Below the pieces are notes generated by a model. That model saw only the letters and a list, made by a program, of their open reading frames with translations. It had not been told where the DNA came from and did not search any database. Position numbers and translations under genes: made by a program. Source: Cellvibrio sp. KY-YJ-3 (GTDB lineage: Bacteria > Pseudomonadota > Gammaproteobacteria > Pseudomonadales > Cellvibrionaceae). From it: a DNA stretch of 64,000 bases. Below, in pieces: positions 1 through 64,000 of this stretch. The stretch lies in contig NZ_CP031727.1 of NCBI RefSeq assembly GCF_008806955.1, positions 2,804,001 to 2,868,000 of the forward strand, written 5' to 3'. Numbering within the stretch: position 1 is the first letter of the stretch; each line of letters starts with the position of its first letter.

Positions 1-3000
1 CACCACCACCAATTTCACTTTTCTCACCGGCGCCTCGCACCCCGCTGAGTTTGTGCAGCGCGCTGATGAATTAGGTTATGACGCGCTGGCGATTACCGAT
101 GAGTGTTCACTGGCTGGTGTCGTAAAAGCATTTGTTGCGGCGGAGGAGCTGGGGGTTAAATTAATCATTGGCAGCCGTTTTCGTTTATCCAACGGCATGG
201 ATCTAATTGCTATTGCGCCTTCGCGAATTGCCTACGCCGAACTTTCCGGTTTTATCACTCTGGCGCGGCGGCGTGCCGACAAAGGAACTTATGAAGCGCA
301 CTTTGACGATTTACGTTTTCGTTTGCGTCATTGCCTGATTATTTGGGTCGCAAAACTCAGCGACACCATTGTGGATGCAGTGGCAACTGAATTAACGAAT
401 GCGTTTAAAGACCGCTTATGGATTGGCATTAATCATCGGCTACAGGGGGGAGAGCAGCAGGATTTTGCGCGCTGGCAGTTGCTTGGTCGTGAAAAAAATA
501 TTCCACTGGTCGCCTGCGGTGAAGCCTTAATGCACAGTGCCGAGCGAAAACCCCTGCAGGATATTGTGACCGCTATTCGTCACAAAACACCCATTCAGGA
601 AATGGGCACCAAGCTGGAATTAAATGGTGAGGCTTACCTTAAATCCCTGCATCAGTTAGCGCGCCTCTATCCGCCGGAATTGCTTGCTGAAACCGCGGTG
701 ATTGCCGACCTGTGCCACTTTTCCATGAGTGAATTGCGCTACCAATATCCGCGTGAGTTGGTGCCCGGTAATCTAACGCCTATTGCACACCTGCGTTGTT
801 TGGTTGATGCCGGTAAACAGCAGCGTTGGCCACAGGGTGTGCCTGCTGAGGTTGAAAGTTTGTTGGAAAAAGAACTCGCGTTAATTGAAGAGCTGGAATA
901 TGAATATTATTTTTTGACGGTGCACGACATTGTGCGCTTTGCGCGCGAGCAGGGAATTTTGTGCCAGGGGCGCGGTTCTGCTGCCAACTCGGTGGTGTGT
1001 TATTGCCTGTTTATCACTGAAATTGCACCGGGTTTAATTGGTGTTCTGTTTGAGCGGTTTATTTCCCGTGAGCGCGACGAGCCGCCGGACATTGATGTTG
1101 ATTTTGAACACCAGCGCCGCGAAGAAGTGATTCAATATATTTATCAAAAATATGGGCGTGAGCGTGCGGCTATCGCGGCGGTGGTTATTACTTATCGGGG
1201 CAAAAGTGCGGTGCGCGATGTGGGTAAAGCCCTGGGCATGGATGAATCACTGCTCGATCATCTATCAAAAAATATGGCCTGGTGGGAGCGCGGGGCAGAT
1301 CTGCCAACAACGCTTAGCGGGATCGGCGTAAAAATGGACAGCGAGCTGCTCACACATTTTTTTAACCTGTTGCAATTAATACAGGGTTTTCCCCGTCACC
1401 TGAGCCAACACACCGGCGGCTTTGTTATTTCTGAAACCCGAATCAGTGACCTTGTGCCTTTGGAAAATGCGAGCATGGCCGAGCGCACTATTATTCAATG
1501 GGATAAAGAAGACCTTGAATCCATGCGTTTATTAAAAGTGGATGTACTGGCATTGGGCATGTTGTCGGCACTGCGGCGCGCGCTCGAATTAATCCACAGC
1601 TATGACTCGCGCATTCGTTCACTGCAAGACATTCCCCGGGAAGACAAAGACACCTATGCCATGTTGTGTCGCGGTGACAGTGTGGGGGTATTCCAAATTG
1701 AATCGCGCGCGCAAATGGCCATGCTGCCGCGCCTGCAACCGCGATGTTTTTACGATCTGGTGATTGAAATTGCCATTGTCCGGCCGGGGCCAATTCAAGG
1801 CGATATGGTGCACCCTTATCTTCGTCGTCGCGCCGGGTTGGAGCCAATCAGTTTTCCCAGCGACGCCATTAAAGACGTGTTGCTGCCCACGCTGGGTGTG
1901 CCTATTTTTCAAGAACAGGTGATGAAACTCAGTATGGTTGCCGCCGGGTTTACCGGTGGTGAAGCAGATCAATTGCGCCGCGCGATTACCAACTGGGGAA
2001 AACATTCAAAACTGTTGTTATTTGAAGATAAATTCAAAAATGGACTGCTCGCCAACGGCTACACCCAGGAGTTTGCCAATAATTTATTTGAACAGGTAAA
2101 AGGCTTTGGCGGCTATGGTTTTCCCGAGAGCCACTCCGCCAGTTTTGCGATTCTGTGTTATGTGTCCAGCTGGATTAAACGGCATCATCCCGCTGCGTTT
2201 TATTGCGCGTTGCTCAATAGTCAGCCCATGGGTTTCTACAGTCCATCACAATTAATTCAAGACGCGCGCCGCCACGGTGTACAGGTTCTGCCGGTGGATA
2301 TCAATCACAGCGATTATGAAAACACTCTCGTGCTGAGTGAAACCGGCGTGCGCGGAATTCGCTTGGGGTTTCTATTTGTGAATAAACTCAATACTCGCGA
2401 TGCACAGCAAATTCCTATCGCGCGCGGGAATTCACCGTTTACATCGCTAAAAGATCTTGCTCGGCGCACCTCGCTCAGCGATGCCGCCTTGGAAAGCCTG
2501 GCCTCCGCTGATGTATTGCGCACGCTAGCCGGTGATCGTTTTCAAGCGCGCTGGCAAGCGTCGGCGTTAATGCCGCACTCGCCACTACTGGACGAGAGTG
2601 ATCCAGCGGGTGATGAGTTGCTGATGCCGGGCCCCAGCCTTGAACAAAATGTGCTGGATGACTATGCCTCGGTCGGGCTGACCTTACGCACGCACCCCAT
2701 GGCGATTTTGCGACAGGAATTTCCGTTTAATAAATGCAAACGGTTTGCGGATTTGGTGAGTTTACGCCACAAGGGTTTTGTGCGGATTGCGGGAATAGTG
2801 ACCGGGCGGCAGCGGCCGGGCACGGCGAGTGGGGTTCTGTTTATGTCCCTGGAGGACGAAACCGGCACCAGTAATGTAGTGATCTGGAATTCAACCCAGC
2901 AGCGATTTCGCAACGAAATACTCACCGGTAAATTGCTCATTGTAAAAGGCACGGTTGAAATTCTCACCGAGGGCGTGAATGTTCCTATAGTTCATGTGAT

Positions 3001-3070
3001 CGCCGGGCACATTCAAAACGTAACTGATCGCCTACACAACCTCGCGTCAAGCTCGCGCGATTTTCATTAA
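1..3070 (+). CDS. dnaE2: Error-prone DNA polymerase DnaE2/ImuC, 5' end cut by the window
   Basis: This is a C-family DNA polymerase used for SOS-induced translesion synthesis. The reading frame is open from base 2, and the residues before the first GTG (base 53) already match the DnaE2 amino-terminal PHP region (NFTFLTGASHP, then ALAITDECSLAGVV). The true start is therefore upstream of the window and only a few residues are missing. The polymerase acid motif PDIDVDF is encoded near 1085-1105, the finger region follows, and an OB-fold-like segment (RIAGIVTGRQRPGTASG) lies near the C-terminus. Length is about 1,020 residues, normal for DnaE2. In this family imuA and imuB usually lie just upstream, but that DNA is not visible. 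The next gene, 13 bases downstream on the same strand, is another SOS-type nuclease. Confidence 0.95.
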   Translation, partial: TTTNFTFLTGASHPAEFVQRADELGYDALAITDECSLAGVVKAFVAAEELGVKLIIGSRFRLSNGMDLIAIAPSRIAYAELSGFITLARRRADKGTYEAHFDDLRFRLRHCLIIWVAKLSDTIVDAVATELTNAFKDRLWIGINHRLQGGEQQDFARWQLLGREKNIPLVACGEALMHSAERKPLQDIVTAIRHKTPIQEMGTKLELNGEAYLKSLHQLARLYPPELLAETAVIADLCHFSMSELRYQYPRELVPGNLTPIAHLRCLVDAGKQQRWPQGVPAEVESLLEKELALIEELEYEYYFLTVHDIVRFAREQGILCQGRGSAANSVVCYCLFITEIAPGLIGVLFERFISRERDEPPDIDVDFEHQRREEVIQYIYQKYGRERAAIAAVVITYRGKSAVRDVGKALGMDESLLDHLSKNMAWWERGADLPTTLSGIGVKMDSELLTHFFNLLQLIQGFPRHLSQHTGGFVISETRISDLVPLENASMAERTIIQWDKEDLESMRLLKVDVLALGMLSALRRALELIHSYDSRIRSLQDIPREDKDTYAMLCRGDSVGVFQIESRAQMAMLPRLQPRCFYDLVIEIAIVRPGPIQGDMVHPYLRRRAGLEPISFPSDAIKDVLLPTLGVPIFQEQVMKLSMVAAGFTGGEADQLRRAITNWGKHSKLLLFEDKFKNGLLANGYTQEFANNLFEQVKGFGGYGFPESHSASFAILCYVSSWIKRHHPAAFYCALLNSQPMGFYSPSQLIQDARRHGVQVLPVDINHSDYENTLVLSETGVRGIRLGFLFVNKLNTRDAQQIPIARGNSPFTSLKDLARRTSLSDAALESLASADVLRTLAGDRFQARWQASALMPHSPLLDESDPAGDELLMPGPSLEQNVLDDYASVGLTLRTHPMAILRQEFPFNKCKRFADLVSLRHKGFVRIAGIVTGRQRPGTASGVLFMSLEDETGTSNVVIWNSTQQRFRNEILTGKLLIVKGTVEILTEGVNVPIVHVIAGHIQNVTDRLHNLASSSRDFH

Positions 3071-3083
3071 TTTGTAAAAATAT

Positions 3084-4499
3084 ATGCTGAAATATTTCCC
3101 CATACCCTGTGCGATAGTGGATATAGAAACCACCGGTGGCAATGTGACCTATGATCGCATTATTGAAATCGGCATAGTGGAGGTCACGGAGCAGGGCGTT
3201 ACGCACTGGTCTACATTAATTAACCCACGCACGACCATTCCCGAGGGTATTCAGCGGCTAACCGGAATCACTAACGAAATGGCCGCCGCCGCGCCGTACT
3301 TTGAGCAAGTCGCCAAAGAAATAATACTGCGCCTGCAAGGTAAGTTATTTGTCGCTCACAACGTGCGTTTTGATTATGGTTTTATTCGCAATGAATTTGC
3401 TCGCCTTGCGTATCCCTACAAATCCAAACTCTTATGTACAGTCAGGCTGTCCCGCTTTTTGTATGCGGATTGCGAAGGTCACAGCCTGGAAAAACTTATC
3501 ACTCGCCACAATATTCGTGTAAGCCACCGCCACCGCGCGCTGGATGACGCCATCGCGGCCTATAAATTTATGGAGATTGCAGAACAGGAAAAAGGTGAGG
3601 CGAATATCAAGGCCGCTATTCAACATCAGTACCGCAAAGAGACTATGCCCGCCGGGTTTGATGCAAGCATTATGGATGGCCTGCCTAACTCACCCGGCAT
3701 TTATTATTTTTGGGGTGAGAATCAAGAGCTGCTCTATATCGGTAAAAGCATCAGTATTCGCAAACGTGTGCTCTCGCATTTTACTGCCGACCATAAATCC
3801 GCCAAAGAGATGAAAATTTGCCAGCAAACGCGCAACGTCACGTTTGAAAAAACCGCAGGTGAATTATCTGCGCTGATTTTGGAGTCCAAAAAAGTAAAAG
3901 CACTGCAGCCACTGTACAACCGCAAACTTCGCAGGGTGAGTAGCTTTCACACCATTCAATTGGAGGAGGGTAGCGGCGGCATACTCACGCCACAAATAGT
4001 TCCTGTGTCCCACATGCCAACCAACGGCAAGAAAATCTACGGCCTTTTCCCTTCCAAAATAAAAGCCAAACAAACCCTTCAAACCCTCTGCGACGAACAT
4101 CATCTTTGCTATCAAGTCTGCGGTATAGAAAATATCAGCAATAGGGCTTGTACCAGTCATCAACTCAAAAAATGCCAAGGTTATTGCGCAGGCAAACAAC
4201 ACGCCTTGCAACACAACGTCAAATTACTGGAAGGCTTGGCACTTTTGGCATTAAAAACCTGGCCCTATAAAGGCACCGTCGCATTGGTAGAAAAAAACCA
4301 AAGCGACGGCATGGAGCAGCATCTACTAATAAACAATTGGTGCATTCTGGGTGTTGCAGAAACCGCCGCAGACTACGAAACGATACTTGCCGACAATCCC
4401 TCGCTGGAAATCGATAAAGATATTTACCGTTATCTGGTAACCGCCATCTTCAAGAAACGGCAATCGCTGGCATTGGTGCCCTTGCTCTCAGGAACATAA
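3084..4499 (+). CDS. Fusion of DnaQ-like 3'-5' exonuclease and Cho/UvrC-type GIY-YIG endonuclease
   Basis: 471 residues with two nuclease domains. Residues 1-170 are a DEDDh exonuclease like the Pol III epsilon subunit: Exo I VDIETTG (Asp13, Glu15), Exo II HNVRFDYGF and Exo III HRALDDA. From about residue 200 comes a GIY-YIG nuclease: GIY at 205-207, LYIGKS, an Arg in IRKRVLSHF, and the catalytic Glu in LILESKKVKALQPLYN. The rest, to 471, resembles the C-terminal region of Cho-type proteins. Cho makes the 3' incision in nucleotide excision repair and is SOS-induced in E. coli. Similar exonuclease-UvrC fusions are known in actinobacteria. The gene lies 13 bases after dnaE2, so co-transcription is likely. 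I infer a role in damage processing linked to translesion synthesis. No strong Shine-Dalgarno sequence is visible. Confidence 0.85.
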   Translation: MLKYFPIPCAIVDIETTGGNVTYDRIIEIGIVEVTEQGVTHWSTLINPRTTIPEGIQRLTGITNEMAAAAPYFEQVAKEIILRLQGKLFVAHNVRFDYGFIRNEFARLAYPYKSKLLCTVRLSRFLYADCEGHSLEKLITRHNIRVSHRHRALDDAIAAYKFMEIAEQEKGEANIKAAIQHQYRKETMPAGFDASIMDGLPNSPGIYYFWGENQELLYIGKSISIRKRVLSHFTADHKSAKEMKICQQTRNVTFEKTAGELSALILESKKVKALQPLYNRKLRRVSSFHTIQLEEGSGGILTPQIVPVSHMPTNGKKIYGLFPSKIKAKQTLQTLCDEHHLCYQVCGIENISNRACTSHQLKKCQGYCAGKQHALQHNVKLLEGLALLALKTWPYKGTVALVEKNQSDGMEQHLLINNWCILGVAETAADYETILADNPSLEIDKDIYRYLVTAIFKKRQSLALVPLLSGT

Positions 4500-4531
4500 G
4501 AGCGTTTGGATTGTGGGTTGCAGCGTGGTGA

Positions 4532-5149
4532 TTACTTCTTGTTCCACTCTGCCAAAAACGTCTTCCGTTCGCGATCTGCTTTTTTGCGGGCAATGCAGTC
4601 ATCCACATGGTCATTGATCAGCCCCATGGCCTGCATAAAGGCATACACAGTAGTGGGGCCGACAAATTTCCAGCCGCGTTTTTTTAAGGTTTTGGAAAGC
4701 TCTACCGATTCCGGTGAAGTGGACTGCGATTGTGGTTTTACCTGCGCATTCGCGGGCAACGCATAACGCCACACAAAACTTGCTAGCGATCCCTCGGTGG
4801 CAACTAACTCCTGCGCGCAGCGGGCGTTATTAATGACCGCCTCAATTTTCCCCCGGTGCCGCACTATGCCTTCATCTTGCAACAGGCGCTCTACATCGGC
4901 GGGGGTAAAGCGGGCGATTTTATTGAAATCAAAATTCACAAATGCTTTACGAAAATTCTCCCGCTTCGCAAGAATCGTCCGCCAACTCAAGCCGGACTGA
5001 AAACCTTCCAAACTGATTTTCTCAAACAACCTGAAATCATCGGCAACGGGAAAGCCCCATTCGCTATCGTGGTACGCGAGGAATTCAGGCGCCGCACTGC
5101 ACCAACGGCAACGCAATTTCCCATCCTCAAATAACATGGCATCGCTCAT
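4532..5149 (-). CDS. tag: DNA-3-methyladenine glycosylase I
   Basis: 205 residues. Tag removes 3-methyladenine from alkylated DNA in the cytoplasm, starting base-excision repair. The N-terminal CRWC, the YHDSEWG motif (residues about 26-32), FEKISLEGFQSGLSW and the C-terminal GPTTVYAFMQAMGLINDH segment are typical of the family, including the Cys and His that bind the structural zinc. Length is slightly above the usual 185-190, partly from a Gln/Ser-rich insert near residue 140. The gene converges with the preceding nuclease gene, with only 32 bases between the stop codons, and is the last conserved repair gene before the AT-rich accessory region. Confidence 0.93.
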   Translation of the reverse strand: MSDAMLFEDGKLRCRWCSAAPEFLAYHDSEWGFPVADDFRLFEKISLEGFQSGLSWRTILAKRENFRKAFVNFDFNKIARFTPADVERLLQDEGIVRHRGKIEAVINNARCAQELVATEGSLASFVWRYALPANAQVKPQSQSTSPESVELSKTLKKRGWKFVGPTTVYAFMQAMGLINDHVDDCIARKKADRERKTFLAEWNKK

Positions 5150-5165
5150 TACTTATCTCCTTTCA

Positions 5166-5235
5166 GTCATACCCGCGAACGCGAGTACCCATAAAATATT
5201 CTTCCCGTCATACCCGCGAACGCGGGTATCCATAA
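5166..5235. repeat. Two direct copies of a short palindromic extragenic repeat
   Basis: Copy 1 spans 5166-5194 and copy 2 spans 5207-5235. Each begins GTCATACCCGCGAACGCG and continues to a TA(C/T)CCATA end. The core ACCCGCG-AA-CGCGGGT is a hairpin, perfect in copy 2 and with one change in copy 1. The copies differ at only two or three positions and are spaced 41 bases apart. Elements of this kind (translating to peptides such as YPRTRVSI) are scattered in many proteobacterial intergenic regions. They sit at the left edge of the accessory region, right after the tag start. Confidence 0.8.
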
Positions 5236-5978
5236 TATTCGTAACTTGGATTTATTGTGAAGGGCTAGTAATTCCTGTGCTCGCGGGCGAAATAAGCAGC
5301 GCAGCACTTCGTTATAGATTTTGTATTGTCATATTCCCGACAGTCTTGTGTGGTGCTTTGGCTTTCTTGTTTGTATCGTCAATATGATGGCAGGCTCATG
5401 GTTTGCAGAGTACAAAAGCCAATAACCTGTTGATTATAAAAATAATTATTCCCCAAACAGTCGCCGTTTCAGGCTGCTTACATCTAATGCGGTTATAAAT
5501 GTAATGTGATGTTATTCACAAATCACTTTGCATCGCTTATGCTCCAGAAAAACCAATGGGGCGACTTGCCAGCAAGGCTCACCCACAGGAACTATTTCAT
5601 CGGATGATGTAGTTACTCTCTCCGCTGTTTTAATTTCCTCGCTTGTGTTTTTCTGCATTCAAATTTTTGCGGAATCAGTACTTTGTGATTTTTAACCGAA
5701 GTGGATCTATATCGCAAAGCAAATAGCAGAAGGTCGTGTTAGTGCCCAAAGCAGACATTCGCGCGATAAAAGTTGGCCTTATAAAGAGATTTGATTGCTA
5801 ATACACTGCGGCCATCAACCTTTACGAGAAGGAAATAACTTGATTTTTGACGAAGCGCAATTGACGCTTATTAGTTAAACGACACCTAAATTTCCAATAT
5901 GAAATGAGTTTAGGGTTGCGCTATCGATGGACTTAGGTGGATATCAAGTTGCAAGTAAAAACTGAGGAAAATGGAATT
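5236..5978. other. 743-base stretch without a convincing gene
   Basis: No reading frame here has a family match, a good ribosome binding site or sensible composition. The only motif noted is GCCCAAAGCAGACATT at 5745-5760. It matches, in inverted orientation and 14 of 16 bases, a motif beyond the right end of the operon (11413-11428). Composition becomes AT-rich from about 5400. A promoter for the operon starting at 5979 should lie here, but I could not single one out. Confidence 0.6.
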
Positions 5979-6983
5979 ATGAAAATAACAATTCTTCCGG
6001 CTCGATACGGTGACAGCATACTTTTTGAACTAGAAAATAATGATAAGAAGTTTTTAGTTGATTGCGGATTCAAACAGACATACAGCAGAGAGTTAAAAAA
6101 ACTGACCTCCGAAGTGGATTTTATAATTTTAACTCATGTTGACGAGGATCACATTAATGGAGTTTTTCCATTGCTTGAAGATTATCCTAAAAAATTTAGT
6201 TTGGAAAAGGTCTATATAAACACTCCTGAATCTTACGCAGCTCCTGCTACGAATAGCGGAGAAATCTCAATTCGCCAAGCAATTACAATTGAACAACTAT
6301 TATTAGATAAATCTATCCCCTACCACAGTCTTCTTCAAGGTGATCGGGTAATTATCCAGGATGATATTTGGTTGGAAATAATATCTCCTACAAGCGAAGA
6401 TGTGAATTATTTTAATTCAATGTACCGCACCGTTAAAGCTGATTGGATAGCGGAAACAGAAATTTCGATAAATGAAAAAATCGAAAACATGGAAACTTTG
6501 AGTCAGAAAAAAGATTCCTTCAAAACAAAGAAGGCTGATTTCGTGAATGCGGCTTCTATTGCCTTCATACTAAAATTTAAAAATAAAAAACTTCTTTTCC
6601 TAGGAGATGCTCATCCGGAAACGATAACGGAATACCTTAAAAAGGAAGGATACAGTACCCAAAATAAATATGTTTTTGATTACATAAAGCTTTCTCACCA
6701 TGGAAGTATAACTAGTATTTCCAATGAATTTATATCCCTTATAACATGCAACAAATTTATCTTTAGCACTAATGGTGGGAAATCTAAAAGCCGTCACCCT
6801 AGCCGAGAGTTAATAGCAAAATTGGCATTGAATATAGAGAGGGCAGAAGCAGAAACTTTAACTTTTCTATTTAATTATCCAGTGGAGGAAATTACTAATA
6901 GAAATGGAGTACTAGCAACCCAAGAGGAAATGGCGTTGTATCGTATAGAATTTGAAAACTGCCTAGAGATTCATTTGCAATGA
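5979..6983 (+). CDS. ComEC-type metallo-beta-lactamase-fold hydrolase, first gene of a putative ABC-3C-type system
   Basis: 334 residues. The start is ATG 5979, which has GAGGAA about nine bases upstream and gives the usual beginning MKITILPARYGDS; an in-frame GTG at 5937 lacks a binding site. Metal ligands are visible as HVDEDH (residues 53-58), then FLGDA, LSHHGS, an STN segment and a late HP motif. This is the ComEC/Rec2-like branch of the fold, whose members hydrolyse nucleic acids or phosphodiester substrates. No signal peptide or membrane segment is present, so it should be cytoplasmic. The stop overlaps the next start (ATGA), implying translational coupling with the protease. I infer an effector or regulatory hydrolase in a defence operon; the substrate is unknown. 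Composition is AT-rich compared with the housekeeping genes. Confidence 0.85.
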   Translation: MKITILPARYGDSILFELENNDKKFLVDCGFKQTYSRELKKLTSEVDFIILTHVDEDHINGVFPLLEDYPKKFSLEKVYINTPESYAAPATNSGEISIRQAITIEQLLLDKSIPYHSLLQGDRVIIQDDIWLEIISPTSEDVNYFNSMYRTVKADWIAETEISINEKIENMETLSQKKDSFKTKKADFVNAASIAFILKFKNKKLLFLGDAHPETITEYLKKEGYSTQNKYVFDYIKLSHHGSITSISNEFISLITCNKFIFSTNGGKSKSRHPSRELIAKLALNIERAEAETLTFLFNYPVEEITNRNGVLATQEEMALYRIEFENCLEIHLQ

Positions 6984-8095
6984 ACCATCCAGAAATTCTA
7001 CCGAAACTATGTGTTTGCATTTTTAACAAAAATGTATTCAGCGGAACGGGTGTACTGATACCTCATAACGATAAATATTACTTATTTACCGCAGCACACG
7101 TTCTATATGGACAATCTTGTTGTGATATTGAAACCACTGATTTAACGAAGTTTCAATTCATAATGGAAAGTAATGTTCACCTACACCTAATCCGGGTCGA
7201 AGGGGAACCACAATCTCAAAAGGAGATAGATGTAGCTGTTCTTGAAGTTGAGCCAAGCAGTCCTTTGAATGATCTACCAGTTGTAGCTCTTTGCGGTGAA
7301 ACTAACGCTCCTGGTCTTGAGTTTATATTTAGAGGAAGAAATAGGTCTACAAGCGGAGACTGCCGATCAATATGGCCATGCCACCTAGATACGCCATCAG
7401 ATACAAAATTTAAAATGAAAATCCCGAATGAGTTTTATACAAATGTAGATGGTGACTCTGGTGCTGAAGTTTTGCAAGGGTATTCGGGCAGTGGAATTTT
7501 CATAAACAATCACGACACCATCTATTTCGTGGGAATCGTAATTTCAGTTAGCTCTCACTCGTTTCCAGGAGTGAACTGCGTTCCCATTCAGATCATAAAA
7601 GAAAAGATTCTATATTCCGCAAATATTTCAGATTTTTATGGTTTTAACAAAATTCTCGGCGTAGCTGTTTCGCAGATTAGGAATGAGGTAACACAAGAAC
7701 TTATTAATCAAAGAAAGACTACCGTATACGGCGATGTTGAAAATCTTCAAAAGAAAATGAACATATTCTTAGCTGATTGGCAACCAAGCCATCTTGATGG
7801 ATTCATCAAAGATATAATGATCTGGGAAAAAATTGAACGAGAGAAAGTAGATAATAATAGTGACTACCGAGATAGGGTGAATGAAGCTAAAGCAGCGCTA
7901 GCTTCCGGTAATCAGACTTACATAGTGAAAGATGAGCATGAAGGCAATGTACGATTTCACAAGATCAAGGAAGAATTTAGAGCAGAAGTACAGCTGCATT
8001 TAAAAGGGACACCATTGGAACGAAACTCAACAGTAATCGCAAATGGAGAAATAGCAAGGCTTTTAGCGAACTGCAATCTGGATTTCAAGAAATGA
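6980..8095 (+). CDS. Trypsin-like serine protease with uncharacterised C-terminal domain, second gene of the putative ABC-3C-type system
   Basis: 371 residues. The N-terminal half is a chymotrypsin-fold protease: catalytic His40 in TAAHV, Asp84 in EIDVAVLE, and Ser169 in GYSGSG. There is no signal peptide, so it is probably an intracellular protease, as in other conflict-system trypsins. Residues about 235-371 are a separate, mostly helical and charged domain (SQIRNEVTQELINQR, then IWEKIEREKV, ending LLANCNLDFKK) that I do not recognise. In ABC-3C systems such C-terminal domains attach the effector to the small middle component, and that is my inference here. It overlaps the genes on both sides by four bases (ATGA at 6980-6983 and 8092-8095). 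The likely role is cutting host or phage protein after activation by the ATPase. Confidence 0.85.
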   Translation: MNHPEILPKLCVCIFNKNVFSGTGVLIPHNDKYYLFTAAHVLYGQSCCDIETTDLTKFQFIMESNVHLHLIRVEGEPQSQKEIDVAVLEVEPSSPLNDLPVVALCGETNAPGLEFIFRGRNRSTSGDCRSIWPCHLDTPSDTKFKMKIPNEFYTNVDGDSGAEVLQGYSGSGIFINNHDTIYFVGIVISVSSHSFPGVNCVPIQIIKEKILYSANISDFYGFNKILGVAVSQIRNEVTQELINQRKTTVYGDVENLQKKMNIFLADWQPSHLDGFIKDIMIWEKIEREKVDNNSDYRDRVNEAKAALASGNQTYIVKDEHEGNVRFHKIKEEFRAEVQLHLKGTPLERNSTVIANGEIARLLANCNLDFKK

Positions 8096-8526
8096 GTATA
8101 AATATTTCAATTGCTAATGACCTTTCAAAAGGCGCTCCAAGCAGCAGTATGTATCTGCATCTTTGTATCATATGTAGTGCTTTAAAATATTGCCGCGGAG
8201 CATCAAAAGGTATGACCTACTCCAAGCTGGCGTATATTTTCGACAAAACCATAGTCCTCGACGAAAATGCGATAACTTCATTCTCAACGCTAAAACCATG
8301 GTTCATAGGCGGCGACTTCAAAAAATCACTCGTAATTGCCGAGTCGCAATCCTTTGTTCTATTTGAAGAAGATCAAAAAGCAGGTATGAAAATATCAAAC
8401 ACTGATAAAGGAAACGAGTATGTCTCAAGTCTTGAAAATATGGATGTATTTCAAAACTACATCAGCTATCTAAAAAGAATGCAATTTACTGAAAAGAAAT
8501 TTGAAAAACCACTAATTAGGTGTTGA
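8092..8526 (+). CDS. Small predicted winged-helix protein, candidate ABC-3C middle component
   Basis: 144 residues with no catalytic motif. The segment CSALKYCRGASKGMTYSKLAYIFD (about residues 21-44, quoted in part) has the pattern of a helix, a Gly turn and a second helix ending in an acidic residue, as seen in the small winged-helix middle components encoded between effector and ATPase in ABC-3C systems. A beta-rich part follows (SLVIAESQSFVLFEED), then a C-terminal helix (YISYLKRMQF). It overlaps the protease gene by four bases and ends five bases before the ATPase gene. The assignment rests mainly on size, position and this motif. It could also be an unrelated adaptor or an immunity protein. 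Confidence 0.6.
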   Translation: MSINISIANDLSKGAPSSSMYLHLCIICSALKYCRGASKGMTYSKLAYIFDKTIVLDENAITSFSTLKPWFIGGDFKKSLVIAESQSFVLFEEDQKAGMKISNTDKGNEYVSSLENMDVFQNYISYLKRMQFTEKKFEKPLIRC

Positions 8527-8530
8527 CCAC

Positions 8531-10582
8531 ATGAAGATTGATAACGTGAGCGCTTTAATCAAAGCCCACACTCCAGAAGGGATTAAAGATTTTGGCTTTT
8601 CATTCGAATTTTCGGATGGATTAACCATTTTGACGGGCGACAACTCAAGCGGAAAATCTACAGTGCTTTCGTGTATCTATTATTGTTTAGGTTTAGAGCA
8701 ATTAATAGGAGGTAAAGGAGGTAATTCCTTAAGCCCTGCGCTGCATCAATCATTCATGTGGAATGGATTTACGCATCAGATTTACGAATCGAGGTGCTCG
8801 CTAGTCTTTACTGCTACCAATGGCCATCAATATACAGCAACAAGAAATATCAAAATTGATGAATCCACTAAATTTTACGAAATAGAAATATGGGATGGGA
8901 AAAGCCATTTTCCAAAATTCATACACTCGCCCCGTGATCATGGGGATCAAGGATTTTTTCAATGGCTGGCGGAAGTTAACAAATTAGAACTGTTTTCCGT
9001 TGAAGGAATAGAAAGTGAATCTAGCAAAACGCTATACATGCAAAATATATTTACATTGTCGTTTATCGAGCAAACAAAGGGTTGGTCAGATTTCTTTTCA
9101 ATGATGCCATCTTTTGGAATTAAAGATCCGAAACTAAAAGTGATTGAATATTGCCTGGGACTTAACTCCTTGAGCGTTAATGTAAAGCTGGACAGGTTAA
9201 AACAAGAAAAAAATGAAATAAAGCGAGAGTGGTCCAAAATCGTTGGTGTATTAGAAGAAAGGGCGCAAAAGTTACAGTTATATTTTTCTGACTTTGACCG
9301 CAAGAATCCCATCTCGCAGTCATATATAAATAAAATTTCCATTTTCTCAATTGATCAAAGTGAGAAAGAGATATCTCTTAAAGAGTATCAAGATAGACTG
9401 ACTTTGCTATTTGAAGATTCAGAGAAAAAGGTTGAATCCATAGGGAGCTCTCACATCCGATCAGAGTATGCTTTTCAATTGAAAGATGAGATCCAAGAAG
9501 GACTTAATAGATATATCGAAGAAGAACGTGAAGTATCATATGGGTATGAAGAAGAGCTAAAAAAATTCAATGACTATAAAGAAGCCCTAGCAAATGTCGT
9601 AGCTGACATGCAGGGATTTCAAGATATTCAAAAACTAACTACAAACCGAACTTGGGAAAAAATTACAAGGGCACATTGTCCTGTTTGTGATAGTAGCATT
9701 AGTAACAAGAGAGACGAGTTGTTGACCGATGAAAAGATTGGAAAATCAATGGCGTTTTTACGATCACAGAAAAATACGTACGAAAAATATATCGAGGCCT
9801 CATCAAAGGTCATAGAGCGATATGATGCCGCAATAGCTTTTTATAAAAAAAGCATTAGACTAAAAAGAGAGCAATTGGATAGTGTTTATTCTGATATTTC
9901 GGCACCATCTTTTCAGGCAATTAGAGCAGAGTTCGATGTTCAATCAGAGTTACGTCACAAACTTTCCGAGATAGATTCATTTATAGAGGCTTTTGACAGC
10001 TCCAAGGAAAAGATGAAATTGTATAGCGTTCAATTTGATTTGGCAGCCAAAGAAGAGAAAGAGTTGAAATCAAATATTGAATCTGATGAAGAGAAGATAA
10101 AGCAATTTCGGAAGATTTTTAGAGATCTGATAAAAGATTTCGGTTACCGCAGCAATGAAGTAACAGCGATCTCAATATCAGAAGATTCGAACAAAGGCCT
10201 TTTGCCAACGGTCTTCTTGGACAAGGAGCCTCAATATATTAGATTTGTTTCATCTGCTAGTGATTTTGTTAGGTCAATTTGGGCTTATTACATGGCTTTA
10301 TTAATTGAGGGCGTGCGTCATCCAGGATTTTTAATTATGGATGAACCTGGGCAGCATCAAATGAGACCAGACAGCATGAAGGAATTGATAAAGAAATCGG
10401 CAGGAATTGGTAAGCAAGTTATTTTGGCAATTTCACGCAGCCATAATATCCGTGATGAAAAAGTTAATATTTCTGAACTCCTTAAGGGGCTCCCTGCAAA
10501 TTCTTATGAGTTACATGATATTGATGGCGGAGCTGAATATGTGATTAAGCCATTGAATTCCGTAGAAACCGTGAGCCAATAG
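8531..10582 (+). CDS. SMC/Rad50-like ABC ATPase with zinc hook, ATPase of the putative ABC-3C-type system
   Basis: 683 residues. Walker A is GDNSSGKST (36-44). A long helical, coiled-coil region runs from about 205 to 545 and is broken by a CPVC zinc-hook-like motif (Cys383, Cys386). Near the C-terminus are a weak ABC signature (SSASDFVRS), Walker B LIMDEP (601-606) and a possible switch histidine in ILAISRSHN. The order matches SMC/Rad50-type ATPases, shortened to the size common in defence operons. Such proteins dimerise around ATP and often sense DNA ends or phage structures. The gene follows the small middle component by four bases and is the last of the tight operon; a 169-base gap follows. 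I infer that it is the sensor or switch controlling the protease and the metallo-hydrolase. Confidence 0.88.
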   Translation: MKIDNVSALIKAHTPEGIKDFGFSFEFSDGLTILTGDNSSGKSTVLSCIYYCLGLEQLIGGKGGNSLSPALHQSFMWNGFTHQIYESRCSLVFTATNGHQYTATRNIKIDESTKFYEIEIWDGKSHFPKFIHSPRDHGDQGFFQWLAEVNKLELFSVEGIESESSKTLYMQNIFTLSFIEQTKGWSDFFSMMPSFGIKDPKLKVIEYCLGLNSLSVNVKLDRLKQEKNEIKREWSKIVGVLEERAQKLQLYFSDFDRKNPISQSYINKISIFSIDQSEKEISLKEYQDRLTLLFEDSEKKVESIGSSHIRSEYAFQLKDEIQEGLNRYIEEEREVSYGYEEELKKFNDYKEALANVVADMQGFQDIQKLTTNRTWEKITRAHCPVCDSSISNKRDELLTDEKIGKSMAFLRSQKNTYEKYIEASSKVIERYDAAIAFYKKSIRLKREQLDSVYSDISAPSFQAIRAEFDVQSELRHKLSEIDSFIEAFDSSKEKMKLYSVQFDLAAKEEKELKSNIESDEEKIKQFRKIFRDLIKDFGYRSNEVTAISISEDSNKGLLPTVFLDKEPQYIRFVSSASDFVRSIWAYYMALLIEGVRHPGFLIMDEPGQHQMRPDSMKELIKKSAGIGKQVILAISRSHNIRDEKVNISELLKGLPANSYELHDIDGGAEYVIKPLNSVETVSQ

Positions 10583-10751
10583 TATTAGAAAAGTGAGATT
10601 ACATATTTCTCCCTAAACGGATTTTTAATAATTAGGGCAGCATAAATTAATAGATTTGTCTTTTGTGTTGATGGTTGAACTCCGAGCTATATATTGATAA
10701 AGCTAAATTTGGTTAAAGTACAAACTATCCAAGATAAAAGGCGGTACATAG

Positions 10752-11330
10752 ATGAATTACTTTAATTTGCCTTCCATCTCCAAAGAAATCATTAAAAGAG
10801 CTGCCATATCAAATATTGTATGTGTACCCATTGAACCTCAAATAGGATCTTTGCCGCTCAGTTGCCTGAAAAATGTGAAAAGTTATGTTGAGATTAATGG
10901 AGGCAACATTCAATTCGGTTGGATATTTTCCTGTCTCGGCAATGTTGTTTTGAAAAAAACAGCTCATGCAGTCGTGGCGCGAGATGATAAATCATTGCTT
11001 TGCGTGACACCAAACGAATACAAACTGGATAACTTAAATTTCTCTCCAGACAACTCCATTGAAGGTTTAATTAAAAATACTTTTCTACCCACGCATTTTG
11101 TAGCACTCGTTCAAAATAGATCTCTGGAAAATTTTCTAAGTCTAGAAAGGGAATTGGATCAGTTGAGATTAAATAACATAGGAATAGTATCAAGTGTAGA
11201 TGTACGAGAAATAGAACGTAGAGCGGCTGTTCTGTATCCTGAAATATTGGATCTTGCTAAAAAGCATACAGGCGGATACGACTATTGTTACTGCGGATCA
11301 GGAAGAAAAAGAAAAAATTGTTGTCGTTAA
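10752..11330 (+). CDS. Uncharacterised protein with C-terminal SEC-C zinc-binding motif
   Basis: 192 residues. The last 15 carry the pattern CxCGSGxxxxxCC (CYCGSGRKRKNCC), the SEC-C motif found at the end of SecA and of many small bacterial proteins, which binds one zinc ion. The preceding 175 residues match no family I know; they are mixed alpha/beta and have no membrane segment. A GGCGG-type ribosome binding site lies about ten bases before ATG 10752. The gene shares the AT-rich composition of the four-gene operon and lies 169 bases downstream on the same strand. It may belong to the same system or be an independent passenger. No transcription terminator is evident between them. Confidence 0.75.
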   Translation: MNYFNLPSISKEIIKRAAISNIVCVPIEPQIGSLPLSCLKNVKSYVEINGGNIQFGWIFSCLGNVVLKKTAHAVVARDDKSLLCVTPNEYKLDNLNFSPDNSIEGLIKNTFLPTHFVALVQNRSLENFLSLERELDQLRLNNIGIVSSVDVREIERRAAVLYPEILDLAKKHTGGYDYCYCGSGRKRKNCCR

Positions 11331-11678
11331 GCTGTTTTTCAAGCCGCAAGTACAAGTGACCATAATTTTATAGAAAGGAGTTATCTTGATGAGGATTTCG
11401 TCTTCTAAGTCAATGTCCGCTTTTGGCTGTTATGCGATGTAATTGATCTGAAGGTTTTTCAATGTACCCAGACTGAATCAGCTGGGCCTAAGGCAGAAGT
11501 ATAATTTCTATTTATTCGGGATAAAAATGAGCAAAAAGCCTTTTAGATCACCATTCTTAATCAATTGGCTGTAGGAACATTTAGTGGTTAATGGGTTTTT
11601 CTACAGCCTCGTTAGGTAATACTCGCTCAATCTTCACAAACGACCTTTATCCACAAGGGCATAATCAAGGACATATAT
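11331..11678. other. 348-base non-coding stretch with a repeat-like motif and an integron-like core site
   Basis: Three things are visible. (1) AATGTCCGCTTTTGGC at 11413-11428, the inverted partner of the motif at 5745-5760. (2) A 17-codon frame at 11389-11442 behind AAAGGAG, which I do not consider a gene because it runs through that motif. (3) An inverted repeat GGCTGTAG (11567-11574) / CTACAGCC (11601-11608), followed by GTTAGGT at 11611-11617, which fits the GTTRRRY core of integron recombination sites. Together they suggest an old recombination junction, but a full attC site is not evident. Confidence 0.4.
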
Positions 11679-12536
11679 ATGGATCATCCAGAATATTACG
11701 ATTTAGTAGAAGTATCTGATGCAAGTGCTAAGTTGGTTGCCGTTCCATGGGCGATGTTAGCGAAGGCCGGAGCCATGGAATTGGGGAAATATGCTGCAGG
11801 AAAGCTATTGTCATCAGTTCTAAAAGAATCAACGCTTACTAAAGCTGATGTTGCTAAAATCATCGCTGCTGCAGTTGATGAGATTAAGCGCCACATAACG
11901 AGAAGTCTGACTGAGCAAACCATACTTGAAGTGCGAGGGAAGGTTTCTGGTTGTCTTGACTTACTTAGTCAATTTTCTGAATCTCCTGAACACCCTCATC
12001 GACTATATGAGGCAGATACCCAAGCTCAATATGCAGTATCGATTTTGGAAGCTGTAGGAAGCCAAGGCATTACTGCATATGTATACGCAGTGAATGTGAA
12101 ATTGTTATGTGTTGCTGTATTGCGCAAACATCTCAACATTGAAGGTGAGGTTAGGAACTTTGAGAGAATTTATCGCCAAGCTGTCGCATTCATAGAAATT
12201 AATATAAGGGAGATTCGCTCGAGTCTTGAGTCTCGGATAGCAAAAGTGGGGATTATCAAAGATGATTACTTTGAACTTTCTTACGGATCTGGGGATATGG
12301 GCGGAGTAATTCAGACATGGAGTTCTGAGTTTACTGATAGCGGTCGCAAGTATAGTTTTTCTAGCCGAAAATCAGCCAAAGATGCGCGATTCAAAGCTGA
12401 AAGCGAAAGAGCTAAGATTATTTCGTTCTACAAAAAATCTGTTGCTGATTTCGAGTTAACGGTTACAAAACCTACCGCTGATGTTATTAAGCAATGGAGT
12501 GTGGCCATGGATCATATACGCAAGAATGAAAAATAG
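11679..12536 (+). CDS. Protein of unknown function, possible cassette-borne gene
   Basis: 285 residues, start ATG 11679 with AAGGA eight bases upstream. I do not recognise the family. The N-terminal part has a small-residue-rich, moderately hydrophobic stretch (AMLAKAGAMELGKYAAGKLL), followed by long amphipathic helices (ADVAKIIAAAVDEIKRHI, then AVAFIEINIREIRSSLESRI). The C-terminal third is Ser/Lys-rich and ends without a recognisable motif. No signal peptide is seen. An almost wholly helical soluble protein with a membrane-active or toxin-like character is possible but unproven. Three bases after the stop is GCCTAAC (12539-12545), and GTTAGGT lies before the gene (11611). These are the two core-site types of integron cassettes, although the far half of an attC was not found. 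Confidence 0.6.
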   Translation: MDHPEYYDLVEVSDASAKLVAVPWAMLAKAGAMELGKYAAGKLLSSVLKESTLTKADVAKIIAAAVDEIKRHITRSLTEQTILEVRGKVSGCLDLLSQFSESPEHPHRLYEADTQAQYAVSILEAVGSQGITAYVYAVNVKLLCVAVLRKHLNIEGEVRNFERIYRQAVAFIEINIREIRSSLESRIAKVGIIKDDYFELSYGSGDMGGVIQTWSSEFTDSGRKYSFSSRKSAKDARFKAESERAKIISFYKKSVADFELTVTKPTADVIKQWSVAMDHIRKNEK

Positions 12537-12664
12537 TTGCCTAACAAGCGACTGTGGTAACGAATCGGTAGATTCGGCATCAAAATCATTCTTCTCTTGC
12601 CGGGCAACCTATCACCAACGTCCGCAAATGGCCGTTTTGAGTCCTTCATCTTCCACCCCCTATA

Positions 12665-12694
12665 AATACCCAAGTATCCCTTGGGTATTTTTTT
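12665..12694 (+). terminator. Rho-independent terminator after the 285-residue gene
   Basis: A perfect 10-bp stem (12665-12674 with 12680-12689), five-base loop TATCC, followed by an unbroken T run to 12694. It closes the plus-strand transcription of the accessory genes before the two minus-strand genes that converge on it. Confidence 0.85.
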
Positions 12695-12729
12695 GCGGCG
12701 ACGTTTAGTTTTTGAGGAGGCGACGGCCT

Positions 12730-13392
12730 TTATAGTCTGAATTTTGCTAAATGAAAATGGCTAATTAAATTTTCAAATACCCTGCGTCCATCATTGCTGC
12801 TTACATTAAATTTATGAGGCGTTTCATCGGTGACTACGGATTCTGCGCCTCCATCTTTCAGTGCTTTATGCAGTGATTCCATTGGGATTTTTGGATTTTT
12901 AATATTGCTGAATACATGAAAGTTTAATATGCCTTGAACACCTAATAGCTTTGCGGCTTGAACAATTGCCTTGCAAACGACTTCATAAAGCTTTTGATTG
13001 ACGTTAACTATCGCGTCGCGGCCAATTTGGTGTTCATTTTCGACATTGAGATTTTTTACATAAATATCGCTAATTAAATCGGATGCCTTAACGTTGTAGC
13101 AACGCATGCCGATTTTTACGGCTGCAAAAATATCATCAGGTTTTTGGGCGTCTACGCCAAAAACCCAATAATCCTTGTCTATTTTCGCTGCCCATTTTTG
13201 TGGCGATACACTTTTATCTTTGAAACCCGATATGGAAATGCCGTGTTTAGACTTCCATACACTTATATCGTCATAGCAAGTTCTTAATACAAAATCTTTT
13301 TTGTCTTTGCCGTTGTTGAAAATAATATCTGCATCGGTTTTGTAGGCTGGGCTTCCTTCAGCAATCGTTAGAGCTCCTTTCTCTTTAGTCAT
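12730..13392 (-). CDS. Protein of unknown function
   Basis: 220 residues with no family I recognise. The protein is lysine-rich, has no signal peptide or membrane segment and looks mixed alpha/beta. A central part (KIDKDYWVFGVDAQKPDDIFAAVKIG) and a helical part (KLYEVVCKAIVQAAKLLGVQ) are the clearest secondary-structure blocks. GGGAG lies eight bases before the ATG at 13392, a good binding site. The start lies inside the end of the upstream gene (8-base overlap), so the two are translationally coupled and probably act together. The pair converges on the preceding plus-strand genes and belongs to the same accessory segment. Confidence 0.6.
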   Translation of the reverse strand: MTKEKGALTIAEGSPAYKTDADIIFNNGKDKKDFVLRTCYDDISVWKSKHGISISGFKDKSVSPQKWAAKIDKDYWVFGVDAQKPDDIFAAVKIGMRCYNVKASDLISDIYVKNLNVENEHQIGRDAIVNVNQKLYEVVCKAIVQAAKLLGVQGILNFHVFSNIKNPKIPMESLHKALKDGGAESVVTDETPHKFNVSSNDGRRVFENLISHFHLAKFRL

Positions 13393-13738
13393 TTTGATTA
13401 TCTCCCTCTGCGCCTTGCGCTAATGATTCAGACGTTCTGGCAAAAACATAACAGTCGCCTCCTTGCTCGCAAATTAGCCGGTTTGCATTGGTAATTTGTT
13501 TGCTTCTATTGGAACTGTCGTTAAATTTACTTTCTTCAAAGTGGCTAACATCAAAAATTTCAATTAATTCCATTTCCTCTTGTTGTAGAAAAGAATCGAA
13601 TTTCTCTTGGGCTGTTTGGGCTGAGTCAGCAGCAACTAGATAAACCCCAAGAATCCAATCAGATCCATCAATATTCATTGGGGAATAAGCAGTTAATGAG
13701 GCTTTGTGGTCAATAACCCAGATTTTATTACCATTCAT
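13385..13738 (-). CDS. Small protein of unknown function, coupled with the downstream gene
   Basis: 117 residues from the ATG at 13738, which has AAAGGA ten bases upstream; an alternative in-frame ATG at 13777 would add 13 residues but has a poorer binding site. The sequence begins MNGNKIWVIDHKASLTAYSP. It has an acidic middle (FLQQEEMELIEIFDVSHFEESK) and ends in a polar, low-complexity tail (AQGAEGDNQND). No catalytic motif, signal peptide or membrane segment is visible. It overlaps the next gene by eight bases. Function unknown; the tight pairing would suit an antitoxin/toxin or adaptor/enzyme pair, but nothing in either sequence proves this. Confidence 0.55.
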   Translation of the reverse strand: MNGNKIWVIDHKASLTAYSPMNIDGSDWILGVYLVAADSAQTAQEKFDSFLQQEEMELIEIFDVSHFEESKFNDSSNRSKQITNANRLICEQGGDCYVFARTSESLAQGAEGDNQND

Positions 13739-13987
13739 GGTGTGGTGATCCTTTGTTGTGATGTTTAAGAACGGCATGAATTCTACTATCCAACCCTTTA
13801 AAAAGAGTGAGGTGCTTCAAATTTTGTTTGTGCCTTGGAAATTTATCGCGGTTGGGTGTTTTTAAAAAAAAACAATAAAACCCCGTATTCCGCTAGGCTT
13901 CATACAGGCTACGCATAACCGAATAAATTAATTTTTAAGCTGTGTTGTTTGGGGTGAAGCAGAAGGGAAATACTACGAAGGAAAAAA

Positions 13988-14063
13988 TGGCGTCCCCGGC
14001 GGGAATCGAACCCACATCATACGCTTAGGAGGCATACGTTCTATCCGATTAAACTACAGGGAC
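13988..14063 (-). tRNA. tRNA-Arg (anticodon CCT), 3' CCA encoded
   Basis: Read on the minus strand, the acceptor GTCCCTG pairs with CGGGGAC. The anticodon stem TATGC/GCGTA holds loop CTCCTAA (anticodon CCT), and the T arm contains GGTTCGATTCC. The discriminator G is followed by an encoded CCA and then a T run (ATTTTTTCC) that may end transcription. 76 bases. This tRNA reads AGG codons, and its gene is a common integration site for islands. Here its 3' end faces the accessory region (lower coordinates). Confidence 0.95.
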
Positions 14064-14074
14064 GTGCGGGCGGG

Positions 14075-14080
14075 ATTATA
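14075..14080 (-). promoter_or_regulatory. -10 box of the tRNA-Arg promoter
   Basis: On the minus strand a perfect TATAAT is followed by a GC-rich stretch (CCCGCCCGC) just before the mature tRNA 5' end. A GC-rich discriminator is typical of stable-RNA promoters under stringent control. No good -35 box was found at the usual spacing. Confidence 0.5.
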
Positions 14081-14248
14081 TAAACAACCTCGGCAAAAAC
14101 CTATAGTTAATATTCGGTACCTTTTATTCGTTCAATAATTGGCCAATTGTTCCGGTGGAATAACGGGTTGGGTCTGCATCGACTTTGCGTGTGCTCAAGG
14201 TTAGTATTTGCGCTGGTTCACACACGCAAACGGAATGTACGATAACAA

Positions 14249-15700
14249 ATGATCATTGTCCCTACTGAAAAGTCCCTCGATTGGCGCCATGCGCCCCTTG
14301 TGCTGTGCACCTTGGTGTTTATCAATGTGATGGTGTTTTTCCTGTACCAAAGCAGTGATACCCCCAAAATTGTGGAGGCCATTAGCAGCTATCACGCGCA
14401 GGGCTTTATTCAGGACGAGTGGCCGATTTTTGAGAAGTACCTGGAGGAGCAGGGCGATGCGCAGTTGGAGGAGTATCGCCGCCAATATGCCAAGGCCGAG
14501 TACGACTACATAATTGCCGACTTGCTGATGCGCGAGGATTTTTACCACTACTTGCAAACCAACGTGCGCAGTTACCTCACGCCGGATCGTTTTGAGCAGT
14601 GGGTTACGGAGCGGGCGCGCTTGCATGGGCTGATTCAGTCGCTCAGTTATGTCGCCAATGGTTTGCAGGCCAATAAATTATCCATCCCCAGTTTTTTAAC
14701 CCACCAGTTTTTGCATGGCGACATTATGCATTTGCTGGGCAATATGTTTTTCCTGATTGTGTGCGGTTTTGCGGTAGAGGCGGCGATTGGGCATTGGCGG
14801 TTTTTGCTATTTTATTTGCTGTCGGGTGTGGGCGCAGGTTTTGCGCAGGTGGCGACGGATTGGACGAGTAGCCAGCCGTTGATCGGTGCTTCGGGTGCTA
14901 TCTCAGGGGTGATGGCCATGTACCTCGCGGTGTTTCGCTTTAAGAAGATCGAATTCTTTTATTGGTTCTTCTTTTTGGTGGGTTACTTTCGCGCGCCCGC
15001 GCTGCTGATTTTGCCGTTTTATATCGGCAAGGAAATTTACCAATACCAAACCGATACCGATTCCAACGTCGCCTTTATGGCGCACGCCGGTGGGTTTATC
15101 GCGGGTGCAGTATTAATTGGTGCGGCGTGGCTGCTGAATCGCTCGCTGTTTAATGACGCTTATATTAATAACGAGCAGGGTGTAGACCCAGCGCAAAAAA
15201 CCATGGCCGAGATTTATGAAGCCATCGAAAAATTCCGCTTTGAACGCGCACTGCAATTAGTGGATGGGCTTATCGCCGCGCAAGGCAATCAATTTGAGTT
15301 GGTGATGATTCGCTACAACCTGTTGAAAATTGAACGCGGTGCGGCGCTAAACCCAGCAGTGATTACACTGCTGACCTTGCCCTTACTCACACCGGAGCAG
15401 ATTAAAAAACTGGAGCGGGTGTGGGTGGATAACCCGGATGTACATGAATCCTTAACTGAAAGTGCCGCCCTAAAATTAGCCATGCAATTTGCGGCGCTGG
15501 AAAATCCGCGCGCGGCGGAGCAATTGTTTATCCAACTGACGCAAAAGGGCTGCACTAATCCCGCCATGAGTGTGTTGGCGACTAAATTGGCGGCAGCATT
15601 TTTGCGCTTGCGCGATATGACTAAACGCAATCACTACGAACAACTCGCAGTACAATTCTCTACAACCACCGCACAGGGAGCCGAGCGTGCATTACTGTAA
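14249..15700 (+). CDS. Rhomboid-family intramembrane serine protease with long extramembrane loop and C-terminal soluble domain
   Basis: 483 residues. Rhomboids cut membrane proteins within or next to their transmembrane segments. After a first membrane helix (VLCTLVFINVMVFFLY) there is a roughly 110-residue polar loop. The six-helix core follows: HGDIMHLLGNM, the catalytic Ser215 in GASGAISG and the catalytic His279 in AHAGGFIAGA. Residues about 310-483 form a helical, TPR-like soluble domain. The start ATG has only a weak binding site. The gene overlaps the next by 14 bases, so the two proteins are probably made together. It lies just across the tRNA from the accessory region, but its composition is like the host genes. 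Confidence 0.9.
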   Translation: MIIVPTEKSLDWRHAPLVLCTLVFINVMVFFLYQSSDTPKIVEAISSYHAQGFIQDEWPIFEKYLEEQGDAQLEEYRRQYAKAEYDYIIADLLMREDFYHYLQTNVRSYLTPDRFEQWVTERARLHGLIQSLSYVANGLQANKLSIPSFLTHQFLHGDIMHLLGNMFFLIVCGFAVEAAIGHWRFLLFYLLSGVGAGFAQVATDWTSSQPLIGASGAISGVMAMYLAVFRFKKIEFFYWFFFLVGYFRAPALLILPFYIGKEIYQYQTDTDSNVAFMAHAGGFIAGAVLIGAAWLLNRSLFNDAYINNEQGVDPAQKTMAEIYEAIEKFRFERALQLVDGLIAAQGNQFELVMIRYNLLKIERGAALNPAVITLLTLPLLTPEQIKKLERVWVDNPDVHESLTESAALKLAMQFAALENPRAAEQLFIQLTQKGCTNPAMSVLATKLAAAFLRLRDMTKRNHYEQLAVQFSTTTAQGAERALL

Positions 15701-17204
15701 ATATCATCCGCTGGACGGTGCGACTTACTATTGTGAACAGTGCAAGGTGCACCAGTGCGATCACTGCGTGGACGACGAGCCAGTGCTCGCGCGTTGTTTT
15801 GTGTGCGGTCACAATCTGGAAAGCCTGGGTTCGGGCAACAAAGCCGAACCATTTTGGCGGCGGTTGCCTGAGGCGTTTAAATATCCACTCAATGCCTCAT
15901 CCATGAGTTTGATTGTGATTACCTCCATCGCTTCGGTACTGGCGATGCTCATGCCGTTTTTATGGATTTTGTCGCTGCTGCTGTATTTATTCGCTGCCGG
16001 TGCGCTGCTCAAATACAGTTTGACCTGCCTTGAGCACACCGCGCTGGGCGAGATGAAAGCGCCGGATGTATTGGATGCTTATCAAGGTGGTATTAGCCTG
16101 CTGTTAAAGCTGTTGGTGATCACGGTAGTGTTGGTGTTATTGGTGGGCGCGGCGGCGAATTACCTTGGCCCAGCCGTTGGTGGTTTGCTGGGTTTTATTG
16201 TGGTGATTTGTTTCCCGGCAATTCTGATTCGTTTTGCGCAAACGGAAAGTATGTTGGAGGCCATTAACCCTATGGCGGCGCTGGCGTTAATCGGCGCGAT
16301 TGGTTTGCCCTACGGTTTGTTGATGGTGTTTATCCTGATCATGATGACCTCGGTTGGTTTGCTGCAGGAATGGATCGGCCAATTATTTCCGGCGGTGTCC
16401 TACGTGTTTCAATCCATGGTCTCCAGCTATTACACGCTGGTGGTATTCCACTTGATGGGCTACATGCTGTTCCAGTATCAAGACCAACTGGGTTACAGCG
16501 CACGCAGCGATGAAGAGGAGGAGCAACCCAAACGTGAGGCGGCAGATCGTTTAGCGGCGCAAATTCAAGTGCTGTTAAAAGAGGGCGATTACGAGCGGGT
16601 GGTGACGCTTTATTATCAAGCCTTTAAACAATTCCCCAACGATGCGCGCTTTTTTGATCAATTTTTTGAGCTGTTGTACACCTGCAAAAAAAACGCGCTG
16701 ATGGCGGATTTCGGCTCGACCTATTTGCACTTTCTCAATCGCAAAAAACGCATCGACAAACTCACGCCGGTGTTCAAACAAATACGTTTGATCGCGCCGG
16801 ACTTTCTACCCGACGCACCCGCACTGCGCGTACAACTGGCAAGCTCGTTAAAACAGCAGGGCGATGTTGCACTGGCGGTGAAATTACTTAACGGCATGCA
16901 CAAGCAATTCCCGGATTACGCCGAATTGCCCCAGGCCTATTACTTGTTATCCACCATTTTGGAACAGCTGCCCAACATGCAAGCGCAAGCCGACAAGTGC
17001 CGGCAAATGGCGCAGCAGTTGGAGAAAATCGCCGAGCGCAAAAAGCTGGCAGCCGCTATGGCGCAGGCAGAGCTTGCGACGAACAAACCGCCCTCGGTAA
17101 AAACACCGGGGCGCAGCCCATCCGTCATGGTGACTAAAAGCGGGTTGCACTTGGAATTGGTGCCAATTGAACCGGTGAACACTGTGGAGCAGGCCGATAA
17201 TTAA
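15687..17204 (+). CDS. Membrane protein with N-terminal B-box-like zinc finger and C-terminal TPR-like region
   Basis: 505 residues from a GTG start inside the end of the rhomboid gene. The first 45 residues have eight Cys and several His in a B-box-like order (YCKYH, YYCEQCKVHQCDHC, CFVCGHN). Four to six hydrophobic segments follow between about 70 and 260 (for example SLIVITSIASVLAMLMPFLWIL, quoted in part). A helical repeat region comes next (from about 290, RLAAQIQVLLKEGDYERVVTLYYQAF), resembling TPRs, then a disordered tail. The overlap with the rhomboid gene suggests a shared process, perhaps as adaptor or substrate receptor for the protease; this is inference. The family is not named with confidence. 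Confidence 0.75.
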   Translation: MHYCKYHPLDGATYYCEQCKVHQCDHCVDDEPVLARCFVCGHNLESLGSGNKAEPFWRRLPEAFKYPLNASSMSLIVITSIASVLAMLMPFLWILSLLLYLFAAGALLKYSLTCLEHTALGEMKAPDVLDAYQGGISLLLKLLVITVVLVLLVGAAANYLGPAVGGLLGFIVVICFPAILIRFAQTESMLEAINPMAALALIGAIGLPYGLLMVFILIMMTSVGLLQEWIGQLFPAVSYVFQSMVSSYYTLVVFHLMGYMLFQYQDQLGYSARSDEEEEQPKREAADRLAAQIQVLLKEGDYERVVTLYYQAFKQFPNDARFFDQFFELLYTCKKNALMADFGSTYLHFLNRKKRIDKLTPVFKQIRLIAPDFLPDAPALRVQLASSLKQQGDVALAVKLLNGMHKQFPDYAELPQAYYLLSTILEQLPNMQAQADKCRQMAQQLEKIAERKKLAAAMAQAELATNKPPSVKTPGRSPSVMVTKSGLHLELVPIEPVNTVEQADN

Positions 17205-17260
17205 CCGATGGATGATTAACTGGTAGATAGTTGATTCCTATGTCAGACAAAGGGTGCAAA

Positions 17261-17758
17261 ATGCACAAATCAATGGGTGAGCTTAGTCGCGAGTTGGGAG
17301 CGTGTTTACAACGTTCTGGCTGGCGAATCGCCACCGCTGAATCCTGTACTGGCGGTGGTGTAGCGGCGGCAATTACTGCCATCGCCGGTAGCTCCGCGTG
17401 GTTTGAATACGGCGTGGTGAGTTATGCGAATGTCGCCAAACAAAAACTACTGGGCGTTAGCGCGCAAACGCTGGATATAGAAGGTGCAGTAAGCGAGGCC
17501 GTTGTTGTGGAAATGGTGCGCGGTGCATTGGCGCTTTCGGGGGCGGATCTCGCAGTGGCCATCAGTGGTATTGCTGGCCCTAGCGGTGCTACACCGGGTA
17601 AGCCGGTTGGTACTGTATGGTTTGCCTGGGCGACAGCGGCGGGTGATCTGAAAACGGATATGCAACTTATTGATGGAGATAGGGCGGCCGTCCAACATGG
17701 CGCGGTAATTTACGCTCTGGAAGGCGCTCTGGCGATGAGCAAAAAAAATACTGTATAA
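17261..17758 (+). CDS. pncC: Nicotinamide-nucleotide amidohydrolase, CinA C-terminal type
   Basis: 165 residues from ATG 17261, chosen because AAGGG lies six bases upstream; in-frame starts at 17240 and 17231 are possible. PncC deamidates nicotinamide mononucleotide in NAD recycling. Family motifs: TAESCTGGGVAAAIT near the N-terminus, the WFEYGVVSYAN segment, SGIAGPSGATPGKPVGTVW and a C-terminal helix. The long CinA N-terminal domain is absent, as is usual in gammaproteobacteria, where this gene commonly precedes recA as it does here. The stop is 124 bases before recA, with the LexA site between them. Confidence 0.93.
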   Translation: MHKSMGELSRELGACLQRSGWRIATAESCTGGGVAAAITAIAGSSAWFEYGVVSYANVAKQKLLGVSAQTLDIEGAVSEAVVVEMVRGALALSGADLAVAISGIAGPSGATPGKPVGTVWFAWATAAGDLKTDMQLIDGDRAAVQHGAVIYALEGALAMSKKNTV

Positions 17759-17766
17759 ATTACTAG

Positions 17767-17786
17767 TACTGTTTGCGCATACAGCT
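17767..17786 (+). promoter_or_regulatory. LexA (SOS) box of recA
   Basis: The pattern CTG-N10-CAG (CTG 17769-17771, CAG 17782-17784), with TA before it as in the TACTGT...ACAGTA consensus. It lies about 100 bases before the recA start and overlaps the candidate -35 box, as expected for a repressed SOS promoter. Confidence 0.85.
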
Positions 17787-17800
17787 TTTTCATGTATGCT
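17772..17800 (+). promoter_or_regulatory. Candidate recA promoter
   Basis: TTTGCG (17772-17777) and TATGCT (17795-17800) are 17 bases apart. The first element is inside the LexA box, so LexA binding would block the polymerase. The boxes are only moderately close to consensus. Confidence 0.45.
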
Positions 17801-17881
17801 ATGTTCATAGTCAGTTGCCTAGTGGCTGACCACAAAAAGATTCTATAACCAGTTTTCACTATTGTTACGTTGAGGTGTCAG

Positions 17882-18925
17882 ATGGATGCGAATAAAGAGA
17901 AGGCCCTGCAGGCTGCATTAAGTCAAATCGAGCGTCAATTCGGTAAAGGTACCGTAATGCGTATGGGCGACAAAGAACAAGTCGCCATTCCTGCCATTTC
18001 AACTGGCTCCTTGGGGCTGGATGTCGCTCTCGGCATTGGCGGTTTACCCAAGGGCCGTATTATTGAAATTTATGGTCCTGAATCATCTGGTAAAACGACC
18101 CTGACTCTGCAGGTTATTGCTGAAGCTCAACGTATGGGTGGGACCTGCGCATTCATTGACGCCGAACATGCACTTGACCCTATCTATGCCTCCAAGCTCG
18201 GCGTCAATGTTGAAGATTTGATTATTTCCCAGCCAGACACCGGCGAACAAGCTCTGGAAGTGACCGATATGCTGGTACGTTCCGGTGCAGTGGATGTTCT
18301 GGTTGTTGACTCAGTTGCTGCATTGACACCACGCGCTGAAATTGAAGGTGAAATGGGTGACCATCACGTGGGTTTGCAAGCGCGTTTAATGTCGCAAGCG
18401 CTGCGTAAAATCACTGGTAATATTAAAAACGCTAACTGCCTGGTGATTTTCATCAACCAGATCCGGATGAAAATTGGCGTTATGTTCGGCAACCCCGAAA
18501 CTACCACCGGTGGTAATGCACTCAAGTTTTATGCTTCAGTACGTTTGGATATTCGCCGTATTGGTGCAGTGAAAGAGGGTGAGGAAGTTGTGGGTTCTGA
18601 GACTCGCGTGAAGGTGGTGAAAAACAAAGTTGCACCGCCATTCAAACAAGCTGAATTCCAAATTCTCTATGGTTCTGGCATTAACCGTATGGGTGAAGTG
18701 GTCGATTACGGCGTTAAGTTGGGCATGATTGATAAAGCGGGTGCCTGGTATAGCTATCAAGGCAACAAGATTGGTCAGGGTAAAAACAACGTGATGAAAT
18801 TTTTACAGGAAAATCCGATTATTGCGCAAGAGCTTGAGCAGCGCGTGCGCACCGAACTTCTTGCTACGCCCGCACTATCTCTAAGTGCCGGTGGTGCAGA
18901 AGTGACCGATGATGTAGAAATGTAA
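17882..18925 (+). CDS. recA: Recombinase A
   Basis: 347 residues. RecA forms ATP-dependent filaments on single-stranded DNA for homologous recombination and triggers LexA self-cleavage. The start is ATG 17882 behind GAGGTG. Walker A is GPESSGKTT (65-73); Walker B lies in [11 protein letters not shown]; the loop regions [22 protein letters not shown] and [16 protein letters not shown] (each quoted in part) are classic. The C-terminus is short with an acidic end (EVTDDVEM). A LexA box precedes it, a terminator follows, and recX is one gene further on. Confidence 0.99.
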
Positions 18926-18942
18926 TTTGTAATGATCTGTAC

Positions 18943-18980
18943 AAAACCCCCATCAGCAGGAATGTTATGGGGGTTTTTGT
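18943..18980 (+). terminator. Rho-independent terminator of recA
   Basis: 11-bp stem AAAACCCCCAT (18943-18953) with ATGGGGGTTTT (18967-18977), then T-rich. It separates recA from the lipoprotein gene and recX. Confidence 0.9.
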
Positions 18981-19136
18981 TGTCTATAAGCTCGGTTATT
19001 GTGATTTCCCTAAGGCGCTGGCAGATAGCAATTCGTAGAATGTATCGCCAAGGTGTTTGGTTTCCATTAAGCTGCGTATTAGTAAATTGTTACTGTGAAT
19101 CTCACAATCGCGCTTGATAAGAGCAAGAGGTAATTT

Positions 19137-19703
19137 ATGAAAATATCACATTGGGTTTTATTGGTAGGTGCCGTGTTTCTTGCCGGTTGCAGTTCCCAGC
19201 CTTATGTTGAAACTGATCATCAGGCCGGGTTTGATTTTGCATCATTGAAAACATTCAGTGTTGCAGAAACCAAGCAGGACTCTAAAGAAGATATCCTGAT
19301 TTCACCTTTTACATTAAGTCATATACATGCGGCGCTTGAATCTGAACTGGGTAAGCGCTACCAGCAGGGTGCTTCTGGTTCAAAGCCAGACTTTATTGTC
19401 AGTTATCATGTAGTGGTTGAGGAAAAAATAGATCCTCGCAGTTACAACGATATCTATGGTTTCGGTTATTACGGCGTAGGTTATCGCTATCCACGCCCTT
19501 ACTTTTTGGGCACCAATACCGGCTTGCGTGTATATAATCAGGGCAGTTTGATTATTGATATCGTGGATGCCAAAACCGATAAGCCTATTTGGCGCGGTGT
19601 ATCAGAGAAACGTCTGAGTCGCAGTATGGCGCCACAACAGCAGCGTGAAGTATTGAGCAACGCTGTAGTGGAGGTCTTGGCGCAGTTTCCTCCTGTGAAT
19701 TAA
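19137..19703 (+). CDS. DUF4136-family lipoprotein
   Basis: 188 residues with a lipoprotein signal (WVLLVGAVFLAGCSS, lipobox LAGC, acylated Cys18). The body matches the DUF4136 pattern: DFASLKTFSV near the start, a central PDFIVSYHVVVEEK strand, a Tyr/Gly-rich segment (YNDIYGFGYYGVGYRYPRPY) and a C-terminal DAKTDKPIWRGVSEKRL region. Such proteins are envelope lipoproteins of unknown role. It sits alone between recA and recX, framed by terminators on both sides. Confidence 0.85.
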   Translation: MKISHWVLLVGAVFLAGCSSQPYVETDHQAGFDFASLKTFSVAETKQDSKEDILISPFTLSHIHAALESELGKRYQQGASGSKPDFIVSYHVVVEEKIDPRSYNDIYGFGYYGVGYRYPRPYFLGTNTGLRVYNQGSLIIDIVDAKTDKPIWRGVSEKRLSRSMAPQQQREVLSNAVVEVLAQFPPVN

Positions 19704-19720
19704 TTGTTGTCAGTTAGTCT

Positions 19721-19746
19721 AATGGCCGCTTTTTGCGGCCATTTTT
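19721..19746 (+). terminator. Rho-independent terminator of the DUF4136 gene
   Basis: 9-bp perfect stem AATGGCCGC / GCGGCCATT with a four-base T loop, followed by TTTTT. It ends just before the recX start. Confidence 0.9.
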
Positions 19747-19764
19747 ATTAAGGCTTTTGTTGTT

Positions 19765-20238
19765 ATGGAAGCAGAATCACCGAAACCATCTGATATACGT
19801 TTTGCCGCCATGAATTTTTTGGCAATGCGTGAACATTCCGCTAAAGAGTTAAAGGAGAAGCTCGGGCGCAAGTATTCGGCTTGGCCATGCTTACTTGACT
19901 CGGTTATTCAAGCATTGATTGAACAAAATCTTCAATCCGATGAGCGTTTTGCTACCGCGTTTATTGCCATGCGTCAGCGGCAGGGTAAAGGCAGCCAGTT
20001 GATTCGTCTTGAGTTGCGTGAGCGTGGTATCAGTGCAGAGCTTATTGCAGCTTGTCTGGATGAGTCGGATGCCGAATGGCAATCATTAGCTTGTGATGCC
20101 CGTCGCAAGCGTTTTGGCAATCAAATCCCTCATGATCAGCGCGAGCGCGCACGGCAGATGCGTTTTTTGCAGACCAGAGGTTTTGCCAGTCGCCATATCC
20201 AACAGGCGTTTAATGCAGTCGATACGGATTATTGTTAG
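19765..20238 (+). CDS. recX: RecA regulatory protein RecX
   Basis: 157 residues. RecX binds within the RecA filament groove and limits its activity. It is made of three-helix repeats: the first around RFAAMNFLAMREHSAKELKEKL (quoted in part), the second around LIEQNLQSDERFATAFI, the third near LRERGISAELIAACL. All are typical of the family. It lies downstream of recA but is separated from it by a lipoprotein gene and two terminators, so unlike in many bacteria it is probably not read through from the recA promoter. No promoter of its own was identified. Confidence 0.93.
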   Translation: MEAESPKPSDIRFAAMNFLAMREHSAKELKEKLGRKYSAWPCLLDSVIQALIEQNLQSDERFATAFIAMRQRQGKGSQLIRLELRERGISAELIAACLDESDAEWQSLACDARRKRFGNQIPHDQRERARQMRFLQTRGFASRHIQQAFNAVDTDYC

Positions 20239-20361
20239 CGCCAATTTCTTGAATAAACACTAATCAGTTAGTGGCGAGTGCACGCTTGTTACCTGCAATT
20301 TATGTCATCCCATCCTTTTTTACTAACGTCGCTTCATACCCCAATCCCAGCTTTTCGTTGA

Positions 20362-22110
<1,749 letters not shown>

Positions 22111-22113
22111 GCG

Positions 22114-22146
22114 GTAAGGGCGCAATTTATTGCGCCCTTACTTTTA
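22114..22146 (+). terminator. Rho-independent terminator of pyrG
   Basis: 12-bp perfect stem (22114-22125 with 22130-22141) with loop TTTA, followed by TTTTAT. It begins three bases after the pyrG stop and lies only 37 bases before kdsA. Confidence 0.9.
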
Positions 22147-22170
22147 TCTGCAAGAAATATCCTGCGTTAA

Positions 22171-23034
<864 letters not shown>

Positions 23035-23064
23035 TTTTTTGGAAATCTACTCTGGAGAAGATGA

Positions 23065-24354
<1,290 letters not shown>

Positions 24355-24363
24355 TCTGCGTGA

Positions 24364-24397
24364 AAAAACAAAGGCCGAATCATCGGCCTTTGTTTTT
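24364..24397 (+). terminator. Rho-independent terminator of eno
   Basis: 15-base arms (24364-24378 with 24383-24397), core AAAGGCCGA/TCGGCCTTT, four-base loop, ending in GTTTTT. Confidence 0.92.
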
Positions 24398-24446
24398 AGT
24401 GTGTTGATGAATTATTTAATGTCTCAGGCAATATTTGATTGAACTT

Positions 24447-24725
24447 ATGAAGTGGCTGCTGCTGGTGCTGATAATTTTGCTGAGCTATCTGCAATACAGA
24501 TTGTGGATTGGTGACGGCAGTCTTGCGCATGCACATCGGCTGGAAAATGAGATTAAACTACAGCAAGCTGAAATTGATCGCATGCGTGAGCGCAATCGCA
24601 TTCTTGATGTTGAAGTGGAAGAGCTAAAAACAGGCTTGGACACTATTGAAGAGCGCGCACGTAATGACATTGGTCTGATTAAAAAAGACGAAACTTTTTT
24701 TATTATCCTCGATGACGAAAAATAA
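24447..24725 (+). CDS. ftsB: Cell division protein FtsB
   Basis: 92 residues from ATG 24447; an in-frame TTG at 24435 would add four residues. FtsB is a bitopic inner-membrane protein that joins FtsL and FtsQ in the divisome. The visible layout is diagnostic: a short cytoplasmic start, one membrane helix (LLLVLIILLSYLQYRLW), a periplasmic coiled coil (ENEIKLQQAEIDRMRERNRIL), then the conserved IEERARNDIGLIKKDETFF end. Placement between eno and ispD is the standard gammaproteobacterial order. The Shine-Dalgarno sequence is weak. Confidence 0.93.
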   Translation: MKWLLLVLIILLSYLQYRLWIGDGSLAHAHRLENEIKLQQAEIDRMRERNRILDVEVEELKTGLDTIEERARNDIGLIKKDETFFIILDDEK

Positions 24726-24769
24726 TTTTTTATCAACCTGGATAAAACCCTCTACACAGATTGCATTCA

Positions 24770-25480
24770 ATGACAGTATCTAATCAGCAAGCCCCTGCTT
24801 ATTGGGTGGTAGTGCCTGCCGCGGGCATTGGTGCGCGTATGGGTGCTGATTGTCCCAAGCAATATCTTCGGCTGTTAAATAAAACGGTTATAGAGCATAC
24901 CTTGTCCCGGTTATTGGCCGTTCATGGCGTTGCTGGTGTCTATGTGGCATTGAGTCCAGATGATACCTATTGGCGGCAGTTGCCTATTGCCAATCATCCC
25001 GCCATTTATGATGTTGCGGGTGCAGCAGAGCGTGCTGGTTCAGTCCTGAATGCATTGGTTGCGTTAACCTCTGTGGCGAAGCCATACGACTGGGTTTTGG
25101 TGCATGACGCCGCGCGTCCTTGCATTACACCGGTGGATATTGAATTGCTCATTCGCGGTGTGGCGGATCATCCCGTTGGCGGTATTCTTGGGGTGCCCGT
25201 CAGCGATACCTTAAAAATGGTCAGCGATGGGAATATCCTGTCTACAACTGATCGTCGTGCTTTATGGCAAGCGCAAACTCCGCAAATATTCCGTTTGGGC
25301 TTATTGCATGATTGTTTGCAGCGTGCATTAGTTGAAGGTAAAACTATTACGGATGAGGCATCCGCGCTCGAGGCCTTTGGCTATAAGCCGTTGATGGTGA
25401 AAGGTCGCAGCAGCAATATAAAAATTACCTATCCTGATGATTTGGCAATTGCCAGTTTTTTATTGCAACAAAATACCTAG
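24770..25480 (+). CDS. ispD: 2-C-methyl-D-erythritol 4-phosphate cytidylyltransferase
   Basis: 236 residues from ATG 24770; a TTG nine bases earlier is also in frame. IspD couples CTP with methylerythritol phosphate in the non-mevalonate isoprenoid route. Nucleotide-binding start VVPAAGIGARMGADCPKQYL, then LVHDAARPCI, GVPVSDTLK and the C-terminal NIKITYPDDL. It forms an operon with ftsB (44 bases upstream) and ispF (33 bases downstream). Confidence 0.97.
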   Translation: MTVSNQQAPAYWVVVPAAGIGARMGADCPKQYLRLLNKTVIEHTLSRLLAVHGVAGVYVALSPDDTYWRQLPIANHPAIYDVAGAAERAGSVLNALVALTSVAKPYDWVLVHDAARPCITPVDIELLIRGVADHPVGGILGVPVSDTLKMVSDGNILSTTDRRALWQAQTPQIFRLGLLHDCLQRALVEGKTITDEASALEAFGYKPLMVKGRSSNIKITYPDDLAIASFLLQQNT

Positions 25481-25513
25481 TGTTATGTAGTTGTTTTTAG
25501 CAGGAATTAAAAT

Positions 25514-25999
25514 ATGTCTATGCGTATTGGTCATGGTTACGATGTTCACGCGTTTGGCGATGGCGATAAAATTGTTATAGGTGGTGTTGTTATTCCTCAT
25601 CAGCGGGGTCTGATCGCCCACTCTGATGGTGACGTGTTGTTGCACGCCTTGTGTGATGCCTTGTTGGGGGCGGCGGCCCTAGGCGATATTGGTAAGCATT
25701 TTCCTGACACTGATATGCAATACCGCAATATTGATAGCCGTGCACTGTTGCGTATGGTTTATGCAAAGCTCAATCAACTGGGCTGGAAGTTGGCCAATGC
25801 AGACATGACCATTGTTGCTCAAGCTCCACGCATGGCAACCTACATTCCCCACATGGTTGAAACCATTGCAGCTGATTTGCACGTGGATTTGTCGCAAATC
25901 AATGTCAAAGCCACCACCACCGAGCGTTTGGGCTTTACCGGGCGCGAAGAAGGTATTGCTTGTTATGCGGTTGTTCTGATCGAAAAGAACAATCACTAA
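25514..25999 (+). CDS. ispF: 2-C-methyl-D-erythritol 2,4-cyclodiphosphate synthase
   Basis: 161 residues. Forms the cyclic diphosphate intermediate of the methylerythritol phosphate pathway. The zinc ligands are visible in [12 protein letters not shown] (Asp, His) and [18 protein letters not shown]. The [18 protein letters not shown] end is typical. Start ATG 25514 with AGGA eight bases upstream. It follows ispD directly, as in E. coli. Confidence 0.98.
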
Positions 26000-26043
26000 T
26001 CGAGCTATTGTTATAGCCTCACCTATTATTTACGGATTATGTT

Positions 26044-27027
26044 TTGACAGAATTTTCGTTGGATTTCCCGCGTGCATACGGCGAACTGAATGCATCGGCT
26101 ATTTTTCGTGATCAACCGGAAGACTTTAAAGTGGATGAAGACTTGGGCTTCGAACCACTGGGGACGGGTGAACATGTTTTTCTGCAAATATTAAAGCGCG
26201 GTGAAAACACGGCGTGGGTTGCCGGAAAAATTGCCGAGCTGGCAAAGGTTAATATTAATGATGTTGGATATGCTGGCCGCAAGGATCGCCATGCAGTGAC
26301 CACCCAATGGTTTAGTGTTTATATGCCAAAAGGTATTGAGCCGGATTGGATCTTGCTTAACAGCGATACGATTTATGTGATTCGCGTTGCGCGCCATCAG
26401 CAGAAGCTGCGTCGAGGTGATCATCGCCAAAATTATTTTGTAATTCGTTTGCGCGATCTTCAAACAGATAGTCGTCCTGTATTGGAACAAAAAATTCATC
26501 AGGTGCTAACCTTGGGCGTGCCCAATTATTTTGGCGAGCAGCGTTTTGGTTTTAATGGTAATAATTTGATAGAAGCCGATGCAATTTTGGTGGGCGGTAA
26601 ACGTTACAAAGACAAACAAAAACGCGGGTTAATGTTATCTGCCGGGCGCTCCTATTTGTTTAATCAGGTTCTCGCTGTGCGAGTTGTTGCAGGTAATTGG
26701 TGTGATCTTGTATCGGGCGATCCCGAACCTCAATCATCCGGCCCCTTGTGGGGGCGCGGTCGCTCATTGGCAAGCGATGAGTTATTGGCGTTTGAACAAA
26801 CAGTGTTAGCTGATTGGCAACAATGGTGTGATGGGCTGGAGCATGCCGGATTGTCGCAAGAGCGACGACCTTTGCGTTTGCTTCCTGCAAATGCCCAGTG
26901 GCGCTGGATAGAAAACGATTTGGAGCTTTCCTTTTCGTTGGCTGCCGGTGAGTTTGCCACTGCTGTTTTGCGTGAGTTAGCGCAGTTAACTAATCGCTCA
27001 CAGGACTCACTTATCGAGTTGGAGTAG
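26044..27027 (+). CDS. truD: tRNA pseudouridine(13) synthase TruD
   Basis: 327 residues from a TTG start at 26044 (the ATG at 26039 runs into a stop at once). Isomerises U13 of tRNA-Glu. Motifs: the DEDLGFEPLGTGEHVFLQILKRG start (quoted in part), the catalytic Asp region VGYAGRKDRHAVTTQWFS, and GVPNYFGEQRFG, GRSYLFN and GRGRSLASDE. It continues the ispD-ispF operon after 44 bases. The next gene is pcm; the surE gene usually found between them is missing. Confidence 0.96.
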   Translation: MTEFSLDFPRAYGELNASAIFRDQPEDFKVDEDLGFEPLGTGEHVFLQILKRGENTAWVAGKIAELAKVNINDVGYAGRKDRHAVTTQWFSVYMPKGIEPDWILLNSDTIYVIRVARHQQKLRRGDHRQNYFVIRLRDLQTDSRPVLEQKIHQVLTLGVPNYFGEQRFGFNGNNLIEADAILVGGKRYKDKQKRGLMLSAGRSYLFNQVLAVRVVAGNWCDLVSGDPEPQSSGPLWGRGRSLASDELLAFEQTVLADWQQWCDGLEHAGLSQERRPLRLLPANAQWRWIENDLELSFSLAAGEFATAVLRELAQLTNRSQDSLIELE

Positions 27028-27132
27028 ATGAGCGATCATTGAAACGCCGCTATGGTATAGTTGCCCGCTTTGTTTAAACGATTTTACATTGTGCCCAATG
27101 GGTTAGTTGTAGGTGATGGAGGGGATCTGGCG

Positions 27133-27807
27133 ATGACAGACTTATTGATGCAAGGTGTAGGTATGACCTCGCTGCGCACCCGTGAGCGTCTCATTCAGCG
27201 TTTACGCGACCAAGGCGTAACGAATATGCGCGTCCTGGATGTAATGTTAAATACCCCGCGCCATATCTTTCTGGATGAGGCTTTGGCTCATCGTGCCTAT
27301 GAGGATACAGCCTTGCCAATCGGGCACGGGCAAACCATATCCCAGCCTTACATTGTGGCGCGTATGACAGAAGTGTTACTGGGCGCTGCGGGCGGCAATT
27401 TACAGAAGGTACTTGAGGTGGGTACGGGGTCCGGTTATCAAACCAGCGTCTTGGCGCAACTTGTTCCACAGGTTTACAGCGTTGAGCGGATAAAACCACT
27501 GCAAGACAAAGCCCGCGACCGATTGCGTCAATTAGGTTTGCGCAATGTGCAAATGCGTCATGCCGATGGCGGGTTTGGCTGGCCGGAAGCTGGTCCTTAC
27601 GATGGTATTATCAGTACTGCTGCGCCTCAGGCAATTCCGGATGAACTGTTAAAGCAATTGGCTCCGGGCGGTGTTCTCGTAATTCCGGTTGGGGGCAGGG
27701 AGCAGCAGCTTCATCTTGTTATCCATGATGCGGAATCCGGTAAATTTGTGACCCGGATTCTTGAGCCGGTAAAGTTTGTCCCGTTTCTATCGGGGACTGC
27801 GCGGTAG
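27133..27807 (+). CDS. pcm: Protein-L-isoaspartate O-methyltransferase
   Basis: 224 residues from ATG 27133, chosen because GGAGGGG lies about ten bases before it; a TTG at 27061 in the same frame would add 24 residues that do not look like the family. Pcm methylates isoaspartyl residues so that aged proteins can be repaired. Motifs: [34 protein letters not shown] (quoted only to locate it, residues about 40-73), the SAM-binding [21 protein letters not shown] and VIPVG. It lies directly downstream of truD in the stationary-phase cluster pcm-nlpD-rpoS. Confidence 0.95.
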
Positions 27808-28017
27808 TGGATTGCTGAATTGATTCATAAGGTATTCAGAGTGCGGTGGGTATCTTGGATCTTTTTTCGCAGGAAAAGCTTTGGATTTACGTGAACCTTC
27901 GCTCTTTTCTCCTGTGTATTTATAAAAATATTAGATAATTTTAAAATAAATTTAATTTATTAACTCCAAAATGGCATAAAAGAGATTGAAAAATAACCAT
28001 GATTATTGAGTAATTCG

Positions 28018-28836
28018 ATGCCAAAGCTTGCATTTTTTTCCTCAAGATTACTTATAAATTTGTTCGTTATATCGATCAAAATTTGCTTGCTAACTGGTTG
28101 CTTAAGCAATCATTCTGCACCTGTTGAAGATAAGTCACGTACCAATATCAAGCGCCCATTGGCACATGTTGTGATTCCCGGTGACACACTGTTTTCTATC
28201 GCATGGCGTTATGGCCTAAAATATGAAGCTCTCGCAAAGCACAATGGAATCAATGCTCCCTATCTAATTCGCCCATCTCAAGTCATTCGGTTAGACATTG
28301 CTGCCAAGGCGCAGAGCAACCAAGGCTCGCGCACCCAGGCTACTAACTCCAGGAAAATGTCACCTACTAAAAACACCCGGTTCGTTAGTGTCCCCAAGTC
28401 AACTAGTAAAATAAAACAAACAGTTGTGACTGCGTCCGATAAGCCAAATAGTCAGCTTTTAGGTGCACCACAGTGGCGTTGGCCCACTCAAGGTGCAATT
28501 TTGTCATCCTTTCAAAGTAACAGTGGTTTAAATAAGGGTATTGATATTGGTGGCAAATTGGGAGAGCCTGTGCTTGCAGCAGCTTCAGGAAAGGTTGTTT
28601 ATTCAGGAAGCGGGCTGCGCGGTTACGGCAAATTGCTCATTATCAAACACAATGAAACCTTCCTGAGCGCGTACGCACACAACAATGTTTTGCGAGTAAA
28701 AGAAGGTGATTTTGTTAAAGCTGGGCAAACAATTGCCGAAATGGGTTCTAGTGGTACCGATAGGGTAAAACTTCACTTTGAGATTCGCCGCGATGGAACG
28801 CCTGTTGATCCAATGAAGTTTTTACCGCGTCGTTAG
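28018..28836 (+). CDS. nlpD: NlpD-like LysM/M23 lipoprotein, amidase activator
   Basis: 272 residues from ATG 28018; an in-frame TTG lies 12 bases before it. A lipoprotein signal ends in LLTGC. A LysM domain follows (HVVIPGDTLFSIAWRYG to PSQVIRL), then a Ser/Thr/Lys-rich linker, then a LytM/M23 domain (about 160-272). The M23 zinc ligands are degenerate: NKGIDIG replaces HxxxD and KLHFE replaces HxHFE. In E. coli NlpD the same loss marks a non-catalytic activator of the amidase AmiC. It sits between pcm and rpoS as in most gammaproteobacteria. The 200 bases before it are AT-rich and gene-free. Confidence 0.93.
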   Translation: MPKLAFFSSRLLINLFVISIKICLLTGCLSNHSAPVEDKSRTNIKRPLAHVVIPGDTLFSIAWRYGLKYEALAKHNGINAPYLIRPSQVIRLDIAAKAQSNQGSRTQATNSRKMSPTKNTRFVSVPKSTSKIKQTVVTASDKPNSQLLGAPQWRWPTQGAILSSFQSNSGLNKGIDIGGKLGEPVLAAASGKVVYSGSGLRGYGKLLIIKHNETFLSAYAHNNVLRVKEGDFVKAGQTIAEMGSSGTDRVKLHFEIRRDGTPVDPMKFLPRR

Positions 28837-28982
28837 AAAAATGTCATGTTCATGAGTTAAAACGGGAATTCATGAATGACTCTTTATCGTGGAGAAATCC
28901 TTAAGAGTTACAGCTAGGGCGAGCTGGGTGATTCATAAATACAAGCCAGCCGGTTAAATAAAAATTGATTAAGGGGCTGAAA

Positions 28983-29984
28983 ATGACTTTACATAATAGT
29001 GATTCAACGACTTTAGATCGTGATGATACTTTCATAGCACAAGACATTGATATTGAAGATGCAGAGCTTTTGTTGGCGGAAGAAGATGATGTGCCCAAGC
29101 CTTCAATGTCCAGTGCTAGCGAACGAATTATTGATGACAAGTACAATAAAACCCTCGATGCCACCCAGATCTATTTAAATGAAATTGGATTCTCCCCTTT
29201 ACTCAGTGCAGAAGAAGAGGTTTATTTTGCCCGCAAAGCGCTTAAAGGCGATGTCGCTGCGCGTAAACGGATGATAGAAAGTAACCTTCGGTTAGTTGTT
29301 AAAATTTCCCGTCGTTATGTTAATCGTGGACTTGCCTTGCTGGATTTAATTGAGGAAGGCAATCTTGGGCTTATCCGTGCCGTAGAGAAGTTTGATCCAG
29401 AGCGTGGTTTCCGCTTTTCGACTTATGCTACCTGGTGGATTCGCCAAACTATTGAGCGTGCAATCATGAATCAGACGCGCACAATTCGTTTACCCATACA
29501 TGTTGTAAAAGAGTTAAATATTTATCTGCGCGCAGCGCGTGAGCTTTCTCAAAAGTTGGATCATGAGCCAACACCCGAGGAAATTGCCAATCTTCTGGAA
29601 AAGCCAGTGGCAGATGTCGAGCATATGCTAAGCCTTAATGAGCGGGTGACATCTATCGATGCCCCAATAGGGAATTCTTCTGATCGTGCAATTGTTGATA
29701 CTATTGCAGATACCCACGTCTCTGATCCTGCCGCATTGCTACAAGATAGTGATTTGACTACCAGCTTGGATCATTGGTTAGATGAGCTTACAGAGAAGCA
29801 GCGCGAGGTGTTAGCACGCCGTTTCGGATTAAGAGGGTACGAGGTAAGCACCCTTGAGGAAGTGGGTCACGAAATTGGCTTGACTCGCGAGCGCGTACGT
29901 CAAATTCAGGTTGAGGCGCTTAAACGTTTGCGCGACATAATGGAGAAGCAAGGACTAGATAGTACTGCGCTTTTTAGTGTGTAA
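28983..29984 (+). CDS. rpoS: RNA polymerase sigma factor RpoS (sigma-38)
   Basis: 333 residues from ATG 28983 behind AAGGGG. The stationary-phase and general-stress sigma factor. Region 1.2 starts at [19 protein letters not shown]; region 2 contains [17 protein letters not shown] and [17 protein letters not shown]; region 3 follows; the region 4 helix-turn-helix is [21 protein letters not shown]. The acidic N-terminal tail ([16 protein letters not shown]) is longer than in E. coli. It lies downstream of nlpD, where rpoS promoters usually sit within or after nlpD. Confidence 0.98.
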
Positions 29985-30016
29985 ATTACTTCGATGAAGT
30001 GCTGTTTTATTTAAAA

Positions 30017-30055
30017 AAACAAAAAGCGGAACTGATAAGGTTCCGCTTTTTGTTT
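30017..30055. terminator. Bidirectional terminator between rpoS and glk
   Basis: 16-base arms (30017-30032 with 30040-30055), core AAAAAGCGGAAC/GTTCCGCTTTTT. A-rich on the left and T-rich on the right, so it can stop transcription from both converging genes. Confidence 0.9.
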
Positions 30056-30073
30056 ATGTGGTTCGTAATCTAT

Positions 30074-31072
30074 TTATTTCAGTGCGTCAGTATTATTGAT
30101 TAACCACGCTGCAGAACCAACCAAGGCGGCTTTATCATTAATAATTAGCTTTATGGATATGTCGCTAACGTAACCTGTCATTGGGCCTTTGTTTTTATAG
30201 CGCTCCAGAAAGTGCGATTCGGGCAGTAAGTCAACCAACTTTGGAGTAATGCCCCCGCCAATTACTACGCCGCCTTTGGCTCCCAGCGACAGCGCTTTAT
30301 CACCTGCGACTTCTCCTAGTACATCACAAAAAGTCAACACCGCTTCGCGGCAGAGTGGATCTTGATTGGCGATGCCTTTCGAGCTCACTTCAGCGGGGGT
30401 GTAGGGCATTGCATCGACCCCTTCGTTATGCGCAAGTGCTCTATATAGGGTAACAAGTCCGCCACCAGAAAGAATATTTTCAACTGATACGTGATTTTGC
30501 TCTTTCAGGAGGAAGGCTTTGATATCAAGCTCTTTCTCGTTTGTGGGGGCAAAACTGGCGTGACCACCTTCTGTTGGGATAATTCGCCAGTTATTTTGGT
30601 CTGGAACAAGCGCTGCCATGCCAAAACCTGTGCCCGGCCCCATAACAACAATTGGAGCATCAGTATTGGATTTATGGGAATCGTATAGCGTGACCAGCTC
30701 GTTTTCTTCAAGGAACGGCACTGCATAGGCGAGAGAGGCAAAGTCGTTGATGACGTGCAATGTTTTCATTCCCAATTGATCCCGCAAGCCATCAATAGAG
30801 AACTTCCAATTAAGGTTGGTCATGGATGCCTGGCCATTTTCGATAGGACCTGCAATTGCAAGGCACCCATAAGCGGGAATCTCAACGCCAAACTCACTGC
30901 AGCAAGCCTTGATCATTGTGGCCATATCTGGATAGTTGGCGCATTTGAGAGTGATTTGGCGTTCTGCCGTATAATTGGTCTTGCCATTGATGCGATTTTT
31001 TTCAGCATCAAACTCGACCAGACCGAAACGACCGTTAGTGCCTCCGATATCAGCAACCAGTAACAGGCTCAT
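30074..31072 (-). CDS. glk: Glucokinase
   Basis: 332 residues. Phosphorylates free glucose with ATP in the cytoplasm. The phosphate-binding start is LLLVADIGGTNGRFGLVEF (DIGGTNGR at 7-14); the middle has VVMGPGTGFGMAALVP and TEGGHASFAP; a C-terminal GGVVIGGGITPKL motif follows. It belongs to the bacterial Glk family rather than the ROK kinases. It is divergent from a GH3 glucosidase gene, with a LacI-type palindrome in the shared 332-base control region. This suggests that glucose released from oligosaccharides is used at once. Confidence 0.95.
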   Translation of the reverse strand: MSLLLVADIGGTNGRFGLVEFDAEKNRINGKTNYTAERQITLKCANYPDMATMIKACCSEFGVEIPAYGCLAIAGPIENGQASMTNLNWKFSIDGLRDQLGMKTLHVINDFASLAYAVPFLEENELVTLYDSHKSNTDAPIVVMGPGTGFGMAALVPDQNNWRIIPTEGGHASFAPTNEKELDIKAFLLKEQNHVSVENILSGGGLVTLYRALAHNEGVDAMPYTPAEVSSKGIANQDPLCREAVLTFCDVLGEVAGDKALSLGAKGGVVIGGGITPKLVDLLPESHFLERYKNKGPMTGYVSDISIKLIINDKAALVGSAAWLINNTDALK

Positions 31073-31328
31073 GCGACTCCTCAGCTTCTTTAATATTAAG
31101 AAGACTAGATTGTTATAGATGGTGTGTTAGAACTGTAATATTTCTTGAGCGCGGGAGAATAACATTAAACTTAATTTGCGGAAATTCACTTTTAAATTGT
31201 GAGTCGAAAATGGATGTTATCGCGTTTTATTGAGTGGTTTTTTAAGCATATACAGCCCTACTTACATTGCTCTTTACACTATAAATATTACTTAGGCTGT
31301 TGTTTTTGGCGTTATAACTGTTGTTTTG

Positions 31329-31357
31329 TTGACAGCGCTGTCATTAATGGGTAGCGT
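31329..31357 (+). promoter_or_regulatory. GH3 gene promoter with an overlapping LacI-type operator
   Basis: TGACAGCGCTGTCA at 31330-31343 is a perfect 14-bp palindrome with a central CG, the form bound by LacI/GalR-family sugar repressors. The consensus -35 box TTGACA (31329-31334) is part of it; the weak -10 TAGCGT (31352-31357) follows after 17 bases. Repressor binding would block the promoter. The regulator gene is not in the window. Confidence 0.65.
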
Positions 31358-31404
31358 TCTCATCGGTTTTTTATTACATATATGTTTTTCCGGAGGTTGT
31401 AGAA

Positions 31405-33864
31405 GTGCAGTGGCCAAGTATCACTAGCAAGGTAAAAAAAGATCCTGTTCTCGAAGCAAAAATTGATCACATTCTTGGTGATTTGAGTTTGGAAGAGAAA
31501 ATAGGGCAAATGATCCAGCCGGAAATCAGGCATTTAACTCCTCAAGATGTGAGGGATTTTCATATCGGCTCAGTGTTGAATGGCGGCGGTTCGGTTCCCA
31601 ATGGTAATCGCTATTCAAAAGCTGCAGATTGGCTGGCTATTGCTGACGCCTATTATCAGGCATCTATGGATGATAGTGATGGCTATATGGCTATTCCTAT
31701 CATGTGGGGAACGGATGCGGTACATGGTGTTGGAAACATTGTTGGAGCAACACTATTTCCTCACAATATTGCATTAGGTGCGACCAGAAATACGGAATTA
31801 ATTAAAGAGATTGGCAATATTACCGCGACAGAAATCGCAGTAACCGGATTGGATTGGGATTTTTCCCCAACAGTGGCTGTCGCCCGTGATGATCGCTGGG
31901 GGCGTACTTATGAATCTTATTCGGAGCATCCGGAGCTGGTTCGTGATTATGCCGGAGTGATGGTTGAGGGGCTTCAAGGTGAAGCGAGCAGTCAGGGTTT
32001 TTTGTCTGCCTATAAAGTCATATCTACAGCCAAGCATTTTATCGCTGATGGAGGGACTCATAATGGAATAGATCGGGGCGATTGCCTGGCTGATGAGGAA
32101 ACCCTGTTTCGGGTTCATGCTGCAGGTTACTACAGCGCTATAGAGGCTGGTGTTCAATCAGTGATGGCTTCCTTTAATAGTTGGCACGGCGTGCATATGC
32201 ACGGTCATCAATATTTGTTGACGCGGGTGTTGAAAGAGCAGATGGGGTTTGATGGGCTTGTGGTTGGTGATTGGAACGGCCACGGATTTGTCGCCGGTGC
32301 GACAGTTTTAAATTGCCCGCAGGCAGTAAACGCTGGATTGGATATCTTTATGGTGCCAGATCCTGAGTGGAAGCAGCTTTATAAAAATACACTCGAGCAA
32401 GTCAAAACGGGCGTTATTCCATTGTCCCGTATTGATGATGCTGTGCGACGCATTCTGCGAGTGAAATTGCGTGCAGATCTTTGGCAGAAAGGGCTTCCAT
32501 CCAAGCGCCCTTTGGCTGGTAAGGATGAATTACTCGGCGCCCCCGAACATCGTGCTGTAGCACGTCAGGCTGTCCGTGAGTCCCTGGTATTACTAAAGAA
32601 TAAAAATAATATTTTACCGCTTTCCCCCCGCTTAAATGTGCTGGTTGCAGGTGATGGTGCGGATAACATCAGCAAACAAACGGGCGGTTGGTCCGTGAAC
32701 TGGCAGGGCACCGGCAATACTATGGCTGATTTCCCCGGGGCTACTACGATCTGGATGGGCATCGACGCCGCAGTTTCTGCCGCAGGCGGTAAAGCAATAT
32801 TGAGTGTGGATGGTGCTTATGATCAGAAGCCTGATGTTGCAATTATTGTTTTTGGTGAAGACCCCTATGCAGAAATGCAGGGCGATATTCAACACCAATT
32901 ATTAAAGGCTGGTGATACGCGCGATCTTGAATTACTTAAAAGGTTGCAGTCGCAAGGTATTCCCGTCGTATCCTTATTTGTTACCGGTCGTCCTATGTGG
33001 ATTAACCGGGAGTTAAACCTCTCTGATGCATTTATGGTTGTTTGGCAGCCGGGAACTGAGGGAGCTGGTGTAGCCGATGTTATTTTCACTGGTATTAACG
33101 GTGAGCTGAATCATCCAGTGAAAGGGAGATTATCATTTTCGTGGCCCAAGCGTCCTGACCAGGGGCCACTCAACTGGGGTGATGAAAATTATGAACCATT
33201 GTTTGTTTATGGTTTCGGCTTGGCTTACGGCGAGCTGGATTTGTTAAAGGATAATTTGCCCGAGGAGGGCATTGCTCTTGAGGAAAGTTCCAATGTATTG
33301 GAGCTGTTTAACCGGCGCCCTCTGGGTGCTTACCAAGTAATGCTTGAAGGGAAAAATAATGACCGTGTGCTTTTAAACGGGAATATTGCTAGTGTTTCAA
33401 CGCTCAGTGTTAGTTGTGTTGATCGCGATGTACAAGAAGACGCGCGCAGGGTTATTTGGAATGGGGAAGGTGAGGGCTTGGTTGCAATTTCTAACCAAAA
33501 TCGCCAGGTGTTGAGTAGTTATTACGAGTCTAACTCATCGTTGCTGTTTGATGTGAAAGTCGATTCGGCTCCTGAAGATCAAGCATGGGTTCGGATTGGT
33601 TGTGGCCCATCCTGTTATTCTCAGGTTGAAATAACGAGGGAGTTGCGTGAAATTGCTGGTGGAGGTTGGAAAACGCTATCGGTTGATTTGATTTGTTACC
33701 CTGATGCAGGTACAGATTTTGGGTTAAAAAGAACGCCTGAAGAGTTGTTCGCACTTATTCTTGAACCTTTTGCATTGGTCGCCAATGGTGCTCTCGACTT
33801 GACTTTTTCCCATGTGAGAATAGAAAAGTCACGTGCACAAGGTGGTTGTGTTCGTTTAGTATAG
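31405..33864 (+). CDS. Glycoside hydrolase family 3 beta-glucosidase/exo-glucanase, apparently cytoplasmic
   Basis: 819 residues from GTG 31405, with GGAGG eight bases before it. There is no other start codon before the in-frame stop upstream, so the absence of a signal peptide is real. The N-terminal GH3 barrel has LSLEEKIGQMIQPE, the substrate loop KHFIADGG and the nucleophile Asp289 in GLVVGDWNGHG. The alpha/beta sandwich carries RESLVLLKNKNNILPL. Residues about 640-819 resemble the C-terminal domain of ExoP-type exo-1,3/1,4-beta-glucanases. It likely cleaves glucose from imported cello- or laminari-oligosaccharides, feeding the divergent glucokinase. Confidence 0.9.
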   Translation: MQWPSITSKVKKDPVLEAKIDHILGDLSLEEKIGQMIQPEIRHLTPQDVRDFHIGSVLNGGGSVPNGNRYSKAADWLAIADAYYQASMDDSDGYMAIPIMWGTDAVHGVGNIVGATLFPHNIALGATRNTELIKEIGNITATEIAVTGLDWDFSPTVAVARDDRWGRTYESYSEHPELVRDYAGVMVEGLQGEASSQGFLSAYKVISTAKHFIADGGTHNGIDRGDCLADEETLFRVHAAGYYSAIEAGVQSVMASFNSWHGVHMHGHQYLLTRVLKEQMGFDGLVVGDWNGHGFVAGATVLNCPQAVNAGLDIFMVPDPEWKQLYKNTLEQVKTGVIPLSRIDDAVRRILRVKLRADLWQKGLPSKRPLAGKDELLGAPEHRAVARQAVRESLVLLKNKNNILPLSPRLNVLVAGDGADNISKQTGGWSVNWQGTGNTMADFPGATTIWMGIDAAVSAAGGKAILSVDGAYDQKPDVAIIVFGEDPYAEMQGDIQHQLLKAGDTRDLELLKRLQSQGIPVVSLFVTGRPMWINRELNLSDAFMVVWQPGTEGAGVADVIFTGINGELNHPVKGRLSFSWPKRPDQGPLNWGDENYEPLFVYGFGLAYGELDLLKDNLPEEGIALEESSNVLELFNRRPLGAYQVMLEGKNNDRVLLNGNIASVSTLSVSCVDRDVQEDARRVIWNGEGEGLVAISNQNRQVLSSYYESNSSLLFDVKVDSAPEDQAWVRIGCGPSCYSQVEITRELREIAGGGWKTLSVDLICYPDAGTDFGLKRTPEELFALILEPFALVANGALDLTFSHVRIEKSRAQGGCVRLV

Positions 33865-33882
33865 GTTTGTAGTATCGCCTCT

Positions 33883-33914
33883 AAAAGCCGCGCATTTTTG
33901 CGCGGCTTTTTTTT
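33883..33914 (+). terminator. Rho-independent terminator of the GH3 gene
   Basis: 12-bp stem AAAAGCCGCGCA / TGCGCGGCTTTT with a four-base T loop, followed by a long T run. Confidence 0.93.
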
Positions 33915-34172
33915 GTAAAAATAAAGTGCTTGGTGAAAAAAATCATTCGTGCTTTGACTGTGTGCGTGCCTTAAAAACGTGGTGCATTATTTTGTTCCAT
34001 ATGGGGGCGTCAATTTTTGGTTTTTTGCTTGGAAATGGCGCCACTTAAAATTACTCGTCACCATTAAAGTGCGCGATAAAAAAGTAATTTCACGGGTAGT
34101 AATTTTTTTAAAGTTTCATATCTCTTTGATTAATAGCAATTTATTGATGCCATTCCATCTTTTTTCGGCTGT

Positions 34173-34188
34173 TGGCACAAGACTTGCG
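34173..34188 (+). promoter_or_regulatory. Sigma-54 (RpoN) promoter of the porin gene
   Basis: TGGCAC-AAGAC-TTGC matches the sigma-54 consensus TGGCAC-N5-TTGC in every position. The GG (34174-34175) and GC (34186-34187) pairs have the required 12-base spacing. The expected start near 34199 leaves a leader of about 140 bases before the porin ATG. The activator is unknown. Confidence 0.75.
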
Positions 34189-34337
34189 CTAGTGGATATC
34201 AGTCAACATTCCTGTTGGTGCATCAGGGTTTCACTGGAAACTTTTTAGTGCACAGCAATGTGTAAGTTGCATTGCTAATTTGCTAGGAATGCTACTCATG
34301 GCTAACACACATCTACTATGTCTTTGGAGAAGGCTCT

Positions 34338-35555
34338 ATGAAAAAAAATACACTTCATCTTTTGGTTACTGCGGTAAGTTCGTTGGTTTGCGGTGTTCCA
34401 AGTGTTTCGGCAAAAACATTTACAGAGTCAATGCAACAAGGCAGTGTAGTAAAAGTAAATTTTCGCACCCGCTTTGAGGATGTTAGTGAAGATGGGCTGA
34501 AAGATTCCGATGCGTTAACTACTCGCTCTCGTCTCTCTTATCAGTCTGGTGCATGGAATGGTTTCGGATTTTCTGCCGAATTTGATGATGTTACCGAGCT
34601 TACTAATGATGTTGATTATCGTACTGCTCCATCGGGTGATGCGAATAATCCGGGCACTGCAATTATTGCTGATCCAGAAGGGACAGAAGTGAATCAAGGA
34701 TTTATCTCATACACCAATTTTAACAATCAAGTTAAGTATGGTCGTCAGCGCTTGATTTTAGATAATGCCCGTTTTGTCGGTAACGTGGGATGGCGCCAGA
34801 ACGAGCAAACTTATGACGGTGTATCTTGGACAAATAAAACTATTCGTTATACGAATTTCACCTACGCCTATATCAAAAATGTGAATCGTGTATTCGGTGA
34901 GGATAATCTCCTTCAGGGCGATCACAATCACAACAGTCATGTGCTTAATCTGAGCTACACCGGCTTTGATGCGGGTAAATTAATTGCTTACGCATATTTG
35001 TTGGATGTGGAAAACCCAATTGCTGCAAAAGGTGCAAGTAGTGATACCTTTGGTTTGCGTTGGCAAAGTGCTACTCATGGTATGTTTCAATATAATCTAG
35101 AGTATGCAAAGCAATCTGATGCTGGTGCTCTTGGGCTATTCGATGCTGAATATTTACTTGCAGAGGGGACCTTGAGTGTATCTCGTTTTGCATTTACGGG
35201 AGGCTATGAATTATTGGGTTCCGATGATGGCTCGTACGGTTTCGCAACTCCCTTGGCAACCCTGCATGCATTTCAGGGGTGGGCAGATAAATTTCTTGCA
35301 ACTCCTGCTGCAGGCTTGGAAGATAAATATTTGAAAGTTGGATTTACCGCAGTTGGGACACAATTTTTACTGGGGTATCACAAATTTGATTCAGATACCG
35401 GCAGTCTGGATTATGGTGATGAAATTGATTTCAGTGTTAGTAAAAAAATTGGTTCAGTAGTTTGGACTGCAAAATATGCAGACTTTGCCATGGGTGATGT
35501 CGCTGCCTACAAGGACACTACAAAGTTTTGGCTAATGGCTGATTGGAATTTTTAA
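34338..35555 (+). CDS. Outer-membrane porin of the alginate-export (AlgE-like) type
   Basis: 405 residues. A cleavable signal peptide of about 28 residues (MKKNTLHLLVTAVSSLVCGV, ending VSA) precedes a beta-barrel with alternating strands and a terminal aromatic residue (LMADWNF), as expected for an outer-membrane protein. The central stretch GRQRLILDNARFVGNVGWRQ and the following NEQTYDG are typical of alginate-export and related porins. It probably lets a sugar, acid or oligosaccharide cross the outer membrane; the substrate is not known. It follows the GH3 gene but has its own sigma-54-type promoter and its own terminator. Binding site GGAGAAGG before the ATG. Confidence 0.85.
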   Translation: MKKNTLHLLVTAVSSLVCGVPSVSAKTFTESMQQGSVVKVNFRTRFEDVSEDGLKDSDALTTRSRLSYQSGAWNGFGFSAEFDDVTELTNDVDYRTAPSGDANNPGTAIIADPEGTEVNQGFISYTNFNNQVKYGRQRLILDNARFVGNVGWRQNEQTYDGVSWTNKTIRYTNFTYAYIKNVNRVFGEDNLLQGDHNHNSHVLNLSYTGFDAGKLIAYAYLLDVENPIAAKGASSDTFGLRWQSATHGMFQYNLEYAKQSDAGALGLFDAEYLLAEGTLSVSRFAFTGGYELLGSDDGSYGFATPLATLHAFQGWADKFLATPAAGLEDKYLKVGFTAVGTQFLLGYHKFDSDTGSLDYGDEIDFSVSKKIGSVVWTAKYADFAMGDVAAYKDTTKFWLMADWNF

Positions 35556-35580
35556 TTTCACAGTGCAAATATCACCCAAT

Positions 35581-35609
35581 AAAAAAGCCTGCTTTGTGCA
35601 GGTTTTTTT
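35581..35609. terminator. Bidirectional terminator between porin and gltA
   Basis: 12-base arms AAAAAAGCCTGC / GCAGGTTTTTTT (one G-T pair) with a five-base loop. The A run on one side and T run on the other let it serve both converging genes. Confidence 0.88.
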
Positions 35610-35670
35610 ATTGGATTTGTAGAATACAAAGAGCCGCATAGAGCGGCCCTTTGCATTTACAGCATAGCAA

Positions 35671-36951
35671 TTACTTGGTTGGGTAATCGCGCTTTGGACT
35701 GCCGGTATATTGTTGGCGTGGACGACCAATTTTATATGGCCCGCTTACCATTTCATTCCAGTGGGAGTACCAGCCTACTGCACGTCCCAGTGCAAAAATC
35801 ACGGTGAACATTTCGGTTGGTATACCGATTGCCTTCATGATGATGCCTGAGTAGAAATCAACGTTGGGATAGAGTTTCTTGGAGATAAAGTAGGGGTCTT
35901 CCAATGCAATCTGCTCAAGGCGCTTGGCGATCGCTAGCAATGGGTCATTTTCCAATCCCAGCTCGGCCAGCACTTCATCGCAAGTTTGTTTCATTACTTT
36001 GGCGCGTGGGTCAAAGTTTTTGTAAACGCGATGGCCGAAACCCATCAGCCGGAAGCCGGAGGTTTTATCTTTGGCGCGTGCAACGCAGGCTTCAATATTG
36101 TCTACAGTGCCGATCTCTTCCAGCATCTCCAAAACGGCTTCGTTGGCGCCGCCATGAGCGGGTCCCCACAGCGTTGAAATACCTGCAGCTATGGCTGCGA
36201 ACGGGTTTGTGCCAGAGGAGCCTGAGAGGCGCACAGTAGAGGTCGATGCATTTTGCTCATGGTCAGCATGTAATATAAAAATACGATCCATAGCTTTTGC
36301 AATAGTCTTACTTACATTCGGAGTTTTGCCTGCAGTGCCGAATGTCATGTTCAAGTAATTTTCGGCGTAGCTCAAGCTGTCATCCGGAGCAATAAACTCT
36401 TCACCCTTGCGGTGCTTGTAAACCATTGCGGAAAGGGTTGGCATTTGGCCAATCAGTCGGTAAGCGGTCAGCTTGCGGCTTTCAGCATCGGTAATGTTGA
36501 TTTCATCGTTGTAGACCGCAGCCAGCGCAGCAACAGCACTGCACAAAATCGCCATGGGATGTGATTCGCGCTTAAAGCTTTTGATGATATTTGCTACAGA
36601 CTCATCTACTGCTGAGTGTTTTTTGATTTGGGCGGTAAATTCTTCTTTTTGATTCGGGGTTGGCAGTTCGCCGTTCAGTAAGAGGTAGCAGGTTTCAAGA
36701 TAATCAGAGGATACAGCGAGTTGTTCGATTGGGTAGCCGCGGTGAAGGAGCACGCCTTCATCACCATCAATAAATGTAATACTGGATTCGCATGAGGCGG
36801 TGGACATAAAGCCCGGGTCGAATGTGAAGAAGCCATTTTTGGTGATGCTGGTAACGTCAATAACGTCTGGTCCGATAGTACTGGCGTAGATGGGTAACTC
36901 AATCGTTTTATCAATGCCATCAATCGTGAGTTGTGCTTTCTTGTCAGTCAT
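35671..36951 (-). CDS. gltA: Citrate synthase
   Basis: 426 residues. Condenses acetyl-CoA and oxaloacetate, entering the TCA cycle. Motifs: [20 protein letters not shown] (type II, hexameric form), the catalytic His in [15 protein letters not shown], the [13 protein letters not shown] region and [15 protein letters not shown] with the second His. The C-terminal Asp region lies in VDFYSGI. It is divergent from sdhCDAB, as in E. coli and Pseudomonas, with 616 bases between the starts. Confidence 0.98.
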
Positions 36952-37567
36952 TACTGACTCCTGTGCTTACTGATTTGGACTAAAGGCTTGAGTGAAGCAT
37001 GTTTCGCTTTACTCAACGAATAAAAACCGTAGGTGGCTTTGCTTTCTATATAGCTCTGCTTTTAACAGCTTTTTAGGCCGGCTACTTTTTATGGACTGGT
37101 CAGCTGCATCTATTGTGAGCTGATGGTGCCGATTGCGAGCGGCATTATAGATGACTTAATTGTTAAGGCGAAAGTTTTTGGTGCGGCTCGGCGGTAAATT
37201 TAGCTTCTTTTTTGGGGTTAGCTGATGTTGTACATCTTTGTCTGGTGATTCTTCGTATGGCACTTGCGGGTGGGTTGCATTGTTATGATGCATTAATCAT
37301 TTTAATGCTTTAAATGCGTGCGTTTTTTGAAAAATTATCTAGATAAATCATGGTGTTGTGTAAAAATTCCGTTAAAAGATTATCCGCTTTGTGAATGCTG
37401 TATTTGAGGGGCTTAATCGGTGGCTTTTTGTTTGTGTTTCCAGAGGTCAATCTCTATAATGCTGCGCGACTTGCAGGGCGCACTGCACTTTTTTATCTCT
37501 TAATAGATACAAGGTGCGATGCTTACTCTTAAACCTGCCCGCGATGGGCAATAAGGTGATCTAGACC
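36952..37567. other. Divergent control region gltA-sdhC, 616 bases
   Basis: No gene is seen here. It must hold the promoters of gltA (minus) and of the sdh operon (plus). Apart from the box listed separately at 37432-37460, no clear CRP, Fur or other operator was recognised by eye. Confidence 0.6.
37432..37460 (+). promoter_or_regulatory. Candidate sdhCDAB promoter
   Basis: TTGTGT (37432-37437) and a perfect TATAAT (37455-37460), 17 bases apart, about 107 bases before the sdhC start. Confidence 0.5.
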
Positions 37568-37942
37568 GTGAAAAAGAAAAGACCTGTCAACCTACATATT
37601 ACATTTGCTGCACTTCCTATCACTGCTTACGTTTCTATTCTTCATCGCGTCTCTGGCGTTTTCCTTTTTGCGGGTATTGCACTCCTGTTATGGATGCTCG
37701 ACTCAAGTACTGGCTCACAAGAAGGTTTTAACGCAGTAGCGGCACTCACTTCCAATCCTGTATTTAAAGCGATTTTATGGCTTGTTTTGGCTGGATTGGC
37801 TTATCACATGGTGCTTGGAATTCGCCATTTGATTATGGACTTTGGTGTGGGCGAGTCGCTCAAAGGCGGCAAGCTAGGGGCTAAAATTGCGCTGGCTATT
37901 GCCATCGTGTTGATCGTATTGGTGGGGGTATGGGTATGGTAA
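37568..37942 (+). CDS. sdhC: Succinate dehydrogenase cytochrome b556 subunit
   Basis: 124 residues from a GTG start with AAGGTG upstream. One of two membrane anchors of complex II; together with SdhD it binds haem b and ubiquinone. It begins KKRPVNLHITFAALPITAYVSILHRVSG, whose ILHRVSG (Ser/Arg) motif lies at the quinone site. Three membrane helices follow, the second ending in the haem ligand region LAYHMVLGIRHLIMDFG. First gene of sdhCDAB; its end overlaps sdhD. Confidence 0.95.
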   Translation: MKKKRPVNLHITFAALPITAYVSILHRVSGVFLFAGIALLLWMLDSSTGSQEGFNAVAALTSNPVFKAILWLVLAGLAYHMVLGIRHLIMDFGVGESLKGGKLGAKIALAIAIVLIVLVGVWVW

Positions 37943-38307
37943 CTTCAGTAACCAGTTTTGGGCGCAGCGGTCTTTACGATTGGTTGATCCAGCGTATTGG
38001 TGGTGCTGTTATGGCGGCCTACACCATTTTCATCGTTGCTTACTTGGCATTAAACCCTGATTTGACCTTTGAGCAGTGGCAATCCCTTTACAATCAGTTG
38101 TGGATGCGTGTTTTTACTCTTGTCACTCTTCTTTCTTTTATATCCCATGCCTGGATTGGTTTGTGGGCCGTACTGACTGATTATTTAACCACTCGCATGT
38201 TAGGCTCCAAAGCAACTTTCTTGCGTATATTTGCCCAGATGGTCCTGGGTGCTGTTGCAGTGACTTATCTCGTTTGGGGTATTCAAGTAATTTGGGGTAT
38301 TAACTGA
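37936..38307 (+). CDS. sdhD: Succinate dehydrogenase hydrophobic anchor subunit
   Basis: 123 residues from ATG 37936, chosen because GGGGG lies seven bases upstream; the ATG at 37930 is too close to it. Second membrane anchor of complex II. It starts [20 protein letters not shown], as in Pseudomonas SdhD. Three membrane helices carry the haem ligand His in [17 protein letters not shown], whose Asp-Tyr pair is at the quinone site. It overlaps sdhC by seven bases and shares one base with the sdhA start (TGATG). Confidence 0.94.
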
Positions 38308-40079
38308 TGGCTACTATGCGCACGATTTCGTTTGACGGTATTGTAATTGGCGGTGGCGGCGCTGGTATGCGTGCCGCACTGCAATTGGCTCAATCTGGCT
38401 ATAAAACAGCTGTAATTACTAAAGTTTTTCCTACTCGCTCACACACTGTATCTGCCCAAGGCGGGATTACCTGTGCGATCGCAAGTGCTGACCCGAATGA
38501 TGATTGGCGCTGGCACATGTACGACACTATCAAAGGTTCTGACTATATTGGCGATCAGGACGCAATTGAGTATATGTGTTCTGTGGGGCCAGAAGCGGTA
38601 TTCGAATTAGAGCATATGGGATTGCCGTTCTCTCGTACCGAAGAGGGTCGAATCTATCAGCGTCCTTTCGGTGGTCAATCAAAGAATTTTGGTGAAGGAG
38701 GGCAGGCAGCGCGCACTTGTGCCGCAGCAGACCGCACCGGTCATGCTCTTCTGCACACCCTTTATCAAAACAATATCAAAAATCAGACTGTATTTTTAAA
38801 TGAATGGTTTGCTGTTGATTTGGTAAAAAATCAGGATGGTGCAATCGTCGGTGTTATAGCAATTAATATCGAAGATGGCGAAACCGTTTATGTAAAAGCG
38901 AAGGCAACTGTATTGGCAACAGGTGGTGCAGGGCGTATTTATGCATCAACGACCAATGCACATATCAATACTGGTGATGGCGTAGGCATGGCATTGCGTG
39001 CTGGTGTCCCGGTACAAGATATTGAAATGTGGCAGTTCCACCCCACTGGTATCGCGGGTGCTGGCACATTGGTAACTGAAGGTTGTCGCGGTGAAGGTGG
39101 TTACTTAATTAATAAGCACGGTGAGCGTTTTATGGAGCGCTATGCGCCTAACGCCAAAGACTTGGCTGGCCGCGATGTGGTTGCACGATCAATGATCCTG
39201 GAAATCATTGCTGGTAATGGTTGTGGTCCCAATGGCGATCACGTGTTGCTGAAGCTTGATCATCTGGGTGAAGAGGTTCTGGAAAGCAAGTTGCCAGGCA
39301 TCTGCGAACTCTCGCGCACTTTCGCCCACGTCGATCCTGTTTATGCCCCCATTCCTGTGGTGCCAACTTGCCACTATATGATGGGCGGTATCCCCACGAA
39401 TGTTAATGGACAAGCGTTAACAGTTGATGCCAACGGTAATGATGTGGTTATTGATGGTTTGTTCGCTTGCGGTGAAGTGGCTTGTGTATCAGTGCACGGT
39501 GCTAACCGTTTGGGTGGTAACTCATTACTTGATTTGGTTGTATTTGGTCGTGCGGCTGGACTGTATATCGAGAAAGCATTACGCGAAGGTATCGAGCATC
39601 GCGATGCAAGCGAGGCCGATATTGAAAAAGCCATGGCGCGCCTTAACAAAATTAATACATCTACATCAGGCGAGAGTGCATCTGTATTACGTAAAGAATT
39701 GCAGACAATCATGCAAAACTACTTTGGCGTTTTCCGCAAAGGTGAGTTTATGCAGAAAGGTATTCAGCAATTGGCTGAGCTGCGTAAGCGTATTGAGAAT
39801 GTTTCGATTACCGATAAAAGTAATGCATTTAACACGGCGCGTATTGAAGCCTTGGAATTGCAAAACTTGCTGGAAGTGGCTGAAGCGACTGCTATTGCCG
39901 CCGAAGAGCGCAAAGAATCCCGTGGTGCTCATGCCCGTGAAGACTTCGAAGATCGTGACGATGCCAATTGGTTGTGTCACTCAATGTATTTCCCCGGCGA
40001 AAAGCGGGTTGGCAAGCGTGCGGTGAATTTTAAACCGCGCACTATGGAAGCGTTCCAACCCAAAAAACGTACCTATTAA
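38307..40079 (+). CDS. sdhA: Succinate dehydrogenase flavoprotein subunit
   Basis: 590 residues. Oxidises succinate to fumarate with covalently bound FAD on the cytoplasmic face. FAD binding [20 protein letters not shown] near the start, the flavin-linked His in [12 protein letters not shown], the active site [29 protein letters not shown] and [19 protein letters not shown]. Ends in RTY, typical of the family. Coupled to sdhD by overlap; sdhB follows after 30 bases. Confidence 0.98.
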
Positions 40080-40109
40080 TAACCGCATAGGGTAATCGGG
40101 AGAAGAGTT

Positions 40110-40814
40110 ATGTTGAAAGTACAAGTATATCGTTACAACCCAGAGACTGATAACGCCCCTTACATGAAAACCTATGAGGTAGATACTCAGGGTAAAGACT
40201 TGATGGTGTTGGATGTTCTTGAGTTGCTTAAGGCGCAGGATCAGTCATTAGCATATCGCCGCTCATGCCGTGAAGGTGTCTGTGGATCCGATGGTATGAA
40301 TATCAATGGTAAAAATGGTCTGGCCTGCATCAAACCAATTTCAGAGTGTGTCAAAAACAACACTTTGATCTTGCGTCCATTGCCTGGTTTGCCAGTGATT
40401 CGCGATCTGGTTGTGGACATGACCCAGTTCTACGATCAATACAAGAAAATAGAACCTTTCTTGCAAAATGATACACCTGCGCCCGCTATTGAGCGTTTGC
40501 AGTCACCTGAAGATCGCGCCAAGCTCGATGGTCTTTATGAGTGTATACTTTGCGCTTGTTGCTCTACCAGTTGTCCTTCATTCTGGTGGAACCCGGATAA
40601 GTTTATTGGTCCGGCGGGCTTGCTTCAGGCGTATCGTTTTCTGGCCGACAGTCGCGACTTGGCTACACAAAAACGCCTGTCAAACCTCGATGATCCGTTC
40701 AGTGTATTCCGTTGTCATGGCATTCAAAATTGTGTCGCAGTCTGCCCGAAAGGCCTGAACCCGACACGAGCTATCGGCCATATTCGCAATATGCTTTTAC
40801 AGAGCGCTACCTAG
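40110..40814 (+). CDS. sdhB: Succinate dehydrogenase iron-sulfur subunit
   Basis: 234 residues. Carries the three iron-sulfur clusters between FAD and quinone. The [2Fe-2S] ligands are in SCREGVCGSDGMNINGKNGLAC; the [4Fe-4S] and [3Fe-4S] ligands are in CILCACCSTSCPS, CHGIQNC and CVAVCPKGLNP. Length is normal. The TAG stop lies in the loop of the terminator that ends the operon. Confidence 0.98.
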   Translation: MLKVQVYRYNPETDNAPYMKTYEVDTQGKDLMVLDVLELLKAQDQSLAYRRSCREGVCGSDGMNINGKNGLACIKPISECVKNNTLILRPLPGLPVIRDLVVDMTQFYDQYKKIEPFLQNDTPAPAIERLQSPEDRAKLDGLYECILCACCSTSCPSFWWNPDKFIGPAGLLQAYRFLADSRDLATQKRLSNLDDPFSVFRCHGIQNCVAVCPKGLNPTRAIGHIRNMLLQSAT

Positions 40815-40826
40815 GGTAGCGCTTTT
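40803..40826 (+). terminator. Terminator of sdhCDAB, with the sdhB stop codon in its loop
   Basis: Perfect 9-bp stem AGCGCTACC (40803-40811) / GGTAGCGCT (40815-40823) with loop TAG, which is the sdhB stop codon; then TTTT. A ribosome terminating on sdhB would cover the hairpin. Confidence 0.85.
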
Positions 40827-40967
40827 CTGTATTTGAGCTGACCAAAATAGTCAGCGTAAAGCCAAAGTAAAACTGTTTGTTGTAATGGAGAGTTACAGCG
40901 ACTTAAAAGCGGCGCTTTTAATCAAAAGTTGAGAGCGTTTGGTAGCTAACTGCTAGTTGTTATAGCA

Positions 40968-40983
40968 GGAGGTTTAAACCTCC
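40968..40983. repeat. Perfect 16-bp palindrome just before sucA
   Basis: GGAGGTTTAAACCTCC is fully self-complementary and ends 19 bases before the sucA ATG (41003). It contains an anti-Shine-Dalgarno-binding GGAGG paired with CCTCC. It may be an operator or an RNA hairpin; a separate AAGGTG serves the sucA start. Confidence 0.6.
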
Positions 40984-41002
40984 GATAATTAAGGTGAGTG
41001 GA

Positions 41003-43834
41003 ATGCAAGACAGCATTATGGAGCAATTTTGGAGCACGTCTCACATCTCTGGTGGGAATGCTGCCTACGTCGAAGAGCTCTACGACACGTATTTACATAA
41101 CCCTAATGCCGTTCCAGAAGAATGGCGCAATTACTTCGATCAGTTACCCCGTGTAAATGGGGTGCTAACCCAAGATACTCCTCACTCGGTTATTCGTGCT
41201 CAGTTTGAACAGTTGGGTAAATCCCGTATCCGCACTGTAACTGCTGCAGGTAGTTCGGTCAGTGCAGAGCACGAACAAAAACAAATTAAAGTTTTACAAC
41301 TCATTAGTTCCTACCGCTTCCGTGGCCATCAAAAAGCACAACTTGATCCGCTAAATTTGATGCAGCGCGAGCCAGTTGCAGATCTCGATTTAAATTTCCA
41401 TGGTTTGACTAATGCCGATTTGGATACTGTTTTTAACAGTGGCACTTTGTTTATCGGCAAAGAACAGTCTACTTTGCGCGAAATTATTGCAGCACTCGAA
41501 AAAACCTACTGCGGCCATATAGGCGCAGAAATCATGCATATTACTCCGCTAGCTGAAAAACAATGGCTGCAACAGCGCCTTGAAAGTGTTCGCTCCAACC
41601 CTGAATTTAGTAAAGAGCAACGCCTTGCTTTGCTGGAGCGTCTGACGGCGGCTGAGGGACTTGAACGTCACTTGGATAGCAAGTATCCCGGCACAAAACG
41701 TTTTGGTTTGGAAGGCGGCGAGAGTTTTATTCCGCTGGTTGATGCCTTGGTAAAACGTGCTGGTACCTACGGTGCGAAAGAAATCGTACTGGGTATGGCC
41801 CACCGTGGTCGTTTAAATACACTGGTCAATGTATTTGGCAAAAGCCCCGCAGAATTATTTGCCGAATTTGATGGTAAGCGTTCTCTGAAAACTTCCGGCG
41901 ACGTTAAATATCACTCAGGTTTTTCATCCAATGTGATGACTCCTGGTGGTGAATTACACATGGCGATGGCGTTCAACCCATCGCACCTGGAAATTGTATC
42001 GCCTGTAGTTGAAGGCTCGGTACGTGCACGTCAGGATCGTCGTAGCGATAAAACTGGCGCAAAAGTGGTGCCTATTGTTGTGCATGGTGATGCCGCATTT
42101 GCTGGGCAGGGTGTAGTTATGGAGACATTCCAAATGTCCCAGACTCGCGCTTACGGCACTGGCGGTACACTGCATATCGTTATTAACAATCAGGTGGGTT
42201 TTACCACTAACAAACGTGAAGATGCGCGCTCAACCGAGTATTGCACTGACGTTGCCAAAATGATCGAGTGCCCGATTTTCCATGTGAATGGTGATGATCC
42301 TGAGGCGGTACTGTTTGTGGCGCAATTGGCCATGGATTACCGTTACGAATTTAAAAAGGATATAGTCATCGATTTGGTTTGCTATCGCCGTCGCGGTCAC
42401 AACGAAACCGATGAGCCATCCGCAACCCAGCCGTTGATGTATCAAATCATCCGCAGTTTGAAAACGACTCGCACTTTATATGCCGATCAGTTGGTTGCAC
42501 AAAATATATTGACGCAAACCGCTGCCGATGAGATGACAACCAATTATCGCGCAGCACTGGATCGCGGCGAACACGTGGCCAGTGGTTTGGTAAGCGAGCC
42601 GGATAGTAGTTTGTTTGTGGACTGGTCGCCCTATATTGGTCACGACTGGGAAACACCAGCCAATACAGGCTGTGACTTAAAAACTTTGCAGGCTGCCGCT
42701 AATAAAATGTGCGAAATTCCTGACGGAATTGTGCTGCAAAAGCAAGTCGAAAAAATTTACGAAGACCGCCGCAAAATGGCTGCTGGTGCCTTGGCGCTTA
42801 ACTGGGGCATGGCTGAAACTCTAGCTTATGCAACTTTAGTGGAGCAAGGTTATCAGGTACGTATGACTGGCCAAGATGTTGGTCGCGGTACTTTCTCCCA
42901 TCGCCACGCGGTAATCCACAGCCAAAAAGATGGTTCTGCTTACGTTCCATTGGCAAATATGGCGCCTAACCAACCATCTTTTGAACTGTTTGATTCTTAT
43001 TTGTCGGAAGAGGCAGTGCTTGCGTTTGAATACGGCTATTCAACTACCTCGCCAACCGGCTTGGTGATTTGGGAAGCACAATTTGGCGACTTCGCTAACG
43101 GCGCACAAGTAGTAATTGACCAGTTTATTACCAGTGGTGAACACAAATGGGGTCGTTTGTGCGGCCTGACTATGTTGCTGCCACACGGTTATGAAGGTCA
43201 GGGCCCGGAGCACTCATCGGCGCGTCTTGAACGTTTTATGCAACTTTGTGCTGAGCACAATATTCAGGTGTGCGTACCTACCACGCCAGCGCAGGTATTC
43301 CACATGCTGCGTCGTCAGGCGATTCGCCCAATGCGTCGCCCGTTAGTAGTGATGAGCCCTAAATCGCTGTTGCGCCACAAACTGGCCACTTCAACGCTTG
43401 AAGAACTGGCAAATGGCAGCTTCCAAAACGTGATTACTGATAGCAGTGTTGATCCGACTAAAGTAGAGCGTGTTATTTTGTGTAGTGGCAAGGTGTATTA
43501 CACCCTGCTGGAAGAGCGTACTGCACGTAAACAGGAAAATGTTGCGCTGATCCGCTTGGAGCAGTTGTACCCTTTCCCTGAGGAAGAATTGAAAGCGGCA
43601 ATGGCGCCATTTAAAGCGATTAAAGATATCTTCTGGTGCCAGGAAGAGCCCATGAATCAGGGTGCTTGGTATAGCAGTCAACATCATATGCGCCACGTAG
43701 TACATGAGTTGTTTGGCAAGGCGATGTATCTGGATTATGTAGGCCGTGATCCTTCGGCTGCACCTGCAGGCGGTTATATGTCTGTGCATATTGAAGAAGA
43801 AAAACGTTTTGTGAATAAAGCGCTCACTGTGTGA
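41003..43834 (+). CDS. sucA: 2-oxoglutarate dehydrogenase E1 component
   Basis: 943 residues from ATG 41003 with AAGG eight bases upstream; an in-frame GTG at 40994 would add three. Thiamine-diphosphate enzyme that decarboxylates 2-oxoglutarate and passes the succinyl group to SucB. Motifs: N-terminal FWSTSHISGGNAAYVEELYD, the active-site MAHRGRLNTLVNVFGK, the ThDP-binding HVNGDDPEAV and YRRRGHNETDEPSATQPLMY, and the C-terminal transketolase part with GQDVGRGTFSHRHAV. Starts the sucAB-lpd-sucCD run after the sdh terminator. Confidence 0.98.
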   Translation: MQDSIMEQFWSTSHISGGNAAYVEELYDTYLHNPNAVPEEWRNYFDQLPRVNGVLTQDTPHSVIRAQFEQLGKSRIRTVTAAGSSVSAEHEQKQIKVLQLISSYRFRGHQKAQLDPLNLMQREPVADLDLNFHGLTNADLDTVFNSGTLFIGKEQSTLREIIAALEKTYCGHIGAEIMHITPLAEKQWLQQRLESVRSNPEFSKEQRLALLERLTAAEGLERHLDSKYPGTKRFGLEGGESFIPLVDALVKRAGTYGAKEIVLGMAHRGRLNTLVNVFGKSPAELFAEFDGKRSLKTSGDVKYHSGFSSNVMTPGGELHMAMAFNPSHLEIVSPVVEGSVRARQDRRSDKTGAKVVPIVVHGDAAFAGQGVVMETFQMSQTRAYGTGGTLHIVINNQVGFTTNKREDARSTEYCTDVAKMIECPIFHVNGDDPEAVLFVAQLAMDYRYEFKKDIVIDLVCYRRRGHNETDEPSATQPLMYQIIRSLKTTRTLYADQLVAQNILTQTAADEMTTNYRAALDRGEHVASGLVSEPDSSLFVDWSPYIGHDWETPANTGCDLKTLQAAANKMCEIPDGIVLQKQVEKIYEDRRKMAAGALALNWGMAETLAYATLVEQGYQVRMTGQDVGRGTFSHRHAVIHSQKDGSAYVPLANMAPNQPSFELFDSYLSEEAVLAFEYGYSTTSPTGLVIWEAQFGDFANGAQVVIDQFITSGEHKWGRLCGLTMLLPHGYEGQGPEHSSARLERFMQLCAEHNIQVCVPTTPAQVFHMLRRQAIRPMRRPLVVMSPKSLLRHKLATSTLEELANGSFQNVITDSSVDPTKVERVILCSGKVYYTLLEERTARKQENVALIRLEQLYPFPEEELKAAMAPFKAIKDIFWCQEEPMNQGAWYSSQHHMRHVVHELFGKAMYLDYVGRDPSAAPAGGYMSVHIEEEKRFVNKALTV

Positions 43835-43895
43835 GTGCTTTTACTAACTGATTAATTGATCAAATAATCCTAGCGCTACAGAGAGATGGAATAGC

Positions 43896-45086
43896 ATGAG
43901 TATCGAAATCAAAGCCCCTACCTTCCCTGAATCCGTTGCCGATGGCACGGTAGCAACCTGGCACAAAAAACCAGGCGAAGCCGTCAAGCGCGATGAGTTG
44001 ATCGTTGATATTGAAACCGACAAGGTTGTATTAGAAGTGGTTGCGCCCGCTGATGGTAGCATCGCTGAAATTATCAAAGGCGAAGGTGACACCGTACTGA
44101 GCAATGAAGTGATTGCTCGTTTTGTGGAAGGTGCTGTTGCCGCCGCCGCACCAGCCGCTGTTGCGCCCGTTGAAACAAAGCCTGCCGCCACTGCAGAGAA
44201 ATTGGTAAACCCCGCTGCACGTAAAATGGCAGAGGAAAACAACGTAAATACTGCCGCTGTTGCTGGTAGCGGTAAAGATGGTCGTGTTACCAAAGAAGAT
44301 GTTGCCAACCATTTAAAATCTTCTCCAGCGGTTAGCGCAGCTGCTGCGCCTGCACCGGTTGTTGCAATCGAAGCGGTAGGCGATCGTGTTGAGAAGCGTG
44401 TACCTATGACACGGTTGCGCAAGCGTATTGCTGAGCGCCTGCTTGAAGCATCTAGCACTACTGCAATGCTCACTACGTTCAATGAAGTGAACATGGCTCC
44501 GGTAATGGCGCTGCGTGCAAAATACAAAGACCAATTTGAAAAAGCGCATAACGGTTCACGTTTGGGCTTTATGAGTTTCTTTGTAAAAGCCGCTGCTGAA
44601 GCGTTGCGTCGTTTCCCTGTGGTAAATGCTTCTATCGACAATAACGATGTTGTATACCACGGCTATCAGGATATTGGTGTTGCGGTATCGACTGAAAAAG
44701 GTTTGGTCGTTCCAGTGTTGCGTAACGCTGAGAACATGAGCTTGGCAACTATCGAAAATACTATCCGTGATTTCGGTTTGCGCGCACGTGATGGCAAACT
44801 CGGTATTGAAGAGATGTCGGGCGGCACTTTCACTATTACCAACGGTGGTGTGTTTGGTTCGCTGCTGTCTACTCCAATTTTGAATCTGCCGCAGTCTGCA
44901 ATTTTGGGTATGCACAAAATTCAAGAGCGCCCAATGGCCGTTAATGGCAAGGTAGAAATTTTACCGATGATGTATTTGGCGTTGTCCTACGACCATCGTT
45001 TGCTGGATGGTAAAGAGGCTGTGCAATTCCTCGTGACCATCAAAGATTTGTTGGAAGATCCAGCGCGCATTTTGTTGGAAATCTAA
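43896..45086 (+). CDS. sucB: 2-oxoglutarate dehydrogenase E2 component, dihydrolipoamide succinyltransferase
   Basis: 396 residues. Core of the complex; transfers succinyl from lipoate to CoA. Single lipoyl domain with Lys43 in [10 protein letters not shown], an Ala/Pro linker, the E3/E1-binding domain ([12 protein letters not shown] to [12 protein letters not shown]), a second Ala/Pro linker, and the catalytic domain with the [16 protein letters not shown] active-site His. Lies 61 bases after sucA. A hairpin terminator follows, so lpd may be expressed at a lower level or from its own promoter. Confidence 0.98.
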
Positions 45087-45098
45087 TCCGCTTTTTTG

Positions 45099-45131
45099 AA
45101 ACGCTCTTGGCAACCTAAGAGCGTTTTTTTA
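45099..45131 (+). terminator. Rho-independent terminator between sucB and lpd
   Basis: 10-bp stem AAACGCTCTT (45099-45108) / AAGAGCGTTT (45117-45126) with an eight-base loop, followed by a T run. It lies inside an otherwise continuous TCA gene run. Confidence 0.85.
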
Positions 45132-45175
45132 TGTGAAGGGTTACTGCTCACAAGGTTGTAGCCGACTGTTAATAA

Positions 45176-46630
<1,455 letters not shown>

Positions 46631-46752
46631 GAGAACCATAGAGTCCTCGTTTTTAGGCGGGGGCGAACTCATAAGGTTCGTCTCCATCGATAACCCAGTT
46701 GGCATGTCTATCGATAATTACATGTCCAACCATCGTCAAATGGAACTACACC

Positions 46753-47919
46753 ATGAATTTGCACGAGTATCAGGGTAAGCAACTGTTTGCCCAATATGGT
46801 CTGCCTGTTTCTAAAGGCATTGCTGCTGCGACTGTTGAAGAGGCTGTTGCCGCTGCGGATCAAATCGGCGGCGATATGTTCGTCGTTAAAGCTCAGGTTC
46901 ACGCTGGCGGCCGCGGTAAAGCGGGCGGCGTAAAGCTGGTTAAGAGCAAAGAGGATATCCGCGCTTTCGCTGAAAAGTGGTTGGGTAAGAATCTGGTGAC
47001 TTATCAAACTGATGAGAAAGGCCAACCAGTAAGCCGCATTTTGGTTGAGACTTGCACCGACATCGCTAAAGAATTGTACTTGGGCGCTGTTGTTGACCGT
47101 TCCAGTCGTCGCATTGTGTTCATGGCCTCTACCGAAGGTGGTGTAGAGATTGAGAAAGTTGCTCATGACACTCCTGAAAAAATCCTTAAAGTTGCTGTTG
47201 ATCCACTGGTAGGCGCACAGCCTTTCCAAGGTCGCGATCTGGCTTTCAAGCTCGGTTTGGAAGGCAAGCAAATTAACCAATTCGTTAACATTTTTCTCGG
47301 CTTGGCCAAACTCTTCAAAGAGAAAGATTTGGCGCTGTTGGAAGTTAACCCATTGGTAATCACTCCGGAAGGTAACTTGCATTGCCTGGATGCCAAATTG
47401 GTAATCGACGGCAACGCTCTGTACCGTCATCCAGAACTGAAAGCAATGCAAGACCCATCACAAGAAGATGCGCGTGAAGCTCATGCTGCTGCTTGGGAAC
47501 TGAACTACGTTGCGCTCGGTGGTGATATCGGTTGTATGGTAAACGGCGCTGGTTTGGCGATGGGTACCATGGATATCGTTAAGCTGCACGGCGGCCAGCC
47601 TGCCAACTTCCTCGACGTAGGTGGTGGTGCGACCAAAGAGCGCGTAGTTGAAGCGTTCAAAATCATTTTGTCTGATGACGCGGTTAAAGCCGTATTCATC
47701 AACATCTTTGGCGGTATCGTACGTTGCGACATGATCGCAGAAGGCGTAATCGGTGCAGTTAAAGAAGTAGGCGTAAAAGTACCTGTTGTTGTTCGTCTGC
47801 AAGGTAACAATGCTGAATTGGGTGCAAAAGTGTTGGGCGAAAGCGGCCTTAACATTATTGCCGATACCGACTTGACTGGCGCTGCCAAGAAAGTTGTTGC
47901 AGCTGCTGCGAATCAATAA
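46753..47919 (+). CDS. sucC: Succinyl-CoA synthetase beta subunit
   Basis: 388 residues from ATG 46753; an in-frame extension to 46699 has no family similarity. With SucD it converts succinyl-CoA to succinate with nucleotide triphosphate formation. The family start [20 protein letters not shown], the ATP-grasp [17 protein letters not shown] segment, [20 protein letters not shown] with the metal ligands, and the GGGATKERV and [13 protein letters not shown] motifs are all present. Followed by sucD after 12 bases. Confidence 0.98.
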
Positions 47920-47931
47920 GGGGCCAAGAAC

Positions 47932-48804
47932 ATGAGCGTTTTAATTAACAAAGACACCAAAGTAATCTGCCAAGGCTTCACCGGCGCGCAAGGTACTTTC
48001 CACTCTGAACAAGCGATTGCTTACGGCACCAAAATGGTTGGTGGTGTAACTCCAGGTAAGGGTGGTCAAACTCACCTCGGCCTGCCAGTGTTCAACACTG
48101 TTGCTGAAGCAGTAGAAGCGACTGGCGCAACCGCATCAGTTATCTACGTTCCGGCTCCTTTCTGTAAAGACTCAATCCTTGAAGCGGCTAACGGTGGCAT
48201 CAAGTTGATTGTATGTATTACTGAAGGTATCCCAACCCTCGATATGCTTGACGCAAAAGTGAAGTGTGACGAGTTGGGCGTGCGTTTGATTGGCCCTAAC
48301 TGCCCAGGTGTTATCACTCCAGGTGAGTGCAAAATCGGCATCATGCCAGGCCACATCCACAAGCCAGGTAAAGTAGGTATCGTATCGCGTTCAGGTACTT
48401 TGACTTATGAAGCGGTTAAGCAAACTACCGATTACGGTTTCGGCCAATCTACTTGCGTAGGTATTGGTGGTGACCCAATTCCAGGCTCCAACTTCATCGA
48501 TATCCTGAAGTTGTTCCAAGCTGACCCACAAACTGAAGCCATCGTAATGATTGGTGAGATCGGTGGTTCTGCGGAAGAAGAAGCGGCTGCTTACATCAAA
48601 GCTAACGTGACCAAGCCTGTTGTGTCTTACATCGCTGGTGTAACTGCACCTGCTGGTAAGCGCATGGGTCACGCTGGTGCGATTATTTCTGGCGGTAAAG
48701 GTACTGCTGACGAGAAATTTGCTGCACTGGAAGATGCGGGAGTTAAAACCGTTAAGAGCTTGGCCGATATCGGTAAAGCACTGAAAGAAATCACTGGCTG
48801 GTAA
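47932..48804 (+). CDS. sucD: Succinyl-CoA synthetase alpha subunit
   Basis: 290 residues. Binds CoA and is phosphorylated on a histidine during the reaction. Start [20 protein letters not shown], the CoA-binding region [41 protein letters not shown] and the phospho-His in [13 protein letters not shown]. Coupled to sucC; closes the TCA run with a strong UUCG-loop terminator. Confidence 0.98.
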
Positions 48805-48826
48805 TTTTTCTGCGCCAAGTTGTTTC

Positions 48827-48856
48827 AAAAAGGCGGTCTTCGGATCGCCTTTTTTA
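48827..48856 (+). terminator. Rho-independent terminator of sucCD
   Basis: 12-bp stem (48827-48838 with 48843-48854, one G-T pair) capped by a stable cTTCGg tetraloop, followed by T residues. Confidence 0.93.
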
Positions 48857-48950
48857 TTGCCATTTTTTCGTCGCTTATTTTATCTATTTGCTCAGATCCA
48901 ATCGTCAAGATTTAACGTATGCACAAAACCTTTCTTATTTTGGTTTTTGC

Positions 48951-50504
48951 ATGCTCGCGCTCTGGTGGATAAAACGCGATTTTCGCCTTGATGATAATGC
49001 TGCGTTACATGCGGCATTGACTGAATGTGACCATGTTATTCCAGTTTTCTTTCTCGAGCCGGCTGTTTATCTTGCACAAGACGCCTCTGCATTTCATTTG
49101 CAGTCGCAGTTGACGGCACTGGCCGATTTGCAATTCTCGCTGCGATCCATCGGCGCTGAGCTACTGATTATCAACACAGATTTACCTGCTGGTTTTGTGC
49201 AATTAAAAGAGAGATTGGATTTTACTCATATCTACTCCCATGAAGAAACAGGTGCAGGTATTACTTATCAGCGCGATAAAGCAGTTGCGCGATGGTGTAA
49301 AAAAGAAAACGTTCTCTGGCAAGAACTGCCTCAATCTGGGGTTGTTCGTCGTTTAGGTTCACGCGATAAACGCACCAAAATTATTGCTGAACGTTTATTC
49401 GATTCAGAGCCCCTTGAATCACCCTCTACAATCCCTCAGCCAGCTCTTGAGCATTTAAATTTTTTTGCCATTCCTTTATTGCATGAACTTGCACCGCAGC
49501 TACTGGATAAACGTATCTCCTGGCCTAGTGTTCAGGTAGTGAGTGAGAGACGTGCGCAGCGTACGTTGGGTAGTTTTTTGCGGGAGCGTTCTTTGAGCTA
49601 CCGCGGTGGAATTTCCTCACCCAATAAAGCCTTTTTTTGTGGCTCACGCTTATCGCCTCACATTGCCTGGGGGACGCTCAGTTTACGTCGTATTTTTTTC
49701 CGCCTTCATCAGCGGTTGTCAGAGTTAGATGAGCAGTTGGATGCAGGCGATGACAACAAACTTGCTCTGCGCTGGCAAAAAAGTTTGGAAAGTTTCAGTT
49801 CGCGTTTGTTTTGGCGCGATCATTTTGTCCAGCGTTTGGAGTCGGCGAGTTATATGGAGTTTCGCGCATTGAATCCGGCATACGAGGTTTTGGAATACTC
49901 GCAGGATACAAGTAGATTGGCGGCCTGGCTTAATGGCGAAACAGGGTTTCCTTTGGTGGATGCTTGTATGCGTTGTTTACAGGCCACCGGTTTTTTGAAT
50001 TTTCGCATGCGGGCGATGGTGGTCAATTTTGCCTGCTTTGGATTGCATATCCACTGGCGGGATTTGCAGTATCCGCTCGCGCGTTTATTCACGGATTACG
50101 AGCCGGGCATTCATTTTTCCCAAGTGCAAATGCAAGCGGCAATTGTGGGCATCAATACTATTCGCGTTTACAGTCCACTAAAACAATTAATAGATCAAGA
50201 CCCGGGATGCCAGTTTATCAAGCGTTGGATTCCTGAGCTACGCTGTTACAGCGCTGAGCAAATAGCCTGTCATGAGACTATGCCGCTGCCGGGCTACCCC
50301 CGCGCTATTGTGGATGCTGAACAGAATATCCGCGTGATGAAAGATCGCATTAGCCGTATTCGTAAAAGTGATGAGGGCAGGGAAGCCTCGCAACAAGTGT
50401 TGGTAAAACATGGCTCTCGCCTGAAACAAAAAAAGGCGAAAACGACACTCCATGCTGAATCCCACAGCGCCTGTGACAACCAAATTGACTTGTTTGGGCA
50501 TTAG
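48951..50504 (+). CDS. Photolyase/cryptochrome-family flavoprotein
   Basis: 517 residues from ATG 48951, where the family start (ALWWIKRDFRLDDNAAL) begins; the frame is open upstream but does not match. The N-terminal alpha/beta domain would bind an antenna cofactor, the C-terminal helical domain FAD (SYRGGISSPNKAF, then WRDHFVQRL, WLNGETGFPLVDACMRCL, NFRMRAMVVNF). The late motif QVQMQAAIVGINTIRVYSP differs from the E. coli CPD photolyase pattern, so it belongs to another branch and its substrate (pyrimidine dimers, 6-4 products or signalling only) is uncertain. A basic, low-complexity tail ends the protein. It stands alone after the sucCD terminator. Confidence 0.85.
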   Translation: MLALWWIKRDFRLDDNAALHAALTECDHVIPVFFLEPAVYLAQDASAFHLQSQLTALADLQFSLRSIGAELLIINTDLPAGFVQLKERLDFTHIYSHEETGAGITYQRDKAVARWCKKENVLWQELPQSGVVRRLGSRDKRTKIIAERLFDSEPLESPSTIPQPALEHLNFFAIPLLHELAPQLLDKRISWPSVQVVSERRAQRTLGSFLRERSLSYRGGISSPNKAFFCGSRLSPHIAWGTLSLRRIFFRLHQRLSELDEQLDAGDDNKLALRWQKSLESFSSRLFWRDHFVQRLESASYMEFRALNPAYEVLEYSQDTSRLAAWLNGETGFPLVDACMRCLQATGFLNFRMRAMVVNFACFGLHIHWRDLQYPLARLFTDYEPGIHFSQVQMQAAIVGINTIRVYSPLKQLIDQDPGCQFIKRWIPELRCYSAEQIACHETMPLPGYPRAIVDAEQNIRVMKDRISRIRKSDEGREASQQVLVKHGSRLKQKKAKTTLHAESHSACDNQIDLFGH

Positions 50505-50667
50505 AGGTTGATGCAATTTAATGTTAAATTGACTATTAGTGCGTTCTAATTGCCTTATTATGGCTAAAAAGAATGTGATGGCAGCAAGCTCTTACATCAT
50601 AAAAATTCTCTGAAACTATCGGCACAAATAGTTCGGTCGCTGTATCAATAACAATTAGAGAGAAACT

Positions 50668-52314
50668 ATGCGACTAATCAACCCCGTTCCCGGGCGAACC
50701 CTGGTGTTCGCTATTTCATTTTTATGCATTTTATGGAGTGCATCCCTCTCGGCAAAGCCCAGTGTGACCGAGGTAAAGACCACCATGAAATTGGCCAGTC
50801 AGTTTATGCTCGACAAGGTCAGTTATCGCGGCGCGTTTGTGTGGTCTTATCTGCCTGATTTTTCGCGCCAGTGGGGTGAGTTGGAAGCGCGTCGCTCGAT
50901 GATCTGGATGCAGCCTCCCGGCACCGCGACTGTCGGCCATTTATTTCTTGATGCCTATAACGCGACAGGTGACGAATACTATTACTCTGCCGCAGAGCGG
51001 GTAGCCGGTGCGATTATTTTTGCCCAGCACCCCAGTGGGGGCTGGAATTACCTGGCTGATTTTGCGGGCGAGGCGGCACTTAAGGACTGGTACGCGACTA
51101 TCGGTAAACATGCATGGCGTCTTGAAGAATTCCAGCATTATTACGGTAACGCGACTTTCGATGATGCCGGTACGGCAGAGGCCGCGAAATTTTTACTGCG
51201 CTTATACAGTGCCAAACTGGATCCCAAATACCGACCAGCGCTGGATAAAGTTATCGACTTTGTGCTTAAAAGCCAGTACCCCGTGGGTGGGTGGCCCCAG
51301 CGTTTTCCGCTGATGCACGACCATCCCGGTAAAAATCAGCCTGACTACACCAGCTTTATCACCTTCAATGATGATGTGGCCGCCGAAAATATCGATTTCC
51401 TGCTCATGTGTTATCAGGTGCTGGGGGAGTCTCGAGTGCGCGAGCCGGTCATCCGCGCGATGAATGTATTCCTTACTACCCAGATGGGTGCGCCGCAGCC
51501 TGGGTGGTCGCTGCAATACACGCCGGAATTACAGCCAGCAGGCGCGCGCTCCTATGAGCCAAAGTCACTGCATGCGCCTACTACCGCGGATAATATCCGT
51601 ATGTTGATTCAGTTCTATCGCATGACTGGTGAGACCAAATTTCTGGCGCGTATTCCCGAAGCAATTGAGTGGCTGGAAAGTTTAAAGTTACCGGTAAAGC
51701 CTGAATATGAGGGGCGCAGCCATGCATCATTTATCGAGTTAGGCACCAATCGCGCCTTATTTACCCATCGGCGCGGATCTAACATCACCAATGGTGAGTA
51801 TTACGTGGATTATCAAGCCAAACATATGCTGGCTCACTACAAATCAGCCGCGCGGGTGGATACAGACCGTTTGCGCCGTGAGTACGCGCAAGCGCTTGCC
51901 CTAAGCCCCGAGCAAGCGGTGGTAGGCTCGCCCTTACATGCGATGGGTGAAATACGTCTGCCAGCCTTTTTTACGCTTGGTAAAGTGAGCGTATCGGATT
52001 TGAATTTTCGTGCGCAAAAGCCTGACCAATCTGCCGATATTAGCGCCCAAGCTCGTGCGTTGATTGAGGGGTTGAACCCACAGGGATATTGGCCAACACC
52101 GCTTTACTACACCACAAATCCCTATCGCGGCCCGGTTCCTGGTGAAAAGAAAAATATTCCACCAACAGAGGCGTTTGCTGCGACTATGGTGGGGGATGAG
52201 TGGGATACATCGCCTTACCCGGTAGAGACGCCGGTAATGGGCATCTCAACTGCTGCTTATATCAAAAATATGGGTGTGCTCATTCAGTATTTGCAACAGC
52301 AAGCATCGCAATAG
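50668..52314 (+). CDS. Secreted pectate lyase, probably polysaccharide lyase family 10
   Basis: 548 residues. A signal peptide of about 29 residues (LVFAISFLCILWSASLSA) implies export. The body is an all-helical, alpha-toroid-like fold; GGWPQRFPL followed by FITFNDDVAAENI is the pattern of PL10 pectate lyases, which split polygalacturonate by beta-elimination with calcium. No carbohydrate-binding module is present. The second half (from about 300) has further Trp/Tyr-rich repeats (SLQYTPELQPAGARSYEPKS). Family assignment is by eye and a related helical lyase is possible. Its presence points to growth on plant cell walls. A hairpin terminator follows. Confidence 0.8.
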   Translation: MRLINPVPGRTLVFAISFLCILWSASLSAKPSVTEVKTTMKLASQFMLDKVSYRGAFVWSYLPDFSRQWGELEARRSMIWMQPPGTATVGHLFLDAYNATGDEYYYSAAERVAGAIIFAQHPSGGWNYLADFAGEAALKDWYATIGKHAWRLEEFQHYYGNATFDDAGTAEAAKFLLRLYSAKLDPKYRPALDKVIDFVLKSQYPVGGWPQRFPLMHDHPGKNQPDYTSFITFNDDVAAENIDFLLMCYQVLGESRVREPVIRAMNVFLTTQMGAPQPGWSLQYTPELQPAGARSYEPKSLHAPTTADNIRMLIQFYRMTGETKFLARIPEAIEWLESLKLPVKPEYEGRSHASFIELGTNRALFTHRRGSNITNGEYYVDYQAKHMLAHYKSAARVDTDRLRREYAQALALSPEQAVVGSPLHAMGEIRLPAFFTLGKVSVSDLNFRAQKPDQSADISAQARALIEGLNPQGYWPTPLYYTTNPYRGPVPGEKKNIPPTEAFAATMVGDEWDTSPYPVETPVMGISTAAYIKNMGVLIQYLQQQASQ

Positions 52315-52333
52315 AAATTGCTCCATTTATCTC

Positions 52334-52366
52334 GCATCCGCCCAATTCGGGCGGAGTGCTTTATTT
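52334..52366 (+). terminator. Likely terminator of the pectate lyase gene
   Basis: Stem TCCGCCC (52337-52343) / GGGCGGA (52349-52355) extended by three more pairs around one bulge, followed by the T-rich TTTATTTTT. Confidence 0.7.
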
Positions 52367-52495
52367 TTCACGAAAAATGTGGACAATTGCGCGCCATTTT
52401 GCAGTTTTATGGCGCTGGTCGCTTTGAACCTGCACTCGAGAAGAAATTATTTCCATCCGGCGGGCTTGCCCGTTCCTTAGCAGGGTTGAATCATA

Positions 52496-54415
52496 TTGAA
52501 TACTTCTGAGCAAGCAGCAGTTTGGTCTTCACGTACTTCCGCCGAACTTTATGGCATAGATGAGTGGAGTAACGGTTATTTTGGCATTTCCCCGGAAGGG
52601 GAAGTTATTGTCCGCGCACCCAATGTTGATGGTGAGACTAGTGTTTCACTGATGAGTATTGTGGATGGTCTGCAGCAGCGTGGACTGCAAATGCCCGTAT
52701 TGTTGCGTGTGGAAAATATCCTCGATTCACGCATCAGTATCCTTAACGATTCCTTTGCACAAGCTATTGAGGTGAGCGGCTACCAAGGCTGCTATCGCGG
52801 CGCGTTTCCTATTAAGGTGAATCAGCAAAGTAATGTGATTGCGGAAATCGCCCGTTTTGGTGAGCGCTACAATCATGGCCTTGAAGCGGGCAGTAAAGCT
52901 GAGTTAATGATTGCCCTTGCAACCTTGACGAATCGCGACAGTTTAATTATCTGCAACGGTTACAAAGACTCCGAATTTATTTCACTTGGTTTGCAAGCGC
53001 GTAAGCTTGGATTCAAATGTTTTTTTGTGCTGGAAACCTTGAGCGAATTGCAATCAGTCATTGAATGCAGTCGTAGTCTTGATGTAGAACCACTGATTGG
53101 TGTGCGGTTAAAACTGTCTACCAAAGTCGAAGGGCATTGGAGCGAAGACAGTGGTGATCGCAGTTTATTTGGTCTCAATACCAATGAGCTGGTGAGCGTG
53201 ATTGACACGCTACGCGATGCAAATTTGCTGCATTGTTTCCAATTATTGCATTTTCATTTGGGTTCACAAATTCCCAATATTCGCAGTATTCGGGCGGGTG
53301 TGTTGGAAGCCTGCCGCTATTATATTGAACTGGTAGGCGAGGGCGCGCCGCTGGGGTATTTGGATTTGGGCGGCGGTTTGGCAATTGATTACGATGGTAC
53401 TTGCAGCACCAATGGTCACAGCCGTAATTATTCGGTACAAGAATATTGTATCGATGTGGTGGAAGCGATTCAGGAAAGTCTGGATCAACACCAAATCCCG
53501 CATCCAACGATTGTTACAGAATCCGGGCGTGCCACGGTCGCGCATACATCTGTATTATTATTTAATATTCTTGATGTAACGCATTTTGAACCTACGGCCA
53601 TGCCTGAGTCATTGCCTGCGGGTTGTCATGAAATGATTGCCAACCTCTGGCATACACTCTCGGTTATTCGGGTTGCAAATTTACAAGAATCCTATAACGA
53701 CGTTATTTATTATCGCGACAAAATTCGCGATTTATTTCACTCGGGCGACATCAGTTTGCGCCACCGGGTATTGGGTGAAAATATTTATCTCGCCGCGCTG
53801 CAAAAAATCGCGGCCTTATTACCGCAAATGAAGCGCATTCCTGCGGAGCTGGAAAGTTTGCCGCAATTGTTGGCCGATATTTATTACGGCAATTTTAGTG
53901 TGTTTCAATCTTTGCCAGACTCTTGGGCGATTGGTCAGATCTTTCCGGTGATGCCGATTCATCGGCTAAATGAGGAGCCAACACGTCAAGCGATTATCGC
54001 TGACCTCACGTGTGATTGTGATGGCAAGTTACAAAAGTTTGCGACCTCGGCAGGTGAGTCCACCACTTTACCGCTGCATGCCATTAAGGCCGGCGACGAA
54101 TATTACTTGGGGGTTTTTCTGGTGGGTGCCTATCAAGAAACCTTGGGTGATCTCCACAATTTATTTGGTGACACTAACGTGGCCAGTGTGCGTATCAATG
54201 CCGATAAGAGCATTGATTTCGTGCATGAATTACACGGCGATAGTATTGCTGATGTACTGAGTTACGTGGAGTACAAACCCAATTCACTTTATGAACAATT
54301 TCGCCAAACTGCTGAGCAAGCTGTGCGCGACGGTGTAATCAGTGTTGCTGATAGGCAACAAATGTTATCGGCTTATTCTGAAAGTTTGCGCGGTTATACC
54401 TATTTCGAAAAATAA
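52496..54415 (+). CDS. speA: Biosynthetic arginine decarboxylase
   Basis: 639 residues from TTG 52496, with AGGG ten bases before it; no other start precedes the family region. SpeA makes agmatine from arginine with pyridoxal phosphate, leading to putrescine. The cofactor Lys107 is in GAFPIKVNQQ, followed by GLEAGSKAELMIAL, the glycine loop LGYLDLGGGLAIDYDG, and TESGRATVAHTSVLLFN. The length fits the large SpeA type. It begins a polyamine operon with the two downstream genes, 69 bases before the next. Confidence 0.97.
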   Translation: MNTSEQAAVWSSRTSAELYGIDEWSNGYFGISPEGEVIVRAPNVDGETSVSLMSIVDGLQQRGLQMPVLLRVENILDSRISILNDSFAQAIEVSGYQGCYRGAFPIKVNQQSNVIAEIARFGERYNHGLEAGSKAELMIALATLTNRDSLIICNGYKDSEFISLGLQARKLGFKCFFVLETLSELQSVIECSRSLDVEPLIGVRLKLSTKVEGHWSEDSGDRSLFGLNTNELVSVIDTLRDANLLHCFQLLHFHLGSQIPNIRSIRAGVLEACRYYIELVGEGAPLGYLDLGGGLAIDYDGTCSTNGHSRNYSVQEYCIDVVEAIQESLDQHQIPHPTIVTESGRATVAHTSVLLFNILDVTHFEPTAMPESLPAGCHEMIANLWHTLSVIRVANLQESYNDVIYYRDKIRDLFHSGDISLRHRVLGENIYLAALQKIAALLPQMKRIPAELESLPQLLADIYYGNFSVFQSLPDSWAIGQIFPVMPIHRLNEEPTRQAIIADLTCDCDGKLQKFATSAGESTTLPLHAIKAGDEYYLGVFLVGAYQETLGDLHNLFGDTNVASVRINADKSIDFVHELHGDSIADVLSYVEYKPNSLYEQFRQTAEQAVRDGVISVADRQQMLSAYSESLRGYTYFEK

Positions 54416-54484
54416 TCCTTACGACTCCTCGTGCTTAGCATGCGTTCTAGGCATGTCATTTTTTATTCTAATGGGAGGCCTTAG

Positions 54485-55684
54485 ATGGCAAAAGTATTAA
54501 TTATTGGTGCAGGTGGTGTTAGCGGAGTAGTAGTGCATAAATGTGCACAGCTGCCAGAGGTGTTTTCCGAGATTGTGCTTGCGAGCCGTACCGAATCAAA
54601 ATGCAAGGCGATTGCCGCACAATTAACTCGTCCGATTAAAACCGCACAGGTGGACGCCGATAATGTACCGGAATTGGTGGCGCTAATTAATGCTGAAAAA
54701 CCAGATTTAGTAATCAATGTGGCATTACCTTATCAAGACCTGACTATTATGGATGCCTGTTTGGAAACGGGTGTGGATTATCTGGATACCGCCAATTACG
54801 AACCGTTGGATACTGCCAAATTTGAATATTCATGGCAGTGGGCCTATCAGGACAAATTCAAACATGCCGGTTTAACGGCGTTATTGGGTTCCGGTTTTGA
54901 TCCGGGTGTAACCAATGTTTACACCGCTTATTTGAAAAAACATTATTTCGATGAAATTCATTACTTGGATATTATTGATTGTAATGCGGGTGACCATGGC
55001 TTACCGTTTGCAACCAATTTCAATCCGGAAATTAATATTCGCGAAGTGACCGCCAATGGTCGCTATTGGGAAAATGGTACCTGGGTTGAAACGCCTCCAT
55101 TGTCAGTCAATCAGGTGTTTGATTTTCCCGCCGAGATTGGTCCCAAAAACATCTACATGATGTACCACGAAGAACTTGAGTCTCTGGTAAAACATTTTCC
55201 TGAAATTAAACGCGCGCGTTTTTGGATGACCTTCTCGGATAATTATTTAAAACATCTGGAAGTGCTCGGCAATGTGGGCATGACGGGAATTGAGCCGGTC
55301 ATGTTTGAAGGTCGCGAAATAGTGCCCCTGCAATTTTTAAAAGCTCTGCTTCCAGATCCCGCAAGCCTTGGCCCGCTAACCAAAGGAAAAACTTGCATCG
55401 GTTGTTTTGCGCAAGGTGTGAAAGATGGTAAACCGGTCGCCATGTTTGTATACAACGTGTGCGATCATCAGGAGTGCTACCGCGAGGTGAAATCCCAAGC
55501 AATTTCTTACACCACCGGTGTGCCTGCGATGATTGGTGCCAAAATGATTTTGGAAGGGAAATGGAAAAAACCGGGTGTATGGAATATGGAACAATACGAT
55601 CCGGATCCGTTTATGGAAGACTTGAATAAATACGGTCTGCCCTGGCAGGTCGTCGAAGTTGACCCTAAAGCAATTGAAGGTTGA
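54485..55684 (+). CDS. Carboxynorspermidine/carboxyspermidine synthase, saccharopine-dehydrogenase-like
   Basis: 399 residues from ATG 54485 behind GGGAGG. NADPH-binding start KVLIIGAGGVSGVVVHKCAQ, then INVALPYQDLTIMDACLETGVDYLDTANYEP and the LGSGFDPGVTNVY segment. This is the branch of the saccharopine dehydrogenase fold that reductively couples aspartate semialdehyde to putrescine or diaminopropane, making carboxyspermidine or carboxynorspermidine. Its position just before the matching decarboxylase (three bases between them) makes this role near certain. It replaces the S-adenosylmethionine route of E. coli. Confidence 0.93.
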   Translation: MAKVLIIGAGGVSGVVVHKCAQLPEVFSEIVLASRTESKCKAIAAQLTRPIKTAQVDADNVPELVALINAEKPDLVINVALPYQDLTIMDACLETGVDYLDTANYEPLDTAKFEYSWQWAYQDKFKHAGLTALLGSGFDPGVTNVYTAYLKKHYFDEIHYLDIIDCNAGDHGLPFATNFNPEINIREVTANGRYWENGTWVETPPLSVNQVFDFPAEIGPKNIYMMYHEELESLVKHFPEIKRARFWMTFSDNYLKHLEVLGNVGMTGIEPVMFEGREIVPLQFLKALLPDPASLGPLTKGKTCIGCFAQGVKDGKPVAMFVYNVCDHQECYREVKSQAISYTTGVPAMIGAKMILEGKWKKPGVWNMEQYDPDPFMEDLNKYGLPWQVVEVDPKAIEG

Positions 55685-55687
55685 TCG

Positions 55688-56875
55688 ATGCAGAAACGCG
55701 AATATTTCACCCACTTTAATCCAGCTTTGGTTCCATCGCCTTGTTTTGTCATTGATAAATCGGCGGTGGAAGATAATTTAAAAATCCTTAACCGTGTGCA
55801 GCGAGAAAGTGGGGCGAAAGTACTGGCTGCATTAAAAGCGTTTTCTTGTTGGCGCTTGGCACCTTTGTTTCGCAAATATCTTTCCGGTAGTTGTGCGAGT
55901 GGTTTGCACGAGGCGCGTTTGGGGCGCGAAGAGTTTGGTGGTGAAGTCCATTGTTATTCGGCGGCTTACAAAGAGGCAGATTTAGTCGAGATTTTACAAG
56001 TCGCTGATCATGTGCTGTTTAATTCATTTTCACAGTGGTCTCGATTTAAATCGCTTGCCTTGGCGGCGCAACAAGCTCGCCCCGAGTTGCAGTTTGGGAT
56101 TCGTATTAACCCCGAGCATTCCGAAGGGGAGGTCGAACTTTACGATCCGTGTGCGCCCTGTTCTAGGATGGGGGTTCCCATTGCGCAATTTGAGCAGGCC
56201 GTTGCAGATGATCCGTCACTATTGGATGGAATTAGTGGGCTGCATTTTCACACCCTTTGCCAACAGGATTTACCACCGCTGGTGCGCACCTTAACGGCGG
56301 TAGAGGAAAAGTTTGGAAAATATTTTTCGCGCATTCAATGGATTAATTTTGGTGGTGGTCATCATATCAGCCGCGAGGATTATCAGGTTGATGACTTAAT
56401 CGCCGTGATTAAATCGTTTATGGCGCGTCATAAATTGCAGGTTTATTTGGAACCTGGCGAGGCGGTCGCGATTCGCAGCGGGGTATTGGTCGCGGAAGTG
56501 TTGGATATTACCTGGAACACTATGGCGCAGGCGATTCTCGATACCTCCGCTACTTGCCATATGCCTGATGTATTGGAAATGCCTTACCGTGCCGATATTC
56601 TTGGGGCGGGTATGCCCAATGAGTTTGCACATAATTATCGCTTGGGTGGTATGACCTGTTTAGCGGGTGATGTGATTGGGGATTATTCATTTGCGCAGCC
56701 GCTGCAAGTCGGTCAGCGTTTAATGTTTGATGATATGGCACATTACACCATGGTAAAGACCACTACATTTAACGGTATTAATTTGCCGGCAATTGCCCTG
56801 TGGGATTCGCGCACCAATGAGCTAAATATGGTGCGTGAGTTTGACTATGTCGATTTTAAACACCGTCTCTCGTAA
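55688..56875 (+). CDS. nspC: Carboxynorspermidine/carboxyspermidine decarboxylase
   Basis: 395 residues. Pyridoxal-phosphate enzyme that removes CO2 to give norspermidine or spermidine. It starts with TPAL-like NPALVPSPCFVIDKSAVEDN; the cofactor Lys50 is in VLAALKAFSCW; HFHTLCQQD and INFGGGHHISREDY bind the cofactor; YLEPGEAVAIRSG and DTSATCHMPDVLEMPYR (quoted in part) form the rest of the site. It is distinct from diaminopimelate decarboxylase. Last gene of the speA operon, followed 26 bases later by an RNA methyltransferase gene. Confidence 0.95.
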   Translation: MQKREYFTHFNPALVPSPCFVIDKSAVEDNLKILNRVQRESGAKVLAALKAFSCWRLAPLFRKYLSGSCASGLHEARLGREEFGGEVHCYSAAYKEADLVEILQVADHVLFNSFSQWSRFKSLALAAQQARPELQFGIRINPEHSEGEVELYDPCAPCSRMGVPIAQFEQAVADDPSLLDGISGLHFHTLCQQDLPPLVRTLTAVEEKFGKYFSRIQWINFGGGHHISREDYQVDDLIAVIKSFMARHKLQVYLEPGEAVAIRSGVLVAEVLDITWNTMAQAILDTSATCHMPDVLEMPYRADILGAGMPNEFAHNYRLGGMTCLAGDVIGDYSFAQPLQVGQRLMFDDMAHYTMVKTTTFNGINLPAIALWDSRTNELNMVREFDYVDFKHRLS

Positions 56876-56901
56876 TACATTTTTAAATAGAGTTCATCAC
56901 C

Positions 56902-57420
56902 ATGCAAACACCAACAGCCTTTATCGGCTTGGTTAACCCCAAAAGTCCGGCGAATGTCGGCATGATTATGCGCGCGGCTGGTTGTTATGAGGCTAGCGGT
57001 GTTTTTTACACCGGTGAACGTTTTGATCGCGCGCGTAAATTTTCTGCCGATACTAAAAATGCCGCCAGTAAAATTTGTTTGCAGCATGTGGATCAGCTTG
57101 AAGATGCTGTGCAAACAGGTGCGTTGGCTGAGGGGGCTGTTTTGGTTGCTATTGAATTGATTGAAGGAGCAACACCCTTAATGGATTTTATTCACCCGGA
57201 AAATGCCTATTATATTTTTGGCCCGGAAGATGGTTCACTTAAAAAAGATATTATCGAGCAGTGCCAGCATGTTGTTTATATTCCCACCATTGGCTGTATG
57301 AATTTAGCAGCAACCGTCAATGTGCTTCTTTATGATCGCATGGCAAAGTCGGGCAGGGCGGTGGTTGATCAGCGCCCCATCGCCGCTAATCGCGATGTCA
57401 ATAATAAAATCAGGATTTAA
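56902..57420 (+). CDS. TrmH/SpoU-type RNA 2'-O-methyltransferase
   Basis: 172 residues, a single SPOUT domain. The three SPOUT motifs are visible: 1, NPKSPANVGMIMRAAG; 2, YYIFGPEDGSL; 3, IPTIGCMNLAATVNVLLYDRM. This deep trefoil knot binds S-adenosylmethionine and acts as a dimer, methylating a ribose in tRNA or rRNA. The substrate cannot be read from the sequence; it is too different from TrmL to name it so. It may be co-transcribed with the polyamine genes. Its stop overlaps by 11 bases the end of the convergent lipoprotein gene. Confidence 0.88.
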   Translation: MQTPTAFIGLVNPKSPANVGMIMRAAGCYEASGVFYTGERFDRARKFSADTKNAASKICLQHVDQLEDAVQTGALAEGAVLVAIELIEGATPLMDFIHPENAYYIFGPEDGSLKKDIIEQCQHVVYIPTIGCMNLAATVNVLLYDRMAKSGRAVVDQRPIAANRDVNNKIRI

Positions 57421-57826
57421 CTCTTATTACTTCTTCCTGAATCAAATATTTTTCATCAATTTTATTTGGCTCTTGATGTGAAGGCTGTGCTTCTTGTTCA
57501 ATTGTGTTGGGGCATTTTCCCTGACTTTCCGCCCAATAAAGTGTATTCCCCACCAGTGCAATAGAGCCTGAGACAATCGCGCTGGTAGTAGTGATCAGCG
57601 CCGACGATACTGCTGCGCCCATCAATTCCATTTTGCAGCTATGGGTAATACAGTCCACATCGTTGAATATTTGTACTTGCTCTGTGGTGAGTTTAATTTT
57701 TTGGGTGGAAACCATGCATTTTGTATCAAAGCTCGCCACTTTTTTAGGTGTGACCACACACGCACTTACAGACGTTGCGAGTAGTGCTATCACAAGGCGG
57801 GTGGATAAGGTCATATCGCTCTTCAT
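57410..57826 (-). CDS. Small predicted lipoprotein of unknown function
   Basis: 138 residues. Signal LVIALLATSVSACV with lipobox VSAC, so the protein should be anchored by Cys23. The mature part contains a hydrophobic, Ala/Ser/Thr-rich stretch (MGAAVSSALITTTSAIVSGSIALVG) flanked by several Cys residues that could form disulfides (TKCM, DCITHSCK, GKCPN). The C-terminus is polar and acidic. No family recognised. AAGGA lies 11 bases before the start. It converges on the RNA methyltransferase gene with an 11-base overlap. Confidence 0.65.
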   Translation of the reverse strand: MKSDMTLSTRLVIALLATSVSACVVTPKKVASFDTKCMVSTQKIKLTTEQVQIFNDVDCITHSCKMELMGAAVSSALITTTSAIVSGSIALVGNTLYWAESQGKCPNTIEQEAQPSHQEPNKIDEKYLIQEEVIRVKS

Positions 57827-57860
57827 GTAAATAAATTTCCTTATGCCAAAGCCAAATGCG

Positions 57861-58622
57861 TTATGCGGCGAGTTGTTTGTACCAATATTGCCCTAACATG
57901 AGCAAACAAATACTAACAATGAGGATTCGTAAAACTTTTGGGTTCACTTTAAATAAGTAGTGTGACCCCATCCAGGCACCGAGTATTTGCCCGACAATCA
58001 TCGTCAAACCTGCGAGCCACATAATTTGCCCGGCAAAAATAAATACAATTAACGAGGCGATGTTAGTGGCAAAGTTGAGTGGTTTTGCAATGGCGGTAGC
58101 GTTAATTAATTCCAGTCCGCGCAAACTCACACCTGCAACAGCTAAAAAAGAACCAGTGCCTGGGCCAAACATACCGTCGTAAACACCTATCGTAGGCACT
58201 ACCGTTTTTTGATACAGGCTGGCAGTCATTCTTGGTTCAGACGATTCGAGTTTTAAGTAGGGCGCTGCAATAAAATAAATCGCGATAATAACCAGTACTA
58301 GCGGGATCATAAACCCCAATACTTTGGTATCGATAAATTGCACTATTACTGTTCCCAGCACCGAACCCATAAAGGCGGCGATCATCATAGGTCGCAATTC
58401 TTGCCAGTGTATTTTTTTGCGTTTGAATAAGAGAAAACTCGACGTTCCTGAGCCAAAACAACTCTGCAATTTATTCGTACCTAGCGCGGCCAATGGTGGT
58501 ACGCCAGATACAACCAGCGCGGGAATCGTAATGAGCCCGCCACCACCTGCCAAGGTGTCCATAAAACCGGCAATTGCGGCGGCGATAAATAAAAACATCA
58601 ATGTTTCTACTGCAAAATCCAA
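57861..58622 (-). CDS. TauE/SafE-type membrane permease
   Basis: 253 residues with seven or eight hydrophobic helices. The first TSUP motif is visible as AGFMDTLAGGGGLITIPALVVSGVPPLAALGTNKLQSCFG (located at about 18-57) and the second as TIGVYDGMFGPGTGSFLAVAG (quoted in part), each with the typical Asp/Gly-rich turn. The family moves sulfite, sulfoacetate or other small organosulfur or acid anions across the inner membrane. The substrate is not evident, and no sulfur genes are next to it. 41 bases separate its start from the stop of the anti-sigma gene on the same strand. Confidence 0.9.
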   Translation of the reverse strand: MDFAVETLMFLFIAAAIAGFMDTLAGGGGLITIPALVVSGVPPLAALGTNKLQSCFGSGTSSFLLFKRKKIHWQELRPMMIAAFMGSVLGTVIVQFIDTKVLGFMIPLVLVIIAIYFIAAPYLKLESSEPRMTASLYQKTVVPTIGVYDGMFGPGTGSFLAVAGVSLRGLELINATAIAKPLNFATNIASLIVFIFAGQIMWLAGLTMIVGQILGAWMGSHYLFKVNPKVLRILIVSICLLMLGQYWYKQLAA

Positions 58623-58663
58623 ATGCTACTCCTTGGGTAAGTTGAATTAGAATGGTAGCAATT

Positions 58664-58915
58664 TTAGTCCGCTGATGATCCCGCTTTAATCTGCGCCTTT
58701 ACTTTTTGCAGAATTTTCTCCGCATCGGCTATGGCTTCAGTATTGGGTGTCTCAGCTACTAAGCCTGCGCTGACCTTACGTGTTATGTCCAGGTGTTTTA
58801 CAAAGCGACGGCAATTTGCACACATAAGCAAATGCAAACGTATTTGCCATTTTAATGGAGTATTGTTTTCGAGATAGTCGCTGGCCAAACTGGCGACTTG
58901 TTTACAACTCAACAT
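58664..58915 (-). CDS. Zinc-finger anti-sigma factor
   Basis: 83 residues, cytoplasmic, without a membrane segment. The HLLMCANCRRF motif is the HxxxCxxC zinc-binding core of ZAS anti-sigma domains; Cys4 near the start (MLSCKQVASLASDYLE) completes it. The start lies within the end of the ECF sigma gene (7-base overlap), the usual coupling of sigma and anti-sigma. A soluble, short form suggests response to a cytoplasmic redox or metal signal, but this is inference. Confidence 0.85.
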   Translation of the reverse strand: MLSCKQVASLASDYLENNTPLKWQIRLHLLMCANCRRFVKHLDITRKVSAGLVAETPNTEAIADAEKILQKVKAQIKAGSSAD

Positions 58916-59517
58916 GTGCCGGTCTCCTGATAGCGATCAATAACTTGCATGAGAGTGAGGCGGGCGCGATGTACCAGTACCCGCGCGTTGGCAGCGCTTA
59001 CATTGAGCAGGCTGCAAATATCTTCAAACGATTGCTGCTCTACATCGCGCAGAATAAACGCGGTTTTTTGTGCATGCGGTAGCAGCGTTAAGGTTTTGGC
59101 AATACAGCGCTGCAGTTGTTTTTCTTCCAGTAGTGCCTCGGGTGATTCATTGTTCCAACGCGGTGTCGGTTGCGCCCAATGGCCATTAGTTTGAAAGTGG
59201 CTGCCATCCAAATAACTGCCGGGTGTGTCGCCATCCAGTTGTTCCAGTGAAACCTGACGCGATTCTTTGCGCAAACGCGCTTTGGCTTGATTGCTCACAA
59301 TTGTCATGAGCCAGGTTTTTAAAGAGGAGCGACGCTCAAAGCTGGCGATATTTTTATACACGGAAACCCAGGCTTCCTGAACTACTTCATCCGCAAACGC
59401 ATCGCCGATAATAGCGCGGGCAATATTGAGCATCAGCGAATGGTGTTGGGCGATAAGCTGGCGAAATGCACTGTCTTCACCTGCAATCAGTTGCTTGATG
59501 AGCAGGCCTTCATCCAT
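58909..59517 (-). CDS. ECF-family RNA polymerase sigma factor
   Basis: 202 residues from the ATG at 59517, with AGGA upstream; the frame is open to 59598 but the extra 27 residues do not match. Region 2 contains FRQLIAQHHSLMLNIARAI and the DEVVQEAWVSVYKNI helix; FERRSSLKTWLMTIVSNQAKARL follows; region 4 is LPHAQKTAFILRDVEQQSFEDICSLLNVSAANARVLVHRARLTL (quoted to locate it). A linker with GDTPGSYLDG separates them. It directs polymerase to a small regulon and is likely held by the overlapping anti-sigma factor. A DoxX-type gene lies 87 bases upstream. Confidence 0.93.
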   Translation of the reverse strand: MDEGLLIKQLIAGEDSAFRQLIAQHHSLMLNIARAIIGDAFADEVVQEAWVSVYKNIASFERRSSLKTWLMTIVSNQAKARLRKESRQVSLEQLDGDTPGSYLDGSHFQTNGHWAQPTPRWNNESPEALLEEKQLQRCIAKTLTLLPHAQKTAFILRDVEQQSFEDICSLLNVSAANARVLVHRARLTLMQVIDRYQETGTC

Positions 59518-59604
59518 GAGTTTGCGTTCCTGATTCTTGCTTGTGGCATTGCACCATGGTGGATTTTCCGTAGATAAAAGTCGGTTCAAGCTTATCATTC
59601 GCTT

Positions 59605-60255
59605 TTATCTGGGCGCAGTATTTGTTGCCATTTTTTTAAAAAATAACCTTTTTAAAGACCAGTGGTACAGCCAATAATCCAAGCTGTGGTATTTGCCACC
59701 ACCCATCGCCACTAATGCCAACAACATAAGTAGATAAGTAGTGGCAAATTCAATGCCGTTATTCAGAATGACAAACTTACCACTGGCAGTGAGCCATTCG
59801 TAATTGCCATGGGTTTGCAGAATTTGTTGCGCACGTTCCAGTTTTTCTGTTGCAGCAACTACTTGCTCGTTGGCAAACGGGGCTTGTGCATCGGCAATTG
59901 CTTGCCAGCCGTTGCCCCAGTGAACGGCAAAAATAGCAACCAACATAGTGGCTATGAGTGGAATGCTGATTAAGCGAGTAAATAAACCAAGCGTTAACAA
60001 CGCGGCACCTGCCAGTTCTGTTGCGGTAGCGAGTGCAGCCATCAGCCAGGGTGAAGGAAGCCCAAGGCCCCAGTCGCTATTGCCAAACCAGGTGACGGTA
60101 TCTTCAAATGCGCTGAGTTTATTCATACCTGCCATCCAAAATACCGGGGCGAGATACAGGCGCAAACCGAGTGAAGCAAGACTACTGCTGCCCTGAATCA
60201 CAGGGGTTAGTGCGTAGTCAAAACAAGAATGTATTTTACTGAGAGATAAAAACAT
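59605..60255 (-). CDS. DoxX-family membrane protein
   Basis: 216 residues. Four hydrophobic helices; the DoxX start is LGLRLYLAPVFWMAGMNKLSAF, followed by PSPWLMAALATATELAGAALLTLGLFTRL (quoted to locate it). Between helices two and four is an inserted, Gln/Ala-rich periplasmic segment of about 60 residues (ADAQAPFANEQVVAATEKLERAQQ). DoxX proteins are linked to redox stress or respiratory functions, but their activity is not settled. Upstream of the ECF sigma gene on the same strand, probably in the same operon or regulon. Confidence 0.88.
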   Translation of the reverse strand: MFLSLSKIHSCFDYALTPVIQGSSSLASLGLRLYLAPVFWMAGMNKLSAFEDTVTWFGNSDWGLGLPSPWLMAALATATELAGAALLTLGLFTRLISIPLIATMLVAIFAVHWGNGWQAIADAQAPFANEQVVAATEKLERAQQILQTHGNYEWLTASGKFVILNNGIEFATTYLLMLLALVAMGGGKYHSLDYWLYHWSLKRLFFKKMATNTAPR

Positions 60256-60324
60256 ACAAGCACCTATAACTAATCCTGCGTTATAGATGCTTTAGCGTGA
60301 TATTTGTTACAGGCCTGGATGCAT

Positions 60325-60972
60325 TTAATTGGTTGCTGGTTGTTGCGCATCGGGTATTTGTTGGTTGATGGCATCATTAATAGTGCTGTCTATTTTATTT
60401 TTTTGTTCTTGTTTTACATTATCAATAGTTGAATCTAGTTTTTTATCCAGCGCTTCCCCCATAGCCTCAGCAGGAGCGTTCAGGGTTTTTTGAATCTCCT
60501 GTGCTTTACTGTAGGCATTTTGCAATTCTTGCGGAAACACCGGCGTAATCGCTTCTTTAGCACCAGCGATCTGCTCAGAAAAAATTTCTGATTTGCCATC
60601 TTTAATCAGCATTACTGCCATCTGGTTAGTTTGCGAATTCCACACCAGGCCGGCCTTATCCGTGACAGCTTGTACTTGGGAGGGCGCATAGCGCGAGGCA
60701 ACATAAAATAATGCGCCTTCCTGTTGGATCTCCTGCGCGGTGCGTAGCAATTTCATGGTGGGTTCGTATTTATCACCAAGAATGGCAGTCATGCGGTCCT
60801 TGATAATAGGCGCTTCAAAAAAGTTGACTTCATTCGGGTCAAAACCCACTAAGGGTTTTAGAAATGACCACATAAGCTTGCTTTGCAATTGATTACCTAT
60901 AAGCAATGAAGACACACAGGCTGATAAGCACAAACTAATAAGCAGGGCGGCAATAATTTTGGAGATGCGCAT
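60325..60972 (-). CDS. Predicted lipoprotein of unknown function
   Basis: 215 residues. Lipoprotein signal IIAALLISLCLSACVSS (lipobox LSAC, Cys19). The mature protein begins with a region rich in Leu/Phe (LQSKLMWSFLKPLVGFDPNEVNFFEAPIIKDR, located at about 29-60), then a mixed alpha/beta part (EGALFYVASRYAPSQVQAVTDKAGLVW), then a helical Lys/Asp/Gln-rich tail from about 150 that could form a short coiled coil. No family recognised. It is upstream of doxX on the same strand, 69 bases away. Confidence 0.7.
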   Translation of the reverse strand: MRISKIIAALLISLCLSACVSSLLIGNQLQSKLMWSFLKPLVGFDPNEVNFFEAPIIKDRMTAILGDKYEPTMKLLRTAQEIQQEGALFYVASRYAPSQVQAVTDKAGLVWNSQTNQMAVMLIKDGKSEIFSEQIAGAKEAITPVFPQELQNAYSKAQEIQKTLNAPAEAMGEALDKKLDSTIDNVKQEQKNKIDSTINDAINQQIPDAQQPATN

Positions 60973-61194
60973 TAAAGTACCTAAATGAAGTTCAAGGAAA
61001 TAGATAGGGTGCCTGACGGGGGCGATATAAAAGGGTGGCTATTGTGCGCCCGCGTCTATTTTCGGGCAAGTCGTGCCGGTTATCAGCGGTGATAAAGCGG
61101 CATTAGCGGCGATTAACGCTAAACTTGGCAGAGGCTTTTCGCTACAATGGCGCCCCTGCGAAATTCCGCTTACTAGACCCGGATTTAACCGATT

Positions 61195-61392
61195 ATGACG
61201 CTTGAGCAACTTGAAACCTGGGGCATGTACCTCTGTGGTGGTGGGCTAATCCTGTTTATGTTTTTTATTGTGTGGGATCTGGCCAAAAAATCCAAAGCCG
61301 GTAAGTTTGGTACCTTTGTACTCTTTGGGGTGTTAGGTTTTGCCATCATGGTTTTTGTGATTAAAGAAGTGTTTGTTCATATTCTTGGCTAG
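61195..61392 (+). CDS. DUF2788-family small membrane protein
   Basis: 65 residues with two hydrophobic helices (MYLCGGGLILFMFFIVWDLA and FGTFVLFGVLGFAIMVFVIK) joined by the basic loop KKSKAGK. This matches DUF2788, small inner-membrane proteins of unknown function in gammaproteobacteria. The loop suggests both termini are outside the cytoplasm. The next gene starts 62 bases downstream. Confidence 0.8.
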   Translation: MTLEQLETWGMYLCGGGLILFMFFIVWDLAKKSKAGKFGTFVLFGVLGFAIMVFVIKEVFVHILG

Positions 61393-61454
61393 AGGGTGAT
61401 TTTCGCTTACCGCCGGAATATCCCCCAGTTCACGCACACCCAGTTGGATACACT

Positions 61455-63644
61455 ATGTTTCATTTTTTTGTTCCCGCCACCAAGGTTCAGAAAGACCGCG
61501 CCATCATGCGCGAGACCGATGCGCGGGTGGCCAAATACAGCCGCCGTGGGCTTATCCTTAATTTCATTGTGTTTGTGTTGTGCCTGGCGTTTGGCAACTT
61601 TCAAGAAAAAGAACACAACCTGGCGATAGTGCTGGTGACCGGTTTGCTACTGGTGACGCTGGTGCGCAGTTACTACTTGTTCCGCTTTGATAGCCTCTAT
61701 GCTCGCGCACCCGCACGCTGGCGTAACCAATATTTTTTCGCCTCCTGTCTGGGTGCTGCCTGGTGGAGTTTTATTCTGGTCACCCTGACCTGGGTGCAGG
61801 GCATGCGCGGTGAAACATTGGTGATGTGGCTTTATTCAGTGGTGTTCTATTCCAGTGTTGCCAATGTGTTTGCGCCTTACACCCGCTTTTTGAGTATCTA
61901 CCTCGCCATCGGCCAAGTGCCAGCCGCGATTACCGCGATTATGTTGGGAACGGCGGAAGGTGTGCTTTACGGCTGTATCATGCTGACGTTTTACATCATG
62001 TTGGCGCATCAGGGGAAGGTTACATCCCTGGCTTACTGGGAGCGGCTTGAGGCGCACTTTTCATTACGTGAACGCGCCCAGGGCTTGGAAAACGAGAAGC
62101 GTAGCTCACAGGCGCAGATTGAATTAAAAAATGAATTTTTGGTAAATCTCGGGCAGGAAATTCGCTCCTCTATTAGCGATGTAATGAGTACCTTGTCTTT
62201 AATTGATGACAGCCAGTTATCCGAACATCATCGTGAGTTATTGATGATGGCCAATAAGGCAACAGGGCGACAAATCGATCTGGTAAATAATGTCGTCGAC
62301 TTTTCAAAAATTACCACTAAAACTCTGGTGCTGGATGAAGTTGAGTTTGATTTGCGCCGGGTGCTGGAAAAATTTGTGCAGGATTTCGCGCTGGATGCAC
62401 ACCAACAAGGCGTAGAACTCTATTACAGCTTTGACCCAGCCATGCCACTGCGAGTGCGCGGCGATGCCGCACGCTTGAATCAAATTCTGGCGACGCTGCT
62501 TAATCACACACTCAAAGCCAGTCGCATTGAACATGTATTTATCGAAGCGCGTTTTCATCAGGATCAGGATGATCTGGGCGAATTACAAGTAGTGATTAGC
62601 GATAGCGAAAAGAATGTGAATGCAGATCAGGACGCTGAATCACGGGAAAGTAATTATCGCGGTATTGGTCTGTCCATTTGTAAGGGGCTGGCGGAATGTA
62701 TGGGCGGCAGTATTCACCTGCGCGAAAATAAAAATCGCGGCAATCGCATTTTTATTAATGTTGCGTTGCAAGTGGTATCCCATGAGGATCGTCGTTTTGG
62801 TTCCGAGCAAAAACTGCGTGGCAAACGCGCGCTACTGGTGGATCTACCAGACCATAATGGCAATGTATTAGCCGATGAAATTAACGCGTGGGGCATGACG
62901 ACAGCGATAGTCGCAGGTCAGGAGCAAGCAATTACCAAGTTGCGCGAGCAGGCTAATGCAGGAGCACCGTTTGATTTGGTGCTGATTTTTACCAAGCTCA
63001 ATAATATGAATGGTTTGGCGCTCTCCCGTGAAATTACCCATCAACCGGATGTTGCGGGGGTTAAACAAATTATTGCAATGAGTATTTTGCAGAGCGATAG
63101 CCCGGAAATGAAACTCCATTTGCGCTCCAATCCACAAGTGAGTGTGATTGAAAAACCCATTATGCGCCGCCGCTTGCACGATGTTGCTGTGCAAAAACTA
63201 TTGAACCCAGGCGGTGAAGATGAGCGGAAAACTTCTGCGCAAGAATCCGTTGGTTTAGCGGTAGTGCCCAGAGTATTGCTGGTGGAAGATCATCGCGTTG
63301 ATCAAATGGTAATTAGTGCGATGCTGAAAAAATTAGGCTGCTACGTGCAAGTTGCCCAGAATGGCCTTGAGGCCGTTGAAATTGTTACCAAAGAGCGGTT
63401 CGATTTGATCCTTATGGATTACGACATGAAGGAACAGGACAGCATAACTGCCACCGAAAAGATTCGTCAGTATGAGCACAATACCCACAGCATGCATCAT
63501 TTGCCCATTGTGGCCGTAACCTCCACCCAGACTGAAACGGATCAAGAGGTGTATTTGTCGGCGGGTATGGATGATCACATCACCAAACCGATTCGTTACG
63601 ACGAGTTGGAGGAGCGGTTACAGCGCTGGCTGGAGAAATCTTGA
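61455..63644 (+). CDS. Hybrid sensor histidine kinase-like protein with a degenerate kinase core and two receivers
   Basis: 729 residues. N-terminal membrane part with about six helices (to about 190), a short coiled coil, then a HisKA-like region where the H-box reads FLVNLGQEIRSS: the phospho-accepting His is Gln234 and the usual Pro is lost. The N box keeps its Asn (LLNHTLKA), the G1 box is lost (VISDSEKN in place of DxGxG), and the G2 box is kept (YRGIGLSICKGLAECMGG). The first receiver lacks its Asp (Phe512 in VLIFTKLN). The second is intact: VEDH, Asp655 in LMDYDM, TS and Lys in TKPI. It is thus probably a phosphorylated scaffold or output regulator rather than an active kinase. Confidence 0.9.
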   Translation: MFHFFVPATKVQKDRAIMRETDARVAKYSRRGLILNFIVFVLCLAFGNFQEKEHNLAIVLVTGLLLVTLVRSYYLFRFDSLYARAPARWRNQYFFASCLGAAWWSFILVTLTWVQGMRGETLVMWLYSVVFYSSVANVFAPYTRFLSIYLAIGQVPAAITAIMLGTAEGVLYGCIMLTFYIMLAHQGKVTSLAYWERLEAHFSLRERAQGLENEKRSSQAQIELKNEFLVNLGQEIRSSISDVMSTLSLIDDSQLSEHHRELLMMANKATGRQIDLVNNVVDFSKITTKTLVLDEVEFDLRRVLEKFVQDFALDAHQQGVELYYSFDPAMPLRVRGDAARLNQILATLLNHTLKASRIEHVFIEARFHQDQDDLGELQVVISDSEKNVNADQDAESRESNYRGIGLSICKGLAECMGGSIHLRENKNRGNRIFINVALQVVSHEDRRFGSEQKLRGKRALLVDLPDHNGNVLADEINAWGMTTAIVAGQEQAITKLREQANAGAPFDLVLIFTKLNNMNGLALSREITHQPDVAGVKQIIAMSILQSDSPEMKLHLRSNPQVSVIEKPIMRRRLHDVAVQKLLNPGGEDERKTSAQESVGLAVVPRVLLVEDHRVDQMVISAMLKKLGCYVQVAQNGLEAVEIVTKERFDLILMDYDMKEQDSITATEKIRQYEHNTHSMHHLPIVAVTSTQTETDQEVYLSAGMDDHITKPIRYDELEERLQRWLEKS

Positions 63645-63692
63645 GTGATTCGCTAAGAAGCGTTTACAAGCGTAAACCCCTACGCAATACCT

Positions 63693-63726
63693 AAAAGTCA
63701 CTGTTACAATAAGTGGCTTTTTTTTT
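63693..63726 (+). terminator. Rho-independent terminator of the hybrid kinase gene
   Basis: 10-bp stem AAAAGTCACT (63693-63702) / AGTGGCTTTT (63712-63721, one G-T pair) with a nine-base loop, followed by a long T run. Confidence 0.85.
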
Positions 63727-63794
63727 GCTCCTCAACAACGACACACCCACAAAACAGCCCCGATAAAAACGCATTTCTATAAATAGGCAGGTCT

Positions 63795-64000
63795 ATGATT
63801 CGTTTATTTTCATCTATAAAGCATTTTCCATTAGTTGTGGCGCTCGGTTTGGCGTCCGCACTTTTCCTACAAGCCTGTAGCGATCAATCTTCTGCGCCCG
63901 ACAAAAATACTGTGCAGCCACCTGCCGAGGTAACCAGCCTCACGGGCGCTCATGTGTTGGTGTTTAGCAAAACCAATGGCTGGCGCCACGATTCCATTCC
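63795..64000 (+). CDS. Predicted ThuA-domain lipoprotein, 3' end cut by the window
   Basis: 68 codons are visible. A lipoprotein signal (VVALGLASALFLQACSD, lipobox LQAC) is followed by a Pro/Ala-rich linker. HVLVFSKTNGWRHDSIP then begins the typical ThuA/trehalose-utilization domain. These proteins are thought to act on sugars, but their activity is unsettled. The real end lies outside the window. Confidence 0.75.
   Translation, partial: MIRLFSSIKHFPLVVALGLASALFLQACSDQSSAPDKNTVQPPAEVTSLTGAHVLVFSKTNGWRHDSI

Follow-up and report, generated by a model that had tools for sequence, protein, structure and literature searches.

Introduction

ABC-three-component (ABC-3C) systems have been placed inside the Lamassu superfamily, with LmuC equated with the middle component (PMC10586767). 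In Lamassu, release of LmuA and formation of a homo-tetramer have been reported (addendum, PMC12409362). The combination of an MBL-fold enzyme with a trypsin-like protease was described in 2025 in Hachiman, AVAST, Lamassu and DRT systems, in which the MBL is presented as a pro-nuclease gated by two protease-cut loops (PMC12799240). In the part of that paper available to us, the protease cuts and activates the MBL in Hachiman, and the MBL is cut on infection in AVAST, with cleavage seen at one loop; the experiments concern these two systems and the Lamassu pair is modelled. HamM and CanC, which are relatives of these MBLs, turn into DNases (PMC12799240).

The MBL-plus-trypsin kind of Lamassu is already described: PADLOC includes an LmuA model for each of the two enzymes, and the Lamassu pair has been published. 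We take the name of the type to be 'Lamassu hydrolase-protease' (PADLOC LmuA PDLC03854 and PDLC03855); no paper combining 'hydrolase-protease' with Lamassu turned up in a literature search.

The operon and its surroundings

On sequence grounds, four genes in the window (the whole 64-kb stretch of DNA that was analysed) are a Lamassu (ABC-3C) system of the MBL-plus-trypsin kind. An earlier note made from the DNA letters had described them as ABC-3C-like, and PADLOC names the MBL and the protease as LmuA and the ATPase as LmuB. In the ORF listing of the window all four genes are intact (Table 1), and their coordinates match the gene set claimed in the note, with 4-base ATGA overlaps at the first two junctions and a 4-base gap at the third. 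The start of the MBL was set at ATG 5979, the inner Met at which relatives begin, although the reading frame stays open back to GTG 5937.

Table 1. Genes of the Lamassu operon, with window coordinates and best assignment
Feature	Coordinates	Strand	Length and basis
MBL-fold predicted pro-nuclease	5979-6983	+	334 aa; PADLOC LmuA PDLC03854, 6.4e-77
LmuA trypsin-like protease	6980-8095	+	371 aa; PADLOC LmuA PDLC03855, 3e-30
Probable divergent LmuC / middle component	8092-8526	+	144 aa; position and clade-level profile link
LmuB, SMC/Rad50-like ATPase	8531-10582	+	683 aa; PADLOC LmuB PDLC03863, 2e-71

The AT-rich composition pointed out earlier is borne out, as the four genes have 34-38% G+C, while the three genes on their left have 47-51% and the rhomboid gene on their right has 51%, which puts the operon about 9 to 17 points below adjoining genes. 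The operon had also been placed next to a tRNA gene, but tRNA-Arg (13988-14063) lies 3.4 kb beyond its downstream end, separated from it by four other ORFs. A search of window positions 1-13960 in both orientations for the 24-base 3' end of the tRNA, allowing up to 6 mismatches, found no copy. The longest words common to positions 5151-6000, on the left flank, and positions 13701-14250, around the tRNA, have 10 and 11 bases; 50 shuffles gave words of up to 13. In one same-genus genome, synteny on the right flank begins only at 14244, so that a clean empty site could not be demonstrated; the left flank was sought via one protein only. Integration at the tRNA was set aside as unproven for lack of a tRNA-end repeat and of such a site, so that of the suggested transferred defence system beside a tRNA the low G+C stands and the tRNA integration does not. 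A gene with a SEC-C motif also lies downstream of the operon. It was dropped as a fifth component because the motif pattern, run over the fetched loci, matched only the window's own genome and one other locus (L137).

Distribution of the four-gene set

The window MBL, used as a single-sequence query against genome contigs, gave 30 pattern matches, none of which was confirmed as a relative; relatives were gathered instead by an LmuB alignment search. The four-gene order is identical on a Shewanella plasmid (S. baltica BA175) and is kept in 26 of the 79 genome loci selected by LmuB (the small gene was spotted by eye in 3 of the 26), so that the synteny proposed earlier as a check holds across genomes. 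Among the remaining 53 loci, 2 are incomplete and 51 combine LmuB with an LmuA-type effector of about 300 aa, LmuC being present in nearly all of them. Close relatives of the window operon occur in Marinomonas rhizomae (L024) and Oceanospirillum beijerinckii (L021), with MBLs 53% identical. Distribution is patchy: a protease search of the class found it in 1 of 369 genomes, the window's own. Related four-gene sets occur on conjugative plasmids, and the MBL-trypsin Lamassu kind also occurs on viral contigs. Searching the window's own genome with the LmuC family returned no match, but the control genomes were likewise without one, which makes this search uninformative.

LmuB and the candidate LmuC

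The reading of the last gene as an SMC/Rad50-like ATPase with a CPVC hook stands, given the PADLOC LmuB match and the CPVC zinc hook present in the protein. LmuB proteins are typically coiled-coil ATPases of about 650 aa, and many have a CPxC hook; the window protein has 683 aa. Its Walker B motif keeps the catalytic Glu (LIMDEPGQ), and a CPxC hook is found in 28/28 MBL-protease loci and 51/51 other loci.

The 144-residue protein sits between LmuA and LmuB, as is predicted for LmuC, and is probably a divergent LmuC / middle component. It has no PADLOC match and no Pfam match at 0.01; the PADLOC model LmuC PDLC03871 matches 36 of 43 aligned members of the family and not the window protein. In the profile check that had been proposed for it as a middle component, a profile of its clade is linked to LmuC (83.7%, E 8e-6), while its own sequence is unmatched, scoring 5.1 bits against a profile of middle components from non-protease loci, where the best of 560 shuffles reached 6.7. 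It had further been predicted to be a winged-helix protein, and a weak sequence signal in the C-terminal half of the family hints at such a fold.

The protease and its C-terminal domain

LmuA consists of a trypsin-like domain (about residues 1-190) and a C-terminal domain (about 237-370). The triad recognised earlier, His40, Asp84 and Ser169, is present and is invariant in all 26 aligned proteases, and residues 1-182 match PDB 9wh1, a HamA C-terminal-domain protein, at 6.1e-13. The arrangement fits the Lamassu pattern of an N-terminal effector domain followed by a variable C-terminal domain with a putative docking role.

This C-terminal domain, previously called unrecognised, proves to be common to other LmuAs of the lineage: as judged from profile comparisons, it is the domain carried by other LmuA effectors in the same LmuB lineage. 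A profile built from 48 non-protease LmuAs matches the C-terminal part of 28/28 proteases of that lineage (19.4 bits for the window protein, with the best of 560 shuffles at 8.3) and 0/5 proteases of other lineages or systems. Profile-profile alignment (hhalign) of the domain with the non-protease LmuAs gave 98.6% over 134 columns (E 1e-15). At the sequence level, the common domain points to an exchange of effectors inside a single Lamassu lineage, with no direction implied.

The MBL and its candidate cleavage sites

The motifs by which the first gene had been called an MBL-fold hydrolase are in place, with HVDEDH at residues 53-58 and SHHGS at 239-243, and the catalytic residues H53, D55, D57, H58, D210 and H240 are invariant in 26/26 aligned Lamassu MBLs. 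Among defence models its best matches are LmuA, RTasMBL and Avs1a (NCBIfam Avs1a at 3.4e-46 and 157.7 bits, below the curated cut-off of 420), and among PDB structures ComEC.

Both loop insertions of a gated pair are present, each with a candidate cleavage Ile; the candidate gating sites are Ile-Ser, in loop 1 GEI/SIRQ and in loop 2 TEI/SINE (the slash marks the predicted cut). Ile or Val followed by a small residue occurs in both loops of most Lamassu MBLs. In the alignment, Ile or Val is found at site 1 in 26/26 and at site 2 in 25/26, and 24 of the 26 have one letter at both sites (Ile/Ile or Val/Val); the window is of the Ile type, and the L025 and L030 clades are of the Val type.

In a first set of 45 trypsin-linked MBLs, 41 have the same letter at both sites, where permutation leads one to expect 25.4, and none of 20,000 permutations reached 41. 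This test overstates the support, because the tree of this set can be explained by as few as 5 changes of letter at site 1 and offers only 1 independent pair on well-supported branches for each trait tried. The scoring rule missed the second site in four of the 45 (L099, L103, L129 and L130); in L099, L129 and L130 loop 2 is short and a second site is not recognisable, and L129 is itself Lamassu. In a sample of the phylum, 132 of 398 genomes gave MBL matches at 0.001, most of which were short and partial and fell on other MBLs; the best 30 loci were taken, and MBLs in the test needed 1e-20 and 290 aa. The later set comprised 12 MBLs, 7 of them with a trypsin ORF, of which one (L199) was dropped as identical to an earlier protein. 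Three of the six held-out proteins fit (L195, L196, L200) and three break the rule (L201, L202, L203); of the 5 later MBLs for which the fetched DNA contained no trypsin ORF, 3 conform and 2 do not. L195 is 84% identical to L036. With only 3/6 held-out proteins conforming, the same-letter rule is not upheld as a general law.

It is a tentative and rather doubtful suggestion that, jointly, both loops are copies of one cleavage dipeptide that drifted together (Ile, Val, Thr, Met) and the LmuA C-terminal domain is a socket for swapped trypsin or other effector heads of about 300 aa. If true, the specificity of the partner protease could be read from the pro-nuclease sequence, and Lamassu would be a natural source of orthogonal pairs of protease and pro-nuclease, with a cut letter predicted for each pair. 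Should the covariation hold within Lamassu, the nuclease sequence would make it possible to predict the substrate specificity of the intracellular protease.

Proposed mechanism and alternatives

What is observed here comprises the genes and their catalytic residues, the conservation of the operon, the C-terminal domain common to the LmuAs and the pairs of candidate cut sites; the functional steps are drawn by analogy. We consider the operon to be a Lamassu (ABC-3C) abortive-infection system with a two-step cascade as its effector (probability about 0.8). By analogy with other Lamassu, LmuB and LmuC would hold LmuA via its C-terminal domain and sense an invader-derived DNA structure. Upon sensing, LmuA would be freed and oligomerise, and its trypsin domains would become active, as has been reported for Cap4-type LmuA. 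The protease would then cleave the MBL after Ile in the two loops predicted to lie over its active site, as has been shown for Hachiman, and the freed nuclease would cut DNA indiscriminately, leading to cell death or arrest. The earlier note had wired both enzymes to one ATPase as sequential or alternative effectors. The sequential guess is probably right, by the Hachiman and AVAST results and the Lamassu model, though its outline was already published; the alternative is disfavoured.

That alternative would have the protease destroy proteins of the cell or the phage and the MBL separately attack nucleic acid, with neither activating the other. The catalytic residues of both enzymes are kept in 26/26, a second site is not recognisable in L099, L129 and L130 and is missed in L103 too, and half of the held-out MBLs depart from the same-letter rule, all of which suits independent effectors. 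We nevertheless judge them unlikely, as the MBL gene is found immediately before the protease gene in a number of unrelated systems, the MBL is protease-activated in Hachiman and cut on infection in AVAST (PMC12799240), and most Lamassu MBLs keep the Ile/Val and small residue in both loops.

Very improbable is a role of the MBL as a regulator or hydrolase of a signal, such as a nucleotide signal, with the protease as sole killing effector: a weak similarity, at the profile level, to MBLs of the Apyc1 and RNase Z types would agree with it, but the best defence-model and structure matches lie elsewhere (LmuA, RTasMBL and Avs1a; ComEC) and DNase activity arises in the relatives HamM and CanC (PMC12799240). 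Least credible of all is a chromosomal DNA-repair or maintenance module in place of defence. LmuB is Rad50-like, with its zinc hook and Walker B Glu retained; against this stand the patchy spread, with the protease in a single one of 369 genomes of the class, the occurrence of related sets on conjugative plasmids and of this kind on viral contigs, and the G+C deficit of the operon. The two-step cascade would carry the nuclease-protease principle, so far tested in Hachiman and AVAST, over to Lamassu, in a lineage whose C-terminal domain and middle component are different, with candidate residues named.

Comparison with known systems

The window resembles the PADLOC Lamassu MBL/protease type, in that both LmuA models and LmuB match and the gene order is that of S. 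baltica BA175, but its middle component has diverged too far to be matched by the models of PADLOC and Pfam. The Lamassu MC1/CTD4 loci (S. baltica OS195, Priestia aryabhattai and Providencia rettgeri), which are annotated as ABC-three component, share the order MBL, protease, middle component and ATPase. Their ATPase is 1035-1060 aa, compared with 683 aa in the window, and a scan of L007 and L009 found MComp1 in the middle component of L007 and CTD4 on the protease of both; the window differs in both parts, with no match to MComp1 or CTD4 at E 1, and does not belong to this subtype. In the LmuB tree the five MC1-type rows stand apart (100*).

AVAST type 1 (Avs1a, Avs1b) shares the MBL plus trypsin pair, but there the protease domain lies inside a protein of about 1900 aa (Avs1b in two loci, a serine protease in one) with avs1c downstream, and no SMC-like ATPase was seen in these loci, unlike the window. 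An assignment of the window to AVAST type 1 was rejected on its Avs1a score, far under the cut-off, and on its neighbours, a middle component and LmuB. In protease-HamA Hachiman (HamMAB; PDB 9wh1), an MBL pro-nuclease likewise lies upstream of a trypsin-core fusion (PMC12799240), and the protease family of the window matches 9wh1 at 6e-13; the core is HamA with the HamB helicase there and LmuB/LmuC in the window. As in such gated nuclease-protease pairs, the window has its MBL gene immediately before the gene in which a trypsin domain is joined to a core defence protein.

Operon organisation and surroundings

The four genes are tightly packed, with two ATGA overlaps followed by one four-base gap, and ORF calls confirmed the set, order and junctions described in the earlier note. 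The MBL reading frame is already open at GTG 5937, and alignment places the start in relatives at the Met of 5979. The G+C content of the four genes is 34-38%, against 47-51% in three genes to the left and 51% in the rhomboid gene to the right, so the operon is AT-rich as had been claimed; the tRNA gene said to lie next to it is a tRNA-Arg 3.4 kb distant.

Features of the operon and of the low-G+C stretch beyond it
Feature	Position	Strand	Remark
MBL hydrolase	5979-6983	+	intact ORF
Trypsin-like protease (LmuA)	6980-8095	+	intact ORF
144-aa protein	8092-8526	+	intact ORF
SMC/Rad50-like ATPase (LmuB)	8531-10582	+	intact ORF
192-aa ORF	10752-11330	+	170 bases past LmuB; C-terminal SEC-C type zinc motif (CYCGSGRKRKNCC)
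285-aa ORF	in 11679-13777	+	low G+C, between operon and tRNA-Arg
220-aa and 130-aa ORFs	in 11679-13777	-	low G+C, 8-base overlap between them
tRNA-Arg	13988-14063

The low-G+C stretch extends beyond the operon to about 13,900 and holds four more ORFs. The 192-aa ORF matches phrog_37148 (5.7e-9), and its SEC-C motif pattern, run over the other fetched Lamassu loci, was found beside none of them. The other three gave no confident family match in database profile searches, and are possibly other island cargo.

Identity and distribution

PADLOC models match both the MBL (PDLC03854, 6.4e-77) and the protease (PDLC03855, 3e-30) as LmuA, and the ATPase as LmuB (PDLC03863, 2e-71). The Lamassu superfamily takes in the ABC-three-component (ABC-3C) systems, the middle component being LmuC; the effector domain of LmuA, for which trypsin is one of the listed types, is N-terminal, its variable C-terminal domain possibly serves for docking, and LmuB measures about 650 aa, many homologues having a zinc hook (PMC10586767). 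This bears out the earlier reading of the operon as ABC-3C-like: it is a Lamassu system.

The gene order is conserved elsewhere. The Shewanella baltica BA175 plasmid pSBAL17501 carries all four genes in the window's order, with PADLOC naming LmuA, LmuC and LmuB for the last three and a tblastn match of 5e-20 between its MBL and that of the window. A scan with a five-row LmuB alignment against one genome per species gave 202 confirmed candidates, the best 80 of which represent 79 distinct loci. MBL, protease, small gene and LmuB stand in the window's order in 26 of these, a LmuA-type effector of about 300 aa accompanies LmuB (nearly always with LmuC) in 51, and two are incomplete; these counts are no frequencies, because two MBL-protease members sat in the query alignment. 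In three of the 26 the profile overlooked the small gene, which was then spotted by eye. Hosts of the 25 placed in the LmuB tree are Pseudomonadota, Bacteroidota and one Bacillota bin. Three viral contigs also carry a Lamassu with the MBL-protease pair, with LmuB matches of 682 and 692 aa (L128, L129) and a mere 312-aa ORF (L133). In genomes sampled around that of the window, the protease turned up in one of 369 from the class (the window's own) and the MBL, at 1e-30 or better, in three of 194 from the order (the window's own included).

One of the 26 loci, L019, has its LmuB broken into two ORFs. Its operon closely resembles that of L020, both from uncultured isolates (compare L019 5971-8058 with L020 5971-8055), and only L019's LmuB is split, through decay or assembly error.

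The protease C-terminal domain and the 144-residue protein

The C-terminal domain of the protease, previously described as unrecognised, is also found in non-protease LmuAs. When 48 non-protease LmuAs alone were used to build a profile, it matched the C-terminal part of all 28 proteases of the lineage at 16-49 bits. The window protease scored 19.4 bits (E 2e-5 per 1000 sequences), against at most 8.3 bits among 560 shuffled sequences. The profile matched none of five other proteases (three from long-ATPase Lamassu, one Hachiman, one Runella). Aligning a profile of 26 proteases with one of 16 non-protease LmuAs pairs residues 237-370 with 172-310 (98.6%, E 1e-15). By these matches, one C-terminal domain carries two different effector heads in the window's LmuB lineage. 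In a quick LmuB tree of 86 rows, the 27 MBL-protease rows are separable by one branch with a support of only 30, so the tree does not settle the order of the heads.

The 144-aa protein has no match in PADLOC or NCBIfam, and in Pfam only DUF3892 at 0.19. The PADLOC LmuC model (PDLC03871) matched 36 of 43 aligned middle components, the window's own not among them. Against a profile of middle components from non-protease loci it scores 5.1 bits, less than the 6.7 reached by the best of 560 shuffles; four close relatives score 14-16 bits. Its clade, five rows in which the other members share 46-49% identity with it, aligns with 17 such middle components over 115 columns (83.7%, E 8e-6). By position and clade, its own profile score apart, it is probably LmuC. 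Pfam HTH_45 was found in two of the 43 members, and the family's PDB matches are Sso10a and AspA (4e-4 to 3e-3), which we take to be winged-helix proteins; this lends weak support to the winged-helix call in the earlier note.

Proposed mechanism and candidate cut sites

In Hachiman, the MBL is a pro-nuclease in which two insertions appear to block the active site; the HamA-fused trypsin domain cleaves after Ile in each insertion, and the cleaved protein is a DNase (PMC12799240). The same step occurs in AVAST, with cleavage observed at one loop, and Lamassu appears there among the systems carrying the pair and in the drawn model, no Lamassu pair being among those tested in the sections read (PMC12799240). 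In a Cap4-headed Lamassu, LmuA is reported to be released and to tetramerise upon activation (addendum to the review PMC12409362). The corresponding loops of the window MBL contain, by alignment, GEI|SIRQ and TEI|SINE, which are candidate cut sites (sites 1 and 2). Against solved structures, the best match of the MBL profile is ComEC (5.7e-11) and that of the protease profile the Hachiman HamA-type protein 9wh1 (6.1e-13). Together, the cleavage in Hachiman and AVAST, the candidate sites and LmuA tetramerisation suggest a protease-to-nuclease cascade, every functional step of which we infer for the window operon. LmuA would be released and oligomerise, by analogy with the Cap4-headed system, its trypsin domain would cleave the MBL in both loops, as in Hachiman, and the cleaved MBL would be an active DNase.

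Among the 26 Lamassu MBLs, alignment gives Ile 19 times and Val seven at site 1, and Ile 17, Val eight and Ala once at site 2; the two letters agree in 24 (exceptions L035 and L038). Across all systems, 79 MBLs were reduced to 70 by 90% de-duplication, and 45 of these have an adjacent trypsin ORF. In 41 of the 45 (misses L099, L103, L129 and L130) loop 2 repeats the letter of site 1 with S, T, G or A after it, and letter shuffling gave a mean of 25.4 and reached 41 in none of 20,000 trials. Besides Ile and Val there are threonine pairs (L007, L009, L101, L134, L152) and a methionine pair (L008). The MBL tree, loops excluded, requires only five letter changes, so independent events are few. Three of six later-found trypsin-linked MBLs fit (misfits L201, L202 and L203), no better than the shuffled rate; the pattern is therefore not upheld as a general same-letter rule and is kept as a lead within Lamassu.

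Other loci hold related MBLs. On a Lysinibacillus plasmid (L150, 5986-10319) the MBL lies immediately 5' of a NACHT-domain protein, and no trypsin ORF was recognised next to it; this could be an NLR-type system that has an activator of its own. In L100 (294-2562) it is overlapped by a preceding ORF starting with GGGFRAG, which we take to be a patatin-like motif. The viral contig L130 (5986-11993) encodes an MBL whose loop 2 is short and without the second site, a 495-aa trypsin protein, an 863-aa protein of unknown type and a 340-aa ORF, presumably integrase-like. One gene cluster on a Runella plasmid (L010, 2763-12125) encodes three MBL-fold proteins together with a SEC-C domain protein and a serine-protease protein of 1363 aa.

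Comparison with known systems

MBL-protease loci of S. baltica OS195, Priestia aryabhattai and Providencia rettgeri (L007 to L009) are annotated as ABC-three component with middle component 1 (MC1), and their ATPases are 1035-1060 aa; Pfam models detect CTD4 on two of the proteases (L007, L009) and MComp1 in the middle component of L007. In the LmuB tree, five MC1-type LmuBs lie beyond a 100* branch, on long branches that warn of possibly false joins. With different C-terminal domains, middle components and ATPases, the pair sits in two or more Lamassu backgrounds that differ markedly, in agreement with its acquisition more than once in all systems except DRT (PMC12799240).

The LmuB Walker B glutamate is described as generally replaced by glutamine (PMC10586767). 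In contrast, it is kept by pattern in 27 of 28 MBL-protease LmuBs, the 28th (L035) reading DEP by eye. The pattern also finds it in 48 of 51 LmuBs from non-protease loci, three having no pattern match. Walker B reads DQ in L007 and L008 and DE in L151, and the pattern was found in neither L009 nor L152.

The subtype is already covered by PADLOC, and the MBL-protease pair and its mechanism are in print. To these the present analysis adds where the C-terminal domain belongs, a link to LmuC, a second background in C-terminal domain and middle component, the retention of the Walker B glutamate, and candidate sites of cleavage.
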